From Candidatus Hydrogenedentota bacterium (GTDB lineage: Bacteria > Hydrogenedentota > Hydrogenedentia > Hydrogenedentales > JAEUWI01): a DNA stretch of 64,000 bases. Every line of letters begins with the position of its first letter. Position 1 is the first letter of the stretch. Positions 1-64,000 of this stretch are shown piece after piece. The notes below the pieces were generated by a model. It was given only the letters and a program-made list of their open reading frames with translations, made no database searches and was not told the origin of the DNA. Both the position numbers and the translations under genes were made by a program. Location of the stretch: NCBI GenBank assembly GCA_016182605.1, contig JACPGE010000036.1:62001-126000 (forward strand). The letters are read 5' to 3'.

Positions 1-225
1 GCGTTTAATGCGATCGCGTATGACAGCGCCCAGGCCAAGAGCATTTCCATGGCGGCGAGCGTTTCCACGGCGATGATCACGACGGCGGCCGGTCTGATAG
101 TGGCGATACCGGCGCTGTCGATGTACTTCTATTTCCGGGGCCGGGTGATCAAGATCGTGTCGGAAGTGGAGGCGCAGGCGAGCGAGTTTGTGGAACTCAT
201 CGCGCGGCACAAGGAAGAAGAATAG
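1..225 (+). CDS. exbB: ExbB/TolQ/MotA-family proton channel subunit (C-terminal end only)
   Basis: The reading frame is open from the first base and stops at TAG 223-225, giving the last 74 residues. They contain a small-residue, threonine-rich stretch (STAMITTAAGLIVAIPALSM) typical of the last two membrane helices of ExbB/TolQ, followed by a charged amphipathic tail ending KEEE. ExbB forms the inner-membrane channel that uses proton-motive force with ExbD to energise periplasm-spanning partners. The exbD gene follows after 13 bases, which confirms the assignment. The 5' part lies outside the window. Confidence 0.85.
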   Translation, partial: AFNAIAYDSAQAKSISMAASVSTAMITTAAGLIVAIPALSMYFYFRGRVIKIVSEVEAQASEFVELIARHKEEE

Positions 226-238
226 GAACGGCGGCCCC

Positions 239-676
239 ATGCGAATCAGCCGGAAATTTCAGGAAGACGGCGAGGTCATCATGCTGGCCCCGCTCATCGA
301 TATTGTGTTCATCACGCTGCTTTTTTTCATGGTGACTTCGGTCTATGGGTCGCTGGAGAGCGAGGTGGACATCACGCTGCCCACGGCCGACTCCGCGTTG
401 CAGTCGGATCGGTTGCAGGGTGAGATCTTCATCAACCTGCGCAGCGACGGCAGCATCGTGGTGAATGACCGCGACATGGATTTGCCGGAATTGCAGGGGG
501 TGCTGAACGACATTGCGGAGTATTTCCCGGGCGGCTCGGTGATTGTCCGCGGCGACACGAACGCGCAGCTTGGCCGGGCCCTGGCCATACTCGACTGTTG
601 CCGGAAGGCCGATATTCAGAACGTTTCCTTCGCGGCCCTGGCCCCGGAGAATCCGGAAACGCCAGTGGCGAACTGA
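239..676 (+). CDS. exbD: ExbD/TolR biopolymer transport protein
   Basis: This 145-residue protein has a short cytoplasmic N-terminus, then the signature LAPLIDIVFITLLFFMVTS. The aspartate in that segment is the conserved proton-carrying residue of the single ExbD/TolR transmembrane helix. A periplasmic domain of about 100 residues follows, with the usual pattern (INLRSDGSIVVND, then ...VIVRGDTNAQLGRALAILD). I chose ATG 239 rather than the upstream in-frame start at 188 because the latter would overlap exbB and add a non-homologous leader. It is part of an exbB-exbD-TPR-VWA operon. Confidence 0.93.
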   Translation: MRISRKFQEDGEVIMLAPLIDIVFITLLFFMVTSVYGSLESEVDITLPTADSALQSDRLQGEIFINLRSDGSIVVNDRDMDLPELQGVLNDIAEYFPGGSVIVRGDTNAQLGRALAILDCCRKADIQNVSFAALAPENPETPVAN

Positions 677-682
677 GAACCC

Positions 683-3109
683 ATGCGGATGCAGAACGGA
701 ATATATCGTTTGACGATCCTGAAGGCACCCTTGCTGGCGCTCGCGCTGTGCGTGCTTGCCGCGCCCGGCATGTATGCGCAGGAACCGGCCCCCGAGCTTG
801 AATCGCCCGCGCCTGAAGGCAGCGCGGCGGATCAGTCCGCCCCGGATCAGGTGCAGTTCGATTTTGCCAATGGGCTCTTTCACCGCGGCTATCACAAGGA
901 AGCGGTGGCGGAGTACCGGAAGTACACCGAGACCTATGGCCAGGGCAAAGACCTCCTGCTGGCGTGGCACCGGATGGGCGAGGCGGCGTATGCGGCCCGG
1001 GATCATGAGACCGCGATCGGCGCGATGGAGAAGGTTCTTTCGCTCAATCCTCCTGCCGGCCTGGTCTTGAACGCAAAGCTCACGCTGGGCGAATCGCTCT
1101 TCTTCATGGACCGCTTCGAGGAGTCGCTCACGCATCTGAGCGCCATCATCGCGCAGGAAGCGCCGCCGGAGATATTGGAGCGCGCCCGCTATTACATGGG
1201 CCGGGCGCACTACGCGCTGGGCGCCATGGGGCCTGCGCGGGAGGTGTTGCGCCAGGCGGCGGAGGCCCATCCCGACGGCCCGTTGCACGCCTTTGTGCTC
1301 TTTCAACTGGCCTTTGTGCTGGTGCGCAATGGCGAAGACGAGCAGGCGGCGATTACGTTTTCCGAGGTGGCGGATTCGCAGGCGGACTCGGCGCTGCGGC
1401 AAGAGAGCCGCTACCGCGCGGCGGAGATCTACGACAAGATTGGCTGGTTCAGCACGGCGGTGGGCGCGTACCAGAAATTGAAGGAGGAGTTTCCGGACTC
1501 CGGCTATGCGCGCCGCGCCGACTATGGGCATGCCTGGGCGCTGTATCACGCGGGGAGTTTCGCGGAGGCGCAGGTGATGGTGGAGCGGTATCTGGCGGCC
1601 TTCCCCGATGCGACGGAGGAACTGCCCGGGCTCCACTATTTGCGCGCGAACTGTTTCCAGCAGCAGGGCAAGCTGGACGAGGCCCTTGCGGAGTACATTG
1701 CGATTCGGGAGCGCTTTCCCGAACACAGTTTTGCCGATCGTGCCCGTTACAAGGAGGCCTGGATCTATTTTCTGAAGAACGATATTGCCACGGCGCGCAA
1801 GGACATCACGGCGTACCTCCAGGAACATCCCGAATCGCCGTTCACGGGCGAGGCCGCGTTTCTCCTGGGCAGCATTTTTGTGAAGGAAGGCAACTACGAA
1901 GACGCCTTCGAAGAGTTCCGGCTCGTCTTCGAGCGGTTTCCCGACAGTGAGTTTGGTCCTGAAGCGCTGTACCGCGCGGCGGAGTGCCTTGAGCAGCTCG
2001 GGCTGGCGGCGCAGGCCGCGGAGCGCTTCGAGGAGTTTGCGAAGCGCTACCCTGAGAATCCGTTGACGGCAGAGGCCGCGTTGCGTGCGGGGGACGCGCA
2101 GTTTGACGCGCAGGCCTTCGCTCAGGCGATAGAAAAGTACAAGGTGATACTTGCGGGCGCGACGGAGCCCGCGGTGGTGGAGCAGACGCTCTACCGGCTG
2201 GCGATTGCCTATTACAATCAGCGGGACTACAAGGCCTCCACGGAGACTTTTCAGAGCCTGCTGGAGAAAGCTCCGGCAACCAAGCACGGCGCGGAGGCGC
2301 TGTTCTATTCCGCGGAGTATTACTTGCGCGAGGGAGAAGACCCGGTGCAGGCGCTGTCGGCGTATGAGAAGCTGCTGCAACTGGATCCCCAGGGCCCTTA
2401 TGCGGGCCGATCGGTACGGGGTATAGCGCTGGCGCGCTTTGAGCAGAACGACTTCGAGAAGGCGGCCGGGTTCTTTTTGAAACTGCTGCGCGAGTTTCCC
2501 GCCGAAACCATCAACCAGGAGAGTATCCTGTGGGCCGGGGAGTGGCTTCACGAGAATGAGCGCTGGGCCGATGCCGCGGAAGTCTTCAACGCGCTGTTGC
2601 AGCGCGTGCCCGGCTATCCCTATGGCGACCGGGTTCACCTTACCATTGCGGCGTGCTACGAGCACCTCGGGAAGACGGAAGAGGCCCGCGCGGAGTTGGA
2701 AGCGATTGTTGCCGCGGGCGGAAAAGGGGAGGCGGTTACGGAGGCCCAGTTCCGCATTGCGCGGCTTTACGAATCCTCCGGGGAGTCGGCGAAAGCGCGG
2801 GAACTCTACGAAACGGCGGCGGCCTCGAACCATAGCGCACTGGCGGCACAGGCGCGTTTCCGTGTGGGGGAATTGCTGGAGCAGGACAAGGAATTCGAGC
2901 AGGCGGCGCGGAACTTCATGATGGTGGCGATCGTGTATTTGGATGCGTCGCTCTCGCCGGAATCGCTGTGGCGGGCGGCGCAGAATTTTCAGCAGGCGGG
3001 ACTCCTCGACCAGGCGCGCAAGGCCTACGAAGAGATCTCCACGGAGTATCCCGATCATGCGCGGGCCGCATCCGCAAAGGAAGCCCTTGCGGCCCTGCAG
3101 AAGGGCTAG
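683..3109 (+). CDS. Exported TPR-repeat protein (YbgF/BamD-like repeats)
   Basis: This 808-residue protein begins with a signal peptide (LALALCVLAAPGMYAQ, cut near residue 33) and then consists almost wholly of tetratricopeptide repeats of the periplasmic YbgF/BamD kind. The repeats have the recurring form A-x-Y-x-x-(L/I)-x-x-x-(F/Y)-P and often end in FPDS, FPEH or YPEN. I count about 15-18 units from residue 50 to the end. It starts 6 bases after exbD. In Tol-Pal and gliding-type machines such a TPR protein is a periplasmic scaffold, and that is the likely role here, by inference. No enzymatic motif is visible. Confidence 0.8.
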   Translation: MRMQNGIYRLTILKAPLLALALCVLAAPGMYAQEPAPELESPAPEGSAADQSAPDQVQFDFANGLFHRGYHKEAVAEYRKYTETYGQGKDLLLAWHRMGEAAYAARDHETAIGAMEKVLSLNPPAGLVLNAKLTLGESLFFMDRFEESLTHLSAIIAQEAPPEILERARYYMGRAHYALGAMGPAREVLRQAAEAHPDGPLHAFVLFQLAFVLVRNGEDEQAAITFSEVADSQADSALRQESRYRAAEIYDKIGWFSTAVGAYQKLKEEFPDSGYARRADYGHAWALYHAGSFAEAQVMVERYLAAFPDATEELPGLHYLRANCFQQQGKLDEALAEYIAIRERFPEHSFADRARYKEAWIYFLKNDIATARKDITAYLQEHPESPFTGEAAFLLGSIFVKEGNYEDAFEEFRLVFERFPDSEFGPEALYRAAECLEQLGLAAQAAERFEEFAKRYPENPLTAEAALRAGDAQFDAQAFAQAIEKYKVILAGATEPAVVEQTLYRLAIAYYNQRDYKASTETFQSLLEKAPATKHGAEALFYSAEYYLREGEDPVQALSAYEKLLQLDPQGPYAGRSVRGIALARFEQNDFEKAAGFFLKLLREFPAETINQESILWAGEWLHENERWADAAEVFNALLQRVPGYPYGDRVHLTIAACYEHLGKTEEARAELEAIVAAGGKGEAVTEAQFRIARLYESSGESAKARELYETAAASNHSALAAQARFRVGELLEQDKEFEQAARNFMMVAIVYLDASLSPESLWRAAQNFQQAGLLDQARKAYEEISTEYPDHARAASAKEALAALQKG

Positions 3110-3112
3110 CCC

Positions 3113-4894
3113 ATGCGCATCCGGCCATTTTCATTCAGTTTCAGCGTGCTGCTGGCCACGCTTCTCTACGGCTTGCTGCTCACGCTTGCGCCGCGCATCT
3201 TGCTGTTTGAGTTCCGGCAGAATCCGCAGGATCTCGAGACCCGGTATCAGGTCTCGCTGCGCGACATCATCTCCGAGCCGCTCCCGCGCGAAGAAGACCC
3301 CGATCCCGGGACGCCCGCCAATGGCTTTGCTTCCCGCCCGGGCTCTGTGCGCGATTTGCTCGAACGCGAGCACGAGCTGCTCAGCACGGAAGACGCTCGG
3401 AATGCCTCCTTCGCCGATGTGCAGGATGTGCCGACGCGCATTGCTTCCGACGCGGACCGGGAACGCTATGAGCTTGATCCTGCGCCGGATGTGCTCAACC
3501 GCGTGGATACGCGCATTCTGGAGATCAACGAATCCGATGCGCGGCGCAGCCTGGACATTGCGCGCCGCGTGGTGCGCCCGAGCCCTTCGACGCTTGTGCC
3601 CGAGGGCGTTACTCCTTCGCTTCGCAGTCTCCTGGATTCCGGCGAGCGGAGTGCGCTGCGTTTTGACGAGGCGCGGGGCGAGAGCCGGCTCTTTGCGAAT
3701 GCGCCGGTGAATCCGGCGGTGGAGGGCGTGCCGGGCTCACCGCGCTACGAAGGACCGGAGCCGGGCCCCTCGGATCCGTTTGATGTGCCAGGCGTGGGGA
3801 TGGCGGAGCAATCCATTCCGGGCGCGCCCGGTGGAAAGACGGCGGGCGCACTGAAGGCGGCGAGCGGCTATGAGTTTCTTGACGACATGCTCGACATCCG
3901 GGTGGATACGTACATACCGGATCCCAACCGCACGGGCTACTTCCGGCTTCGGTTTCTTCCGAAGGCCGATGGCAAGTTCGAGATTCTTGCGAAGGACATC
4001 ACGTTTGTGATCGATGCGTCGAGCAGCATTCCCCAGCGCAAACTGGACCTTTCGGTGCGCGGCCTGCAAAACGCGATCGATACCCTGCGCGACATCGACC
4101 GCTTCAATGTGGTGATTTTCCGCGATGCGCCCCACCTCTTCCGTCCGGAATGGGTGACGGGCACGGCGGACAACCGCAGCGCGGCGAAGGCTTTCCTGAA
4201 CGGCCTCGAATCGCGCGGCGAGACGGACGTGTATAAGGCGCTACTGCCGGTGGTGCAGCAGATGCCACGGCGCGGTGTGCCCGGTATCGTGTATGTGATC
4301 AGCGACGGGCGCCCGACAGCGGGCGTGATGGATGGGCGGACGATCATCAACGGGCTAACGGCGGACAACCGGACGCAGCAGAGCATTTTCGGATTTGGGG
4401 GCGGGAAGACGGTGAACGAGCAGATGATCGATCTGCTCACGTACCGGAACAAGGGCGATGCGGTTATCGAAACCAACATCGAGGTGATCGACAAGGCGCT
4501 CGTGCATGCCATATCGCGCCTGAAGGATCCCCTACTGGTGGAGATTCGGGCGAACTACGGCAATGTGGACGCCACTCAGGTGTATCCCAAGGTGCTTCCC
4601 GATCTTTACCGGGACAAGCCTGTGGTGGTGTATGGCACCTTCAATCCGAAAGAGGCTTCCGACTTTGTACTGCGGCTCACGGGACTCACAGGAGAGAAGT
4701 CGAAGGAGGTCATCTTCCATGCGGATCTCAAGAAAGCCGACGCGGGCGATGAGTCGATTGCGCGGAAGTGGGCTTTTGAGAAGGCCTACGACGTCATCGG
4801 CGAGATGACGCGCAAGGGCGATCTGCCGGAGCTGCGCGCGCAATTGCAGGACTTGCGCGACCGCTTCGGCATCCGGACCAGCTATGACCAGTGA
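3113..4894 (+). CDS. Membrane-anchored VWA-domain protein of the ExbBD operon
   Basis: The 593-residue protein has a short basic N-terminus and one membrane helix at residues about 9-30 (VLLATLLYGLLLTLAPRILL), the topology of a TonB or TolA anchor. A linker with little predicted structure (about 40-280) follows. A von Willebrand A domain spans about 295-460, with the MIDAS metal motif DASSS near residue 300, a threonine in SRGETDVYKAL, and VYVISDGRPT. The C-terminal part (about 470-590) is beta-rich and ends in a helical tail. It begins 3 bases after the TPR gene. I infer that it is the energised periplasmic partner replacing TonB or TolA. Confidence 0.78.
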   Translation: MRIRPFSFSFSVLLATLLYGLLLTLAPRILLFEFRQNPQDLETRYQVSLRDIISEPLPREEDPDPGTPANGFASRPGSVRDLLEREHELLSTEDARNASFADVQDVPTRIASDADRERYELDPAPDVLNRVDTRILEINESDARRSLDIARRVVRPSPSTLVPEGVTPSLRSLLDSGERSALRFDEARGESRLFANAPVNPAVEGVPGSPRYEGPEPGPSDPFDVPGVGMAEQSIPGAPGGKTAGALKAASGYEFLDDMLDIRVDTYIPDPNRTGYFRLRFLPKADGKFEILAKDITFVIDASSSIPQRKLDLSVRGLQNAIDTLRDIDRFNVVIFRDAPHLFRPEWVTGTADNRSAAKAFLNGLESRGETDVYKALLPVVQQMPRRGVPGIVYVISDGRPTAGVMDGRTIINGLTADNRTQQSIFGFGGGKTVNEQMIDLLTYRNKGDAVIETNIEVIDKALVHAISRLKDPLLVEIRANYGNVDATQVYPKVLPDLYRDKPVVVYGTFNPKEASDFVLRLTGLTGEKSKEVIFHADLKKADAGDESIARKWAFEKAYDVIGEMTRKGDLPELRAQLQDLRDRFGIRTSYDQ

Positions 4895-4920
4895 TTGGGA
4901 CTTCACCGGGACACCCCGCC

Positions 4921-6597
4921 ATGCCTGACGTGTGTGCGCCCATTACGGCGTCGGCGCTGGCGCGCATGCTGTCGCATCCCTCGCCCGATCTACTTGCGAC
5001 GCTTGCGCCGATCTATGGGGCGAATCCGGCGATCACTGCTGCGCGCATCCGCCTTCTGCTGGAAGCGGCGGAGGCGTTTCACGCGGCCTTTGGCGATCAG
5101 CCTGTGCGTCTCTTTCGCGCGCCCGGGCGCATCAATCTGCGGGGCATGCACGTGGACACCCACGGCGGCTACCTCAATCTCATGACGCATCAACGTGAGG
5201 TCGTGCTGATCGCGGCCACCACCGATGATGGGCGGTGTCATTTCCTGAACACCGATCCGCAGCACAGCCCGGTAACGCTTGACCTGTTTGCATTGGACGA
5301 TCGGCCCGATTTTGCCGGCACGTGGGCGCGCTTTATCGAGAGCGAAGAGGCGCGCGTTCTGCGCGCCTCCGCCACCACGGATTGGGCGCCCTATGTGCAG
5401 GGGGCGGCCTACCGCGTGCGGCATGGCGAAAAGGATCGGCACCTGCGCGGCTTGCGCGCGGTTGTCGCGAGCGATCTGCCGGAGGGATCCGCCCTTTCCT
5501 CTTCCGCGGCGCTCTGCAGCGTGATCCAGCTTGCGCTGGCGCGCTGCAATGGCCTGGACTACTCGTGCGAGGCCCACATTCGCCTGGCCCGCGATGGCGA
5601 ATGGTTTACCGGGGCGCGCACGGGCCTGGCCGATCAGAGCGCGATGTGGCTCGGCGCGGCGGACACGCTGCAACAACTGGCAATACGCGGCGATGACATT
5701 GGCACGGCCACGATGCGAACGTTGACGTGGCCGGAAGATTTGAGCCTGCTTGTCGTGCAGTCGTTTACGCAGCGCAGCCTGAGCGGGGCGCAATTGCTGG
5801 ACTACACGAGCAACCGCTTCGCCTACAGCATGGCGATGGCGGTCATGCAGATTGCGTTGCAGCGGATTTCCGGGGACGCTCCCCTCCCCTTTCATTATCT
5901 TTCGGATTGGCCCGCGATCGCGCCATGTCTTGAGGGCGGGGTCTATGAACTTTTGCGCGAGATCCCCGTCGAGGCTTCGCTGGATAGCCTTCGAAATGAC
6001 TATTCCATTCCCGGAATCGATGAAGCCTACCAGCGCTATTTCGGGCAGGCGCCGCAGGAGTTGCGTCCGCGCTCGGTGCCGCTGCGCGGTCCGCTGCTTT
6101 TTGGGTTGGCCGAGTCGGAGCGTGCGCGCGCGTTCCTGGGGCGCCTCGCAGAGAGAAATTATGATCGCGCGGCGGCCCTGATGAATGCGGGACACGACGG
6201 CGACCGCGTGCGCATGCCCGACGGGACACCCTGCGTGCACGACGTCAGCGATGCCGCGCTCCGCGCCTGGAGCCGCGCCAGTCAGCCGCTTGCGTTGTGT
6301 CCCGGCGCGTATGGGGCCAGCAGCCCGATACTGGACGCTCTGGTGGACACGGCCAGGGCCGCCGGGGCGATCGGGGCGTCACTCACGGGAGCGGGAATCG
6401 CGGGCAGCATTCTCGTGTTGTGCGCGCGCGACACGGTTCCCGCCGTGCGCAATGCGCTTGCCGTGTTGCTGCTGTCGCCGCGTTATGAGGCCCTAACCGG
6501 ACACGCCCCGCCGGAGCCGGATGCTGTGCAGGCGGACGCCATTCTGGAGAATTGCGCCACCTCGGGCGCGGGCGAGATTGACTTCGCGCGATTGTAG
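4921..6597 (+). CDS. Galactokinase-like GHMP-family sugar kinase
   Basis: This is a GHMP kinase of 558 residues, about 150 longer than a normal galactokinase. The galactokinase signature is present in altered form at residues about 67-79 (APGRINLRGMHVD). Arginine, histidine and aspartate are kept, but the glutamate of the usual GEHTD is methionine. The ATP loop GSALSSSAAL lies near 189 and the catalytic-aspartate motif TGLADQ near 234. A glycine-rich GASLTGAGIAGS near the end matches GHMP motif 3. The altered sugar-binding motif suggests a substrate other than galactose. A GTG at 4891, overlapping the previous stop, is an alternative start. I prefer ATG 4921. Confidence 0.75.
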   Translation: MPDVCAPITASALARMLSHPSPDLLATLAPIYGANPAITAARIRLLLEAAEAFHAAFGDQPVRLFRAPGRINLRGMHVDTHGGYLNLMTHQREVVLIAATTDDGRCHFLNTDPQHSPVTLDLFALDDRPDFAGTWARFIESEEARVLRASATTDWAPYVQGAAYRVRHGEKDRHLRGLRAVVASDLPEGSALSSSAALCSVIQLALARCNGLDYSCEAHIRLARDGEWFTGARTGLADQSAMWLGAADTLQQLAIRGDDIGTATMRTLTWPEDLSLLVVQSFTQRSLSGAQLLDYTSNRFAYSMAMAVMQIALQRISGDAPLPFHYLSDWPAIAPCLEGGVYELLREIPVEASLDSLRNDYSIPGIDEAYQRYFGQAPQELRPRSVPLRGPLLFGLAESERARAFLGRLAERNYDRAAALMNAGHDGDRVRMPDGTPCVHDVSDAALRAWSRASQPLALCPGAYGASSPILDALVDTARAAGAIGASLTGAGIAGSILVLCARDTVPAVRNALAVLLLSPRYEALTGHAPPEPDAVQADAILENCATSGAGEIDFARL

Positions 6598-6656
6598 CCC
6601 GCCCCCCCGGATCGGGTAGAGTAATGCGGGAACTGGCCATTACTGGGGAGAGCGAA

Positions 6657-7793
6657 ATGAACCGTAGACAATTCATTCAGCGTTCGGCGGCGGCGGTAGC
6701 TGCGTTGGGCGTGCCCGCGCGGATCCCGTGCGCGCATGCCAGCGTGCAGGACGTGTTTGAGCACTACATCGACGAGAAGACGGGCGCGAAGATCTACCGG
6801 CTCACGCGCGATGCGGGCGACAACCTGATCGTGTATCAGACCCATCCCCAGTGGTCCTTGGGTCAGGAATACCTCTTGTTCATGTCCAAGCGCGACGGCA
6901 AGGACATGCGCCCGCACGTGCTCTCCATGGCCACGGGAGAGGCGCGGCCCATACTTGCGGCTCCGCCGCAGACCTTTGCGCTGTCCCACCATTCCAACAA
7001 CCTGTACTATCTCCACGAACGCACGCTTTGCGTCGTGGATCTTGTGGACGCGTTTAACGGGCAGGAGCAGGGCACGGAGATCGCCGTGCTGCCGGACTAC
7101 GCCACGGGCCTGTTGGGGGGCATCTCCGTCGATGCCGAAGAAGCGTATGTTTACGTGGGGGTGAGTTTTGGCGCGGACTCCCAGGGGCTGATCGCCTGTG
7201 CTCCTTCCACCAAGGCGTACCACTGGATTATGCGCGCACCGTTCAAGGTGGGCCACGTGCAGGCGAATCCGTTGGTCTCCGGGCGCGTCATGTACTGCTG
7301 CGAGACCGGCGGGGACGCGCCGCAACGCGTGTGGACGGTGGATGTCCACGGCATGAATCACCGTCCTTTTTTTCAGGAGAGCTACGGCGAATGGGTGACC
7401 CACGAGGTGTGGTGGGGCACGGATCGCGCGATCTTTACGGTGTGGCCCTACGACGACGAACGCCGGGCGAAACCGCATGGCATTTTGCGGGCCGACTACA
7501 ACACGGGCGCGGTGTCGGTGCTGAGCCAATACGATGCGTGGCACACGCACGGCAGCCCCGATTTGCAGTGGGCCATGGGCGACGATTTCGATCGGAACAT
7601 CTGGCTGGTGCGCGTTGCGGACGGCGAGCGCCGGCTATTGACCCAGGGGCACAAGACGGAGGCGGTAAAGCCGCACCCCCACGCCTCCTTCACGCCGGAT
7701 GGCAAGGCCATATTGCTTAACAGCGGCCGATTCGGGACGGGCGACCTGTTGCTCGCGGAAATCCCCGCGTGGGACACGCTGCCGCTTGCATGA
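6657..7793 (+). CDS. Exported oligogalacturonate lyase-like (PL22-type) beta-propeller protein
   Basis: The 378-residue protein starts after a GGGGAG ribosome site and has a Tat-type leader (NRRQFIQRSAAAVAALGVPA). The rest is a seven-bladed propeller with the layout of oligogalacturonate lyases: HVQANPLVSGRVMYCCE, EWVTHEVWWG, a His-rich HTHGSPDLQW and HPHASFTPDGKA near the C-terminus. In PL22 enzymes such histidines bind the catalytic metal. The family cleaves pectin-derived uronate disaccharides, but many members from this kind of genome are uncharacterised, so the substrate is open. It lies 59 bases after the kinase on the same strand. Confidence 0.65.
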   Translation: MNRRQFIQRSAAAVAALGVPARIPCAHASVQDVFEHYIDEKTGAKIYRLTRDAGDNLIVYQTHPQWSLGQEYLLFMSKRDGKDMRPHVLSMATGEARPILAAPPQTFALSHHSNNLYYLHERTLCVVDLVDAFNGQEQGTEIAVLPDYATGLLGGISVDAEEAYVYVGVSFGADSQGLIACAPSTKAYHWIMRAPFKVGHVQANPLVSGRVMYCCETGGDAPQRVWTVDVHGMNHRPFFQESYGEWVTHEVWWGTDRAIFTVWPYDDERRAKPHGILRADYNTGAVSVLSQYDAWHTHGSPDLQWAMGDDFDRNIWLVRVADGERRLLTQGHKTEAVKPHPHASFTPDGKAILLNSGRFGTGDLLLAEIPAWDTLPLA

Positions 7794-7854
7794 GGGCGCT
7801 CACGCGCATACAATGAATCGATAACCGGCCAGGCTGGCCCAGGAGGAAGTGCCC

Positions 7855-7968
7855 ATGTTTTCGGACAATGTGATTATCGACAGTCTCATCAAGCTGGTCC
7901 TCTTTACGGTGTTTTACCTGATCGGCTTCCAGTCGTTTTTCGACTTGGGCGATACCACGGGCCTCTGA
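7855..7968 (+). CDS. 37-residue single-pass membrane microprotein
   Basis: A short frame, ATG 7855 to TGA 7966-7968, reads MFSDNVIIDSLIKLVLF and continues TVFYLIGFQSFFDLGDTTGL. It has one strongly hydrophobic segment (about residues 10-28) between acidic ends. A consensus Shine-Dalgarno AGGAGG sits at 7841-7846, eight bases before the ATG, better than at most genes nearby. It ends 7 bases before the convergent glycosyltransferase gene. I know no family for it. The start signal and membrane-helix composition support a real gene. Confidence 0.55.
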   Translation: MFSDNVIIDSLIKLVLFTVFYLIGFQSFFDLGDTTGL

Positions 7969-7975
7969 AAGCCCG

Positions 7976-9685
7976 TTACTGGGCGGCGCGCGCGCCGTAA
8001 ACGGTGGTGGCGATACGGTGTATCAGGGCGAGTTTGTCCTTCACCAGCCGTGCGCGCGACTCGCAGGCGCGGTAGATCTGGAGCGTGGCCCCGGCCAGCT
8101 TGACGGGATCCGTGCCTTCCAGGTTGTCGCGTTCGAAGCGGGCGATCAGCATGAGTGGACGCCCGGGCGGGTTGATCTCGCTGTAGATGCGGCCTTCTTC
8201 GTCGAGCAGCATCAATTGATGCACGTGATCCTTGGCTTCCGCGATGCGGCCGCGCTTAAGGAGGTCTAGCAGGCGGCTCGTGGCGGCAACGCCGCGTTGG
8301 GCGATGGAGACCAGTTCTCCGAAGATCCGATCGTGATCCTGGAACCACGCCGCGCGCACGTCCGCGCCGGGGTCGCCGTACTGTGCGAGCATGAGGCGCA
8401 CGGCCTCGTGTTCCGTGGCGGCATCGTGCCGGCCTTCGAGGTGTTCGAGCCACATGGCGCGGTAGCCCATGCGCAGGAGATCCCGCTCGGCGATGGGGCG
8501 CTGCAGGATGGGGTAGAACTGCAAGAATCCATCCGGCGCGAAGCGGCTGATGTAGATATCCACGTTGGCCAGTTCCGCGCCCGCTTCCCACTGTTCCAGG
8601 CGGCGGTTCTTCCGGTAGGCCAGGGTGTATTCCACGGCGCGGAGGACCTGTTGCGGCGCAATCTGATCGCGTTCTTCGAGGCCGCCGGGCACGAAATCGC
8701 TGCGCCCAAGGGTGCGGCGGCGCATCTCGATGGCGCAGTGCCCCTCGCCGTAGGGTCCGGTTTCCCGGTAGTGCACATGCCCGACGGAGACCAGGGTGAT
8801 GGGGCAGTTCACACTCGCGGCGACGTGCATGGTGCCGGTGTCGTTTGTCACCAGCAGGTTTGAGCGGCGGAGCAGCGCGGCGATCTGGGGCAGCGAGGTT
8901 TTTCCGTAGAGGTGCGTGGCGAGTCCGGGGGCGTATTGTTCGAAGACCTCGCCGAGCGGCGCTTCTTCGGTGATGCCGATCAAGAAGATGCGCGCGTTGA
9001 ACTGCTGGCGCATCGCAGTGGCCAGTCCGGCGAACTGCTGTGGCGACCAGCGCTTGTTCTCTTCGCTGGCGCCCAGTTGCATGCATACCACGAAGTCACC
9101 GGGATTCACCTGGTGTTCGTGGAAGAGTTCATCCACGTAGACGTCGTCTTCCGGATTCACCTTGAAGAACAGTTCGCGGCATTCGGGGGGGCCGCTGATG
9201 AAATTGCGTGTGATGTCGCAGAGATTGAGATCGTTGTAGTCGCGGCTGAAGACGCTCGTGAAGAAGTAGGTGGTCCAGACGCCGCGCAGCACGAAATGCC
9301 AGTCGCTACTGAGATGGGCCCCCGCGAGTTCAGGCGGGTTCACAATACGCAGCATCATGGCCGAGGCGACGCTGTGGGTCACGTTGACGATGAGATCGTA
9401 GCGCCCGGACTTGAGCTTCTCGATGCGCGCGAGGGCGAATTCATAGGCTGTGAGGAGGCGTTCGGAATCATCGGCACGGAGATGCAGGAACATCTCGTCT
9501 TCATCGTAGACCAGGACTTCGTCCACGTCGGGGTGCCGTTCGGCCACGAGCTTGCCCATGCGCCGCACCATGTAGGCGATATGGGCGTGGGGATATTTCA
9601 GGCGGACGCGGTGGACGAGCGGCGAGGTCTGGATGACATCGCCCATGCGGGTGGTCTGCACCACGAGTATGCGTTCTACGCTCAC
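7976..9685 (-). CDS. Glycosyltransferase family 9 (heptosyltransferase-like)
   Basis: The 569-residue protein opens with RILVVQTTRMGDVIQTSPLV, the nucleotide-sugar-side start of GT9 enzymes such as WaaF. A QLGASEENKRWS loop follows at about residue 205 and TNDTGTMHVAAS at about 290, the donor-binding motif of heptosyltransferases. The last 200 residues are an extra helical extension not found in WaaF. It is the last gene of the fliW-csrA-glycosyltransferase operon and overlaps the previous gene by 4 bases (ATGA). It probably adds sugars to flagellin or another surface structure. LPS core synthesis is the alternative. Confidence 0.82.
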   Translation of the reverse strand: MSVERILVVQTTRMGDVIQTSPLVHRVRLKYPHAHIAYMVRRMGKLVAERHPDVDEVLVYDEDEMFLHLRADDSERLLTAYEFALARIEKLKSGRYDLIVNVTHSVASAMMLRIVNPPELAGAHLSSDWHFVLRGVWTTYFFTSVFSRDYNDLNLCDITRNFISGPPECRELFFKVNPEDDVYVDELFHEHQVNPGDFVVCMQLGASEENKRWSPQQFAGLATAMRQQFNARIFLIGITEEAPLGEVFEQYAPGLATHLYGKTSLPQIAALLRRSNLLVTNDTGTMHVAASVNCPITLVSVGHVHYRETGPYGEGHCAIEMRRRTLGRSDFVPGGLEERDQIAPQQVLRAVEYTLAYRKNRRLEQWEAGAELANVDIYISRFAPDGFLQFYPILQRPIAERDLLRMGYRAMWLEHLEGRHDAATEHEAVRLMLAQYGDPGADVRAAWFQDHDRIFGELVSIAQRGVAATSRLLDLLKRGRIAEAKDHVHQLMLLDEEGRIYSEINPPGRPLMLIARFERDNLEGTDPVKLAGATLQIYRACESRARLVKDKLALIHRIATTVYGARAAQ

Positions 9686-11460
9686 GTTTCCCGATTCGCC
9701 AACAGGGTTTCCGCAAAACTGCGCACTTCGGTCATGTACTTGAAGATCTGCTCCGCCGGATAGAGGTCTTCACCGGCGGAACGCAGGAAGGCCCGCATGG
9801 TGTCGTGGGTGAACAAGAGTTCACCGGGCAACGTGGAGAGCCACTTGCCGAGATCGGAGTCCGCGCCCACGCGTTCGATCGTTTCCGCGAGCGTGTACTG
9901 CGCGCGAATGCCGCGCTTCAGCAGGGCGGCTCCATAGTGCTCCAGAATGTGATCGAGCATTTCCGCGGCGCGGCATTCATAGGTGTGTTCGCGCAGGGCA
10001 CGCTGCTGCGCGGCCGCCGCGATCCGTTTGCGCTCTTCGGGGTGGGCGAGATAGTGGTCGATTTGGGCGCGTAGCGACTTGAGATCATGGTAGACCGGCA
10101 GTTCGGTGTCGAAATCGAAGAGTTTTTCCAGGCCGATGCAGGGGTCACACAGTTGAAAACCGCCCGCGGCCGCTATTTCGAAGACGCGCGGATTGACCGC
10201 GTCACAGCCCGAATCCACGCCGTCGTGGCTCGTGCTGGAATGCAGGTTCAGGTTGATCTTCGAGCCGGCGACGATCTTCATGAAGACCTCGGAATCGAAG
10301 CGCTTCTCCCCCTCCATCCAGTGCTTGTCCAGAAGCCGATCGTTCCAGCCCACGCCCCATATCTTGAACTTGTAATCGCCCAGCCCCTTGAAGAGATTGA
10401 CCCGGTTGTAATAGCCCGCGCCGGCAAAGGAGAGGTCGCAGGCATAGTCCGGCGCCTCTTTGCTGCTCAGTTCCACCGGGCGGTGCCGTGCGGGATCGCA
10501 AGCGGTCTGCACGAAGGCATGATGCCGGCAGCCTGCGGCGCTGAGCTGCGCTTCGAACTCGCCGGGCTGGATGTGGAAGAAGAAATCGTAGAGCGGCGCA
10601 ATCTCTTTCCAGTAGGGAAGGTGCCGCCAGTTCTCCACGTACCAGAAGGCAGTGACGATGCCTTTTTTTCGCAGGCGCTCGGGGAAGCTGGCCGATACGG
10701 GGGCCTGCGCCATGACGATGCAAATCTCCGGATTGAACTCGGCCACGCGGGCATAGGTCCATTCCGAGAGCACGTTGCTTTGCAGATTGCCAAGCTGGTT
10801 CGAAGCGTGGCGGTTCACAACGGAGCGCATCATCGATTCGTAGAGTTCCCAGCCGGCGCTGTTGTCCACCAGGATGGTCCTGTGTCCGAGCCGGTTGAAG
10901 GCGTCGCACAGGTAGGCGGCGATCGGTAGTGAGCCGCCATACATCGGGCCGACGACCGCAATGCGCAGGTGCTTTCCGGAGAGCGCGGCCTTCCCCACGG
11001 CGCCCTGAGCGGCAGTGGCGAAGTCCGGGTCGACCCGGGCCGTGGGAGGATGGATCAGGATCTGCGGCTGTTTTTGGGCAAAGGCCTGGAAGTCTGGATC
11101 GGCGGCTATCTCGTCGATGGCGCCGAGGGCAATATCGACGTCCGAATCTTTCAGCGGACCGTCGAGCGCGAAACGGGCCACGGTCGTATTGGGTTCCAGT
11201 ACGGCCACATCGAAGCCCAGTTCGCGCAGCACGGCGACGTGGTACCCATAGCCCAGACCGACGACGAGGACGGGGCGATCCTTGTCCAATGCGGCATCCT
11301 GCACGAAACGCTCTGCCTCGCGCACCGGGTCGTACTTGCTGTGGAGGAGCACCTCGCCCGCCTGAAGCGTGATCTGTCCACCGCGGCCGGTGATGCGTTG
11401 CACCTGCGGATGGATTGGCGCGGCATCGAACAGGGCCTGGTACCCGCGCAGCGGCTTCAT
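9682..11460 (-). CDS. CgeB-family glycosyltransferase
   Basis: This 592-residue protein has two parts. Residues 1-165 contain a Rossmann-like segment (LVVGLGYGYHVAVLREL) preceded by LLHSKYDPVREAERFV, as in the N-terminal region of Maf-type flagellin glycosylation proteins. Residues about 175-500 form a GT-B fold of the CgeB family with GPMYGGSLPIAAYL, AFWYVENWRHLPYW and the donor-site motif NPRVFEIAAAGGFQL. The fold would transfer a sugar from an NDP-sugar in the cytoplasm. It sits between two other transferase genes, 3 bases after one and overlapping the next. Confidence 0.8.
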   Translation of the reverse strand: MKPLRGYQALFDAAPIHPQVQRITGRGGQITLQAGEVLLHSKYDPVREAERFVQDAALDKDRPVLVVGLGYGYHVAVLRELGFDVAVLEPNTTVARFALDGPLKDSDVDIALGAIDEIAADPDFQAFAQKQPQILIHPPTARVDPDFATAAQGAVGKAALSGKHLRIAVVGPMYGGSLPIAAYLCDAFNRLGHRTILVDNSAGWELYESMMRSVVNRHASNQLGNLQSNVLSEWTYARVAEFNPEICIVMAQAPVSASFPERLRKKGIVTAFWYVENWRHLPYWKEIAPLYDFFFHIQPGEFEAQLSAAGCRHHAFVQTACDPARHRPVELSSKEAPDYACDLSFAGAGYYNRVNLFKGLGDYKFKIWGVGWNDRLLDKHWMEGEKRFDSEVFMKIVAGSKINLNLHSSTSHDGVDSGCDAVNPRVFEIAAAGGFQLCDPCIGLEKLFDFDTELPVYHDLKSLRAQIDHYLAHPEERKRIAAAAQQRALREHTYECRAAEMLDHILEHYGAALLKRGIRAQYTLAETIERVGADSDLGKWLSTLPGELLFTHDTMRAFLRSAGEDLYPAEQIFKYMTEVRSFAETLLANRET

Positions 11461-11463
11461 GCG

Positions 11464-14400
11464 TCAGTGCCTCCGCATTTCGGCCAGGAGCGCGCGCGCT
11501 TCTTCCGCGTCCGGTAGCAGCAGCAAGAGGTTGTCGAGCACATCGCAGGCGTCTTCGACGCGGCCGATGGCGTGGAGCAGCCGTGCCAGGCTGCACGCGA
11601 GTTCGGGGTTGCTCTGGAAGAAGTCGCAGTAGCCCTGCACCACAGGGAGGGCCTCTTCCTCGCGGTGCAGGTTGAGGGCCATAGTGACGAAGTGCGGTAT
11701 CAATATTTTTTGGTCGTAGGAGTCGCTTAGCGCACGATAGAAATGATCGTAGGCCCCGTCTGGATCGTTTTCCGCCATGCAGAGGAGCCCCAGCGCGCCC
11801 TGGGCGCGTTCGAAATCGGGATGCGCCGCGACGGCGCGTTCGAGCCAGGGGCGCGCCAAGGCGCCGCGATTCATGCCGACCAGCAGAATGCCGTACTCGC
11901 CTCCGACGCGCGCATCGGCACGGATGGCCAGGGCTTTTTCGTAGTTCTCCGCGGCGGTATCGAGCTTGCCTTGCCGCGCCAGGCACGTGGCGACGAGCGC
12001 GTGCCGTTCGCATTCGTCCACCCCCACGGCATCGAGGGCGAGGGCAATCGCGACCTCGTTGTCCTTCATCTCCAGTGCTGCGCGCGCGTGCGCCAAGCGG
12101 TCGACGCCCGGCTTTACGATTTGGAGGGCGTACTGGTACACGAGAAAGTTTTCGTACTCTTCCGCCGTGGCATGTTCCAGGCGGATCTTTCCGAGCACCA
12201 CGGAGCCGTCTGGATTGGCCGGAAAGTGGCTTGCGGGCCGTGCGTTCAGCGGGCGTATCGTGGCCAGTTCCAGGCCGGCGGCTTCGACCATGGTGCGCAA
12301 GGCGCTTCGGGTGAAGAAGCGCAGGTGGGTGGCGTCGAGTATGCCGGCGTCCATGTAGTCCCACAGCCCTTCGGAGAGCAGGTGCAGGACATCGTGGAAC
12401 TGCACGTTGGGAATGCTCACGGCGATCACGCCATCGGGCGCGAGAAAGCGCGCGAGACGCCGCAGCGCGGCCTCGGGCTCCACGAGATGCTCCAGCACAT
12501 CGGCGCAAATGATGCAGTCGAAGTGGCCTTCTTCGAAGGGCGGGTCCCGATCCTCAATGCTGCCGAGCCATACCCGGTCCAGCACGCGCAGGGCCTTGTT
12601 ATAGGCTTCTTCGATGTACTCGATGCCGCTTGCCTCTTCCAGATTGCGCTGCTGCTTGATGGCCCGCGCCATCACGCCCGCGCCACAGCCCACATCGAGG
12701 AGCCGCCGCGTGCGCATGGGCACATAAGGAAAAATTTCCGGGCGCAGGTTCTGGTAGTAACTCTCCTCCTTCACCTCGTGATGCACCTGCGGCTTTTCGG
12801 CGCGCCGTTTTGGATTGCGCGCTTCGGCCGCTTTCACGGCGTCAAAAATCTGGCCCACACGCCGGGCATAGGTGTGCTTCTCCAGGACTTCGCGCTGGCC
12901 CGCCGCGGCAATGGCCAGACGCTCGTCTTCGTATTCGAGGTAGTGTGCGATCAGTCCGGGCACTTCCTCTGGATTGTCATACATGACGAGGTGCGTGCCG
13001 GGCTCAAAGAGATCGGTCAGGCCGGCCACGTTGTCGGTAATGAGCAAGGCTCCCGAGGCCATCGCCTCGAAGACGCGCATGTTCACGTCGTTCTTGTGGC
13101 TGGCATTGATGACGATTCTGGCCTGGGCGTACCACTCGGCCATTTCGCCCGGCCAGCACTGGCCCATTTTGTTGTTGGGGAATTGCGCCTTCACGCCGAG
13201 CAGCAACTCTTTGCGCCAGTCGCCATCGGCGCCGAGGGCGCTGCCCGCGAAGGCGACATCGTAGATGCGCTCACGCGCGCCCACGTTGTGGAGGGCGGGA
13301 GAACAGCCGAGCGGCACCCATTGCGCCTGCGGGATGCCCGCTTCGCGAAACAGATCCAACTGGGCCTTCTGTGCAATAAACACGTGATCGAAATGGCGGG
13401 CAATTTCGATGCGCAGCCCGGTGTTCACATGGGTGTCGATAATGTAGGCGGCCGTGGGAACGGGGACCCAGTCCAGATCGGGCTGCACGGCTTCGAGGCC
13501 GGAGTCGATCCAGAAGAGGTAATCGGGATTCCGGTCTTCCGGGAACTTGGCCCAGAGTTCCTTGTAGGAGCACTTCATGGAGACGTTGTAGTCGTGCGGC
13601 GGGTAGGGCGGGGGCGCCGAGACGAATCCCCACATATTCAGGACCCGCTCTGGAACGCGGAATCCTGCGGTGATCACGTCGAAATGTTCGCGCGCCGCCG
13701 CCTCCAGGTAGTTGCCGGTGGTCAAGGGGGATTTTACGTAGGTGACCACGGCACAGGGCCGGGCGGGTCCGGGCGCTTTACGATGCTTGCCGAGGCGCGT
13801 GCTTTGCGAGGCGGCCTCTTCAATGGCTTCGCACCATCCGGCGACGAAGCGATCCATGGGAAATTTCGCGGCCACGGTTTCTCTACCCTGCGCGCCGATG
13901 CGGCGGGCCAGATCGCGATCCTCGAGCAGCGCGCGGCAGTACCCGTTGAGTTCGGCGGCGTCGTAAGAGAGAAATCCATCGGCCCCGTGGGTCAGGGGCG
14001 AGGTGGGGTTGCTCAGGGAGACGACGGGCGTGCCCGTGGCGAGGGCTTCCAGCATGGCGAGGTTGTAGCCGTCTTCAAAGGCTTCGCGGGAGACGTGAAG
14101 ATAGCACCGGCTTGCGCGGTAGTCTTCCTGAAGCGCCTCGAAGGAGGGAGCGGCCTCCGAGCCGGGAATCTCCGGATTCACGCCCACGACCTTGCTGGCA
14201 AGTCCCTTTACGGCGGCCTCCTGGAGATCCACGTCGAACATGAGGTTGCGCTGCCGCATGGTATTGCCGACGCGAAGCACTTGCGCCACGTCACCGCGGT
14301 ATCCCCCCCATGCCTCGACATCGATGCCCGGAAGGATGACGCGTCCCGGCACTCCGTAGTCGTCCCGCTTGCTCTCCGAAATGAAGAGGAAGGTGAAATG

Positions 14401-14772
14401 TTCCTTTAGAAAGTCCAGCATGCGCTCGAACAATTCCGGGGCGTCCATCCCGTTTACGTTTGCGGTTGTGCTCAGGAAGGTGCGCCGGTTGTGGCAGAGG
14501 AGGAGTTTGGGCGAGCGTGACTTGTAGAGGTCGAGGGCGTTGTTTTCGTTTTGCGCGATGATGACATCGTAGTAGCCGCTGGCGACCCGGCTGCGCCACT
14601 CCGCTTCGCGAATTCCGGTGAGGCTCTCGGGGGCGGGACGGAAGAGGGTGTGCCATTGCCGTGCGAGCACCCCGTGCTCGTAGACGCCGACATCCATGGG
14701 CAGCCCCGCCGCCGCCATCATGCACAGGTAGGGTTCGTGAAAGTTGAAGGTCAGTATGCGCGGGGTGGCCAT
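11464..14772 (-). CDS. Giant fusion: two glycosyltransferases, SAM methyltransferase and TPR
   Basis: The 1102-residue protein joins four modules. Residues 1-330 are a GT4-type transferase with FEDGYNLAMLEALATGTPVV. Residues about 335-650 are a second, CgeB-like transferase containing MRVFEAMASGALLITDN. Residues about 675-870 are a class I SAM-dependent methyltransferase with motif I LLDVGCGAG near 690, then CADVLEHL. The last 200 residues are TPR repeats. The fusion suggests a processive machine that builds and methylates a surface glycan. It follows the 208-residue unknown gene by 3 bases within the fliW-csrA operon. Confidence 0.85.
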   Translation of the reverse strand: MATPRILTFNFHEPYLCMMAAAGLPMDVGVYEHGVLARQWHTLFRPAPESLTGIREAEWRSRVASGYYDVIIAQNENNALDLYKSRSPKLLLCHNRRTFLSTTANVNGMDAPELFERMLDFLKEHFTFLFISESKRDDYGVPGRVILPGIDVEAWGGYRGDVAQVLRVGNTMRQRNLMFDVDLQEAAVKGLASKVVGVNPEIPGSEAAPSFEALQEDYRASRCYLHVSREAFEDGYNLAMLEALATGTPVVSLSNPTSPLTHGADGFLSYDAAELNGYCRALLEDRDLARRIGAQGRETVAAKFPMDRFVAGWCEAIEEAASQSTRLGKHRKAPGPARPCAVVTYVKSPLTTGNYLEAAAREHFDVITAGFRVPERVLNMWGFVSAPPPYPPHDYNVSMKCSYKELWAKFPEDRNPDYLFWIDSGLEAVQPDLDWVPVPTAAYIIDTHVNTGLRIEIARHFDHVFIAQKAQLDLFREAGIPQAQWVPLGCSPALHNVGARERIYDVAFAGSALGADGDWRKELLLGVKAQFPNNKMGQCWPGEMAEWYAQARIVINASHKNDVNMRVFEAMASGALLITDNVAGLTDLFEPGTHLVMYDNPEEVPGLIAHYLEYEDERLAIAAAGQREVLEKHTYARRVGQIFDAVKAAEARNPKRRAEKPQVHHEVKEESYYQNLRPEIFPYVPMRTRRLLDVGCGAGVMARAIKQQRNLEEASGIEYIEEAYNKALRVLDRVWLGSIEDRDPPFEEGHFDCIICADVLEHLVEPEAALRRLARFLAPDGVIAVSIPNVQFHDVLHLLSEGLWDYMDAGILDATHLRFFTRSALRTMVEAAGLELATIRPLNARPASHFPANPDGSVVLGKIRLEHATAEEYENFLVYQYALQIVKPGVDRLAHARAALEMKDNEVAIALALDAVGVDECERHALVATCLARQGKLDTAAENYEKALAIRADARVGGEYGILLVGMNRGALARPWLERAVAAHPDFERAQGALGLLCMAENDPDGAYDHFYRALSDSYDQKILIPHFVTMALNLHREEEALPVVQGYCDFFQSNPELACSLARLLHAIGRVEDACDVLDNLLLLLPDAEEARALLAEMRRH

Positions 14773-14775
14773 GGC

Positions 14776-15402
14776 TTAGCCCTGCTGGGCCGATGCCTGT
14801 TCCTGAATCAAGTTCACGATCTTAATCTCCTGCTCCGCGCGGGGGGCCAGCTCGTACTCCAGCAGATCGCCCAGCAACACGCAGTCGTTCCGCTTGAGCG
14901 CATCAGCCGCTTCCTCCAATTGCACGTTCAGATCGTGGTGCATTTCCGCGATCATGGCGTCGCCAATCTTCAGGGCATCCAGCTTGAGTTCGAGGGCGGT
15001 GACGATCAGCATCTCACGGCGTTTGATCAGGCTCCAGATATTGGCCAGTTCGATGAAGGGATCGAAGCCGTCTTCGGGCCGATCGCCTTGAAAGACCCGG
15101 GCCAGACTGCGGCAGGCTTCCGGCAATTCGGGCAGCACCTCCTGGAGTTCCTTGAGGCAGGTCTCGATCATGGTTTCGAGGGCCTCGGAGCCCACTTCGA
15201 GGACGAGTGAATCCGACAGCGGCATGCCGGTCAAGCGCTTTGCCATGTTCTCGGGCGTAATGGTCTCGCCATTGAGCACGAGCGAGAGAATGGCGCGGCC
15301 GCCCCCGCGCAGGTACTCGTTCACCGCCCCCACCGCTGCGAGCACATCCTCGGCGTCGCCGAGTAACTCAAACTTCTGCTCCCCATCGATCCGAATCTGC
15401 AT
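14776..15402 (-). CDS. Conserved-looking hypothetical protein next to csrA
   Basis: I do not recognise this 208-residue protein. Residues 1-70 look like a small alpha/beta domain (MQIRIDGEQKFELL to VLNGETITPENMAKRL). The rest is helical and acidic with few aromatic residues. I chose ATG 15402, preceded by AGAGGGAA, over a longer frame whose Arg-rich leader would run back into csrA. It lies 19 bases after csrA and 3 bases before the large glycosyltransferase. The position suggests a helper of flagellin export, stability or glycosylation, but nothing in the sequence proves that. Confidence 0.7.
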   Translation of the reverse strand: MQIRIDGEQKFELLGDAEDVLAAVGAVNEYLRGGGRAILSLVLNGETITPENMAKRLTGMPLSDSLVLEVGSEALETMIETCLKELQEVLPELPEACRSLARVFQGDRPEDGFDPFIELANIWSLIKRREMLIVTALELKLDALKIGDAMIAEMHHDLNVQLEEAADALKRNDCVLLGDLLEYELAPRAEQEIKIVNLIQEQASAQQG

Positions 15403-15421
15403 GGCCGGCGCGTTCCCTCTG

Positions 15422-15643
15422 CTATCGTGGTATGAGTTTGGAGATGCCTTCCAACTGGACCGGCGACGCGGCCTGCGCATTCTCCGCCTGAATCGCCAGG
15501 TATACTTCCCGCCGGTGGACCGCAACGCTGCGGGGCGCGACGATGCCCAGCTTCACTTGATTGTCTTTCAAATCGAGCACCTTGACCTCAATCTCGTTGC
15601 CGATCATGATGCTTTCATTCTCTTTACGCGTGAGCACAAGCAT
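15422..15643 (-). CDS. csrA: Carbon storage regulator CsrA
   Basis: The 73-residue protein matches CsrA along its length: MLVLTRKENESIMIGNEIEV at the N-terminus, then VKLGIVAPRSVAVHRREVY. The RNA-binding residues Leu4, Arg6 and the arginine of VHRREVY are present. CsrA dimers bind GGA motifs in leaders such as that of flagellin mRNA. Its start codon overlaps the fliW stop by one base (TAATG), and its ribosome site GGAGG lies inside fliW, so the two are translationally coupled. This is the standard fliW-csrA pair of flagellated bacteria. Confidence 0.96.
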   Translation of the reverse strand: MLVLTRKENESIMIGNEIEVKVLDLKDNQVKLGIVAPRSVAVHRREVYLAIQAENAQAASPVQLEGISKLIPR

Positions 15644-16101
15644 TAGCGGACCTCCTCAGGCGCTGCTGAACCTTGTCTCGCCTGGGCAAGGAAAAATTGA
15701 ATGGGGTAGTCGCTCTTTTCAAGCACTGTTTGCTTCCCGAGGCGCTGCCTGGAATTGATGAGGATCGGCGCCTTCAGGTTGGTGCGTATTTTGGAGGGAT
15801 CCTGGGCCACCACGAGGATGGTGTAAACTTCCAGTTCCTCCACCCCGCTCACTGCGAGTTCCGCCAATTCATGGGATCCCAGCTTCACCTGATAGTCCGC
15901 GATCACATGGGTGGGATCCATCAGGAGGAAGGCCAAATCTTCGGATTCCGTCGACTGCAGCCAGGAGACCGCGCTATCGGCCGGTCCTGGAAGCACCAAG
16001 AACCGGCGAAATTCCTGAAATCCTATGATTGGCTGTGTGAAGGTGATGATATCGCCTGGATCCACCTCCAGCACCCCGAATCGGGACGTTTTGATCTCCA
16101 T
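15643..16101 (-). CDS. fliW: Flagellar assembly factor FliW
   Basis: The 152-residue protein has the FliW pattern: TSRFGVLEVDPGDIITF, PIIGFQEFRRFLVL, the ESEDLAFLLMDP segment and the late KAPILINSRQRLGKQ. FliW binds CsrA allosterically and releases it when flagellin is sequestered, coupling flagellin translation to filament growth. Start ATG 16101 is preceded by GGAGGC. A longer frame back to 16170 adds a leader unlike the family. No flagellin gene lies in the window. Confidence 0.95.
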   Translation of the reverse strand: MEIKTSRFGVLEVDPGDIITFTQPIIGFQEFRRFLVLPGPADSAVSWLQSTESEDLAFLLMDPTHVIADYQVKLGSHELAELAVSGVEELEVYTILVVAQDPSKIRTNLKAPILINSRQRLGKQTVLEKSDYPIQFFLAQARQGSAAPEEVR

Positions 16102-16206
16102 GCCTTGCCTCCGTGCACAAATCGGGCCGCGAACCGATACCAGTATGCACAAAGGGGGGTGCGGAAGCAAGCGAAATTAGTGAAAAACACAACTTCCGTC
16201 AATGGT

Positions 16207-17748
16207 TTAGGCGGGGCCTTGGCTGGGAGCGCCCAGGGTCCCCGCGACTTCGGCCCGGAGCGTCTCCAAGGCCGAATCAAAGCGCTGGATCAAGTCAGCC
16301 GCCTGCTCCAATCCAACGGAAACCCGGATGAGATAGCGGGATACTCCATGGGACTCGGCCCAATCGAGTTCTTTGTAGTGGGCGAGGAGGGTGTAGGGAC
16401 AGGCCAAGGAGAAGTTGTTGCCCAAGCTGGGCCCTTTGGAAATTCGAAGCGCATCATAGAAGACTTGGGCGGTTTCTTGGGGCCGGTGAAGCAAGATGGA
16501 GAACAATCCGCCATAGCCGCCGCCCTCTTTCAGGATCTGGCCGTAGGCGCCGCCCATTTCATACTTGGGGTAATAGGCATGTTTTACCGCCGGGTGCGCC
16601 CGGAGATGGTCCACCAATTCCAGGGTGGTGGCGTTGATCTGGCGGGTGCGCTCGACAAAATTTTTCGCGTTGCTTGCGAGCACCACGGCGTCCCCCGACC
16701 ACAGCAGGTCTTCATACTGCCTGTGCTGCGCCGCCATAAATGCCGCAAAAAACGGCGAGGCTGTATTCAGGATCATCGAGCCGGCCATGACGTCGCCAGA
16801 GCCGGAATAGGTCTTGGTGAGACTCGTCACCACCATGTCCGCATGGCGCAACGCATCGATATTGATGCATGTAGCCGGGGTGTCATCGACGATGAGCGGC
16901 ACTCCATGTGCCCGGAGGCTCTGCGAGAGCACGGCCAGATCCGGTCCTTGCAGGAGGGGATTGCCTGGGAACTCGCAGACCACCGCCGCAATGGGTTCGC
17001 GCTCCAGATGCCACTCCAGCGCTTCGATGGAATAGTCGGTGCTGTAGGGGAGAAAGTGCACGCCGGGCCCCCATACGGTCTGGCACTTGAGTACGTCCAC
17101 GTATGGGAAACCGAGCTGTATGCTGCGCGCATCCGGGCGGCAGGAATGGGCGAGATGAATCGCATGGGCCATGGCGGCCATGCCCGATGGGAACAGATAG
17201 ACCTGCTCCGGCACGGTACCGGCGAGTTCTGCAAGTTGGCAGCGAATGACGATCTTGGCCTCGATGCCTCCTTGCACCAAGCGCTGCTGGAGCGCCGCCT
17301 CCGCCAGCCGGGAACTCACGATTTGACCAAAATGCTGCCAGTATGCCTTTGCGAGATCGGCGGCGTGCTGGGGAAAGACGACGGCATGGATATTGCCGAA
17401 GCCGTAGGGGTGCAGAGTGACGCCATTGCAGCCCTTCTCCCGCATGAAGGCGGCGCAGCGCGTGGCCGATTGGCGCGAGGGAAAGGCGAAGGCGCCCTCG
17501 GAGCGGGAGGCGAATCGCCGTGCGCATTCGGCGAAGAGTTCCAGTACCAACGGATGGATCACGAAGCGGGGATAGCCGAGTTTCATGGCCTGAACGATCT
17601 CAGGCCGGCCCTCTTCGTAGCCCACCACATGATCCCAGAGGGGCAGGGCTACCGAGGCGGCGTGCGGGGAATCGGGCAGGGGGGCGCCCAGGTCGGAGGG
17701 GCGGTACCGGGGACTGCCGCAGAGGGGTGTCGTTTCGCGTGTTTGCAC
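16207..17748 (-). CDS. Cystathionine gamma-synthase-like PLP enzyme
   Basis: The 513-residue protein belongs to the Cys/Met-metabolism PLP-dependent enzymes (fold type I). It shows PSGMAAMAHAIHLAH, the aspartate of VDDTPATCIN and the cofactor lysine in VVTSLTKTYSGSGDVMAGS. The C-terminal half has SLGNNFSLACPYT and YLIRVSVGLEQAADLI, the usual substrate-end motif. An N-terminal extension of about 130 residues makes it longer than the 390-residue bacterial enzymes and resembles fungal-type cystathionine gamma-synthases. It probably makes cystathionine or a related thioether in methionine synthesis. It is 105 bases upstream of fliW, and an operon with it is uncertain. Confidence 0.82.
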   Translation of the reverse strand: MQTRETTPLCGSPRYRPSDLGAPLPDSPHAASVALPLWDHVVGYEEGRPEIVQAMKLGYPRFVIHPLVLELFAECARRFASRSEGAFAFPSRQSATRCAAFMREKGCNGVTLHPYGFGNIHAVVFPQHAADLAKAYWQHFGQIVSSRLAEAALQQRLVQGGIEAKIVIRCQLAELAGTVPEQVYLFPSGMAAMAHAIHLAHSCRPDARSIQLGFPYVDVLKCQTVWGPGVHFLPYSTDYSIEALEWHLEREPIAAVVCEFPGNPLLQGPDLAVLSQSLRAHGVPLIVDDTPATCINIDALRHADMVVTSLTKTYSGSGDVMAGSMILNTASPFFAAFMAAQHRQYEDLLWSGDAVVLASNAKNFVERTRQINATTLELVDHLRAHPAVKHAYYPKYEMGGAYGQILKEGGGYGGLFSILLHRPQETAQVFYDALRISKGPSLGNNFSLACPYTLLAHYKELDWAESHGVSRYLIRVSVGLEQAADLIQRFDSALETLRAEVAGTLGAPSQGPA

Positions 17749-18053
17749 AGGATGTTTTTACTCGTTGGGGTTATCGGAATTGGAGCGCCCATGATACTAC
17801 GATGATTCCGGCAAACGCACCTGCGCGGGGCAGGCGCGCCTATGGAAGCATGTATAATGCGCATGGGAGGCCCACCTGGATGCCTCTTGGCGCGGGGGCA
17901 CCGGCCTGGCCCGATTCAGAATTGTGAGTTTTCACAATATGGACATTGGGTTCACTTTGCCTTTGGGTCCAATTGTGTTATATTTGACTTACCGCAACTC
18001 GCGGGCCTTTGCTGGAGTACAGAATGACACGCGGTATAACAAGGAGTCGAGGG
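17749..18053. promoter_or_regulatory. 305-base intergenic region with operator-like palindrome and probable pilin promoter
   Basis: This gap separates the divergent PLP-enzyme and pilin genes. It contains an 18-base palindrome at 17921-17938 (arms ATTGTGA and TCACAAT around GTTT), the size of a dimeric regulator site. A possible sigma-70 pair TTGCCT / TATATT with a 16-base spacer follows at about 17957-17984. The pilin has a clear ribosome site AAGGAG at 18041-18046. The promoter call is tentative. Confidence 0.4.
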
Positions 18054-18521
18054 ATGATTTCAAGGCGCGTTTTGCTCGGGATCGACCGCCGCCAATCAGG
18101 TTTTACCCTGATCGAATTGATGATAGTGGTGGGGATTATCGCCATCATCCTGGCTATCGCCGTGCCCAATCTGCTGCGCTCCCGCATCCAATCGAATGAA
18201 TCGGCGGCGATGAGCAACATGCGCACCATCGTGGGGGCGGAATTTGCCTACCATGGCGCGAACACGGCGTTCACGGTGGATTTCAACGATCTGACGGGTA
18301 CGGCGCCGCCCTTCCTGGATGGCGAGTGGGCCGTGCCGCGCTCGGGCTATGCCTATGTACTGGGCGGCGATGGAAACAACTTCACGATCAACGCGAACGC
18401 GGAGAGTTACGGTGTGACGGGCAACAAGGGATTCTACACGGACTCGAGCGGCGTGATTCGCTTCAACAGCATGGCCAATGCGGACGCTTCGAGCGCGCCG
18501 GTGGGCGAAGCGGCCCCGTAA
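18054..18521 (+). CDS. Type IV pilin, PilA-like
   Basis: The 155-residue prepilin has a short basic leader ending in glycine and the class III cleavage site SG|FTLIELMIVVGIIAIILA. Glutamate 5 of the mature protein is in place and the hydrophobic helix continues to about residue 45. The remaining 110 residues form a small globular head ending SSAPVGEAAP. Start ATG 18054 follows AAGGAG by 7 bases. The head is short and carries none of the C-terminal motifs of large prepilins, so it is probably the major pilin or a pseudopilin. PilT is at 53-54 kb. Confidence 0.88.
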   Translation: MISRRVLLGIDRRQSGFTLIELMIVVGIIAIILAIAVPNLLRSRIQSNESAAMSNMRTIVGAEFAYHGANTAFTVDFNDLTGTAPPFLDGEWAVPRSGYAYVLGGDGNNFTINANAESYGVTGNKGFYTDSSGVIRFNSMANADASSAPVGEAAP

Positions 18522-18548
18522 TTGCGGCAAACAAGACCCGGGAAACGA

Positions 18549-18587
18549 AAAACCCCTGTGACAGCAAGACGCGGTCACAGGGGTTTT
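18549..18587 (+). terminator. Rho-independent terminator of the pilin gene
   Basis: A perfect 14-base stem (AAAACCCCTGTGAC 18549-18562 with GTCACAGGGGTTTT 18574-18587) closes an 11-base loop 28 bases after the pilin stop and ends in a T run. It is the strongest terminator in the window, as expected after a highly expressed pilin. Confidence 0.92.
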
Positions 18588-18596
18588 ATTATGGCA

Positions 18597-18684
18597 TGGT
18601 GCCCGAGGCGAGACTTGAACTCGCACGCCCTAAACGGGCACTAGATCCTTAGTCTAGCGTGTCTGCCAATTCCACCACCCGGGC
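18597..18684 (-). tRNA. tRNA-Leu, anticodon AAG
   Basis: Read on the minus strand, a class II tRNA folds with a 7-pair acceptor stem (GCCCGGG with CTCGGGC), discriminator A and encoded CCA. The anticodon stem is CTAGA/TCTAG, the variable arm is long (GCCC/GGGC) and the T arm is GCGAG-TTCAAGT-CTCGC. The seven-base anticodon loop is CTAAGGA, so positions 34-36 read AAG, for leucine CUU. The body is a normal bacterial tRNA-Leu, but A at position 34 is unusual outside tRNA-Arg(ACG). Confidence 0.93.
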
Positions 18685-18794
18685 GGGGGAGCCAAGATAT
18701 TACGAAATTTCCGGGGGGTATTTCAAATGAAAGTGCTTCCCGGACTGGTCTATACTCCCCCCAAGCTCTGACCGACACCCGGAAGGAATGCCGC

Positions 18795-21047
18795 ATGTCT
18801 CTCCTCTTGTTATTATCGTCCCTGCTCAGTGCGATTACGCTTCCCACCGGCAACGCGCCTGTACCCGTTGGCTCGGCGCATTTCCCCGATGCGTTACACG
18901 CCTTCGTGTGGCGCAATTGGCCGCTCGTGCCGCTGGAACGCATGGCGCAGACGGTGGGCGCGACGGAGGAGCAACTCCTCGCGATCGGGCAGTCGATGGG
19001 CCTCGACGCGGCTCCGGTCATCATGCCGGAGCAGGAGTCCCGCGCCTACATCACCGTCATCCGGCGCAACTGGCACCTGCTGCCTTACGAGCAATTGCTG
19101 ACCCTCCTGGGATGGGAAGCGGAAAAGCTGGATTTTGTGCTGCGGGAAGACGACTTCCTGTACATCAAGCTCGGCCGCCACAAGCCTGCGGCTCCACCCA
19201 TCGTCTATGCCGCGCCCGATGCCGCCGCCCAGGCGCGCGCGGCGCAGATCAAGGCGTGGGTGCAGTCCGCCTTTCCTTCGACGCCGATACTCGGTGAGAA
19301 GCCCTTGTTTTCTTTCGTCGAGGAACTCACCGCGCCGCTGGACGCGGCGCCGGCGATGTCTGGCGAACAGCATTTCAATCCGCGTTATTGCTCGTCGTAC
19401 TTTGGCCTCTATGGCGATCTCTTTTCCCAGCAGGAGGTGGACCCCTTCCCCCCCGCCTATCTTGCGCGCCTGAAACAGGCGGGCGTGAGCGGCATCTGGA
19501 TTCCCGTGTTGCTGTATCAACTTGCTCCCTTCCCGTGGGACCCCGCGTTGAGCGAAAACCACGAGGCGCACCTGAAGTACCTCGGTGAGATTGCGGCCCG
19601 CCTTAAGGGGCAGGGTATTTCCCTCTTTCTTTACCTCAATGAGCCGCGCGCCCTCCCCCACGCCTTCTTCGAGGCCCACCCGGAATTGAAGGGCGTGTCC
19701 GGGCCGGAGTTGGCCACGCTTTGCACCTCATTGCCGGAAGTGCGTGACTGGATGCGCGGCTCCGTGGAACGCATAGCGCGTGCCGTGCCGGAACTCGGCG
19801 GCTTCTTCACCATCACCGCCTCGGAAAACATGACGAGCTGCTGGTCTCACGGTATTGGCGCGCAATGCCCGCGCTGCAAGGAGCGCAGCGCGGCGCAGGT
19901 CATCGCGGAGGTGAACCGCACGCTCTGGGAAGGCATCACCGCGGCCGGCAGCAAGGCGGAGTTCTTCGCGTGGGACTGGGGCTGGGGCAACGACTGGGCG
20001 GGCGAGGTCATTGCGGCGTTGCCGAAAGAGATTGCGCTCATGAGCGTGAGTGAATGGGACCTGCCCATCGTGCGCGGCGGCGTCGACAGCCAGGTGGGCG
20101 AGTATTCCGTCTCCTCCATCGGGCCCGGCCCGCGGGCGGAGCGGCATTGGAAACTCGCGCGCGAACGCGGCATGAAAACCATGGCGAAGATCCAGGCGAA
20201 CAACACGTGGGAGATTTCCACCGTGCCCTATGTGCCCGCCGTGGCCAATGTGGCGGAACATGCGCGGCGCCTGCGCGAAGCGGGAGTGGAAGGGCTCATG
20301 CTCGGCTGGACCCTCGGCGGCTATCCCTCGCCCAACCTGGAAGTGGTCTCCGCGATGGGCGCCGACACGACGCTCACGCCCGAGGCGGCGTTGCAGCAGG
20401 TGGCCGAGGCGCGCTTTGGGGAAGAGGCGGCGCCCCTGGCGGTTCGATTCTGGCAGAGCGTGAGCACGGCCTACAGCGAGTTCCCCTACCACATCGGCAC
20501 GGTCTACAACGGCCCGATGCAACTGGGCCCCGCCAACCTGTTATGGTTCAAGCCCACGGGCTATGCCTCCACCATGGTCTGCTTCCCCTACGACGACCTC
20601 AACAGTTGGCGCGCGGTCTATCCTCCCGAGGTCTTTATCGGCCAGTTCGAAAAGATGGCCCAAGGCTTCAACGCGGCTGCCGATGCGCTCGAAGCCGCTG
20701 CCGCGCCCATGCCATTGCACCGTCCCCAGGTGGCGGCGCTTGAAAGCGAGATCCGCATCGCCCGCGTCTGCGCGATCCACTTCCAGAGCGTCGCGAACCA
20801 GTCCAGCTTTGTGTTGGCCCGCGATGCCCGCGCCACGGCGGAGGGCGCAACCCGAAAGGAACTCACGGAGAAACTCATCGCGCTGCTTCACAGCGAGATT
20901 GGATTGGCAAAGAAGCTCCACGCGCTGCAAAGCACGGACACCCGCTTTGGCTATGAAGCCTCCAACCACTACTTCTTCGTGCCGGTTGATCTGGTGGAGA
21001 AGGTGATCAATTGCGAGGCGTTGCTGGCGGAATTGGCGGGGGTGTGA
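18795..21047 (+). CDS. Exported glycoside-hydrolase-like TIM-barrel protein
   Basis: The 750-residue protein has a hydrophobic N-terminus (LLLLLSSLLSAIT) and starts 7 bases after GGAAGGA. Residues about 200-530 look like a beta/alpha barrel: GVSGIWIPVLLYQL, ARLKGQGISLFLYLNEPRALP, FFTITASENMTSCW followed by a CPRCKER metal-type knuckle, and FFAWDWGWGNDWAGEV. The acidic residues at strand ends (LNEP, ASEN, AWDW) are as in retaining glycosidases. The C-terminus (550-750) is a helical bundle. I cannot assign a family, and GH20- or GH123-like relatives are possible. Confidence 0.55.
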   Translation: MSLLLLLSSLLSAITLPTGNAPVPVGSAHFPDALHAFVWRNWPLVPLERMAQTVGATEEQLLAIGQSMGLDAAPVIMPEQESRAYITVIRRNWHLLPYEQLLTLLGWEAEKLDFVLREDDFLYIKLGRHKPAAPPIVYAAPDAAAQARAAQIKAWVQSAFPSTPILGEKPLFSFVEELTAPLDAAPAMSGEQHFNPRYCSSYFGLYGDLFSQQEVDPFPPAYLARLKQAGVSGIWIPVLLYQLAPFPWDPALSENHEAHLKYLGEIAARLKGQGISLFLYLNEPRALPHAFFEAHPELKGVSGPELATLCTSLPEVRDWMRGSVERIARAVPELGGFFTITASENMTSCWSHGIGAQCPRCKERSAAQVIAEVNRTLWEGITAAGSKAEFFAWDWGWGNDWAGEVIAALPKEIALMSVSEWDLPIVRGGVDSQVGEYSVSSIGPGPRAERHWKLARERGMKTMAKIQANNTWEISTVPYVPAVANVAEHARRLREAGVEGLMLGWTLGGYPSPNLEVVSAMGADTTLTPEAALQQVAEARFGEEAAPLAVRFWQSVSTAYSEFPYHIGTVYNGPMQLGPANLLWFKPTGYASTMVCFPYDDLNSWRAVYPPEVFIGQFEKMAQGFNAAADALEAAAAPMPLHRPQVAALESEIRIARVCAIHFQSVANQSSFVLARDARATAEGATRKELTEKLIALLHSEIGLAKKLHALQSTDTRFGYEASNHYFFVPVDLVEKVINCEALLAELAGV

Positions 21048-21100
21048 TAATCTCGCACGAATCGAACCCACCATCAATTGAAAAGACTGATGTCAACAAA

Positions 21101-22081
21101 TCAGATTATATCAAGTTGCAATTGCTTGGTTGGCGGATCAATTTCCACCGTCTTACCAGACAAAATGGACTCGTAGATGGCACGAACCTTTTCTTGCGGC
21201 ATGTCTACATCCAAGAATCGAAATACTGATGCGGCAACATACTCCGATGACATCTCAAACGATTTCCATCGACGCAATTCTCTTTCCGCAACTTGGCCAG
21301 TTGTATTTGAGCCACCGAAAATGTCGATCACTAAATCACCGGGATCGGTAAGCATTCGAATAAAGAATTCCGGGAGTTTTTCGGGAAATCTGGCGGGATG
21401 CATCTTCGCCCCGACCGCTTTACACCCCCTTAAGTATCGCCCGTTAGACTCGGAGTTGGAAATCTGCAGCAAATTCGATGGGATGGCGCCGCCATTGTCC
21501 TTGGAAAAACCGGTCCCAATGTCATGACCAGAGGGGCGTTTCTTGGGCTTATAAAATCCCTCCGGATCTTGAATTAGTTTCTTCATTCTATCGCTATAAG
21601 GCACCAAAACGTTGCTGACGTCTGCTTTTGGCCAACTTGACTTTCCCAGCCACCACACCGTGTTTACTGAATCTTTTGCCCGCAACTTACGTTTGTTAAC
21701 CCATTCGATTGGACTCGGAAGTTTGGACGGGTTGAACCAGTAGAAATCCTCGGCAAGAAAATAGCCGATTTCGTCCACCATTCGTATCAAGAGACGGAAA
21801 TTGTAGAGGCTTCGTGCGGGCACCCCCCTCTCGTATGCTCCCCCAAGATCAATGACGAAACTCCCGTCTTCCTTTAGCTTACGGTGGACTACTTTCGCAA
21901 ATCCCAGAAACCAATCGACATATTCGACTTGACCCAAATTGCCATATTCTTTCTGGCGCTGAAGCGCAAATGGCGGGCTGGTAATCACCAAGTTGACACT
22001 ATTATCGGGAATGTTGGCCAACAATTCGAGCGAGTCGCCTATGTAGGCAGAGCCCATCTCCGTTTCGTATGCAGGTTTCAA
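21101..22081 (-). CDS. PvuII-like site-specific DNA methyltransferase (N4-cytosine, beta class)
   Basis: The 326-residue protein has the catalytic motif TSPPF (residues 34-38) near the N-terminus and the SAM-binding motif DIFGGSNTTG near residue 253, the beta-class order of amino-methyltransferases. Its sequence follows M.PvuII closely (EYVDWFLGFAKVV, FYWFNPSKLPSPIEWVNKRK, FSKDNGGAIPSNLLQISNSE). M.PvuII makes N4-methylcytosine in CAGCTG, so the same site is expected here. The first start after an in-frame stop is TTG 22081, just before the conserved KPAY. ATG 22057 is an alternative. It is divergent from the controller and endonuclease genes, as in PvuII. Confidence 0.93.
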   Translation of the reverse strand: MKPAYETEMGSAYIGDSLELLANIPDNSVNLVITSPPFALQRQKEYGNLGQVEYVDWFLGFAKVVHRKLKEDGSFVIDLGGAYERGVPARSLYNFRLLIRMVDEIGYFLAEDFYWFNPSKLPSPIEWVNKRKLRAKDSVNTVWWLGKSSWPKADVSNVLVPYSDRMKKLIQDPEGFYKPKKRPSGHDIGTGFSKDNGGAIPSNLLQISNSESNGRYLRGCKAVGAKMHPARFPEKLPEFFIRMLTDPGDLVIDIFGGSNTTGQVAERELRRWKSFEMSSEYVAASVFRFLDVDMPQEKVRAIYESILSGKTVEIDPPTKQLQLDII

Positions 22082-22102
22082 CGCTTAGCCAATCCTTGTT
22101 GC

Positions 22103-22143
22103 TACTTATAGTCTGTAGACTGATCGTCATCTTTTCGTACAGT
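22103..22143 (+). promoter_or_regulatory. C-boxes and -10 element of the restriction controller promoter
   Basis: Two adjacent operator halves have the controller-protein layout: ACT-TAT-AGTC at 22104-22113, a 4-base spacer TGTA, and GACT-GAT-CGTC at 22118-22128. A TACAGT at 22138-22143 can serve as the -10 element. Transcription would then begin within a few bases of ATG 22153, giving a nearly leaderless mRNA as reported for several C genes. The boxes lie in the 71-base gap between the divergent methyltransferase and controller starts. Confidence 0.75.
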
Positions 22144-22152
22144 ATGCCATCC

Positions 22153-22392
22153 ATGAGCAAGAATTTAAAGTACTTGACGGCCAGGGAAGTTTTTGCGCGA
22201 AATTTGAAGAAATTGCGCATGGCTCGCGGCTTGTCACAGGAAGCGCTTGCCGAAGAAGCGGGGTTGCATCGGACATACGTGGGCTCGATCGAACGTGGAG
22301 AGCGCAACATTTCCATTGACAACATCGAGCGGCTTGCGAATGCATTTGGTCTTGCCCCTTCCAAGTTGCTAGAGAATGAAAACAGCCGATGA
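22153..22392 (+). CDS. Restriction-modification controller protein (C protein)
   Basis: The 79-residue protein is a helix-turn-helix regulator of the XRE/C-protein type: [20 protein letters not shown], then [17 protein letters not shown], as in C.PvuII. C proteins bind C-boxes upstream of their own gene, first activating and later repressing C and R expression, so methylation precedes cutting after entry into a new host. ATG 22153 matches the length of known C proteins. ATG 22144 is also in frame. Its stop overlaps the endonuclease start (ATGA). Confidence 0.92.
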
Positions 22393-22880
22393 AAGCGCAT
22401 AGTGATTTTAGTATTCTCAAGAAACTCTGGCCTGAAGTCGAAAAATTTCAGCGATTGGCATCAAAGCATGGCATAAATGATATATTTCAGGACAATGGCG
22501 GCAAGCTCCTTCAAGTCATATTGCTGATGAACCTAACTATTCTCCCTGGGAGAGAGGGAAACGACGCTAAAGACGCGTCTGGCCAAGAATACGAAATGAA
22601 ATCCGTCAACATTGAGTTGACTAAAAGCTTCTCCACCCACCATCACATGAACCCAACGATATTGAAAAAGTACCGTCAAGTTCCTTGGATATTTGCCGTG
22701 TATCGGCACATCACTTTGCAAGAGGTTTACCTTCTTGAACCTGCCCAAATGGAGGTCTATTACAAGAAGTGGGAAGATAAGTGGCATGCCGATGGAGGAA
22801 GGGACATTAACAACCCAAAGGTCCCTCTCGCATTTGTCGAAAAGGTGGGCGAGTTGGTCTTTTCAAGAGACGAGGAATGA
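22389..22880 (+). CDS. PvuII-like type II restriction endonuclease
   Basis: The 163-residue protein matches R.PvuII (157 residues) over its length: [64 protein letters not shown] and DINNPKVP. The catalytic residues of PvuII are kept as Asp59, Glu69 and Lys71, and the DNA-contacting HHH run and the aspartate of FQDNGG are present. The homodimer should cut CAG^CTG leaving blunt ends. It overlaps the controller gene by 4 bases. All catalytic residues are intact, so it is likely active. Confidence 0.95.
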
Positions 22881-22956
22881 GATAAGAGCGCGGTGAGCGC
22901 CCCGTCCGGCCTGCTCCTCGTCACTAGCAGCCCCACCGTCAAGAAGAAAAACCACT

Positions 22957-23178
22957 TCACAATACTTCTATCCGTTTCCGGGATTCTTCGAGAGCAATGC
23001 TCTTCAAGTCACCGCGGTCATAAGCATCTATTCTGGATTCGGCCTCCTCTGCCAAGGCCGTATGGATTTCTTGGCGGATGGCGGGATCAAAGCTGCGCAA
23101 CAAGTCCTCAATCAGGGCCGCGCGTTCTTCCGGGTCCAGTGCCAGGGCCGCATCCCGAATGGTCTCTCTAGTGCTCAT
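22957..23178 (-). CDS. Orphan antitoxin of the addiction-module component family
   Basis: The 73-residue protein (MSTRETIRDAALALDPEERA, then LIEDLLRSF and EAESRIDAYDRGDLK) is a typical member of the putative addiction-module antitoxin family that pairs with RelE/ParE toxins. Start ATG 23178 is preceded by AGGAGAG. A GTG overlaps its stop (GTGA at 22957-22960), where a toxin would normally begin. Only 76 bases remain before the endonuclease stop, and the frame there does not resemble a toxin. The toxin is therefore missing or truncated, perhaps by insertion of the restriction system. Confidence 0.75.
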   Translation of the reverse strand: MSTRETIRDAALALDPEERAALIEDLLRSFDPAIRQEIHTALAEEAESRIDAYDRGDLKSIALEESRKRIEVL

Positions 23179-23268
23179 GTTTTCTCTCCTTGTCTGCTTT
23201 ATTCTAGCATGATACCGCGGCGAAGGTTGCATGCTCTTTGGCGTGAATGGGGTGCTGGCGATCGCACT

Positions 23269-23312
23269 CCCATTCGGAAATGGGCGCTACGCGGATCCCA
23301 TTTCCGAATGGG
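23269..23312. repeat. 16-base perfect inverted repeat (hairpin) in repeat A
   Basis: CCCATTCGGAAATGGG at 23269-23284 pairs perfectly with CCCATTTCCGAATGGG at 23297-23312 around a 12-base loop. Each arm is itself nearly palindromic. The identical hairpin recurs at 25379-25422. Confidence 0.9.
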
Positions 23313-23408
23313 GGTGATTTGTCTGCGATTCGGCGTGGAGGCATTGACGTGGGTGCGCAAGATGTGGCCGTATCCGAAATGCGTCTACTGCTGCTCGCTG
23401 ACTCTCGG

Positions 23409-23477
23409 GTACAGTCCCTGCCGGTGCGGGCTGGTGCTGCGGACTGGGCGTAGTGTGGGCCGGCAGGTACAGTCCCC
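23409..23477. repeat. REP-like palindromic unit, copy 1
   Basis: A 69-base unit starts GTACAGTCCCTGCCGG and ends CCGGCAGGTACAGTCCCC. The inner CCTGCCGG and CCGGCAGG are inverted, and ACAGTCCC is directly repeated at both ends. Four copies occur in 2.3 kb, and the tail CTGCAATG(G/A)C(C/T)TT follows each. It resembles mobile palindromic elements moved in trans by REP-type transposases, though none is seen here. Confidence 0.7.
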
Positions 23478-23612
23478 TTGGGTGCTGCAATGGCCTTTTG
23501 TGATGGAGGTTGTTGGGGCGGAGCGATGAGGAGGCCGTGTGCGGTGTGAAAGCGGGGGCTGCGGTCCGTTTTTGCACTTACCCGAAACGATGCAAGAATC
23601 TTGCACGGCGCA

Positions 23613-23679
23613 ACAGTCCCTGCCGGTGCGGGCTGTTTCTGCGGAGTAGGCGTATTGTGGACCGGCAGGTACAGTCCCC
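23613..23679. repeat. REP-like palindromic unit, copy 2
   Basis: Same unit as at 23409, inserted exactly at the end of direct repeat A, with GCGGAGTAGGCGTATTG in the centre. It is followed again by GTGATGGAGGTTGTTGGGGCG, so the downstream flank was duplicated with it. Confidence 0.65.
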
Positions 23680-23783
23680 TGGGGGCTGCAATGACTTTTT
23701 GTGATGGAGGTTGTTGGGGCGAGGCGGAGGCCGTGTGCGGTGGGGAAGCGTGCACGACGCCGGGGATCTCCTCTACCTTTCTG

Positions 23784-25202
23784 CTATTCCAGAAATAGCA
23801 ATTCGGGCCAATAGATCACACGCTCCGTCTGTATCGCCGCTGCGTCCGTGACACTCAATAATTCGGGTGTGCGGAGTCCCAATCGAAAACCATCCGTTGT
23901 GCGCTCGTAGATGTACGCCTCGCCATACAGCGGATTCAAGGGCACGCTGCCACCCAGAGCGTCCGCGAGCGGTTCCAAAGTTGCAGGATAGGTCCCGGTG
24001 GCGCGCTGTTGACGATCGAGAAGAATGGCGATGCGCAAAGTGTCAATTGAAGATTGACGCAGGGCCTCCCCCATGAAACCGAAGCGGCTGAGCGACACGA
24101 TATAGTACCAAGACGAATTCCGCCGGATGAGGCGAAGCTCCTCCGTATTGGGCTCCACATCAAAGTCCTTATAGAACTGTTCGAGCGCTGGCCTGATCTC
24201 GTAGTAGGGCTGGTGTGTCAAATCCAATAACCTGGTCAAGGCCCGGCCAAAGACTTCCAAGTCGTGATTGTATAGCGGTGTCGTCACATGGACATATGCC
24301 CAATTCTGCGCATATGCGATCGGGTAACGGTAGAAAAAGGAGTGGTCGGCAAGTACCGTCATATTCTCCATCCCCTCGAGAACCTCTTCACCACTTCCAG
24401 CTGCCTTCATGCCGAAATACCCCAGATCACGCTGGATCGAAAGCCGGGCCAAGAGGCGGCTCCAGATGGCTTCCTCCACAGAACGGCTCGTCAACGCCAT
24501 GTCTACGGCGTCCCAGACGGTGATGTATTCCGGCCAATTCAAAAAACTGTCGGTATGGACAATGGAAAGATCGTAGCGCCCACACAGTGTCTCTATGGCT
24601 GCGGGAAAATTTCGCATTCCTGCCTGGACAGCGCCGTACTCTTCCAGCCGCCGCGAAGCGAAATAGAAACCTCTACCAAGATCCTCCCACGACTCCGGGA
24701 CGCCGTGGCCCGATTGCAGAACGGCATCAGCCGTCTGTTCGCACAGGAGAAGCAATTCGTCCATGATTTCCCGTTGACAATCCAGATACTCCTGGAAGAA
24801 GCCGATCTCTTCTGCGGGGAGCGTGCCCATCCCTGCATCATATTCGTTGCCGTAGAGCGCATCGATTTCCGCCCTACTTACTACCGGGCATTCTTCAGAG
24901 ACTTTTTTTACTTTTGAAAGACATTCTGCCCACCGTTCGTGCAACTCTGCGAAGCTTGGCGTTGCCGCCACTGTCACCGTGGATTCGGTACCAGCGGCTG
25001 GTCCGGCAATCTCATCATGCAACGTTGTGCCGTGGTCCGTGCTTTGCCGTTCCGCCTTCAACTGTGCGAGCTTTTCCTTCAATGCGTTTAGGGAAGGCTC
25101 TTTCGCATTGCCGGTGGCGGCACTCAACAATCCATGCAGCAGCAGCGCGATCATGCCCAAGGCTACAAACGCTGCAATGCACCATTGATAAGACGTTCGC
25201 AT
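23784..25202 (-). CDS. Membrane-anchored or secreted hypothetical protein between direct repeats
   Basis: I do not recognise this 472-residue protein. It has one N-terminal membrane segment (WCIAAFVALGMIALLLHGLL, residues 7-26), a short coiled-coil-like stretch (EPSLNALKEKLAQLKAERQS) and a long helical body. The C-terminal region has RIAILLDRQQRATGTYPATL and GSVPLNPLYGEAYIYER, a pattern I associate with large exported proteins of planctomycete-like genomes. It is flanked on both sides by the long direct repeats and has no operon partner. Confidence 0.65.
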   Translation of the reverse strand: MRTSYQWCIAAFVALGMIALLLHGLLSAATGNAKEPSLNALKEKLAQLKAERQSTDHGTTLHDEIAGPAAGTESTVTVAATPSFAELHERWAECLSKVKKVSEECPVVSRAEIDALYGNEYDAGMGTLPAEEIGFFQEYLDCQREIMDELLLLCEQTADAVLQSGHGVPESWEDLGRGFYFASRRLEEYGAVQAGMRNFPAAIETLCGRYDLSIVHTDSFLNWPEYITVWDAVDMALTSRSVEEAIWSRLLARLSIQRDLGYFGMKAAGSGEEVLEGMENMTVLADHSFFYRYPIAYAQNWAYVHVTTPLYNHDLEVFGRALTRLLDLTHQPYYEIRPALEQFYKDFDVEPNTEELRLIRRNSSWYYIVSLSRFGFMGEALRQSSIDTLRIAILLDRQQRATGTYPATLEPLADALGGSVPLNPLYGEAYIYERTTDGFRLGLRTPELLSVTDAAAIQTERVIYWPELLFLE

Positions 25203-25378
25203 GGAATTGAGTTACCTGTCAGCTTTCATTCCTCAAAGGAAACACCCGCTTGCCCACGAGTCTCGTGGATTTCGGTGTAGTTTCTCACGGCATCTTCATT
25301 TGTTACATTCATTCTAGCACGATACCTTGCTGATCATTGCAAGCTTATCGATGTGAATGGGGTGCTGGCGATCGCACT

Positions 25379-25422
25379 CCCATTCGGAAATGGGCGCTAC
25401 GTGGATCCCATTTCCGAATGGG
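25379..25422. repeat. 16-base perfect inverted repeat (hairpin) in repeat B
   Basis: Same hairpin as at 23269-23312, with one loop base changed (C to T). The arms are unchanged although the flanking repeat has drifted, which hints at selection or recent spread. Confidence 0.88.
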
Positions 25423-25518
25423 AGTGTTTTGTCTGTGATTCGGCGTGGAGGCATTGACGTGGTTGCGCAAGATGTGGCCGTATCTGAAATGTGTCTACTG
25501 CTGCTCGCTGACTCTCGG

Positions 25519-25587
25519 GTACAGTCCCTGCCGGTGGGGGCGGTGTCCGCGGACTGGACGCATTGTGGGCCGGCAGGTACAGTCCCC
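25519..25587. repeat. REP-like palindromic unit, copy 3
   Basis: Starts GTACAGTCCCTGCCGG and ends GGTACAGTCCCC, with a diverged centre (GGGGCGGTGTCCGCGGACTG). It is positionally equivalent to copy 1. Confidence 0.65.
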
Positions 25588-25617
25588 TTGGGGCTGCAAT
25601 GACTTTTTACGTGCCAG

Positions 25618-25683
25618 CAGTCCCTGCCGGTGCGGGCTGATGCTGCGGACTGGGCGTAGTGTGGGCCGGCAGGTACAGTCCCC
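25618..25683. repeat. REP-like palindromic unit, copy 4
   Basis: Tandem to copy 3 after 30 bases, almost identical in its centre to copy 1 (TGCTGCGGACTGGGCGTAG). This is the extra unit that makes direct repeat B longer than A. Confidence 0.65.
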
Positions 25684-25820
25684 TTGGGTGCTGCAATGGC
25701 CTTCTGTGCTGGAGGGTGTTGGGGCGGATCGCTGAGGAGGCCGTGTGCAGTGTGGAAGCGGGGAGCGCGGTCCGTTTTTGCACGTGCCCGAAACGATGTC
25801 CGAATCTCGCACGGCGCAAC

Positions 25821-25858
25821 ACTTAGGTCTTGACCTAAGTAATATTTTGTGTTACATT
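25821..25858 (+). promoter_or_regulatory. Promoter with overlapping perfect palindromic operator (ArsR-type)
   Basis: A perfect palindrome with arms ACTTAGGTC and GACCTAAGT around TT occupies 25821-25840. Its right half contains the -35 element TTGACC (25830-25835). A TACATT -10 lies 17 bases further on (25853-25858). A repressor bound to the palindrome would block RNA polymerase, the classical ArsR autoregulation layout. It is 70 bases upstream of the arsR-like start. Confidence 0.8.
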
Positions 25859-25909
25859 GCGCTTCGTGCGGACGGTGCCGTGCACCGGGAACCATGAAGG
25901 AGCGCCCCC

Positions 25910-26248
25910 ATGCCCCAGCTTGCCGAGCCCATCGACGGTGTCTTTCGTGCGCTCTCCGACCCCACGCGGCGCCACGTGCTGGAGCGTCTGAGCCAGAGCC
26001 CGGCGTCGGTGAGTGAGCTTGCGGCGCCTTTTGACATGGCGCTGCCCTCTTTTGTCCAGCACCTGCGGATTCTGGAGGGATCGGGCCTGGTTCACTCGAC
26101 GAAGCTGGGCCGCATCCGCACGTATGAACTGGCTCCGAAGCGCCTGCAAGTTGCCGAAGACTGGCTGCACCGGCAGCGCACCCTGTGGGAGCGCCGCCTG
26201 GATCAACTGGACGATTACCTGATGCACCTCAAGGAGAAGCACCCATGA
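25910..26248 (+). CDS. ArsR-family winged-helix repressor
   Basis: The 112-residue protein shows the ArsR fold: [40 protein letters not shown] as the recognition helix, then [20 protein letters not shown] as the wing. No cysteine metal site is visible, so it belongs to the metal-free group usually paired with SRPBCC proteins. A ribosome site AAGGAG (25897-25902) precedes ATG 25910. It overlaps the next gene by 4 bases and probably represses the pair through the palindrome at 25821. Confidence 0.92.
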
Positions 26249-26736
26249 CCCCTTTCCCCCACTTCGAGCCCGATCCCAAACTCGATCTTGTACTGGAGCG
26301 CGTGATCGACGTGCCGCGCGAACTCGTGTGGCGGGCGTGGACCGAGCCGGAGCACCTCAAGGTATGGTTTTGTCCCAAGCCCTGGTCTGTCACAGACTGC
26401 GAGATCGATCTGCGCCCCGGCGGCGTATTCAGCACCACAATGTGCTCCCCGGACGGCGAGAAGTTTCCGAACGCGGGCTGCTATTTGGAGGTCGTGCACC
26501 ACGAACGGCTGGTGTTTACGGATGCGCTCCTGCCGGGCTACCGTCCCGCGCCGAAACCGTTTATGACCGGGATCATCACATTTGAGGTGCACGGCTCGGG
26601 GACACGGTATACCGCGACAGCCCTGCACGCTGATGAGGCCAACCGGAAGCAACACGAGGACATGGGTTTTTATCAGGGGTGGGGCACCGCGCTCGATCAA
26701 TTGGTGGCGCACGTCAAGACCATGCAGACGCATTGA
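26245..26736 (+). CDS. SRPBCC/AHSA1-domain protein
   Basis: The 163-residue protein belongs to the AHSA1-like branch of START/SRPBCC small-molecule-binding proteins. It shows [20 protein letters not shown], then [20 protein letters not shown] with RPGGVF, and ends with [17 protein letters not shown]. Start ATG 26245 overlaps the arsR stop (ATGA). Such arsR-SRPBCC pairs are common and mostly uncharacterised. The ligand is unknown. Confidence 0.9.
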
Positions 26737-26774
26737 ACGCGACGCCATACGTCCTCAAACTCAAGAGCAAAGAA

Positions 26775-26805
26775 CGAGGCGCGCTGCTCCGTGCAGCGCG
26801 CCTCG
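26775..26805 (-). terminator. Probable terminator downstream of slyD
   Basis: A perfect 13-base stem (CGAGGCGCGCTGC 26775-26787, GCAGCGCGCCTCG 26793-26805) with a 5-base loop lies between the convergent SRPBCC and slyD genes. Read from slyD it is followed by TTCTTTG. On the plus strand the tail is A-rich, so termination there would be weaker. Confidence 0.7.
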
Positions 26806-26835
26806 AAAAATATATTGTCTTGAGGGGACGCGGGT

Positions 26836-27324
26836 TCAGTGGTGGTGGTGGCAGCCATCGCCATGAATGTGGCCGTGGGCCACTTCATCCGGTGTCGCTT
26901 CACGGACGGCTTCGATGCTCACGTCGAAATGGAGCACCTGGCCCGCGAGGGGGTGGTTGCCATTGATGGTGATTTCATCGCCGTCGACATCCATGATGGT
27001 GATGCGCTGCACGTGGCCATCTTCGCCCTGCGCCTGAAACTCCATGCCCTCTTCCAGGTCTTCGACGCCTTCGAAGGCATCGCGATCCACGACCTGAATC
27101 AACTCCGGGTCCATTTCGCCATAGCCGTCCTCGGGCTGCACGATGACCTTGAGCTTGTCGCCGGCCTTTTTGCCGGTCAATTCTTTTTCCAGTCCGGGGA
27201 TGATATTGCTGGCGCCGTGCAGATAAACCAGGGGATCCTGGCCGATAGACGAGTCGATTTCTTCACCGTCTTCATCCGTGAGGGTATAGTGGATGGACAC
27301 GACCCGCGCGTCTTCGATAATCAT
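26836..27324 (-). CDS. slyD: SlyD-like FKBP peptidyl-prolyl isomerase
   Basis: The 162-residue protein begins RVVSIHYTLTDEDGEEIDSS and has LVYLHGASNIIPGLEKELTG, the FKBP active-site segment. The inserted IF chaperone domain follows (PEDGYGEMDPELIQVVDRDA), then NHPLAGQVLHFDVSIEAVRE. A short His-rich tail (HGHIHGDGCHHHH) binds nickel in SlyD. It catalyses proline isomerisation and aids folding. I chose ATG 27324 because the longer frame adds an Arg/Pro-rich leader absent from the family. Confidence 0.93.
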   Translation of the reverse strand: MIIEDARVVSIHYTLTDEDGEEIDSSIGQDPLVYLHGASNIIPGLEKELTGKKAGDKLKVIVQPEDGYGEMDPELIQVVDRDAFEGVEDLEEGMEFQAQGEDGHVQRITIMDVDGDEITINGNHPLAGQVLHFDVSIEAVREATPDEVAHGHIHGDGCHHHH

Positions 27325-27446
27325 GGAGGGGCTCCCATAGGTGCATGAGCGTTGATAGAGATCCGGCCGCGGCGGGCCGCCGCGACGTTGCTCAGGGGGC
27401 AATTATACCATGGAAAAACGCATTGGGCGAATTGGGCGGCAAGAAA

Positions 27447-27523
27447 TGGCGCCCCGAGCAGGATTCGAACCTGCGACCACTCGCTTAGAAGGCGAGTGCT
27501 CTATCCAACTGAGCTATCGGGGC
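27447..27523 (-). tRNA. tRNA-Arg, anticodon TCT
   Basis: Read on the minus strand, a 77-base tRNA folds with acceptor GCCCCGA/TCGGGGC, discriminator G and encoded CCA. The anticodon stem is CTCGC/GCGAG with loop CTTCTAA (anticodon TCT, codon AGA), and the T arm is GCAGG-TTCGAAT-CCTGC. All arms pair without mismatch. Confidence 0.95.
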
Positions 27524-27739
27524 GCACTTGGGGGGACATTGTGGCGGGAATTATTCCATAACCTGCGCCGCAGAGCAAACCGGCGTCCTGGAATGGCGCC
27601 GGAAGGCCGGCGCAATTTCCGCATTATTGCGCGGGCGTTCCGCTTTGGATGCCGTGCAGGCGCGCAATTCATGCATCCCGAGGGATATGGTAAGATCCAA
27701 TGGGTACGTATCGATTCGACTCTTGGGAAGGCATGAACT

Positions 27740-29092
27740 GTGGTTCGCGTGACACAGCGATCAAAGACTGTCCTGCTCGCGCTTCTTCTGGCCGGATTGT
27801 TGGGCGCATCGCACGAGGGACATACCCAAGGCGGCCCGCTTGTGGTGGACACCTCCGACCGGCAGGCGGTCCGGGATCTGTTTTTTGATGTCTACCTGGC
27901 GACGGAGAATGTGCCGCACGGCTGGACGGGGAATCATGGCTCGTGTACTGCGGGCGTGCTGAGTCCGGCGTTTCTGGAGGCCACGCGGCTGCGGATCAAT
28001 TATTACCGCGCGATGGCGGGGCTGAACGGAGACATTGCGTTGGACACGGCGTACAACGCGCAGTGTCAGGCCGCGGCGCTGATACTTTCGGCGAACGATT
28101 TCCTGGGGCACAATCCGGACCCGTCGCTCACGTGTTTCACGAGTGACGGCCTGACGGGAGCGCAACGCTCGAACATTACGCAGAATGCCCTCGGCCCCGA
28201 TGCGGTGGATCTGTTCATGGAGGATCCGGGCTTCATCAACACGGCGGTGCCGCACCGGCGTCACTTGATGAATCCGACGCAGCAGCTCATGGGTGTGGGC
28301 GCGGTGCCCCAGGCCAGTGTGATTCAACCGTCCGCGACGGCGATTTACGTGTTGGGCCCCTCTTCGGGTCTGGTGAAGACGGTGAAGTGGCCCCCGGCGG
28401 GCTATGTTCCCTTTCAGGTGGTCTTCCAGCGCTGGTCCTATTCGCGGAAGAACGCGGACTTCTCGAATGCCACGGTGCACGTCACGCTGAATGGAAACCG
28501 GGTGGAATACAACCCGTTGCCGCTGAGCTCGGGCTATGCGGACAACACCCTGGTGTGGTCTCCCAGCACCACGTTTCCGCCGCCGGGTATTGAAACCTAC
28601 ACAGTGGAGATAGGCAATTACTTTATGCCGGGCGTTCCTGAGGCGCAAAGCGAGACCTACGAGGTGATTCGCTTCAACCCCTATATTGAACCCGTAGTGG
28701 TTGAGATCGCCGCCGGCACGGGGTCCGGCTTTGTGGAAGAGGGCAACCCGCTCACGCTGGCAGTTCCCGGGGGATTTTCCGGCTATCAGTGGCTCCGTGA
28801 CGGCGTCCCCCTGGTGGAAGACGCGCCGCGCCTGACCGGAGTTCAAAGCAGCACGCTGCATTTTGATCCGGTGATCATGGAGGATGCGGGCGTCTACACG
28901 TGTGCCTTCGACGATGGCTCCAAGGCGCCGGCCCTCTCCGAGCCGTTCACGCTCGAGGTGCTGCCGCCGGGCTCCTTGCCGCTGGGCAAGGGGTGGTTGC
29001 TGGCGATCCCTGGCGTGCTTCTGGCCGCCTGGAGTACGCGGCGTTACCGCGCCCGGCAGCGGCATCCAGGCGCACTGCGAAACGTTCTGTAG
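27740..29092 (+). CDS. Secreted CAP-domain protein with Ig-like domain and C-terminal anchor
   Basis: The 450-residue protein starts at GTG 27740 behind GGAAGG and has a signal peptide (VLLALLLAGLLGASHEG). Residues about 75-200 form a CAP/SCP-type domain (RLRINYYRAMAGLNGDIALD, DFLGHNP, HRRHLMNP). An Ig-like module at about 325-415 contains YQWLRDGVPLVEDAPRLTG and EDAGVYTCAF. The end (GSLPLGKGWLLAIPGVLLAA followed by RRYRARQR) is a PEP-CTERM-like sorting helix. The role is probably at the cell surface, and no enzyme activity can be assigned. Confidence 0.75.
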   Translation: MVRVTQRSKTVLLALLLAGLLGASHEGHTQGGPLVVDTSDRQAVRDLFFDVYLATENVPHGWTGNHGSCTAGVLSPAFLEATRLRINYYRAMAGLNGDIALDTAYNAQCQAAALILSANDFLGHNPDPSLTCFTSDGLTGAQRSNITQNALGPDAVDLFMEDPGFINTAVPHRRHLMNPTQQLMGVGAVPQASVIQPSATAIYVLGPSSGLVKTVKWPPAGYVPFQVVFQRWSYSRKNADFSNATVHVTLNGNRVEYNPLPLSSGYADNTLVWSPSTTFPPPGIETYTVEIGNYFMPGVPEAQSETYEVIRFNPYIEPVVVEIAAGTGSGFVEEGNPLTLAVPGGFSGYQWLRDGVPLVEDAPRLTGVQSSTLHFDPVIMEDAGVYTCAFDDGSKAPALSEPFTLEVLPPGSLPLGKGWLLAIPGVLLAAWSTRRYRARQRHPGALRNVL

Positions 29093-29136
29093 CGATCGCG
29101 CGAACATCGCGCTGTTCCCCAGCGGTGTTCTCCGTC

Positions 29137-29166
29137 TTGGACTTCGCCCGCCCGCCCCGCTACACT
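29137..29166 (+). promoter_or_regulatory. Probable sigma-70 promoter of the beta-helix gene
   Basis: TTGGAC at 29137-29142 and TACACT at 29161-29166 are separated by 18 bases and lie about 60 bases before the start at 29225. Confidence 0.5.
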
Positions 29167-29224
29167 GGACGCGCACCCACGATTTCCGGGGTGTGAACGC
29201 ATAACGTGCGCGGGGTGGACCATC

Positions 29225-31324
29225 ATGTTTCGCTTTACTGGTTTCCGATTGCTCCTGGGTGTACTTCTTGCGGTTTCATTTCATGCCGGCGCGGCGGATC
29301 TCTATGTGAGCCCGGGCGGCAACGATGCGTGGAACGGACGCGTGCCCGAGAACATTCCGGGCACGAGCGAGGGGCCTTTTGCCACGCTGGCGGCGGCGCG
29401 GGATCTGGCCCGCAGCTTCCTGCAACACACGGGTATTCTGGAGCCCATCACCATTCATGTGGCGCCGGGCGACTATCTCCTCACCGAGCCGTTTGCCCTT
29501 GGGGAGCAAGATCAGTTCTCGGAGCAGGATCACGTTAGCTATCTGGCGGAACCGGGATCGAAGACCCGCTTGATCGCAGGAAAGCTCCTGACTGGATTCA
29601 CGCCGGTCAACGATGCGGCCGAACGGGAGCGGCTCGATCCGGCGGCGCGTGATCACGTGGTGACGGTGGATCTGAAGGCCCAGGGCATCACGGACTATGG
29701 CGAATTGAAGGGGGGCGGCCTGGAACTCTTTTTCAACGGCGTGCCGATGCAGATTTCCCGCTGGCCCAACGAGGGCTTTGTGCGCATTGTAGAACTTGTC
29801 ACACCGGAAGATGTGGACATTCGCGGCACGAAGGGCAGCAGCAAGGGCCGGTGGCGCTACGAGGGGGATCGTCCTTCGCGCTGGCTGAACGAGCACGACG
29901 CCTGGCTCTTCGGGTACTGGTTCTGGGACTGGTCCGCCAGCTATGAGAAGATCAAGAGTATCGATACCGCGCAGCAGCAGATTGAGGTGGAGGAACCCTA
30001 TCACGGCTATGGCTACCGCAAGGGCCAATGGTACCTCGCGTTGAATCTACTGCCGGAGATCGACCGGCCGGGCGAGTGGTATCTGGATCGCAGCGCGGGC
30101 AAGCTCTACTTCTGGCCGCCCGCCGCGCTGGACGGCGCGGAGGTCTTCGTGTCGATCCTGAAGCATGCCATCACGCTGGACAACGCCGCGCATGTCACCT
30201 TCAAGGGCTTCACGCTGGAGGGCGCGCGCGACACGGTGGCGCGCATCACCGGCGGCACACAGAACCACATCGTGGCCTGCACGATCCGCAATTCGGGCAA
30301 TGGCGCGATTTCCATTTCCGAGAGTCCGGAATCCGGCGCGGCAGGCTGCGACATCTACAACGTGGGTGGCACGGGCATCAGCCTGTCGGGGGGCGATCGC
30401 GCCACGCTCACTCCGGGCAAGCTCTATGCGGTGAACAACCACATCCACGATTATGCGCGGTGGTACCGCATGTACAATCCGGGCATCTCGCTGCAGGGCG
30501 TGGGCAACCGCGCGGCGCACAACCTGATCGACAACGCGCCGCACATGGCCATTCAGTTTGGCGGCAACGATCACCTCATGGAGTTCAACGAGATCCACAG
30601 CGTGTGCTACGAGTCCAACGACGCGGGCGCCATTTACACCGGACGCGACTGGACCATGCGCGGCACCATCATCCGCAACAACTACTTTCACCATATCACG
30701 GGCTTTGAGGGGAAGGGCTGCGTCGGCGTCTATCTCGACGACATGCATTGCGGCATCGAGATTACACACAACCTCTTCCACAAGGTGCACTATGCCGCCT
30801 TCATCGGCGGCGGCCGCGACAACACCTATGCGAACAACCTCTTCCTGGATTGTCCGCGCGCGCTGCATATCGACAACCGCGCGATGAACTGGGCGGCAGA
30901 CCACATACCCACCACGATGACGGAGCGGCTGAACGCCATGCCGTTCCGCGAGTCGCCGTGGAAGGAGCGCTATCCCCAGTTGCTCACCATTCTCGAAGAC
31001 GAACCCGCGACCCCAAAGGGCAATGTGATCGCGCGCAACCTCTTCGCCAGCGAGAACTGGAACGACGCCTGGGAGGGATCGCGGAAGTACGACACGTGGG
31101 AAAACAACCTGGAGAACCTGGACCCCCACTTTGCCACACCGGAACGCATTACCGACACCATCGCAACCCGTGCCACGGATTTCGCGTTGAAGGCCGATTC
31201 CCCGGCCTGGGCGCTCGGCTTCGAGGCGCTGCCGCTGGAGCAGATGGGGCTGGTGAATGATGGCACCCGCGCTTCCTGGCCGGTGACGCATGAAGTGCGT
31301 CCCGTGAGCAAGCCGATAGAGTGA
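29225..31324 (+). CDS. Secreted right-handed beta-helix protein, GH141-like
   Basis: The 699-residue protein has a signal peptide (LLLGVLLAVSFHAGA) followed at once by DLYVSPGGNDAWNG and GPFATLAAARDLAR, the opening of many secreted beta-helix enzymes. Residues 160-300 hold the inserted beta domain with LELFFNGVPMQISRWPNEGF. From about 320 on, parallel beta-helix rungs rich in asparagine repeat (HVTFKGFTLEGARD, HIVACTIRNSGNGAISIS, MEFNEIHSVCYESNDAGAIY). This matches the GH141 group that acts on fucose- or xylose-containing plant polysaccharides. The exact substrate is unknown. Confidence 0.65.
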   Translation: MFRFTGFRLLLGVLLAVSFHAGAADLYVSPGGNDAWNGRVPENIPGTSEGPFATLAAARDLARSFLQHTGILEPITIHVAPGDYLLTEPFALGEQDQFSEQDHVSYLAEPGSKTRLIAGKLLTGFTPVNDAAERERLDPAARDHVVTVDLKAQGITDYGELKGGGLELFFNGVPMQISRWPNEGFVRIVELVTPEDVDIRGTKGSSKGRWRYEGDRPSRWLNEHDAWLFGYWFWDWSASYEKIKSIDTAQQQIEVEEPYHGYGYRKGQWYLALNLLPEIDRPGEWYLDRSAGKLYFWPPAALDGAEVFVSILKHAITLDNAAHVTFKGFTLEGARDTVARITGGTQNHIVACTIRNSGNGAISISESPESGAAGCDIYNVGGTGISLSGGDRATLTPGKLYAVNNHIHDYARWYRMYNPGISLQGVGNRAAHNLIDNAPHMAIQFGGNDHLMEFNEIHSVCYESNDAGAIYTGRDWTMRGTIIRNNYFHHITGFEGKGCVGVYLDDMHCGIEITHNLFHKVHYAAFIGGGRDNTYANNLFLDCPRALHIDNRAMNWAADHIPTTMTERLNAMPFRESPWKERYPQLLTILEDEPATPKGNVIARNLFASENWNDAWEGSRKYDTWENNLENLDPHFATPERITDTIATRATDFALKADSPAWALGFEALPLEQMGLVNDGTRASWPVTHEVRPVSKPIE

Positions 31325-31421
31325 GCGATGGGCGCAGGAAACTGCAACAGGACGGTTTATGTTTCGAATCCTGAAGTGGGCGCATAACATGCATTTTGCA
31401 TGGTGTTTTTATTGACTTTAT

Positions 31422-31450
31422 GCCGGGTCTGGGCGATAATGGGCAAGCGT
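31422..31450 (+). promoter_or_regulatory. Sigma-70 promoter of the nap operon
   Basis: TTGACT (31422-31427) and GATAAT (31445-31450) are separated by exactly 17 bases. The leader to napD is about 135 bases and contains a small inverted repeat (GAACTCC/GGAGTTC around CCA, about 31498-31514) that may be regulatory. Confidence 0.75.
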
Positions 31451-31590
31451 ACGCCAAACGATTCCTTTCCGTACGCTATTACGCCGGGTCCGGCGGGGAA
31501 CTCCCCAGGAGTTCGGGGTGATCGCCGGATGGAAACGCAGCACGCAGGGGACACGCCGCACTGCCGCAGGCTGCAAGAAGGAGGCATCCA

Positions 31591-31830
31591 TTGCCCATTT
31601 CTGGAGTTATCCTGCGCACGCAGCCCTTGACCTGCCCCGCCGTGGCGCAACACTGCCTATTGCTTCCGTACATCACGATTACGCACCAGCAAGACGACGC
31701 GCTGGTGCTGGTGACCGACACGCCCGACGCGCGCTGTGAGCGCGACATCGTGGGCACACTCGAGCGCATAGACGGTGTGGTGGCCGTCGAAGTGATCTAT
31801 CACAACTTTGAAGATTTGGAGGGAGCATGA
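31591..31830 (+). CDS. napD: Periplasmic nitrate reductase chaperone NapD
   Basis: The 79-residue protein has the NapD pattern: MPISGVILRTQP, HQQDDALVLVTDTPD, GTLERIDGVVAVEVIYHNFE. NapD binds the Tat leader of NapA and holds back export until the molybdenum cofactor is inserted. The start is a TTG at 31591, six bases after a strong AGAAGGAGG site. Its stop overlaps the napA start (ATGA). Confidence 0.88.
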   Translation: MPISGVILRTQPLTCPAVAQHCLLLPYITITHQQDDALVLVTDTPDARCERDIVGTLERIDGVVAVEVIYHNFEDLEGA

Positions 31831-34202
31831 AGATGGAATGGAGCCGCCGTGAATTCATCCGTCACTCGGCGAACCTGGCGGCCCTCGCGGCGCTGGGTGT
31901 GACTGGCGTACAACCGGCTTCGGGCGCGGTGAGCACCGCACTGCCCGATGGCCTGGAATGGCACAAGGCTCCCTGCCGTTTTTGCGGCACGGGCTGTGGC
32001 GTGCTGGTGGGGGTGTCCGGGGGGCGCGTGGTCGCGATTCAGGGGGATCCCGAGAGCCCGGTGAACAAGGGACTGCTGTGTGCGAAGGGCTACCACGTTG
32101 GCGCCATCCTCTACGGCGAGGATCGGCTGACCCAGCCGATGATCCGCAAGGGCGGCAAACTGCAACCGGCAAGCTGGGACGAGGCCATCGAACTCATCGC
32201 GGACCGCTTCATGGCGGATCCGAAGCGCTTCGCCTTCTACGGATCGGGGCAGTGGACCATCGTCGAGGGCTTTCAGGCCTTGAAGTTCATGAAGGCGGGT
32301 CTGGGCAGCAACCACATCGATCCGAATGCGCGGCTGTGCATGGCGAGCGCGGCCTTTGGGTTTGTCACGACCTTTGGCGTGGACGAACCCTCGGGGTGTT
32401 ACGACGATCTCGACGAATGCGACACGGTCATCACGTGGGGCAACAATTGGGCGGAAATGCATCCGGTGCTCTTTTCGCGGTTTATGGATCGGAAGAACGC
32501 GCTGCCGGAGCGGCTGCAATCGGGCCTGCAATACATCGATCTTGCGACGCGGAAGACGCGGTCCACGGTCTCCGCGGACTACTACATGGAATTCGTGCCC
32601 CAGACCGATCTCGCGATTGCCAACTGCATCTGTTATCAACTGCTGGAGAACGGCACCTACGATCAGGCCTTTGTAGACCAGCACACCCGCTTCAAGGCCA
32701 ACGACGGCGCGGATATGACACTGGAGGAATACCGCGCCTTCCTCCAGCCGTACTCCCCCGAAGCGGTTTCGAAGCTGTCGGGCGTTTCGGTGGCGCACCT
32801 CACCCACCTCGGGAAGATCTTCGGGGATCCCGAACGGAAGATTATGTCGCTGTGGTGCATGGGCATGAACCAGCACACGCGCGGCACGTGGATTAACAAC
32901 CTGGTCTACAACTGTCATTTGCTCTCCGGAAAGATTGGCAAGCCGGGCAGCACGCCCTTCTCGCTCACGGGCCAGCCCAGCGCCTGCGGCACCTGCCGCG
33001 AGGTGGGCACCTTTGCGCATGGGTTGCCGGCGGGCCGGCTGGTGACGGAACCGAAGCACCGGGAGGAGTGCGAGACGCTGTGGAACATCGCGCCTGGATC
33101 GCTCAATGCGGAACCGGGCTTCCACACGATGCAGATGTTTCAGGCCTTTGCCGCGGGCGAACTGACGGGGATGTGGGTGCAGGTCTCGAATCCCGCGCAG
33201 AGCATGCCGAACCTGCACAAGAACCTGGCCCAGGCAGGCGAGCGTTTTCTCGTGGTCTCGGATGTCTATCCCACGGTGACCAGCGCCCTGGCGGATGTCG
33301 TGCTGCCCTCGTCTTTGTGGACCGAGAAGAACGGGGTCTACGGCAACTCGGAGCGGCGCACGCACCAGTGGTTTGGCATTGTGGCGCCACCGGGCGAAGC
33401 GCGGGACGACGCGTGGCAAACCCTGGCCGTGGCACGGCGCATGTATGAGAAGGGCTTTGCCGGGATGAAAGACAAGAACGGCGAATTCCTGTTCACGCTG
33501 CGCGACGAGGCGGGCCAGGAGGTGGAGGCGTGGAAGTGGGAAGTCTACAACAAGTCTTTCAACGTGGATCGCGCTGTGTACGAACAATACCGCCAGTTCA
33601 CGCTGCACAAACACAAGGATGTGGCGCCCTACGACGAGCTGGTGAAGGCGCGCGGCATGCGCTGGCCCGTGGCGCAGGATGACAAGGGCGTCTGGCGCGA
33701 AACGACCCGGCGCTTTGTGGAAGGCGAGGATGTCTTCGTCAAGCCCGGCAGCGGCATACAATTCTATGGCGCGAAGGCGGGCGACGATCGCGCCATCATC
33801 TGGGCGCGTCCCTACGAAGCGCCGCCGGAGATTCCCGACACCGAGTATCCCTTCTGGCTCTGCACGGGCCGCGTGCTGGAGCACTGGCACACGGGCACCA
33901 TGACGGGGCGCATCCCCGAGTTGCGGCGCGCCGTGCCGAAGGCTTATGTGGAGTTGCACCCCCTCGATGCCCGGGATCTGGGCGTGCGGGACGGCGAGAT
34001 GGTGCGGGTGACCTCGCGGCGCGGCGCGATCACCCTGCCTGCATGGGTGGGGGGCCGGGGCACGCCCGCGCGCGGATCGGTATTCGTGCCCTTCTTCGAT
34101 GAGAGCAAACTCATCAACGAAGTCACGCTGGACGAGTACTGTCCCATCTCCAAGCAGCCGGATTACAAGAAGTGTTCCGTGCGGCTGGAGAAAACGGCAT
34201 GA
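31827..34202 (+). CDS. napA: Periplasmic nitrate reductase catalytic subunit NapA
   Basis: The 791-residue molybdoenzyme has a Tat leader (SRREFIRHSANLAALAAL). Cys50, Cys53, Cys57 and Cys85 form the [4Fe-4S] site (CRFCGTGCG ... GLLCAKG). Cys171 in NARLCMASA is the molybdenum ligand. WCMGMNQHTRGTW, GKIGKPGSTPFSLTGQPSAC and a C-terminal LCTGRVLEHWHTGTMTGRIP complete the bis-MGD enzyme. It reduces nitrate to nitrite in the periplasm. The cysteine ligand and NapD partner separate it from assimilatory and membrane-bound enzymes. It is flanked by napD and a NapB-like gene, each overlapping by 4 bases. Confidence 0.95.
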   Translation: MKMEWSRREFIRHSANLAALAALGVTGVQPASGAVSTALPDGLEWHKAPCRFCGTGCGVLVGVSGGRVVAIQGDPESPVNKGLLCAKGYHVGAILYGEDRLTQPMIRKGGKLQPASWDEAIELIADRFMADPKRFAFYGSGQWTIVEGFQALKFMKAGLGSNHIDPNARLCMASAAFGFVTTFGVDEPSGCYDDLDECDTVITWGNNWAEMHPVLFSRFMDRKNALPERLQSGLQYIDLATRKTRSTVSADYYMEFVPQTDLAIANCICYQLLENGTYDQAFVDQHTRFKANDGADMTLEEYRAFLQPYSPEAVSKLSGVSVAHLTHLGKIFGDPERKIMSLWCMGMNQHTRGTWINNLVYNCHLLSGKIGKPGSTPFSLTGQPSACGTCREVGTFAHGLPAGRLVTEPKHREECETLWNIAPGSLNAEPGFHTMQMFQAFAAGELTGMWVQVSNPAQSMPNLHKNLAQAGERFLVVSDVYPTVTSALADVVLPSSLWTEKNGVYGNSERRTHQWFGIVAPPGEARDDAWQTLAVARRMYEKGFAGMKDKNGEFLFTLRDEAGQEVEAWKWEVYNKSFNVDRAVYEQYRQFTLHKHKDVAPYDELVKARGMRWPVAQDDKGVWRETTRRFVEGEDVFVKPGSGIQFYGAKAGDDRAIIWARPYEAPPEIPDTEYPFWLCTGRVLEHWHTGTMTGRIPELRRAVPKAYVELHPLDARDLGVRDGEMVRVTSRRGAITLPAWVGGRGTPARGSVFVPFFDESKLINEVTLDEYCPISKQPDYKKCSVRLEKTA

Positions 34203-34822
34203 ATGCGCGCACCTGGACGATAGTGACAGCGCTGGTCCTGGTGGCGTTGGCGTGCGGATGGCACGCGCGCCCGACCGATGCGGCGCTTGCAGCCGCGCCT
34301 GAACAAGAGGAGGTGGCCGGCGCGGAGACCGAGGCGCAACGTGCGGCAGAACAAGCGGAGGCCGATCGTGATCACCGTGCCTCGTTGCGGGCCTTTTATG
34401 CCGCGCCGCCGGTGATACCGCACGAGAGCGAGTCGATGCAGGACAGCAACTGTTCCTTCTGCCACAGCGCCGAGCGCGAGCTGCCCGGTTTCGAGCGAAA
34501 AAGCCCCCGTTCGCCCCACCCCTATCTCGAACGGTGCACGCAGTGCCACGTGGCATCGCAGTCCCCGCTGGGCGAGGCGGAACCAATGACTATCACACGC
34601 TGGGCGGGGCTCCAGGATCCGGGGGAGGGCCATCGTGCGGGCCTGATGGCGCCGCCAGTCATGCCGCACAAGCTGCGCATGCGCGAGAACTGCATCTCCT
34701 GCCACAGTCCGGAGAGCCCCTATGTGTATCTGCGCACGCCGCATCCCGAGCGCGTGAACTGCCAGCAGTGCCACGTGGCCGACGAAGGGCTGATGCTCGA
34801 CCGGACACCCGCCACGCGATAA
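34199..34822 (+). CDS. napB: NapB-like cytochrome c with four haem sites (duplicated module)
   Basis: The 207-residue protein has an N-terminal hydrophobic leader (TIVTALVLVALACG) and an acidic linker. Two similar modules follow. Module 1 has APPVIPH with CSFCH (85-89) and CTQCH (113-117). Module 2 has APPVMPH with CISCH (165-169) and CQQCH (188-192). Normal NapB has one such module with two haems. It should pass electrons to NapA. No napC, napG or napH is nearby to reduce it. Start ATG 34199 overlaps the napA stop. Confidence 0.85.
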   Translation: MNARTWTIVTALVLVALACGWHARPTDAALAAAPEQEEVAGAETEAQRAAEQAEADRDHRASLRAFYAAPPVIPHESESMQDSNCSFCHSAERELPGFERKSPRSPHPYLERCTQCHVASQSPLGEAEPMTITRWAGLQDPGEGHRAGLMAPPVMPHKLRMRENCISCHSPESPYVYLRTPHPERVNCQQCHVADEGLMLDRTPATR

Positions 34823-34921
34823 GTGTCTGCGAGGCGCGGTGCGCGTGACTCCAAGGCCCGGCCTGTGCCATTCTGTGTTCCTGCCGGCGTTATTCATCAA
34901 CCCATCGAACAGGACACTGCC

Positions 34922-37900
34922 ATGCTCAGAAATATGCTGCTCGCCACATTGATCCTTCTCGCGTTCTTCGCGCCGCGGGGCTTCGCCGAAAATACCGAAC
35001 CCGCCGGGACCACGCTCTATGTTTCCAAACTGGGGAACCATACCGATGGCCTGAGCTGGTCCACGGCGTACAACACGATTCAGGCGGCCCTGGAGGCCGT
35101 GCCGGATGCGCGCGGCGGCCACCGCATTATCGTGCGGCCCGACACTTACATGGAGAACATGCTTACCCCGCGGCACAAGGGCGCGCAGGGCCGCTACAAC
35201 GAACTGATCGGCGACGTGGACGGCAAATACGGTTCGGGAACGACCGGCTGGTCCGTGCTCGACTGCGGCGATCCGGACAAGGGATTCAAGAGTTACGACT
35301 GGTTTGGTCCCATCCGTTCCAACGAACAGGGCTGGTCCAAGGACCACACCGATCCCACCTTTTCCGCCATTGACTGGGACCGCTGGAAACTCTCCAGCCT
35401 CTACGTGACCGGTGGGGACGCGGGGCTCTTCTGGGATCTCACGGATCAGGTGAAACCCTTCAGCGTCATTGTGGAGGATTCGGTGGGCATCGGGCGGGCC
35501 TTCGGCGGTGGTCTGGCGCATGCGTTGCCGCGCGCGGGTGAGCCGGTTATCTTCCGCCGCTGCAACCTGTGGGCCCTGGACTGGTGGGGCGACACGGCGG
35601 GCGCTTATGTGCGCTTCGAGAACGAAACGATGCCCGAGACGCCGGACATTCTGTTTGAGGGGTGCACCATGGTGAGCCCGCAGTGCGCGCTGAAAATGGG
35701 GAACTTTGGTTTCACCACCAGCACCCGGGTGCGGCTCGACGGGTGCACGCTGGCGGCGCTCAACTTCTCCCAGCCCCAGGGCACGCCGATCGACGGCGCG
35801 ATCCAGAGTGTGGAACAGGGCAAGTATGTCCACGTGGAGCTTCACGACACGACGGTGATGGGCTACAAGGTGCTTGGCGTGCGCGTGAACAAGGAAACCG
35901 TGAACGAGATGCAGTACACCGTCACCGGGAACTGCGCGGCCTACGTGCAGTTCCAGCAGGAGGTGCCCAAAGGCTTTTACCGGCTCCAGCAATGGCCGGT
36001 GGACCTCTTCCAGACCCTCTCGCCCCCTGCCATTGCGCGCCCCGCGGCCGCCCGCTATGGCGAGCGCAAGATCGTGCAGCGCGACCTCTGCGAGCTGTCC
36101 TCCGTGGTGTGGAAGGAAAAGCTCAGCCACATGGCATGCATCCGGCCCGCGAGCGGCGGCAACAAGGAGGACTACTACCTCGAACTGCGCGATGCGGCAT
36201 CGGGCGAAGTGCTGGCGAAGTTTGCCGAGGGCTACGGACTCGCGAGCGCCTTTGTGCACGACGGCACCTTCTATGCCTTTGCCTCGCGCTTTGAAGACGG
36301 CAACTGGAACGACGTGACCTGTTTCTGGTCGAAGGACCTGAAGCAGTGGGAACAGAAGGTGGTGATTGAGCAGGAGAACGAACATCTCTTTAACAGTTCC
36401 GTGTGCGCAGGCCCGGAGGGCTTTGTGCTCGCGTATGAATCGAACGACCCGGCCTACCCCGCCTTCACCACGAAGTTTGCCCAGTCCCCGGACCTCCAGC
36501 ACTGGACGAAGCTGCCGGAGGCCACCTTTGGCACGGACCGGTATACGGCGTGCCCGTGGATCCACCATGCGAACGGCTATTACTACGTGTTGTACCTGGA
36601 GAACCGGAAGCCCCGCCATTACTTCGAGACCTATATCACGCGATCGGCCGACCTGAAGCACTGGGAATTGAGCAGTGCGAACCCGGTGTTGTCGCCTCTG
36701 GGCCTGGACGAAGGCATCAACGCATCCGATCCCGACCTTGTTGAATTTGAGGGCCAGACCCTGTTGCATTATGCGGTGGGCGATCAGCTTACCTGGATGA
36801 ACATCAAGCAGACCACGTGGCCCGGAACACTGGCCGATTTCCTCGCGTCGTGGTATGCGGCGCCGGGCATTCCCGATCACGGCAGCGTCTCCGCGCCGGC
36901 GCCCGATCGCACGGCGTGGTTTCGGGATGCGAAGTTCGGCATCTTCGTGCACTGGGGCACCTACGCACTCCACGGCAAGAACGACAAGGGCGCGTATTCG
37001 TGTCTGGTGCTGCGCGACGAGGCGATTCCCCCGGCGGAGTACGAGGCGTACGCGGAGCAGTTCACGGCGGAGGAATTTGCGGCCAACGCCTGGCTGGCGC
37101 TGATGCAGCGGGCGGGGGCGCGCTATCTCACCTTCACCTCCAAGCACCACGACGGCTTCTCGATGTTCGATTCCAAACTGACGGACTACGACAGCGCGGA
37201 CCGGGCGGCGAAGAAGGACTTTGTGAAGGAACTGATTTACGCAGCGCAGCCCTTCGGCATCAAGGTCTCGCTGTACTACTCCATGCTCGATTGGCGCCAG
37301 CCGGACTTTGCGGCGGATTTGCCGAAGTACGTGAACGACTATCTTTTCGGTCAGGTGCGTGAACTGTGCACGAATTACGGTCCCATCGCGGGCATCTGGT
37401 TCGACGGCGAGTGGGACCACCCGGAAAGCACGTGGCGCGCAGAGGAACTGGTGAAGTTGATCCATGAATTGCAGCCCGCGGCCCTGGTGAACGATCGCCT
37501 GGGCAAGGGTGTGCGCGGTGAGACGACGCTGGCCGACTTCTATACGCGCGAGCAGCCTTCTGAGATCAATGAGGTCATGGCGTTTGAGGGGGCGCAAGCG
37601 CGGCCTTGGGAGGCCTGCATGACGATCGGCGAGTCGTGGGGCTACAACAAGCACGACACGAAGCAGAAGTCGAGCGCGGAACTGATCCGCATGCTGGTGG
37701 ACGTGGTGTCCCGTGGGGGCAACCTGCTGTTGAATCTGGACCCCACACCCGAAGGCACGATCATGGAGGTGCAGGCGGAGCGCCTGCGCGATATCGGCGC
37801 GTGGCTCGACGTGCACGGCGAGGCGATCTATGGAACGCGCAGTCTGCCGGCGTTGAAGATCGACGGCGCGAAAGCCACGGTGAAGGGGAGCCGCCTCTAC

Positions 37901-38110
37901 CTTCACGTGGAGGAGAACTCGGGCCAGATTGCCGGACTGAAGGGCCTCGAGAATCACGTGTCGCGCGCTTGGTTCCTGGAGACGGGCGAGGAAGTTGCCT
38001 GGAATGCGCAGGACGGCGTGATTACAGTGCCCAAAACGTTGCCCGACCCGGTGGTGTCGACCATCGTGCTGGAACTGGATGGGCCCGCGCGCGTGCGGGC
38101 CGCGAAGTAA
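34922..38110 (+). CDS. Secreted fusion of beta-helix, beta-propeller and GH29 alpha-L-fucosidase
   Basis: The 1062-residue protein starts with a signal peptide (LLATLILLAFFAPRGFA). Residues about 27-370 form a beta-helix-like domain (LYVSKLGNHTDGLSWSTAYN). Residues about 380-640 look like a GH43/GH32-type propeller (ASAFVHDGTFYAFASRF, WFSKDL-type blades). From residue 664 on lies a GH29 catalytic domain: WFRDAKFGIFVHWGTYA, YLTFTSKHHDGFSMFDS, LYYSMLDW and the nucleophile aspartate of GIWFDGEW near 827. It probably removes alpha-L-fucose from polysaccharides outside the cell. The next gene starts 5 bases later. Confidence 0.88.
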   Translation: MLRNMLLATLILLAFFAPRGFAENTEPAGTTLYVSKLGNHTDGLSWSTAYNTIQAALEAVPDARGGHRIIVRPDTYMENMLTPRHKGAQGRYNELIGDVDGKYGSGTTGWSVLDCGDPDKGFKSYDWFGPIRSNEQGWSKDHTDPTFSAIDWDRWKLSSLYVTGGDAGLFWDLTDQVKPFSVIVEDSVGIGRAFGGGLAHALPRAGEPVIFRRCNLWALDWWGDTAGAYVRFENETMPETPDILFEGCTMVSPQCALKMGNFGFTTSTRVRLDGCTLAALNFSQPQGTPIDGAIQSVEQGKYVHVELHDTTVMGYKVLGVRVNKETVNEMQYTVTGNCAAYVQFQQEVPKGFYRLQQWPVDLFQTLSPPAIARPAAARYGERKIVQRDLCELSSVVWKEKLSHMACIRPASGGNKEDYYLELRDAASGEVLAKFAEGYGLASAFVHDGTFYAFASRFEDGNWNDVTCFWSKDLKQWEQKVVIEQENEHLFNSSVCAGPEGFVLAYESNDPAYPAFTTKFAQSPDLQHWTKLPEATFGTDRYTACPWIHHANGYYYVLYLENRKPRHYFETYITRSADLKHWELSSANPVLSPLGLDEGINASDPDLVEFEGQTLLHYAVGDQLTWMNIKQTTWPGTLADFLASWYAAPGIPDHGSVSAPAPDRTAWFRDAKFGIFVHWGTYALHGKNDKGAYSCLVLRDEAIPPAEYEAYAEQFTAEEFAANAWLALMQRAGARYLTFTSKHHDGFSMFDSKLTDYDSADRAAKKDFVKELIYAAQPFGIKVSLYYSMLDWRQPDFAADLPKYVNDYLFGQVRELCTNYGPIAGIWFDGEWDHPESTWRAEELVKLIHELQPAALVNDRLGKGVRGETTLADFYTREQPSEINEVMAFEGAQARPWEACMTIGESWGYNKHDTKQKSSAELIRMLVDVVSRGGNLLLNLDPTPEGTIMEVQAERLRDIGAWLDVHGEAIYGTRSLPALKIDGAKATVKGSRLYLHVEENSGQIAGLKGLENHVSRAWFLETGEEVAWNAQDGVITVPKTLPDPVVSTIVLELDGPARVRAAK

Positions 38111-38114
38111 GGCC

Positions 38115-40085
38115 ATGTGCAGGCTGCATTCACTCGCTTGTCTGGGCTTGTTCCTGGCGGCCCTTCCTGCTTCCGCGGAAGACTTCGCCTCGGTGCCGAA
38201 CAAGGACGCCTGGCTACGGCATCCCGTCTATGGCGATGCGTCCTTCGACAACTTCACGCACCACCCGGGCAATCCGGTGTTGCGTGGCGCGCCGCCGCTG
38301 GAGTGGCCGGTGAACGGCTTTCTCTTCGAGGATCCCGTGAGCACGCACTGGTTTCTCTATGTGGGGCACTATCCCAAGGGCTACGCCATGAGCGATGCCG
38401 CGCCGTTCAGCGCAACGGTGTACCGTTCGGAGGATCGGGGTAAGCACTGGACGGATCTGGGTTCCATCTTTCCGCCGGAGGAGCACACCTTCGAGGGCGA
38501 GACCTCGCCCACCTGGTACGCGCCCGATGTGTCCGTGCTCTATGACGGCGGCAAGTACCACCTCGCCTACGACTGGGCGACGCGCAACACGGCGTGGAGC
38601 AATGCGGCCGCTCCCGGTCCTGAGGCGAACAACGGTTCGGGCTACGCCCGGGCGGAGCGGCCCGAAGGCCCCTATCACCGCACGGCACGGCCCGTCGCGG
38701 ACACCCGCAGCCAGCCACTGCTCCTCGGCAAGTACAAACGCCTCTACGCCTCCACGATTGTTCGCCGCGCGAAGGACTGGGTGGTCCTGGTCTTGACCGA
38801 TTCCGGGCCGCATTTCGGCTGGGGCTATCTGGGTTTTCGCGCCGACCGGCCCGAGGGCCCCTATGATGCGCCGGTAATGCTCCTGCATCCCGAGAAGGAC
38901 GGCTTTCATCCGCCGCTCATGGAGTTCCATCCAAGTTTTGTGCACGACGGCCACGTCTATGCGCCTGCCACGAGTGTGGCGCGGAACCGCAACTTTCAAA
39001 TGATCTGGCGCGCGCCGTTGGAGCGGATGCTTGAGCCTGGCGCGTGGGAGATCGTTCAGCATGGTTCGGTATGGCACGCGGAGCCCGTGGAACATGAGGC
39101 CCACGGTATCTGGGGGCAGGCCTTCTCCGGATTCATCGGCAGCGATGGCGCCTTCAACGTCATGTACCCCGCGCGCGACTCGGAAGGCATGGGCACGATC
39201 AACATTGCGTCCCGGCCTTGGACCGCGCCGTTCCGGGAACAGGGTTTCGTCGTGTCGGGACACCAGGGTGCGAGCATGGTGCGCCTGAAGCGCGCGGGCG
39301 CTTTCGATCGTTTGGCGCTGACGGGAACACTGCACGGCAAGGCCACCGTGATGTGGAATGCCCGAGGTCCCCTCGGGCCCGACGCGGCGAGTTCCGACGC
39401 GACGCTGCACGCGCTGATGCGCACCGCCTATGGCGGGATCGAGATTTCAGAGACGGCGTGGGCGCTGGTGGACGTGGACGCCGCGGGCACGCGCACGGTG
39501 ATCGCGGAGGGCGCGCTGAACGAACAGACCGCACGGCAGATTGAGGTGATGCCCACGGGGGCGGGGCAAGGCACGGTGCGCATCGATGGTGTGGCTTGTT
39601 ACGCCGGCGCGTTGCCGCAAGGCGACGGCACGATTGGACTGCTCGTGGAACCGTCGAGCCATCTCTTCGTGGAGCGCTTCGAAGTGGACGCTGCAAAAGA
39701 TCCCGCCCGCGTGCGATACCTGTACACGGAAGCCCTGCTGGGCGCGGCGCAGAAGATGGCCGATTGGGAAGTTCGGAAGGACGCGGGTTTTCTCTACGGT
39801 ACGGGCGCGATCTCCACTGATGCGGCGTGCGTCGCGAAGTGGAACTTTGAGGGCACTGGGTTTTCGGTTTATGCGCCTGCGGGTCCGGAATTGGGCACGG
39901 CAGAGATCCGTATCGATGGCGCAGTGGCGGGGACGGTGGATCTGAGGCGCGATACGGCGGAGGACTCGGCGGTGCGCTTCAGTAAGGACGGGCTCACGCC
40001 GGGTTTTCACGCGGTGACGGTGCGTCCGGCGATTGGGCGTATTGCAGTGGATGTGCTGGAGGTGGTGCTGGGGGTCAAATACTGA
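38115..40085 (+). CDS. Secreted GH43-like beta-propeller protein with C-terminal sandwich domain
   Basis: The 656-residue protein has a signal peptide (SLACLGLFLAALPASAE). Residues 45-400 resemble a five-bladed propeller (NGFLFEDPVSTHWFLYVGHY, TWYAPDVSVLYDGGKYHLAY, YASTIVRRAKDWVVLVLTDS). Their acidic residues at the blade starts fit GH43-type enzymes. Residues about 410-656 are two beta-rich domains such as carbohydrate-binding modules. It lies 5 bases after the GH29 fusion and probably works on the same polysaccharide. The family is judged from layout, so the substrate is open. Confidence 0.65.
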   Translation: MCRLHSLACLGLFLAALPASAEDFASVPNKDAWLRHPVYGDASFDNFTHHPGNPVLRGAPPLEWPVNGFLFEDPVSTHWFLYVGHYPKGYAMSDAAPFSATVYRSEDRGKHWTDLGSIFPPEEHTFEGETSPTWYAPDVSVLYDGGKYHLAYDWATRNTAWSNAAAPGPEANNGSGYARAERPEGPYHRTARPVADTRSQPLLLGKYKRLYASTIVRRAKDWVVLVLTDSGPHFGWGYLGFRADRPEGPYDAPVMLLHPEKDGFHPPLMEFHPSFVHDGHVYAPATSVARNRNFQMIWRAPLERMLEPGAWEIVQHGSVWHAEPVEHEAHGIWGQAFSGFIGSDGAFNVMYPARDSEGMGTINIASRPWTAPFREQGFVVSGHQGASMVRLKRAGAFDRLALTGTLHGKATVMWNARGPLGPDAASSDATLHALMRTAYGGIEISETAWALVDVDAAGTRTVIAEGALNEQTARQIEVMPTGAGQGTVRIDGVACYAGALPQGDGTIGLLVEPSSHLFVERFEVDAAKDPARVRYLYTEALLGAAQKMADWEVRKDAGFLYGTGAISTDAACVAKWNFEGTGFSVYAPAGPELGTAEIRIDGAVAGTVDLRRDTAEDSAVRFSKDGLTPGFHAVTVRPAIGRIAVDVLEVVLGVKY

Positions 40086-40136
40086 ACCGCGCCCTCCCAC
40101 GAAAGACCTTGTGAACAAGTGGGAAGAAAGTTCAAT

Positions 40137-40901
40137 CTATTTGTCAAGACAAGCAGAGTATTTTCCTACATCGATTGCAGGTACGGTGCCCATCTGTTGT
40201 AACACATGAAAGAGTCGGAGGAGAAACCACATTAATCCAGCATCTGGTTTGCTATACTTTAATTGGGGCTTGTCCTTGCTAGTTCCATCAAGTTCGAACG
40301 CACCATAATCTAAGATGCAGCCGAGATCGATTCTGTACTCATTGGATTTCGCAAGTTCTAGAACTTGAGTTTCGAATTTAGGGCCTAGTGGCGGGTTCCA
40401 TTGGCTTGTTGTGGTAAGAATGCCACCGACCACATGAAAAGGATTTTTAGGGGTAGCAACACCGTTCGCCGACTGAATGCGAACAGATGTTCGCTGCAAT
40501 CGCCGCACGGACGCGGCTTTCTCGGCAGCGTATTCCAAGTTTGCCTTATCTACGGATTGCTTAACTTCGAATACCGCGTATGCACTCTCAGCGGGAATAA
40601 AAAGGATATTATCACGCTTGAGAATAAATGGGCTGTACTGTGCGTCATAAACGACGACATCAATCTGATCGCTCTTGCAACCCGTGTGGTCAATAAGGAA
40701 GGCGCTTTCAATTCCGTAACGCCTTGGCAGGTAATTGCGCAAAATACCAAGCCAAATTGACTCAGTTGCAGAACCTTTGCAGCTAGGGTGGTGCAGATGC
40801 TGTCTGACAAGACCCTGCTCTGCACATACGACAGCCTGGTTGGCTACAAACAGGGATCGCAAATCCTGAAGGTCTTCACTACTCACAAACTTGCTCCTCA
40901 A
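40137..40901 (-). CDS. nucC: CBASS effector nuclease NucC
   Basis: The 254-residue protein matches NucC along its length. ATESIWLGILRNYLPRRYGI is followed by SDQIDVVVYDAQYSPFIL and IPAESAYAVFEVKQS. The restriction-type active site is Ile80-Asp81, exactly 30 residues, then Glu112-Val113-Lys114, the ID-x30-ExK motif known for NucC. NucC trimers bind cyclic tri-AMP, join into hexamers and cut double-stranded DNA, killing the infected cell. It overlaps the TRIP13 gene by 23 bases and is the last gene of the operon. Confidence 0.93.
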   Translation of the reverse strand: MRSKFVSSEDLQDLRSLFVANQAVVCAEQGLVRQHLHHPSCKGSATESIWLGILRNYLPRRYGIESAFLIDHTGCKSDQIDVVVYDAQYSPFILKRDNILFIPAESAYAVFEVKQSVDKANLEYAAEKAASVRRLQRTSVRIQSANGVATPKNPFHVVGGILTTTSQWNPPLGPKFETQVLELAKSNEYRIDLGCILDYGAFELDGTSKDKPQLKYSKPDAGLMWFLLRLFHVLQQMGTVPAIDVGKYSACLDK

Positions 40902-41811
40902 ATGGAGGCGTTGGTGGTGTCACGGAAAGAACTCTCATTGCAAGCTCGAGTGTTAAGGGCTTGTTCGGATAAGCATCAAGCACGCACCTTGGAAGTAGTC
41001 GTTGAATTATATCTGAAGAAGTGAACCCATAGGCACGTCCGTTTTGTGGCCCAGTGGCCAACGCGACAGTTTCAATTTCTTGGGCTGTAATTCCAGAGTG
41101 GGACAATGTTTGGCTTAACAAGGAGCGCCGTTGCTCTGTATTGGGGCGATTGAAACGGAAAATATCTGCTGCGCGTCGCCGAATAGCCGGATCGATTGCG
41201 TTAATCCGATTTGTACACAGAACTACTAGGATCGGGAGGCGGCTCTGCGCAATATCGTCGATGCCGCGTATGACGGCGTTAACCCCCGCCCTGTCTTCGT
41301 GGTGCATTTGGGAGTTCTCTCGGGACTGGGTCAAGGAGTCTGCCTCATCAACCAGAAGGATATGAACGCATCGAGGCTTGCCGGGGCCATTCTTCGAATT
41401 CTGAGCCAAGTGCTTCACTTGTGAGAAAGCTTGGGTCACAAGAGTGGTCATTTCTCCCACCACTCCAGTCCCGCGTGTTGTAAGACTCAGAATATGTAAC
41501 ATCGTATCAATATCGAGTTCCCTAGCGAGCTTATCACCAAATGATTCGGCTAGCGCCGTCTTGCCGGTTCCGACGTCCCCTGCGAAAATGAACATCGGCG
41601 CTCTGTCAAGTATTGTTTTCAGTATTGGTAATTCTATCCTATGAAATCGCGTGCTCCAATCCTTGAGGAGATTGGGATTAACGAGAAAGGCCGCCTCCTT
41701 TAGTAGTTGCGCCTTAATATCTTCTAGACCGATTAAACTTTCATAACGGCGTCGATAATCAGAATTCGGAAACTCAACCACGTCTTGAAAAATTCCATTT
41801 ACTTTACTCAT
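40879..41811 (-). CDS. cap6: TRIP13-like AAA+ ATPase (CBASS Cap6)
   Basis: The 310-residue AAA+ protein has Walker A GDVGTGKTA (residues 78-86), Walker B ILLVDEAD with Asp155-Glu156 and VLCTNRINAIDPAIRRRAAD as sensor and arginine-finger region. In type III CBASS this ATPase removes the HORMA protein from the nucleotidyltransferase and so switches signalling off. It begins one base after the HORMA stop and is followed by nucC. Confidence 0.93.
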   Translation of the reverse strand: MSKVNGIFQDVVEFPNSDYRRRYESLIGLEDIKAQLLKEAAFLVNPNLLKDWSTRFHRIELPILKTILDRAPMFIFAGDVGTGKTALAESFGDKLARELDIDTMLHILSLTTRGTGVVGEMTTLVTQAFSQVKHLAQNSKNGPGKPRCVHILLVDEADSLTQSRENSQMHHEDRAGVNAVIRGIDDIAQSRLPILVVLCTNRINAIDPAIRRRAADIFRFNRPNTEQRRSLLSQTLSHSGITAQEIETVALATGPQNGRAYGFTSSDIIQRLLPRCVLDAYPNKPLTLELAMRVLSVTPPTPPFEEQVCE

Positions 41812-41812
41812 T

Positions 41813-42331
41813 CTAGTATGCCCTGTAAGTTGATCGCTTTATGCCGACACCACCGGAATTGTAACTCTTGTCTGAGTACGTCCAGCACCCACTGCCAATG
41901 GCTGGAGGATCGCCAATGGTGCGTTTGATTGGCAAGATCTTCTTGATCTCTTCCTTTTCAAACAAAGAAAGCCGTTCCCACTTTTCACTATATGTAAGAA
42001 AGTTGAAGAAGTTCTCGTTGCCAGTCAAATTTGCGGAAGATATTATCGAGCCTGGATCATCATCTGCCTTTATTGTTCCGTCTTCGCAAACGTCATACTG
42101 AACTGAGAAAATACGGGTATTGTTGGACTCAAAACCAAAGTCGAAAGACTTGACGTAACCGTCTTTGAGTAAGAGCGCCAGTTCTTCTGCTAGGTTCTCA
42201 ATGTGTTGCTGACTGGGTTTGTCATAATAGAGATTACATAGGTGTAAGTCTGCTGCTATCTTTGATGTCAGGTACCGCGCGTGTGTAAGTGTAAAAACCG
42301 ATGTTGTGGTAAAGGATACTGTCGCAGACAT
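41813..42331 (-). CDS. cap7: Bacterial HORMA-domain protein (CBASS Cap7)
   Basis: The 172-residue protein has the bacterial HORMA family 1 pattern: TTTSVFTLTHARYLTSKIAA, a conserved FGFESNNTRI segment and FFNFLTYSEKWERLSLFEKE. Its C-terminal tail DKSYNSGGVGIKRSTYRAY looks like the self-binding closure motif. In the closed state such proteins sense phage proteins and activate the neighbouring CD-NTase. It sits between the cyclase and TRIP13 genes with gaps of 3 and 1 bases. A single HORMA gene implies the one-HORMA form of type III CBASS. Confidence 0.9.
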   Translation of the reverse strand: MSATVSFTTTSVFTLTHARYLTSKIAADLHLCNLYYDKPSQQHIENLAEELALLLKDGYVKSFDFGFESNNTRIFSVQYDVCEDGTIKADDDPGSIISSANLTGNENFFNFLTYSEKWERLSLFEKEEIKKILPIKRTIGDPPAIGSGCWTYSDKSYNSGGVGIKRSTYRAY

Positions 42332-42334
42332 AAA

Positions 42335-43303
42335 TTAAACTCCAAATGACGGCCCAAGGACCGCCTTCCAGCAATCAACTGCCCGTTCTCTTGTTGTGGC
42401 GTAGCGAGCCTCTGCCAATTTTTCAAGACTTCTTTCCGCACATTGGACAATGCGGATCCTAACCGTATCGTCGTAGTCCTGCGCAATATTATTGTCTGGA
42501 TTAACAGGATCAAAGATCTGAATCGGATCGACGATAGAATTCCGTATTTGCGATATCGAATAATAGTCGGAGAAGCTTATGCGCTTCTTAAGCTGCGATC
42601 GGACGATGTATTTGAAAACAGACTCCATTGCGTTGGGATAATCAGAGAATTCCGTGCCCTGGTCCAGAAGTTCAGCAGTTATCATTTCGGCCATGAACGA
42701 CTTAAATCGAAAATTGCTGTCTAGCTGTTTTTGAGATCTTCCCCACCATTTTATCAGTCGAATAATTTGCGCAAAATGAATGGGTTTCAAGGACTTTCGG
42801 CATCGAATGAATCTTAAATGAAGCGGGATACTGGTTAATACGCGGTTTCCCGAATCGCGGGCATATAAATAGCCTCGATCATCGGGAGCACCTTCGTAGT
42901 AGACTGGAACGACGTCAACATCGAGCCCACTACCGCTAAAAGAGATTCGCACACAATGACGTCCCGGGGATATTTTGTCAGGAGCTATATTTGGGTATGC
43001 TTCTCGAAGGCGCTGTGCTAACCAATCAACCAAGTCATCTATTCGTGAAGGCGCAATCTTGCTCTCGACGTATAGCGCTACATCAATATCATTTAAGGTC
43101 TTTAGGGCGGTGCCCTTCGCGAGACTTCCAGACAGTAACATTTTTACAAGGCCGTGATTCGGGTGGGTGTCGATAAAGCTTCCAATATTTTCTCTTAACC
43201 GTCCAACTTGCTCTCGATATTCTTTTGCATCGTTACGATGAAGGTTAACCTTTGTCTCTGCAAAATAGACCAAGTCAGAATGTGTCACATAGCCGTTTGC
43301 CAT
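42335..43303 (-). CDS. cdnC: CD-NTase cyclic oligonucleotide synthase of type III CBASS
   Basis: The 322-residue nucleotidyltransferase has the active site LLSGSLAKGTALKTLNDIDV: Gly59-Ser60 followed by Asp72 and Asp74. The third metal-binding acid lies in GLDVDVVPV (Asp128 or Asp130). The C-terminal helical core (RLIKWWGRSQKQ) fits CD-NTases. With HORMA, TRIP13 and NucC next door it should make cyclic tri-AMP, which argues for the C clade, but clade D cannot be excluded from motifs alone. Ribosome site AGGAGG precedes ATG 43303. It is the first gene of the operon. Confidence 0.9.
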   Translation of the reverse strand: MANGYVTHSDLVYFAETKVNLHRNDAKEYREQVGRLRENIGSFIDTHPNHGLVKMLLSGSLAKGTALKTLNDIDVALYVESKIAPSRIDDLVDWLAQRLREAYPNIAPDKISPGRHCVRISFSGSGLDVDVVPVYYEGAPDDRGYLYARDSGNRVLTSIPLHLRFIRCRKSLKPIHFAQIIRLIKWWGRSQKQLDSNFRFKSFMAEMITAELLDQGTEFSDYPNAMESVFKYIVRSQLKKRISFSDYYSISQIRNSIVDPIQIFDPVNPDNNIAQDYDDTVRIRIVQCAERSLEKLAEARYATTRERAVDCWKAVLGPSFGV

Positions 43304-43324
43304 TGATGGGCCTCCTAGAATCTG

Positions 43325-43378
43325 TTAGCACTCACTCGCGCTGAGTGCCAGTATACTGAAAATTTTATCCCCTGTCAA
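43325..43378 (-). promoter_or_regulatory. Sigma-70 promoter of the CBASS operon overlapped by a CIRCE (HrcA) operator
   Basis: On the minus strand TTGACA (43378-43373) and TATACT (43355-43350) are 17 bases apart, a near-consensus promoter. Directly behind it, on plus coordinates 43325-43351, lies TTAGCACTC, a 9-base spacer and GAGTGCCAG. The CIRCE consensus is TTAGCACTC-N9-GAGTGCTAA, so the left arm is perfect, the right arm matches 7 of 9 and the spacing is exact. The operator covers the expected transcription start and ends 22 bases before the CD-NTase start codon, the position used by HrcA at heat-shock operons. Confidence 0.82.
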
Positions 43379-43736
43379 TAGACAATAATGCTAAAAACTA
43401 TTTCTTTTGGCCTTACTTATCGAATCATTTAAGGGGAAATTAGAAGGCATCCATTTAGCTGCGGGAAGTAGAAATTCTCGTCCTAAGTGCTGCTCAGAAT
43501 GTTCAAGGATTCGAGATGTCATTATTGCACAGGTATTGGAGATTCTTGGCCTAATTCAAGACCCTCGCGCTTATATGGTCCAATTGCGTGCTACTGAGAT
43601 AGGTGGTATTGCGCCGCTTGCCAATCGGACGATACTTTTGGAGTGTTTGAATTGGCTAACGCTTGTCGACTATCTGTCACTGCGTATTGAAGCCTATGAC
43701 AAAGCGTCGCGTGGTAATCGAATTGCGGAAGGTGCC
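43379..43736. other. AT-rich stretch without a convincing gene
   Basis: A plus-strand frame starting with TTG (43407-43814, 135 residues) is open but has no ribosome site and no recognisable motif, and it runs into the opposing small membrane-protein gene. I therefore see no supported feature here apart from the CBASS promoter at its left edge. Confidence 0.4.
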
Positions 43737-44021
43737 TTAATTCGAGTTATCGTTCTTCGATGCAATAAGCACGCCTGCAGCGGTAGTAACGACTGTTATC
43801 GTCCATTGAATTAAAAGTCGCGTGGTGTCGATTCTCACCCCAGAACGCACTAAAGAATTCTTGGGCTTTGGTGGATTAAAAATTGCCCAATAGCCACCTA
43901 TATCTTCCCGGGTTGCGCCCGTGCCCTTAAACGTGAAGAGCCAAGGCGGGTAGACGCCCATGCATATAAATATCACTGCGCCGACCAAGATTATGCGTTT
44001 TTGTCTGGAGTTCAGAATCAC
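43737..44021 (-). CDS. Small two-helix membrane protein
   Basis: The 94-residue frame has RQKRIILVGAVIFICMGVYP followed by PWLFTF as helix 1, then GGYWAIFNPPKPKNSLVRSG as a short exposed loop. LLIQWTITVVTTAAGVLIAS forms helix 2. The WAIFNPPKP and GVRIDTTRLLIQW pieces resemble small uncharacterised membrane proteins common in diverse bacteria. I chose GTG 44021, preceded by GAGGG. A longer TTG start at 44054 is possible. It is adjacent to the CBASS island and may have arrived with it. Confidence 0.55.
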   Translation of the reverse strand: MILNSRQKRIILVGAVIFICMGVYPPWLFTFKGTGATREDIGGYWAIFNPPKPKNSLVRSGVRIDTTRLLIQWTITVVTTAAGVLIASKNDNSN

Positions 44022-44656
44022 GGCTGAGCACCCTCGCGATTGATGCGGTGTCAAAATCGACAGATACTACCGATTGTCTATTTCAATTAAAGTGCTTCTC
44101 GGGGCGATTTGCCAAATCCATAGGAGCTTGGATAATGGCCAAACTTGGGCCGATTTGTCAAGCGGTCCGCGCCGTAAACATCAGCGCCAACTGCGGCGAT
44201 ATGCGCGTGCCGTCCATAAACTGGCACGATGCTCGACGAGTGCCGTGAACTTCGGCCTGAGTGCATTTCCACATCGGTGATCCATCAGCCCCCGGCACTG
44301 CACCAAAACCGCCAATGCCTACGCTCATCGAGCGAAGGCCTACAGTGGCTGGTATTGGGGGGTTAACTGGCACGCCGGGTCGAGCATTGTAAAGGTTTAA
44401 CACAAACGAAGCGGAGCTTCGGGGACTGAATTCCCAATCAGAGCTTTGGAACGAGGATCTTTATGTAAATAATGAGCTTAATAATAAATTTGTAGAATTT
44501 GCTCTGTAATTACCCCTCGTTTCGCACCGCGACCACATGGCGTCTCGTAACCACCATTCTTCCTGATGCTCCTTGGATTTCATGCGATGCAATTCCAAGA
44601 CATATGTATAAAGTGGCCTTGTCTTCGCTTCCCCAAGACCAAGTAGATTGCGGACG
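44022..44656. other. 635 bases with no recognisable gene
   Basis: Short frames on both strands lack ribosome sites and domain features. A small hairpin CGAAGC-GGA-GCTTCG lies near 44407-44421. Base composition is lower in GC than the genes to the right, as in the CBASS region, so this may be decayed island DNA. Confidence 0.4.
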
Positions 44657-47296
44657 TCACTCCGCCGATTTCGCGTGCTGGGATTTGTCGCCGCTGTCGA
44701 AGTAGTAGTTGTTCTTGGGGCCGAACCAGCCGACGGACCAGCGTGCGTTGGAGGCGAAGTAGGCGTTTTGTTCGGGGGCCCATTCCCACTCTTCACTGCT
44801 GACGTGGCCGTCTGCCCAGACGACGTTCACGCGGCCATAGTGGCGGAAGTGCAGGCTTGGCGAGAGGAAGCCGAATTCGTCCTGTCCATGAGGGTGATCA
44901 TGGCTGGCGTAGAAGGGCGGCTCAAGAAATCCATACTCGATCACGTAGCCATTCTGCGGCAAGGCGGCATCGGCAAACATGAGGGTCTCGCCGGGATGCG
45001 CCACACGCACGTCGAGCACGCCCTGGCGCACGGCCTGGATGGGGTCTTCGTTCAGGAATTGCGTCGATCCGATATAGGTCATGTTGTAGCCATAGCCGCC
45101 GGTGCCGGATTCGAAGGCGTTGTTGGTGGCTTCTTTGTCCTGGAACTCGAAAAATTCCGGGCAGGTCTTTACCCGGCCATCAGTGAGGTACTCGGCAAGC
45201 GGGCCGCGGCTGGGATCGAATTCGGAGTTGTCGTTGGGCGTTGCGCGTTCACCGTGCCAGCGGACGCGGCCACCGACGTTGCCGGGCTGGGCTCCGGGCA
45301 GCATGAAGTCGAAGAGGTCTTGGGCGGCCGGCACGTAATGGCCGCCGTTCTCCGCAGCGTACATGGTGTTGGCGAGGTAGAGCTGGCGCAGGTTGTTCAC
45401 GCATTGCATGGACTTGGCCTGGGCGCGCGCGCGGCTCAGCGCGGGGAGCAGGATGGCGGCGAGCACGGTGATGATGGCGATGACGACGAGCAGTTCCACC
45501 AGGGTGAAGGCGTGTTCCCTGTTGCGTCGAGCACGCGGAGCGCCGCGGCGGGAATTGCGCAAGCGCGCCATTCCCAAGACGGCGCATGCCCCCACGAGCA
45601 CCAACAGACCAGCGCCCTGTAGCGCGGGCAAATCCACCACGGCCAGGGAGAACGCGGCATTGCCCAACGTGAGATCTTGCGCGGGGCTGTCATACACGGC
45701 GACCTCCAGGTCGACGAGTTCCGCGTCTTCCATGTAAACGACTTGCACCGTCGCACTGCCCTCTTGCAGGGCCACCTGGAAGCCGGGATCGGTGTTGTTC
45801 GCGTCGGGCGTCAGAATCGCTGCCCCAAAGATCGTCACGGTCAGTTCGTGACCATCCAGGACCAGGTTGCCGCCGTTATCGCGCGCCGGGCCGATGTAGA
45901 CGTTGAGGGGCGCGTCGCGCTCCGCATGGGGCGGCGCGGTGATGGGCACGGGCGCGACGGGATAGCCGGTGGAGGCCAATACGAAGACGCCGGGATAGCG
46001 GGTGGTGAAGGAAAGGGTATTCGCCGTGGTATCGAGCGAGAGGGCGTCGATGCCGTCTTGCGTGTAGGCCCCATCGGCAAAGCGCCACGGCACGAGCCCC
46101 GCTTCGATGAGTCCCGCGATTTCTCCATCGGCGTAGGTGATCGTCATTGCCGCGGGCGCGATCTGGGCCCCGGTGAAGTCTGCGGTGGAGGCGTCGAAGG
46201 TGCGCACGGCGGTGCTGCGCATGCGCCCGGGAATGACGCCGCCAGGATCGGCGCCGCCGCTCAGATCGACGGACGCGTTGAAATCGCGCAGGCCATCACG
46301 CAGCCCCGTCGAGATCAGGGTCACGGTGGTGCCGAGGGCGTCGGAGACGGCTCCCAGTACAGCCGCTGCCGGGCTGCCGCCCTCTTCCAGGGGAATCTCC
46401 AGGGCGAGCACGGTGCTTTCCGCGCGCAGGGGATCGGTTCCGGCAACACGCGTTTCGTATTCATCGAGAATGCCGTCGCCGTCGGTGTCGATTGCGGGGG
46501 CGACATCGGCCACCGCGTCGATCTCCGGTGTGATGGGGCCGAAGGCCGCGTTCACCCCGGTGAGGAAGGACCAGATGCGCACGAAGTGGATCTCGGTCAG
46601 GTTCGCAGGCGCGCCCACGCCGTTCACGGCCCAGGCGATGTCGAAGGCATCCCCCCCGCCGCTACGCGGAGTAAGGCCGATCAGCATGGGGTCGTCGGGC
46701 CGCACATAGTTGTCGAGGTATTCCTGTTGCGTGGGTGTGAGTTCGGCGTAGCCCCAGTCGAATTCCGCGTCATCGTTGCCGCTGTCCATGTCGGTGACGT
46801 TGGGGTTTTGCAGGTTGCCCGAGAGGGCGGGCGCGGGGTTGTCGATGCCACCGGGCACGGCGCTCTGGGGGATGCTGCGGCTGCCGGGCATGACATACCA
46901 CGCATCGTCCGCGAGGCCGTTGCCGTTTGCGTCGCGGCTGATCTCCACCAGGGCCGGTTCCGTGAAGCGGATGGTGGAATCGCCGCCGGTCCAGAATGCG
47001 TTGCTGTAGACGATAAAATCTAGGCCCAGGGGGTTGGCGGCATCGTCGGTAATCGGCGTGTCGAAGGCGAGCGTGATAAAGCTGCCGGTCGTGCCGATGG
47101 AGGCGACGCCAGTGTTGTTGGGGCTTGCGGTGGTGCCGCCCGAAGGCGCCCCCACGGCGTCCAACGGATCTTCAAAGCCCGGATTGGGGTTCGTGATGCT
47201 GTGCGCGAGCAACGCGTCCGCCCACGGGTCTTCCCCGTGCGCCGCGTGCGCTCCCAGGCACAAGAGCAGGCCCAAGGCCCACACCCTGCGATTCAT
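44657..47296 (-). CDS. Riboswitch-controlled surface protein fused to a type IV-like prepilin
   Basis: The 879-residue protein starts at ATG 47296, six bases after GGAGG, with a signal peptide ([18 protein letters not shown]). Residues 30-270 resemble the surface domain seen near B12-uptake genes of Bacteroidetes ([43 protein letters not shown]). [13 protein letters not shown] calcium loop and beta domains follow, then a helix ending [10 protein letters not shown] at about 553-583. A full prepilin comes next: [20 protein letters not shown] at about 594, and [11 protein letters not shown] near the end. No stop or good internal start separates the parts. Confidence 0.78.
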
Positions 47297-47445
47297 GGCC
47301 ATCCTCCAAGTCAGGCACGGCGCTGCCGCAGCCTGCATGTTGGAGGAGAAAGTGACTGGAGCGCCGCGAGGATCCGAAGAAGGGCGCTACCGGCCGTTTC
47401 CCCTCGAAACGGTACTGGCGCCATCGCGCCGCCCTGACGCAATGG

Positions 47446-47641
47446 AACCCTGGCAGGTCTTCGGACTTGCAAGTGAACACGCCATGGCGCGTTCCGCCAC
47501 TCCGCTTCCCAGTTTGTTCCAAACCAGTGCGATCATGAGTGGGTTGCCCTTGCTTACCGCTGCGGGGCAGTTCCGGAATTTCACCGGATTCCCTCTTCGC
47601 CCGTGCCACCAATGCGGGGACACGGGAACCAGAGCCGGGAT
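47446..47641 (-). ncRNA. Cobalamin (B12) riboswitch
   Basis: Read on the minus strand, the region contains the conserved core of adenosylcobalamin riboswitches: GAAGAGGGAATCCGGTGAA, then ATTCCGGAACTGCCCCGCAG followed by CGGTAA, and near the 3' end the B12-box region AAGTCCGAAGACCTGCC (47469-47453). It lies 150 bases upstream of the 879-residue surface protein on the same strand, and no other gene intervenes. Ligand binding should lower expression of that protein when B12 is plentiful. Confidence 0.95.
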
Positions 47642-47642
47642 T

Positions 47643-47672
47643 AGTATAGGGGGGAGGATGGGGATTTGTCCA
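47643..47672 (-). promoter_or_regulatory. Promoter in front of the cobalamin riboswitch
   Basis: On the minus strand TGGACA (47672-47667) and TATACT (47648-47643) are 18 bases apart, placing transcription start near 47636, right at the 5' edge of the riboswitch. Confidence 0.75.
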
Positions 47673-47778
47673 GTGCTTTCAGGCACCGGGAACCGGGCCC
47701 TTGTCGAGCACATTTTTGTCCGCGGGATTGACAAGCCGGTGGGACTCCCCGGGTGCGGGGACCCTGCGGAAGCCATCG

Positions 47779-49371
47779 TTACATGGATTGTGTGGATTCG
47801 AGTGCGGGGTTGCGCACGGCAATGGTGGGGCGCGGGAAGTGGAGGGTGAAGGAGGTGCCTTTGCCGATCTCGCTTTGGACGTCCACCTTGCCGCCGTGCT
47901 GTTCGACGACGCTGAAGCAGACGGCCAGGCCGAGACCGGTGCCGCGGCTGTTCTTGGTGGTGAAGAAGGCCTGGGAGATGAGGGGGATTTGTTCTTTCGG
48001 TATGCCGATGCCGTTGTCGCGAACGCGGAGGTAGGTGCCCATCAGATTCTGCCACAGGGAAAACTCGATGAGGCCATCCGTGCGATCTTGCAGGGCGTCG
48101 ATCGCGTTCTCGATGAGGTTCAAGAGGACCCGGTAGATCTCCTGGCCGTCCAGGTCGATCATTTCCATCTGCCGGGATTCGTACGCGACGGTGATGCCGC
48201 GCTGGCGGGTCTTGGGGCCGGTGGCCTCGATCACTTCTTCGATGAGGCTGTGCAGGCTGGTGGGCTGGGGGTTCAGGTGGGTCTTGCGCGCGTAGGTCAG
48301 CAGATCGTTGACGAGCCCTTCGAAACGATCGAGGGCCTTTTGCATGGTGCACAGGCCGCGCTTGCTGCGTTCGAAGTCCTGTGCCTGGACGGCGATTTGC
48401 ACCATTTCCGCGCCGCCCTTGATCCCGGTGAGGATATTGCGCATGTCATGGCTGGTGCCGGAGACGGCTTCGCCAATGGCAGCGAGACGCTCCTGGTGGA
48501 TCTTTTCGTCGGCGAGCCGCCGGTTCTCGAGTCCCACCCCGATCATTTGGCCGAGGATGGTCAGGAGGTGGAAGTCTTCGGTGCGGAAGGGGGGTGGCAT
48601 TGCGCAACTGTCGAGATAGAGTGCGCCGAAGGAGAAATTTGGCCCGGAAACGGGAACGCAGATGGCGGCCTTGATCTGGAAGTTGATGATGCTGTCGGAG
48701 GCTTCGAAGCGTTCGTCGGCCTCGGCGTCGTTGGTGAAGACGGCGCTCCGGGTTCGCAGCACATGATCCACGAGCGTTCTGCTGTAGCGGCTTACGCCCT
48801 GTTCCCCACTCCGGGTCAGGCCGGACGTCACCTCAATGTGGTGGTTCTCTTCGCTGAAACGGAGCAGATAGCACTGATCGGCGGGAAAGGCTTTGAGCAC
48901 CACTTCGAGGATCTGCCGGATGAGCCCCTGAAAGCTGCTGCGCGAGGTCAATATCTGGGAGATGCGGTAGAGCACGGTGAGGGGTGTGCTCTCGTCGTTG
49001 GTGATGATGTGGCGGTGAAGTTTGGTGATGGCTTCAAAGGGAATCTGCGCCTCGGCTTCGGGGTAGGATTCGAAGTGCTCGATTTTCTTGAAAAGCACAT
49101 AGTAGACGCCCACGGTGACCGAATCGTTTTCATCGAGCCGGGCGCATTTCACCGGCTCGCCGTTCACCAGCACGCCATTGCGCGATCCGAGGTCCTGGAT
49201 ATTGAGCGCCCCATCTTCGACGAAAAGCTTGGCATGGCGCCGCGAGATGCGCTCATCCAGGAGGATAAGGTCCACTTCGGGGGCACGCCCAATGATGATG
49301 GGGTCGGCAGCAACCTGAACGTAGTTGCATTCTTCCAGATCCTTGAGGAATTGCACGTGGAAACACGCCAT
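47779..49371 (-). CDS. Sensor histidine kinase with FHA and GAF domains
   Basis: The 530-residue cytoplasmic kinase starts with an FHA domain (PIIIGRAPEVDLILLDERIS, then RRHAKLFVEDGALNIQDLGS with RNGV), a phosphothreonine-binding module. A GAF domain (about 135-285) follows. The HisKA box SGTSHDMRNIL has its phospho-accepting histidine near 308. The HATPase domain shows NLIENAIDAL, DNGIGIP and GTGLGLA. No membrane helix is seen, so the signal is internal, perhaps relayed by a Ser/Thr kinase. No response regulator is adjacent. ATG 49371 is chosen because the FHA domain starts directly after it. Confidence 0.9.
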   Translation of the reverse strand: MACFHVQFLKDLEECNYVQVAADPIIIGRAPEVDLILLDERISRRHAKLFVEDGALNIQDLGSRNGVLVNGEPVKCARLDENDSVTVGVYYVLFKKIEHFESYPEAEAQIPFEAITKLHRHIITNDESTPLTVLYRISQILTSRSSFQGLIRQILEVVLKAFPADQCYLLRFSEENHHIEVTSGLTRSGEQGVSRYSRTLVDHVLRTRSAVFTNDAEADERFEASDSIINFQIKAAICVPVSGPNFSFGALYLDSCAMPPPFRTEDFHLLTILGQMIGVGLENRRLADEKIHQERLAAIGEAVSGTSHDMRNILTGIKGGAEMVQIAVQAQDFERSKRGLCTMQKALDRFEGLVNDLLTYARKTHLNPQPTSLHSLIEEVIEATGPKTRQRGITVAYESRQMEMIDLDGQEIYRVLLNLIENAIDALQDRTDGLIEFSLWQNLMGTYLRVRDNGIGIPKEQIPLISQAFFTTKNSRGTGLGLAVCFSVVEQHGGKVDVQSEIGKGTSFTLHFPRPTIAVRNPALESTQSM

Positions 49372-49498
49372 GGAAACCCGACACCTTCCTGGGTACCGGC
49401 TCTTCGCAGGGCACCCACGACACAGCACTTCTCCCGGCTATGGTCCTCGGTCGCATGGATGAGGGCCACCTGGCAACAGTTTTATGGGCTTGCAGCAA

Positions 49499-49683
49499 CT
49501 ACACCTCCATTCTATCCAACATTTATGGTTTTGGCAACCAGATAAATGGATTATACTGAACGAAGAACCGGTTTCTAGATAAATTATTGTCAAAGTTCAT
49601 AATAAAAATTCGCTAAATTAGAATATAGATAAAAATTTATTCCCGTGTATCGGATGATACACGTGCAGCCGCCATACAGGAAA
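49499..49683. other. AT-rich intergenic stretch
   Basis: The stretch is much richer in A and T than the flanking genes, especially 49540-49640, and holds no gene. It contains a short hairpin CGTGTATC-GGAT-GATACACG at 49644-49663, which on the minus strand is followed by a T-rich tract and could be a second terminator for ppdK. The kinase promoter may also lie here. Confidence 0.4.
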
Positions 49684-49715
49684 GGCCCTCCGATTCAGAT
49701 TAGAACCGGAGGGCC
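49684..49715 (-). terminator. Rho-independent terminator of ppdK
   Basis: A 9-base stem (GGCCCTCCG 49684-49692 with CGGAGGGCC 49707-49715) lies 26 bases after the ppdK stop. Read on the minus strand it is followed by TTTCC. The T run is short but position and stem are good. Confidence 0.7.
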
Positions 49716-49741
49716 CGATAGCGCTCCATGGGGAACGCGGA

Positions 49742-52516
49742 CTACTTCTTTTTCGACTTGGCAGCTTTGCCCTTGGTCTTCTTGCCGGCCTTCTTGGCAG
49801 CCTTGCGGGGCGACTCGATGGCGGCCTGTGCCGCGGCCAGACGGGCGATCGGCACGCGGAAGGGGCTGCAGCTTACGTAGTTCAGTCCGGCGCGGTGGCA
49901 GAACTTGACGGAGCTGGGTTCGCCGCCGTGTTCACCGCAGATACCGACTTTGAGGGAGGGGCGGGCGCTGCGGCCACGGGTGACGCCCATCTCGACGAGC
50001 TGGCCGATACCGTCCTGGTCGAGGACCTGGAAGGGATCTTTCGGGAGGATGTCTTCCTTGAGGTAGATGGGCATGAAGCCGCCGACGTCGTCGCGGCTGA
50101 AGCCGAAGCCCATCTGGGTGAGGTCGTTGGTGCCGAAGCTGAAGAACTCGGCGTCTTCCGCGATCTTGTCTGCGATGAGGCAGGCGCGCGGAATTTCGAT
50201 CATGGTGCCGACCATGAAGTCGAGCTTCTTGAGCTTATAGGCCGCTTTCACTTCTTCCGCGACGCGGCGCACGATGGCGGCCTGGTTCTTGTATTCGTTC
50301 TGGTGTCCCACGAGGGGGATCATGATTTCCGGGAAGACCTTGACGTTCTTCTTGCCGAGTTCAGCGGCCGCTTCGAGGATGGCGCGGACCTGCATTTCGG
50401 TGATTTCCGGATAGGCGATGCCGAGGCGGCAGCCGCGGTGGCCGAGCATGGGGTTCAGCTCGTGCAACTGCTGGATCCGGCCCTTGACGCGATCGACCGT
50501 GATGCCCACATGCTTGGCCATCTCGGCGATCTGCTTTTCGTCGAGGGTGACGAATTCGTGGAGGGGCGGATCGAGGAGGCGGACGGTGACGGGCTTGCCG
50601 GCCATGGCCTGGAAGATGCCGATGAAGTCGCTCTTCTGGAAGGGGAGGAGCTTCATGACGGCGGCGCGGCGCGCTTCTTCCGTTTCGCTCAGGATCATTT
50701 CGCGGACGTAGATGATGCGTTCGGGTTCGAAGAACATGTGTTCGGTGCGGGCGAGCCCGATCCCTTCGGCGCCGAAGGCAATGGCCTGCTTTGCGTCGGA
50801 GGGGGATTCGGCGTTGGTGCGCACGTTGAGGTCACGGCGCTTGTCGGCCCATTCCATGATGGTCTTGTACCACTTGTTCTTTTCCGGCTGGGCGGGCAGC
50901 ACGTTGACGGCGCCGAGGAAGAGAATGCCGGAGGTGCCGTTCAGGGAGATCCAGTCGCCTTCCTTGATGGTGGTGTCGCCGGCGACGGCCTGTTTTTTGC
51001 GCGAATCGATGTTGAGCGCGCCGCAACCCACGATGCAGCACTTGCCCCAGCCGCGCGCCACGAGGGCCGCGTGGCTCGTCATGCCGCCCTTTGCGGTGAG
51101 GATGCCTTCGGCCACGTGCATGCCGTGCACGTCTTCGGGCGAGGTTTCATTGCGCACGAGAACGACCTTCTTGCCCTGCTTCGCCCAGGCGTCGGCGTCG
51201 TCCGCCGTGAAGACGGCCTGGCCGACCGCGCCGCCGGGGCCGGCGGGAAGACCTTTCGCGAGGGTCTTGGCGGCCTTCTCTGCTGCGGGGTCGAGCATGG
51301 GGTGGAGGAGTTCATCGAGCTGCTCCGGCTTGACGCGCATGAGGGCCTTGTCCTTGTCAATGAGCTTCTTCTCGGCCATTTCCACCGCGATACGGATGGC
51401 GGCGAAGCCGGTGCGCTTGCCGGTGCGGGTCTGGAGCATCCAGAGTTCGCCGTTTTCGACGGTGAACTCGATGTCCTGCATGTCGGTGTAGTGCTTTTCC
51501 AGCTTGCAGCGGATGGCGTAGAGTTTCTTGTAGACCTTCGGCCACTGTTCTTCCAGCGAGAGCACGGCCTTCTGGTCGGGGGTCTTGGAGGCCTTGTTCA
51601 CCGGGGAGGGGGTGCGGATACCCGCGACCACGTCTTCGCCCTGGGCGTTGACGAGCCATTCGCCGTAGAAGGCGTCTTCGCCGGTGGCCGGGTTGCGCGT
51701 GAAGGCCACGCCGGTGCCGGAGGTGTCGCCCATGTTGCCGAAAACCATGGCCTGCACGTTTACGGCGGTGCCCCAGATTTCGGGGATGCCTTCGATGCGG
51801 CGGTAGGCGATGGCGCGCTTGCCGCGCCAGGACTGGAAGACGGCCTTGATGCCGCCTTCGAGCTGTTTGTCGGCGTCGTCCGGGAAGGGCTTGCCCAGCA
51901 CCTTTTTGGTGAGCGTCTTGAATTCATCGCACAGTTCCTTGAGGTCCTGCACGGTCATGCCGGTGTCTTCCGTAACGCCACGGGCCTTTTTCTTGGCGTC
52001 CATTGCGTGTTCCATCTGCTCGCGGATGGTGTGGCCGTCGCCATGCTCGACACCGGCCGCCTTCTCCATCACCACGTCGGCATACATCATGATGAGGCGC
52101 CGGTAGGCGTCATAGGCGAAGCGTTCATCGCCCGACTTGGCGATGAGGCCCGGGAGGGTCTTTTCGCAAAGGCCGACGTTCAGCACGGTGTCCATCATGC
52201 CCGGCATGCTCATGCGCGCGCCGGAGCGCACGGAAACGAGCAGGGGGTTCTTGGGATCGCCGAACTTCTTCCCCATCACCTTTTCGACGCGGCCGAGGGC
52301 CTTCTTGTACTCGCCGATCACTTCCTTGGGCAGGCTGCCCTTGTGCTTGTAGTATTCGGTGCAGACTTCCGTCGTAATCGTGAAGCCGGCTGGCACGGGG
52401 ATGCCGTTGCAGGCCATGTCGGCCAGGTTCGCACCCTTGCCGCCCAGGAGATTCTTCATCGAAGCATCGCCGTCGGCCTTGCCGCCACCAAAAAAATACA
52501 CGTTCTTCTTGGCCAT
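49742..52516 (-). CDS. ppdK: Pyruvate, phosphate dikinase
   Basis: The 924-residue enzyme interconverts pyruvate, ATP and phosphate with phosphoenolpyruvate, AMP and diphosphate. It shows LLGGKGANLADMACNGIPVP, SVRSGARMSMPGMMDTVLNV, the phosphohistidine motif GGMTSHAALVARGWGK (His near 480) and the PEP-domain motif GTNDLTQMGFGFSRDD. HRGCRLGI and CGEHGGEPSS complete the C-terminal barrel. Start ATG 52516 follows GGAGAG. The last 20 residues form a Lys/Ala-rich tail (KAAKKAGKKTKGKAAKSKKK) not usual in PPDK. It points to gluconeogenic or PPi-linked glycolytic metabolism. Confidence 0.97.
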   Translation of the reverse strand: MAKKNVYFFGGGKADGDASMKNLLGGKGANLADMACNGIPVPAGFTITTEVCTEYYKHKGSLPKEVIGEYKKALGRVEKVMGKKFGDPKNPLLVSVRSGARMSMPGMMDTVLNVGLCEKTLPGLIAKSGDERFAYDAYRRLIMMYADVVMEKAAGVEHGDGHTIREQMEHAMDAKKKARGVTEDTGMTVQDLKELCDEFKTLTKKVLGKPFPDDADKQLEGGIKAVFQSWRGKRAIAYRRIEGIPEIWGTAVNVQAMVFGNMGDTSGTGVAFTRNPATGEDAFYGEWLVNAQGEDVVAGIRTPSPVNKASKTPDQKAVLSLEEQWPKVYKKLYAIRCKLEKHYTDMQDIEFTVENGELWMLQTRTGKRTGFAAIRIAVEMAEKKLIDKDKALMRVKPEQLDELLHPMLDPAAEKAAKTLAKGLPAGPGGAVGQAVFTADDADAWAKQGKKVVLVRNETSPEDVHGMHVAEGILTAKGGMTSHAALVARGWGKCCIVGCGALNIDSRKKQAVAGDTTIKEGDWISLNGTSGILFLGAVNVLPAQPEKNKWYKTIMEWADKRRDLNVRTNAESPSDAKQAIAFGAEGIGLARTEHMFFEPERIIYVREMILSETEEARRAAVMKLLPFQKSDFIGIFQAMAGKPVTVRLLDPPLHEFVTLDEKQIAEMAKHVGITVDRVKGRIQQLHELNPMLGHRGCRLGIAYPEITEMQVRAILEAAAELGKKNVKVFPEIMIPLVGHQNEYKNQAAIVRRVAEEVKAAYKLKKLDFMVGTMIEIPRACLIADKIAEDAEFFSFGTNDLTQMGFGFSRDDVGGFMPIYLKEDILPKDPFQVLDQDGIGQLVEMGVTRGRSARPSLKVGICGEHGGEPSSVKFCHRAGLNYVSCSPFRVPIARLAAAQAAIESPRKAAKKAGKKTKGKAAKSKKK

Positions 52517-52874
52517 AATATAACTCTCCGTTCCGTTGACACTAATAAACCCGGCCCACACGTACAGCAAGTTCCCCCAAACCACGAAGTGACAGGAAAG
52601 ATCCGTACCAGCCGGGTTACTAGAAATGTTCCGTCGGCGCGCGGTGCGCATTGCAGACAAATTGCGGGTAGTATACGCAACCCGCGAAATCCAATCAAGA
52701 AAGGCGCGTGGCCGCGGGCGATTCCATGGGCAGCCGGCCGGAGCGCGCACGCCGCCAAATTAGAATGGAAGCAAGGCAGGGCGATATTCCCCGGCCAGGC
52801 AGTGATGGAGGGCGCCAATCCGGGCGTTGCGGCGTGCCGGCCAAGCCCGCAGCCCGCTTGTACGCTGCTAACCC

Positions 52875-52937
52875 GCATATTTCACCACTTCAAAGCTTTC
52901 TGGCAACGCTCTCATCTTGGAACGTGGTGAAATATGC
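52875..52937. repeat. 14-base perfect inverted repeat
   Basis: GCATATTTCACCAC at 52875-52888 pairs perfectly with GTGGTGAAATATGC at 52924-52937 across 35 bases. No T run follows on either strand, so it is not a standard terminator. Confidence 0.7.
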
Positions 52938-52966
52938 TCAGCGTGGCGATGGTGCTGGCGTTCACC

Positions 52967-53078
52967 GGGCGGGCTAAATCACGGGCTGTCTGGCGATAGC
53001 GCCCTGCATGTTGTGGCAATTGTGGGTCGAAGAAGGAGTTACGGAACAGACGCGTGGAGCCCGTGATTTATCCGGGCC
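52967..53078. repeat. MITE-like element with inverted ends
   Basis: TAAATCACGGGCT (52975-52987) and AGCCCGTGATTTA (53058-53070) are perfect inverted repeats 70 bases apart. The complementarity continues imperfectly outward through GC-rich ends. The size (about 110 bases) and terminal inverted repeats suit a small non-autonomous element or a long hairpin. Confidence 0.5.
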
Positions 53079-53086
53079 AATGCGGG

Positions 53087-54187
53087 CTAACGAAGCAGGC
53101 CGCCGCGCTTTGAGTTGAGCCGGATCCCCTGGAGCATCATCTTGAGGTCTTCGGGATTGTCGGAGACTTCGCAGGCCGTTTCCAGGGTGATGAGACCGGC
53201 TTTCACCAGATCGTGGAGACTGTCATTGAAGCCCAGCATGCCGTCTTCGCGGCCCTGCTGGATGGCGGTGTCGATCTGGATGATCCGGTTTTCCTTGATG
53301 AGCTGGCGAATACCGGGGTTCATGAACATGAGTTCGCAGGTGGGCACGCGTCCGACGCCGTCTGCGCGCGGGAGCAGTCGCATGCACATGATGGCGCGAA
53401 GATTCAGGGAGAGCTGGCTGCGCACCTGCTCGTGGTGGTTGGAGGGAAAGAGATCGATGATACGGTCGATGGTTTGCATCACGTTGGTGGTGTGCAGCGT
53501 GGAGAAGACGAGGTGGCCTGTTTCCGCGGCGCTGATGGCGGCCTGGAAGGTTTCGAGGTCGCGCATTTCGCCCACGAGGATCACATCGGGGTCCTGGCGC
53601 ATGACGGCCTTCAGCGCCGTGGTGAAGTCTTTCGTGTCGATGGCGATCTCGCGCTGGTTGATGATCGAGTTCTTGTCCGCGTGCACGTACTCGATGGGAT
53701 CTTCCACGGTAACGACATGGCAGCGCCGGTGTTCATTGACGTAATCGATGATGGATGCGAGGGTGGTGGACTTGCCGCTGCCGGTGGTGCCGGTGATGAG
53801 CACGAGTCCGCGCTGGAAGCGCGCGCAGCGCACGACGGAGGGGGGCAGGTGCAATTGATCGAAGCTCAGCAGCTTGTTCTTGATGCGCCGCATGACGCAG
53901 GACATGGTGCCGCGTTGGCGGAAGATGTTGACCCGGAAGCGGCCCACGCCTTTCTCGGTGAAGGAGAGGTCTGCCTCGCCCCGCTTCAGGAGGAACGATT
54001 TCTGTTCCGCGCTGAGCATGATATCGATAATGGCGTCGAAATCTTCCTTCTGCAATGGCTCCCCGCCCTGACTCATGATCTGTCCATCGACGCGCAGGAA
54101 GATGGGGCTGCCGGTTTTCAGGTGGATATCGGAGGCGTCCTTCTGGACGGCCATTTGCAGCAGTTTGACAAAATCACTACGGTTCAT
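53087..54187 (-). CDS. pilT: Type IV pilus retraction ATPase PilT
   Basis: The 366-residue ATPase has an N-terminal domain with ASDIHLKTGSPIFLRVDG, then Walker A ITGTTGSGKSTT (about 130-140), VTVEDPIEYVH and the GEMRDLET Walker B region. HLVFSTLHTTNVMQTIDRII is the His box. The end has AIQQGREDGMLGFNDSLHDL instead of the usual PilT motif, so it could be a PilU-like paralogue. It depolymerises pili for twitching. It starts 2 bases after the ftsZ stop, an unusual operon partner for cell division genes. Confidence 0.93.
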   Translation of the reverse strand: MNRSDFVKLLQMAVQKDASDIHLKTGSPIFLRVDGQIMSQGGEPLQKEDFDAIIDIMLSAEQKSFLLKRGEADLSFTEKGVGRFRVNIFRQRGTMSCVMRRIKNKLLSFDQLHLPPSVVRCARFQRGLVLITGTTGSGKSTTLASIIDYVNEHRRCHVVTVEDPIEYVHADKNSIINQREIAIDTKDFTTALKAVMRQDPDVILVGEMRDLETFQAAISAAETGHLVFSTLHTTNVMQTIDRIIDLFPSNHHEQVRSQLSLNLRAIMCMRLLPRADGVGRVPTCELMFMNPGIRQLIKENRIIQIDTAIQQGREDGMLGFNDSLHDLVKAGLITLETACEVSDNPEDLKMMLQGIRLNSKRGGLLR

Positions 54188-54189
54188 GA

Positions 54190-55470
54190 TTACCTCTTCT
54201 TCATACGCCTGCGGATGAAGGCCGGAATGCCCATGTCTTCGTCGCTTTCAGGCTCGGGTACAAATTCCGGCTCCGCGGGTTCGGGCGGCGTGTCTGGAAA
54301 TAGAAACTGTTCGGCCGGCGCATTGGCCACGGCGGCGGGCGCAAGTGCGGGCAGGGTATCTTCCTCTGCGGCGGCGGTAGCAGTGGCAGTGGCTGCGGCA
54401 GGCGCCATCACGTGCGCGTGCGCGCCATCGGGACGCCGGCGCGCATCGCGGCGGGCAGCGTAGGTCTTCGCGCCATCGCCGGTGAGGTAGTTTTCGGAAA
54501 CGCCACGCGGGAATCCGGCGGCGATCACGGTCACCTGCAATTCGGGGCGCTCTTCGTCGTCGATGACCGCGCCGAAGATGATATTGGCGTCGGGGTGGGC
54601 GGCGTCTTTCACCACGTTGACGGCGTCGGTCACTTCGCGCATGCCGATGTCGCAGCCGCCCTTGATATTCACGATGACGCCCATGGCGCCGTTGATATTG
54701 GACTGTTCCAGGAGCGGGCAGACGATGGCTTCTTCCGCGGCGCGGACGGCGCGGCGTTCTCCTTCGGCGATGCCGATACCCATGAGGGCGCGGCCGCGTG
54801 CCTGCATGATGGTGCGCACGTCGGCGAAGTCGAGGTTGATGAGCCCGGGCACGGTGATGAGTTCCGAGATGGCGCGCACGCCGTTGTGCAGCACTTCGTC
54901 GGCCTGATGGAAGGCGGCCTTGAGCGACATGCTCTCCTGACAGAGCGTGGCGACGCGGTCGTTGGGCACCACGATCAGGGTATCCACGTGCTCTTCGAGC
55001 GCGGCCAGTCCGCGCAGGGCGCTGGCCATGCGTTCCCGGCCCTCAAAACTGAAGGGCAGCGTAACAATGGCGACGGTGAGGGCGCCGGTGCTGGTCGCTT
55101 CCTGCGCGACGATGGGCGAGGCCCCCGTCCCCGTTCCACCGCCGAGGCCCGCGGTGAGGAAGACCATGTCGGCTCCGCCGAGCACTTCCTTGATGCGCTC
55201 CCGATCTTCTTCCGCGGCGCGGGCGCCTTTTTCGGGCAGGGCGCCGGAGCCGAGGCCGCCGGTTTGCTCCACGCCGATTTGCAGGCGGGTGCCCGCGGGC
55301 GAGTGGCGCAGGGCCTGGGCGTCGGTGTTGATGGTGATGAACTCGACATCGGCGAGACCGGCCTCCACCATGCGCCCGACGGCATTGCCGCCGCCGCCGC
55401 CGATGCCGCAGACCTTGATAATGGCCCGCTGTTCAAAGGATTGAAACTCGTCCGACATTCCGATGCTCAT
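54190..55470 (-). CDS. ftsZ: Cell division GTPase FtsZ
   Basis: The 426-residue tubulin homologue has KVCGIGGGGGNAVGRMVEAG, ITINTDAQAL, the GTP signature GLGGGTGTGASP (about 109-120) and NLDFADVRTIM with the synergy-loop acid. A Pro/Glu-rich and Ala-rich linker follows to a conserved C-terminal peptide MGIPAFIRRRMKKR that binds membrane tethers. Start ATG 55470 follows GGGGAG; MSDEF at 55458 is a second option. It is the last division gene of the murC-ftsQ-ftsZ run and no ftsA lies between. Confidence 0.97.
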   Translation of the reverse strand: MSIGMSDEFQSFEQRAIIKVCGIGGGGGNAVGRMVEAGLADVEFITINTDAQALRHSPAGTRLQIGVEQTGGLGSGALPEKGARAAEEDRERIKEVLGGADMVFLTAGLGGGTGTGASPIVAQEATSTGALTVAIVTLPFSFEGRERMASALRGLAALEEHVDTLIVVPNDRVATLCQESMSLKAAFHQADEVLHNGVRAISELITVPGLINLDFADVRTIMQARGRALMGIGIAEGERRAVRAAEEAIVCPLLEQSNINGAMGVIVNIKGGCDIGMREVTDAVNVVKDAAHPDANIIFGAVIDDEERPELQVTVIAAGFPRGVSENYLTGDGAKTYAARRDARRRPDGAHAHVMAPAAATATATAAAEEDTLPALAPAAVANAPAEQFLFPDTPPEPAEPEFVPEPESDEDMGIPAFIRRRMKKR

Positions 55471-55571
55471 GCTGGTCTTACTCCCCGCCTTTCCGGTAGG
55501 ACGTGTTGTGTATGGTATCACTTGCCGCAAAATTTCCGCAATGGAATCCCGCGCGAACGCACTTTTTGTTG

Positions 55572-56369
55572 TTATTTACAGACGAAATCGCGATCAAACC
55601 GCAAGTCCAGTGAATTGGCACAGGGGAGTACGCCGTTTTTCTGTTCCCAGAGGAAGGCGAGCCGTTGTGCCTGAACCGAGTAGTCGACAAAATCGGAGCG
55701 CCCCCAGAGGAGGCGGAAGGGCACTTCATTGACGATCATGGCGATCTCGTTCGTGGAGCCGGCGGAGAGTTCGGAGAGGGTCCACTGCGCGTCCAGCCCG
55801 GCGGCGCAGTAGGCTTTCCAGACGTTGAGGGCTTCGCGGTATTCCGGCTGCGCGATGCGGTGCCCGGGCTCCACATAGCCCAGTCCGGGCACGTTGGTGA
55901 CGAGGGGCTTCAGGGTGGAGTTCAGGACATCCACTTCTTCCAGGATGACGCCTTCATCGTCGACCGCATAGGCGCGATTGGAGACTTCCAAGACGGCAAC
56001 GGGGATCCGCTCCTCGACATAGAGAATGACCTTGTCCGGGTAGCCGCGCTCCACGGTGCAGTCTTTCACGTAGGGCAATTTCCCGACGCGATCCGCCACG
56101 GCGGCCGCATCGAAGAACCAGATGTTGTCTTCCGCGGTGATGCCGGCGGCGTTGCGCACGCGCTCGGGATCGAGCTGCGTCAGTCCGACGATGGAGATCC
56201 GCTGGATCTGGAAGCGGGGCGAGGCCAGGGCGTAGCGATAGACGGATGAGCCGAGCAATGCGAAAACGGCGAGCGCGATAAAGAGCGAAGCGACGAGCAG
56301 CACGGCGCCCCGCCGCCGGACGCGCGTGCTTATGCGTTTCTCGCGGGGCTTGGTCTTGGGCGCGCTCAT
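55572..56369 (-). CDS. ftsQ: Cell division protein FtsQ
   Basis: The 265-residue protein has a basic cytoplasmic start, one membrane helix (GAVLLVASLFIALAVFALLG, about 20-39) and a POTRA domain (FQIQRISIVGLTQLDPERVR, ITAEDNIWFFD, VERGYPDKVILYVEERIPVA). This is the FtsQ/DivIB layout, and the protein links early and late divisome parts in the periplasm. It overlaps the murC stop by 4 bases (ATGA). A gap of 101 bases without an open ftsA-like frame separates it from ftsZ. Confidence 0.9.
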   Translation of the reverse strand: MSAPKTKPREKRISTRVRRRGAVLLVASLFIALAVFALLGSSVYRYALASPRFQIQRISIVGLTQLDPERVRNAAGITAEDNIWFFDAAAVADRVGKLPYVKDCTVERGYPDKVILYVEERIPVAVLEVSNRAYAVDDEGVILEEVDVLNSTLKPLVTNVPGLGYVEPGHRIAQPEYREALNVWKAYCAAGLDAQWTLSELSAGSTNEIAMIVNEVPFRLLWGRSDFVDYSVQAQRLAFLWEQKNGVLPCANSLDLRFDRDFVCK

Positions 56370-57802
56370 GGTTTCGCTTCCAGCGCGCGCAGCATGGGCT
56401 CCGCGATGCGGTTGATGTTACCGGCCCCGAGTATGAGCACGATGTCTCCTTCGCGCAGATCGGGCGCAATGCGTTCCGGCACTTGGTACATATCCTCCAC
56501 CAGCTCGACGTGATCATGGCCGGAATGGCGGGCGGCGTCGACGATCAAATTGGAGGTTACCCCGGGCATGGGTTGTTCCCGGCTGGGATAAATGGCGGTG
56601 ACCACGGCCCGATCGGCCTGGGCAATGGCTTCGGCGAAGCCGTCGCAGAAAAATTTTGTACGGCTGTAGAGGTGGGGTTGCAGCACCACGATCATGCGGC
56701 TGGGCCGGAGATCGCGGATGGCTTCCATGGTGCGCGCGATCTCCGTGGGGTGGTGCGCGTAGTCCTCCACCACCACCACGCCGCGCCGCTCGCCGCAGAC
56801 CTGCATGCGGCGCTGCACGCCGTCGAATTGGCGCAGTCCGCCGGCGATCATGGAGAAGCGCATGCCCAGGCAGAGACCGACGGTGCAAGCGGCGAGGGCG
56901 TTACGCACGTTGTGCAGGCCCAGCGCGCCGATGTCGAGCGTGCCGAGGAGGCCTGTGGGCGCGATGCGCGTGTCGTGGCAGATCACCTCGAAGCGGGTGC
57001 GCAGGCCGCCGAGGGCGCGCCCCGCGCGTGTTTCCTGGGTCGTCAGGCGGGTCTCGATGTTGACGCCCTGCAGGGAGACGCCATACTCGAGGCCATAGGT
57101 GAGACACACGCTTTCGATCTCGGGGATAATCTCGCGGCAGTGCGGATCGTCGCCGCACAGAATGGCAAAGCCGTAGAACGGCACGCCATTGCAGAAATCG
57201 AGGAAGGCGTGCTTGATGCGATCGATGGTGCCGTAGTACTCCAGATGTTCCGCATCGATGTTGGTGACCACGGCGATCGTGGGATGCAAGCGCAGGAAGC
57301 TGCCGTCGTGTTCGTCCGCCTCCGCCACCAGGTAGTCGCCCGTGCCCCAGCGCGCGTTGGTGCCGCTGCGGTGCAGTATCCCGCCGATGATGCTGGTGGC
57401 GCCGATGTTGGCCTGATCGAGATAGGCGCTGATCATCGAGGTCGTCGTGGTCTTGCCGTGCGTTCCCCCGACGGCCACGGCATTCGGCTTGAGGCGCATC
57501 AAGTCGGCCAGGAGATCGCTGCGATGTATCACGGGGGTGCCGCGCCGCCGCGCCGCCTGCACCTCCGGGTTGTCGTCTGGAACGGCTGCGGAGACCACCA
57601 CGATGCCGGCGTCGTCCAGGTTTTCGGCGCGGTGCCCTTCGGTGAAGTGGAGCCCGAGTTGCGCCAGGCGATCGGTGATCCCGGAGGCGTGCAGGTCGGA
57701 GCCGGAAACGGTGTAATCGAGATTTAACAGAATTTCCGCTAAACCGCTCATGCCGATGCCTCCTACGCCGACAAAATGAACTTTTCGCTTATCGCCATTC
57801 AA
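56366..57802 (-). CDS. murC: UDP-N-acetylmuramate--L-alanine ligase MurC
   Basis: The 478-residue Mur ligase has the UDP-binding start VHFVGVGGIGMSGLAEILLN, the ATP loop AVGGTHGKTTTTSM (about 109-122), EADEHDGSFLRL, the central HNVRNALAA and the C-terminal DYAHHPTEI and QPHLYSRTK motifs. It adds the first L-alanine to the peptidoglycan precursor. An in-frame stop just upstream forces the TTG start at 57802; the first residues align with the family. It overlaps ftsQ, and the usual murB and ddl are absent between them. Confidence 0.96.
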   Translation of the reverse strand: MNGDKRKVHFVGVGGIGMSGLAEILLNLDYTVSGSDLHASGITDRLAQLGLHFTEGHRAENLDDAGIVVVSAAVPDDNPEVQAARRRGTPVIHRSDLLADLMRLKPNAVAVGGTHGKTTTTSMISAYLDQANIGATSIIGGILHRSGTNARWGTGDYLVAEADEHDGSFLRLHPTIAVVTNIDAEHLEYYGTIDRIKHAFLDFCNGVPFYGFAILCGDDPHCREIIPEIESVCLTYGLEYGVSLQGVNIETRLTTQETRAGRALGGLRTRFEVICHDTRIAPTGLLGTLDIGALGLHNVRNALAACTVGLCLGMRFSMIAGGLRQFDGVQRRMQVCGERRGVVVVEDYAHHPTEIARTMEAIRDLRPSRMIVVLQPHLYSRTKFFCDGFAEAIAQADRAVVTAIYPSREQPMPGVTSNLIVDAARHSGHDHVELVEDMYQVPERIAPDLREGDIVLILGAGNINRIAEPMLRALEAKP

Positions 57803-58109
57803 GGGTCAAAGGGTGCCTCATGGGTTACCTGCGGTCCATATTCTGGAACATTCACACACTACAAGATGTTGTGGTTCGTACCCAGTATATCAGAATGATA
57901 CCACCAGAAAAAGGGGTTACTTAGACTTTTCTTTCTTCCCGTTTTTCTGCCAGGGGCGCGGCCGGCGCCAAGGTGGAAAAGGTGCAGCCTCCCCCCTTTC
58001 TGGCGGATACTACCGGCAAGACGGCGGCAATCTCCCCGCACCTGATGAAGTGATCCAGGCCCTCGATTTCGCCTGGCTTGGCCCGCCACAAGAGGAGTTT
58101 TGGACCGGT
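57803..58109. other. 307-base intergenic region between divergent genes
   Basis: This space separates murC (minus) from the OmpA-like lipoprotein gene (plus) and must hold both promoters. I see no clear consensus boxes. An AGAGGAG ribosome site lies at 58091-58097 before the lipoprotein start. Confidence 0.4.
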
Positions 58110-58604
58110 ATGAACAGAAATTTCAGGCACCTGGGGGTAGTCTTGACCGTGATTGCGGCGTGCACGGTCTCGGGTGGTTGCGCCTCGACGGACTCTCCCC
58201 CACTCCAGCAAGCGGCGGCGGCGCCATTGGAAACCGAATTCCAGGACATTCCCTTCATGCGCTACAGCACAGCCCTGCGGGCCGAGGTGTTGCCCATGCT
58301 CGAGGCGATCCGGCAGCAGTTGCTGCAGCATCCCGGCCACCATGCGCACCTGATCGGTCACGCTTTTGACTCGCTTCAGAGCCGCGCGGAGAACCAGGGT
58401 CTCGCTGCGGCGCGTGTCGAGGCGGTCCGTGCGTGGTTGCTCCAACGGGACGTGCCCGCGCGCCAAATCAGCGTTGAAAGCCGGGGGGATGAAGCCGCGG
58501 CTGCGGGGGAGGACGCTTTTCACGATCGTCATCGGGGCAATCGGGTAGAGATCGTATACACGAGTGGCGGGGAGGAGGAAGCTGCCCCGGACGAAGTGCG
58601 ATGA
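58110..58604 (+). CDS. OmpA-like peptidoglycan-associated lipoprotein
   Basis: The 164-residue protein has a lipoprotein signal (LTVIAACTVSGGC, lipid cysteine near 24) and a C-terminal OmpA-like fold (VLPMLEAIRQQLLQHPGHHA, HLIGHAFDSLQSRAENQGLA, AARVEAVRAWLLQRDVPARQ, HRGNRVEIVY). The expected TD-x10-LS-x2-R-A motif is altered (GHAFDSLQSRAENQGLAAARV), so peptidoglycan binding is likely but not certain. It could be a Pal-like tether or a stand-alone outer-membrane lipoprotein. Confidence 0.75.
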   Translation: MNRNFRHLGVVLTVIAACTVSGGCASTDSPPLQQAAAAPLETEFQDIPFMRYSTALRAEVLPMLEAIRQQLLQHPGHHAHLIGHAFDSLQSRAENQGLAAARVEAVRAWLLQRDVPARQISVESRGDEAAAAGEDAFHDRHRGNRVEIVYTSGGEEEAAPDEVR

Positions 58605-58728
58605 TGGGCGCAATTCGGCCGGAAACTTGCGCCGGGTGAATTGTTGACATTACTATTAATTCAAATTTGCCAGGCTTGGGCCAGATGCCAGCAGAATGTT
58701 CCTGCGAAGAGGCTGAAGGGTTGCGGCT

Positions 58729-59529
58729 ATGCGCTTTCTAAGTTTCATGTCGAATACGTCCGATATGCCCGGGGTGGAGGGGCTGATTGACGAATGCGGT
58801 CTCCGGCCCGCCTACAACCGCATATTTACGGAAGACGAGCGGCGGCACATCGAGTCGCGCCAGGGCAACTTTCCCCTGACCAAAGGCGCCTATATTGCTT
58901 CGCACCTGGGCGAATTCGACATGGTGGCGGATTTGCTGCAATTTGCCGAACGCTTCGCGGGCAGCCCGCCCGAAGTATACATTGGCATGCGCTTTCATAT
59001 TATGGCCACGTCCTTTCTTGAACTCACGGGGGATTGGTTCTCGTACCACCAGGTCATGCAGCTTTTCATCCCCCGCGTGTTTTCGTTGCGGGCCAGTTCA
59101 CCGCGGTGCGATCCGCTCACGCAGGAGGCGTGCGAGCAGCATATTCGTCATACGCAACAGATTGTTGCGGTGATGGAGAACGGGCAGCCGCAGGGGCCCC
59201 ACGCGGGCTATTGGCATATGAGCCTGCTGATGGACGAGCGCAAGAAACTCGACAGCGCGTTGTACTATGCGCGGCAGGGCAAGGCCCAAGGCTGGGAAGG
59301 CGAATGGGGCACGCGTATCGCCGGCCTGGAGAAGCGGATCCCGCCGAAGGAAACGCCCATGGCGAATCCGCTGGAGGCGCGTCTGGGCCCGCCCAAGGCT
59401 GCGGCACCCCGTGTCGTGTCTTGCGTCCAATGCGGCCAGCGCATGCGAATCCCGGCGGACTATCAGAAGCCACAGGGCACCTGCATCAAATGCGGCGCGG
59501 TCGTCCTCCTTGCGGTACAGGGGATCTGA
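58729..59529 (+). CDS. Hypothetical protein with C-terminal zinc ribbon
   Basis: The 266-residue protein is unknown to me. Residues 15-190 are helical and TPR-like (AYIASHLGEFDMVADLLQFA, YWHMSLLMDERKKLDSALYY with ARQGKAQGW). The C-terminal 40 residues form a zinc ribbon, CVQCGQRMRIPADYQ then CIKCG, of the kind that opens many planctomycete-like proteins. A TTGACA lies at 58644-58649, but no clear -10 follows. It has no operon partner. Confidence 0.65.
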   Translation: MRFLSFMSNTSDMPGVEGLIDECGLRPAYNRIFTEDERRHIESRQGNFPLTKGAYIASHLGEFDMVADLLQFAERFAGSPPEVYIGMRFHIMATSFLELTGDWFSYHQVMQLFIPRVFSLRASSPRCDPLTQEACEQHIRHTQQIVAVMENGQPQGPHAGYWHMSLLMDERKKLDSALYYARQGKAQGWEGEWGTRIAGLEKRIPPKETPMANPLEARLGPPKAAAPRVVSCVQCGQRMRIPADYQKPQGTCIKCGAVVLLAVQGI

Positions 59530-59738
59530 GCGAAGCTGCCCTGCCCGCGCGTTGCCTGGCATGCCCGGCAGTGCCCCAATCGGCCCAGGGCCGGCGCGCA
59601 GGCGCCTGCCCGGACAAATTTTGAGTTCCTGCTCATTTGTAGCCCCGCTTACGGAACTCATTGTCCCGTTTGTGTTGTACTCATGACATGGTAGGGACCG
59701 GGCAATCCGGATCAACACAGTTCTATAGGAGTTTTTGT

Positions 59739-60206
59739 ATGTCACCAAGAGCCAAACATGAGGCGCCCAAAGAAGTGATGCAACTGCTGGACAATGTGAA
59801 TATCTTCAGCAGCGTCGCCGTTTACCTGCAGATCGAGAACAGCGTGCGTTTTGCGATCGCCGCGGGGAAACTTACGGCCGGCGATCAGTTGCCTTCGGTG
59901 CGCGAGCTTTCGGAGCGTCTTGAAGTGAACCCGAACACCGTGGCCAAGGCCTACCGTGACCTCGAAGTCATGGGGCTTTTGTACACCCGCCGCGGCATGG
60001 GGGTCTTTATTCAAAAGAGCATCGATGACAAGTGCCGGGCGGATGTGAGCCGGGAAATGATGGGCCGCGTCTTTGAGGTCATCTGCGAGGCCAAGGCTTC
60101 GGGATTGAAAGACAAAGACATTCAGGCGATCGTCAAGAAGTGCCTGGGAGAAAGTGTGGCTCCGTATTCGCCGCTGCCCAAAGGCGTTCAGGATTGGCTG
60201 AAGTAG
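59739..60206 (+). CDS. GntR-family regulator, YtrA type
   Basis: The 155-residue protein has a GntR winged helix near the N-terminus: VYLQIENSVRFAIAAGKLTA, GDQLPSVRELSERLEVNPNT, VAKAYRDLEVMGLLYTRRGM with GVF. Only a short C-terminal helix region follows, which defines the YtrA subgroup. Such regulators usually control an adjacent ABC transporter, but none is present here. TAGGAG precedes ATG 59739. A possible promoter TTGTCC / TGACAT with a 17-base spacer lies at 59661-59689. Confidence 0.88.
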   Translation: MSPRAKHEAPKEVMQLLDNVNIFSSVAVYLQIENSVRFAIAAGKLTAGDQLPSVRELSERLEVNPNTVAKAYRDLEVMGLLYTRRGMGVFIQKSIDDKCRADVSREMMGRVFEVICEAKASGLKDKDIQAIVKKCLGESVAPYSPLPKGVQDWLK

Positions 60207-60359
60207 TCCGAATCGGCGATTGGGGCACGGGGGCATTTCAGACCGACCCCGCACTGCGGGGGGAACCCTGCATGCCGGTTCGGGGTCCCGTTGTGGAAAC
60301 TGCCTGTCTTGGCCAGAAGCCCGGCGTGTGTCCTGCGGACGCGCGGCGCATCCGTTGGT

Positions 60360-61949
60360 TCATGAATTGCGGGCGTTGCCGCGCCGTGTGAGGGCCTGCT
60401 GGAAGGCGAGCCATTCGGGAACGCGCAGCCAATGGCTCACGAGCAGGTAGGCCCCGCCGGCCAGACCGAGGGGCGCCAGCACGGAGACGATCTCGAAGGC
60501 AAGGACCGTCGTGTCCAGCACGTACGCAAAGCCCGCGTGGAGCCCGTGGCAGGCGAGACACAGGGCGAGTGCGGCGATGCCGGTGCTCAGAACGGCGGTT
60601 GTGAGCGCCCGATCCCAGAGGGCGCCAAAGCGCCGCCACAGGAAGAAATAGAGCACGGCGAAATTCACGCCGTACGCCAAGGTGGTGGCAAGGGCGAGCC
60701 CGCGGAATCCCATCGGCCCCGCCAGGACAAAAATGAGCGCGATATTGATGATCATGCTGACCGAGGCCGCCATGACGGGGGTGTGCGTGTTTTGTATGGC
60801 GTAGAAGCCCTGAACCCCCACGCGAATGAGGGCAAAGATCAACAGACCCGCGCCCAGATAGAGCACGGCGGAGGCGGTCTTGACGGTATCGGCGGGGCTA
60901 AACTGGCCGTGCTCGAAGAGCAGCCGGACGATCGGTTCGCGCATGACCAGCATGCCGGCCATGGCGGGGGTGACGAGGAAGATGCATTGGCGGAAGCCGG
61001 ACTTCAGGGTTTCGCGGAGGGCTTCCGCGTCCTGCGCAACGTGGGCACGGCTGATGGCGGGCAGTATGGCGACGCCTATGGCGACGCCGAAGATGGAGAG
61101 GGGCAATTGTATCAGCCGGTTGGCGTACCAGAGGGTCGACATCTCGCCGAGGGAGTAGGCCACGAAGCCGTCCACCAGTTTGTTGACCTCACCTGCGGAC
61201 TGGCCGATGATGACGGGGCCCAGCAGCCAGCACGCGCGGAGCAGCCCCGGATGGCGCAAGCGCAGTGACGGCGCGATCACGCCCAAGAGCCGCGTTGCGG
61301 CGTGGTACATGATCGCCAGTTGGGCCACTCCCCCGATCCAGACGCCGGCCACAAGCGCCCAGGTGGGGTCTTCCATATAATTCTTTCCCCACCACATCGC
61401 GCACAGCAGACTGATGTTGAGGAGGACGGGCGTCCAGGAAGGCGTGCTGTAATGTCCGAGCACATAGAGGGGCGCCATGAGGAAGGCGGTCAGGCCGATG
61501 AAGATGAAGTAGGGCATGATCCAGCGCACCACGGAGATGGTCAGCGCCAGTTGTTGCGCGGCGGGCGCATTTTCCGAATGGAGCTTCTCGGCGATATCGG
61601 TGAGCCCGGGAACGAAATCGGCGAGCAGGATGCCTGCGAAGGTGAGGAAGCCGAAGATCAGGAGCATGGCCGAAAGGCATGCGCGCACCAGTTCCTTGAG
61701 GGCGGCCGTGCCTTCCTTCTCCTGCACCTCGGTCATGATCGGCACAAAGGCCGCATTGACCGCGCCTTCGCCGAGCATATCGCGAAGCATGTTTGGGAAG
61801 CGGAAGGCGAAGATGAAAATCTCCTGCACGGGTCTGGGGACCAGCGCGGCCATGGCCATGTCGCGCAACAGTCCGAAGACCCGGCTGAGCATGGTGCCGC
61901 TCGCGAAGATCGCGATGAACCGGGACATTTCGCTTCGGGAGCTGCTCAT
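60360..61949 (-). CDS. murJ: Lipid II flippase MurJ (MviN)
   Basis: The 529-residue membrane protein has about 13-14 hydrophobic segments. It begins SRFIAIFASGTMLSRVFGLL, then RDMAMAALVP and FRFPNMLRDMLGEGAVNAAF, the conserved MurJ opening with functional arginines. It also has the inner RANRLIQLPLSIFGVAIGVA-like loop (written YANRLIQLPLSIFGVAIGVA here). MurJ moves lipid II across the inner membrane. ATG 61949 overlaps the lnt stop by 4 bases; the longer frame runs inside lnt. Confidence 0.95.
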   Translation of the reverse strand: MSSSRSEMSRFIAIFASGTMLSRVFGLLRDMAMAALVPRPVQEIFIFAFRFPNMLRDMLGEGAVNAAFVPIMTEVQEKEGTAALKELVRACLSAMLLIFGFLTFAGILLADFVPGLTDIAEKLHSENAPAAQQLALTISVVRWIMPYFIFIGLTAFLMAPLYVLGHYSTPSWTPVLLNISLLCAMWWGKNYMEDPTWALVAGVWIGGVAQLAIMYHAATRLLGVIAPSLRLRHPGLLRACWLLGPVIIGQSAGEVNKLVDGFVAYSLGEMSTLWYANRLIQLPLSIFGVAIGVAILPAISRAHVAQDAEALRETLKSGFRQCIFLVTPAMAGMLVMREPIVRLLFEHGQFSPADTVKTASAVLYLGAGLLIFALIRVGVQGFYAIQNTHTPVMAASVSMIINIALIFVLAGPMGFRGLALATTLAYGVNFAVLYFFLWRRFGALWDRALTTAVLSTGIAALALCLACHGLHAGFAYVLDTTVLAFEIVSVLAPLGLAGGAYLLVSHWLRVPEWLAFQQALTRRGNARNS

Positions 61950-63532
61950 CGCGGCGCGGGTGTCCCTTGGGCGCGGCGGCCCGCCAGAAGCGCATGGAGT
62001 GCCATCAGCAGCCCCGCCGTGCCCAGGATCCATGGCGCGGATTGGGGGCCCGCGGGCCAGGGATGGGGCGCGGCCTGGGGCACATCGAAGGCGCCAAGCC
62101 GGCGTTGTTGCACCACCGCCGATGGCGTCGCGTAATCGGGGTGAATCCGAACGACGCGGTTGCCCCGCACGAGCACTTTGTCGACCACTTCATAGCGCCC
62201 CCACGGATCAATCACTCCGGACACGCCCGAATTCGCGCTGTGGATCAAGGGCAGGCGCGTTTCGATGGCGCGGAAGCGGGCAATCTCCCACTCTTGCGCG
62301 GGGCCGTTGCTGGCGCCGAACCAGCCGAGATTGGTGATTACGGCGAGCACGTCCGCGCCCTGTGCGCGCAGGGCAGCCGCCATCGGCGGGAAGAGCACCT
62401 CGAAACAGATGAGTGGCCCAATGGCGCATCGCTCTTGCACAAGCACTTTTTGTCCCGCGCCGAAATCGACATCGCCCGGCACAATGGCGCGCAGAAAGGG
62501 AATCAGGCTGGCGAAGGGGAGGTACTCGCCGAAGGGCGCGAGATGCACCTTGTCGTAATGGCCGGCGGGCTCGCCACTGCGCAAGATCAAGACACTGGAA
62601 TTGTAGGACGCGCTATTGCCGGTGTCGTAGCGCACGGTACCCGTGAACAAGTCCGCCCCGGTCTCCCGGGTGAACTGCTGGAGCAGCTCCAGTAGCTCCG
62701 TGTCCTGATAGTCGTTCATGACGAGGGCTTCGGGCCACACGAAAAGCTCGACGGGGGTTTCCCGGATCAGCGCGCGGGAGTGCTCCGCGGCGCGCCAGAC
62801 CATGTCCTCCGTATATTCCCAGTCGTACTTCTGCTGTTGGGAGTAGTTGGGTTGAAAGAGGCCGGCGCGCAGGGGCTCTGGCCGCGGCTGAGGCGTTCCG
62901 AGGAGCGCGGCGCCGGCGAGATGTGCCACGGCAATTAGGATTGCGGCCGCGGCAAGGCGGGCCCATCGTCCGGGTTTGGCCAGCCACACTTCCGCAAGAA
63001 GCGCGTTCACCAAGACGATAAAGAAGGAGAGGAAGGAAACGCCGCCCAGGGACGCGAGTTGCGCGAAGGCGAGATCGGGGCCCTGACTGTAGCCCAGTGC
63101 GCTCCACCCGAATCCGGTGAAGTTCCAGGAGTGCAACCACTCCATGCCCGGCCAAAGTGCGGCGAGGCACGGCGCGCCGAGCCACGGCGGCAGGTGGCGG
63201 CAGGCGCGGTTCCACAGAACGCCCAGTGCGGCCCAGTATGCCGTGAGCGCAAGGCAAAGCCCTTGCATGCCCAGGACGGCCCAGCCCCCGGCCCAGTAGA
63301 TGTTTGTGCCGAGCCATTGAAGCAGGATGGTGTGAAAGGCCCACCCGCAGAGCAGGAAGATCGAGGCGGCACGGATCGGCGAGGCATTCCGGGCCATCGC
63401 AAAGACCGGCACGAGAATGATCCAGGCCAGGGGGAAGCAGTGAAAGGTTGGAAAACAGAGCGCCAAGCCCACACCGCATGCGAGTGGAATGCCGGGGATA
63501 TGGAGGAGTTTTTTCATTGCGGGGGGGATCAT
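61946..63532 (-). CDS. lnt: Apolipoprotein N-acyltransferase
   Basis: The 528-residue protein has six to seven N-terminal membrane segments and a periplasmic nitrilase-like domain. The catalytic triad is visible as the glutamate of FVWPEALVMND, the lysine of HYDKVHLAPFGEYLPF and the cysteine of IGPLICFEVLFPP. Lnt adds the third acyl chain to lipoproteins, which fits a diderm envelope. The start is ATG 63532, or ATG 63517 (MKKLLHIPG); neither has a strong ribosome site. It is translationally coupled to murJ. Confidence 0.94.
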   Translation of the reverse strand: MIPPAMKKLLHIPGIPLACGVGLALCFPTFHCFPLAWIILVPVFAMARNASPIRAASIFLLCGWAFHTILLQWLGTNIYWAGGWAVLGMQGLCLALTAYWAALGVLWNRACRHLPPWLGAPCLAALWPGMEWLHSWNFTGFGWSALGYSQGPDLAFAQLASLGGVSFLSFFIVLVNALLAEVWLAKPGRWARLAAAAILIAVAHLAGAALLGTPQPRPEPLRAGLFQPNYSQQQKYDWEYTEDMVWRAAEHSRALIRETPVELFVWPEALVMNDYQDTELLELLQQFTRETGADLFTGTVRYDTGNSASYNSSVLILRSGEPAGHYDKVHLAPFGEYLPFASLIPFLRAIVPGDVDFGAGQKVLVQERCAIGPLICFEVLFPPMAAALRAQGADVLAVITNLGWFGASNGPAQEWEIARFRAIETRLPLIHSANSGVSGVIDPWGRYEVVDKVLVRGNRVVRIHPDYATPSAVVQQRRLGAFDVPQAAPHPWPAGPQSAPWILGTAGLLMALHALLAGRRAQGTPAPR

Positions 63533-63609
63533 GGGAAATAACGGGGGTATGAATCAAGGTAAATCGCGGCGTGGGCACAATTTGCGCGCCGCGTGCCTGC
63601 GCTGCGGGG

Positions 63610-64000
63610 CTACAGATTGTCCTGCATGGCGTCGAATTCCCGCCGGATTTCTTCGACGTTGGCCCATTCGTTGCCGCGTTCCTGCCAGAAGTTCATGGCG
63701 CGCAGCCCCAGGGGGGACATGTTGCGCAGGTCGACGACGGTGGGCGTGACGAAGATGATGAGGTGGGTCACATCCAGGTCGGAGGAGCGGCTGCGAAATG
63801 GAAATCCAACGATGGGCAGGTTGCCGAGGAAGGGCACGCGGCGTTCCGACTTGCGCACCACACGGCTGGAAAGACCGCCGATGACGGCATTCCCCCCGTC
63901 GGGCACGAGCACCACCCCTTTTTGGGAGCGGGTGGAGAAGACGGGCAGGTCGACGCCGCGGATATTGTCGATGCGCACGACATCCGTCACGTTCAGGTCG
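63610..64000 (-). CDS. Secretin (PilQ/GspD-type), C-terminal part
   Basis: The frame is open at the window edge and gives 129 residues of a secretin C-terminus: KGVVLVPDGGNAVIGGLSSR, VPFLGNLPIVGFPFRSR and LIIFVTPTVVD, the hallmark of the outer-membrane beta-barrel end. Given pilT and the pilin, it is probably PilQ or a type II secretion relative. It is cut at its 5' end by the window boundary. Confidence 0.9.
   Translation of the reverse strand, partial: DLNVTDVVRIDNIRGVDLPVFSTRSQKGVVLVPDGGNAVIGGLSSRVVRKSERRVPFLGNLPIVGFPFRSRSSDLDVTHLIIFVTPTVVDLRNMSPLGLRAMNFWQERGNEWANVEEIRREFDAMQDNL

Follow-up and report, generated by a model that had tools for sequence, protein, structure and literature searches.

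A CIRCE element at a CBASS promoter suggests that certain bacteria link antiviral immunity with protein-folding stress

What controls an abortive-infection operon whose promoter carries what looks like the operator of a heat-shock repressor? This question is raised by a 64-kb window (the whole stretch of DNA analysed here), which corresponds to positions 62,001–126,000 of contig JACPGE010000036.1 from a Candidatus Hydrogenedentota bacterium (GCA_016182605.1). On its minus strand, from 43303 down to 40137, profile matches identify a complete type III CBASS in the order CD-NTase, HORMA, TRIP13, NucC. The first gene (42335–43303) specifies a CBASS CD-NTase, an oligonucleotide cyclase of 322 aa (PADLOC cyclase PDLC00808, E 2e-120), in which an alignment reveals the nucleotidyltransferase motif GSLAKGT...NDIDV together with a third Asp (LDVDVVP). 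It is followed by a Cap7-like CBASS HORMA protein of the bacHORMA_1 family (41813–42331; Pfam PF18138, E 2.5e-42), by a Cap6-like, TRIP13-like AAA+ ATPase (40879–41811; PDLC00914, E 3e-118) whose translation has unbroken Walker motifs (GDVGTGKT and ILLVDEAD), and by a NucC effector endonuclease (DUF6602; 40137–40901; PDLC00745, E 6e-87; Pfam PF20247), for which a TTG start was assumed and whose translation contains an unbroken active-site-like IDVVVYD...FEVKQ. All four genes lie on the minus strand, and both their identity and their order are those of type III CBASS with NucC (CD-NTase, HORMA/Cap7, TRIP13/Cap6, NucC).

The initial annotation had placed a near-consensus promoter ahead of this operon and, covering its start site, a CIRCE-like inverted repeat with an exact 9-base spacer; both descriptions hold. 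The promoter, on the minus strand, consists of a −35 hexamer TTGACA (43373–43378) and a −10 hexamer TATACT (43350–43355) separated by 17 nt, with matches at 11 of 12 positions. The CIRCE element, a predicted HrcA operator assigned to neither strand, occupies 43325–43351 and reads in full TTAGCACTC-ACTCGCGCT-GAGTGCCAG on the plus strand (TTAGCACTC-N9-GAGTGCCAG), or CTGGCACTC-N9-GAGTGCTAA along the direction of CBASS transcription. Set against the CIRCE pattern TTAGCACTC-N9-GAGTGCTAA, it is identical at 16 of 18 arm positions and differs at the other two, and its spacer is exactly 9 nt long. The 27-bp repeat covers the predicted start site and includes the last two bases of the −10 hexamer, a 2-nt overlap that is mirrored at the groES sites of both the window genome and Methylomonas methanica. 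Downstream of the repeat come the ribosome-binding site AGGAGG (43311–43316, minus strand), 7 nt upstream of the start codon, and then the CD-NTase ATG at 43303. No other site with three or fewer mismatches occurs in the 64-kb window, and dinucleotide shuffles of it yield 0.01 on average. The off-consensus arm pair CTGGCACTC/GAGTGCTAA is found again at the promoter of hrcA in Methylomonas methanica (L099) and in another genome from the window's phylum (L239), and is therefore an accepted CIRCE variant.

For such an element to function as an operator, the genome should encode HrcA and should use the same site at its chaperone operons, as the initial annotation had proposed. We searched the window genome (6.76 Mb in 130 contigs, 97.9% complete) by pattern and by family. 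It has a single copy of hrcA (PF01628, E 4e-52) and just four CIRCE-like sites with three or fewer mismatches: one ahead of hrcA-grpE-dnaK (0 mismatches), one ahead of groES-groEL (1 mismatch), one ahead of a second groEL (1 mismatch) and the one at CBASS (2 mismatches). Across 68 genomes of the phylum, sites with two or fewer mismatches numbered 159, versus 2 for a reversed control pattern; all 50 of the sites examined in the other genomes precede hrcA, groES or groEL, and the window genome is the only one of the 68 with four CIRCE sites. The CBASS element thus resembles those of the class I heat-shock regulon (CIRCE-controlled groESL and hrcA-grpE-dnaK): the 27-bp element is the same, it is likewise positioned across the −10 and start, and its genome has hrcA. 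However, the operons of that regulon specify chaperones and heat-shock regulators, whereas the operon controlled here would be an abortive-infection immune system.

The operon itself is foreign to its surroundings. It lies in a 5-kb stretch of 44–54% GC flanked by DNA of 62–67% GC, and no CBASS homologue was found in the 67 other genomes of the phylum; it is therefore an acquired island. The absence of homologues also means that the phylum offers no footprinting and no orthologues that could reveal selection on the site. Mis-binning of the contig is argued against by a housekeeping gene on it that is 72–79% identical to those of same-family genomes. Upstream of CBASS within the low-GC island are a plus-strand ORF (43407–43814) that has no Pfam or PADLOC match and a small minus-strand ORF (43737–44054); both are possibly island remnants.

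To place the arrangement among its relatives, we scanned 84,980 species genomes with an alignment, which yielded 180 CD-NTase relatives, and kept the best 80. CIRCE at CBASS is a rare arrangement, since it is missing upstream in 79 of these best 80 of the 180 relatives (at least five mismatches, as by chance) and from all 17 plasmid CBASS promoters examined, even though hrcA is present in 53 of the 80 hosts. Relatives that carry the operon without the repeat had been named at the outset as a finding that would tell against HrcA control, and taken literally that is what the 79 loci are. The objection loses force, however, because the nearest kin of the window CBASS belong to genomes in which hrcA was not found (L016–L018 and the Phycisphaerales L020–L022 and L039) and which therefore could not use CIRCE, and because the element has been gained twice independently, as set out below. 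One further locus close to the window CBASS, L019, is in a genome with hrcA and has no CIRCE. Most relatives have a different kind of regulator at hand: a CapH/CapP-like pair or a WYL gene, controllers of immune operons that are described as DNA-damage responsive (PMC13373217), adjoins 61 of the best 80 of the 180 loci. The window has neither and carries the CIRCE element instead; tblastn with CapH, CapP and WYL queries against window positions 36001–50000 gave no match, and no gene for another regulator was recognised next to the operon.

A second CBASS with CIRCE was found in another phylum, in Methylomonas methanica NCIMB 11130 (L041), whose genome also contains hrcA (PF01628, E 9.5e-69). 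Here the element is perfect (18 of 18 arm positions) and lies 100 bp before the CD-NTase ATG, 3 nt past the promoter TTGACT-N17-TATAGT. Exactly four CIRCE sites are present in this genome, at CBASS, groE, rpoH and hrcA-grpE-dnaK, against none for the reversed control. The rpoH site (G068:C87:3413-3439, L098) has 1 mismatch and precedes a sigma factor gene that we read as rpoH, an assignment that would put a sigma-32 type response under HrcA in this organism. A WYL gene is located 0.8 kb upstream of the Methylomonas CBASS, with another ORF between, and nucleotide similarity of the locus to plasmids starts only at the CD-NTase start. Among 301 genomes of the Methylococcales, the only homologue is a remote one (34%) that lacks CIRCE. 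In a maximum-likelihood tree the CD-NTases of the window and of Methylomonas fall into separate, strongly supported groups; since these groups are distant and the hosts belong to different phyla, we conclude that the element was gained twice. The survey covered one CBASS type and gave two CIRCE-bearing cases in total. This convergent recurrence of the combination is the strongest point, and two independent gains argue strongly against chance.

We consider it very likely, judging from the sequences, that HrcA together with GroEL represses CBASS and that overload of GroEL derepresses it. The mechanism that joins HrcA, GroEL and CIRCE is taken from the literature, in which full DNA binding by HrcA needs GroEL and unfolded protein titrates GroEL, so that CIRCE operons are derepressed (PMC6032397, PMC8762339); binding of HrcA at CBASS, induction of the operon and a benefit against phage are what we infer from it. 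In the unstressed cell, GroEL would keep HrcA competent for binding, and HrcA, bound to CIRCE across the −10 and start, would block RNA polymerase. Unfolded protein, produced by heat or by a load of phage proteins, would take up GroEL and bring HrcA off the DNA, and CBASS would then be made along with hrcA-grpE-dnaK, groES-groEL and the second groEL. Killing would still require that the CD-NTase be activated by a phage cue by way of HORMA. CIRCE would accordingly set the dose and timing of CBASS rather than serve as its trigger, and heat alone would lead to readiness, not to killing. According to one report, heat-shock proteins can rise on phage infection (PMC8125068). In Campylobacter with phages encoding a GroES-like chaperone, heat-shock regulons are repressed (PMC4534711), and phages may therefore also counter the folding-stress input. 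The fuller proposal is that CBASS genuinely belongs to the HrcA/CIRCE regulon, that this membership arose convergently in two phyla, and that chaperonin overload induced by phage raises the dose of CBASS so that immunity is gated by proteostasis; to this we would give an even chance.

The main alternative has the HrcA–CIRCE step in common with this proposal and differs in purpose alone. HrcA may bind merely as a convenient off-switch, a newly arrived toxic island having taken over an operator of the host, drawn from a groE or hrcA promoter, such that heat or phage would induce the operon only incidentally and to no advantage. In its favor, the operon, at 44–49% GC against 62–67% in the surrounding DNA, sits in a low-GC island absent from the 67 other genomes of the phylum, the operon has no regulator of its own, and CIRCE is missing from the nearest CBASS kin. 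However, any HrcA site is inducible by folding stress by construction, and that such a site was gained independently on two occasions suggests usefulness; moreover, the N9 spacer and flanks are unlike those of the genome's own hrcA and groE sites, and the promoter does not have the look of a transplant. We regard the off-switch as possible but unlikely.

Other alternatives dispense with HrcA altogether. The repeat might be the operator of a different repressor, its resemblance to CIRCE being accidental, as its two off-consensus arm positions could indicate; we find this very improbable, because the identical two differences occur at hrcA promoters, the Methylomonas copy is perfect, and the window operon has no other recognised regulator gene beside it. 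Even less credible is a 5′ mRNA hairpin acting on stability or translation in place of a DNA operator. Part of the repeat would indeed fall at the 5′ end of the transcript, but because of the overlap with the −10 the left arm lies partly ahead of the predicted start, so that a hairpin in the RNA would be incomplete, and the arms fit a DNA operator for which the genome encodes the repressor. That the resemblance to CIRCE arose by chance is scarcely conceivable. With 0.14 sites of two or fewer mismatches expected at random per whole genome of this size, one stray could occur; the probability of an equally good site within 100 bp of a given promoter is nevertheless ~2e-6 for the window and ~1.5e-9 for the perfect site at the Methylomonas CBASS promoter, and each of the two sites overlaps or directly adjoins a near-consensus promoter, ahead of the same type of operon and in a genome that bears hrcA. 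Repression of CBASS by HrcA, relieved when GroEL is overloaded, thus remains our preferred reading.

CIRCE also occurs in viral sequences, as a separate matter from CBASS. A single-protein search of viral contigs with the CD-NTase gave nothing, an alignment search of them gave only two loci, both without upstream DNA, and no CBASS CD-NTase was found in phage records. Exact CIRCE elements, on the other hand, are present in 104 viral contig stretches (L105–L208, IMG/VR), versus one for a control palindrome with shuffled arms, and 103 of 114 viral sites are intergenic. About twenty precede hsp20 genes as judged by eye (five are HSP20 by Pfam) and further sites precede groES; phages seem to have their own chaperone genes controlled by the host HrcA switch. 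Tandem or paired exact CIRCE elements also lie ahead of uncharacterised genes on viral contigs (L129:5375-5548, L193:379-473, L140:7037-7100, L154, L158 and L175), with L129 having four such sites at a spacing of 49 bp, of which one has a single mismatch. Several of these tandem loci come from large rumen-type contigs, and they may be viral operators that respond to HrcA or to a repressor of the virus itself. Many phages depend on host GroEL or supply a co-chaperonin themselves. Because of this dependence, and because CIRCE stands ahead of hsp20 and groES in phages, one switch may govern both the immunity of the host and the chaperones of the phage.

CBASS and the CIRCE/HrcA system are each of a known kind, and their combination appears to be new. 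The initial annotation knew of no described CBASS under HrcA, and our literature search, which covered freely accessible full-text papers other than preprints, found no paper that treats CBASS and HrcA together and none that joins CIRCE, HrcA and phage defense. Targets of HrcA beyond chaperones have likewise been proposed from CIRCE-like sequences for chlamydial and other extended HrcA regulons (PMC8762339), whereas no paper was found that joins HrcA with CBASS. CapH/CapP, CapW/BrxR and CapK/CapS (PMC13373217) are similar in that they too are transcriptional repressors seated over an immune promoter and released by stress, but their genes adjoin the operon, and what they sense is DNA damage in the form of single-stranded DNA. 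Whereas the described families of CBASS regulators adjoin the operon and are DNA-damage responsive (PMC13373217), the regulator here would be a heat-shock repressor of the core chromosome, which would sense folding load by reading how heavily the chaperonin is loaded. That Methylomonas methanica NCIMB 11130 is cultivable and not a pathogen makes the idea directly testable. Some bacteria thus appear, on the evidence of their promoters, to tie antiviral immunity to protein-folding stress, and if this is true, folding stress would constitute a second sensing input for immune operons, beside DNA damage.
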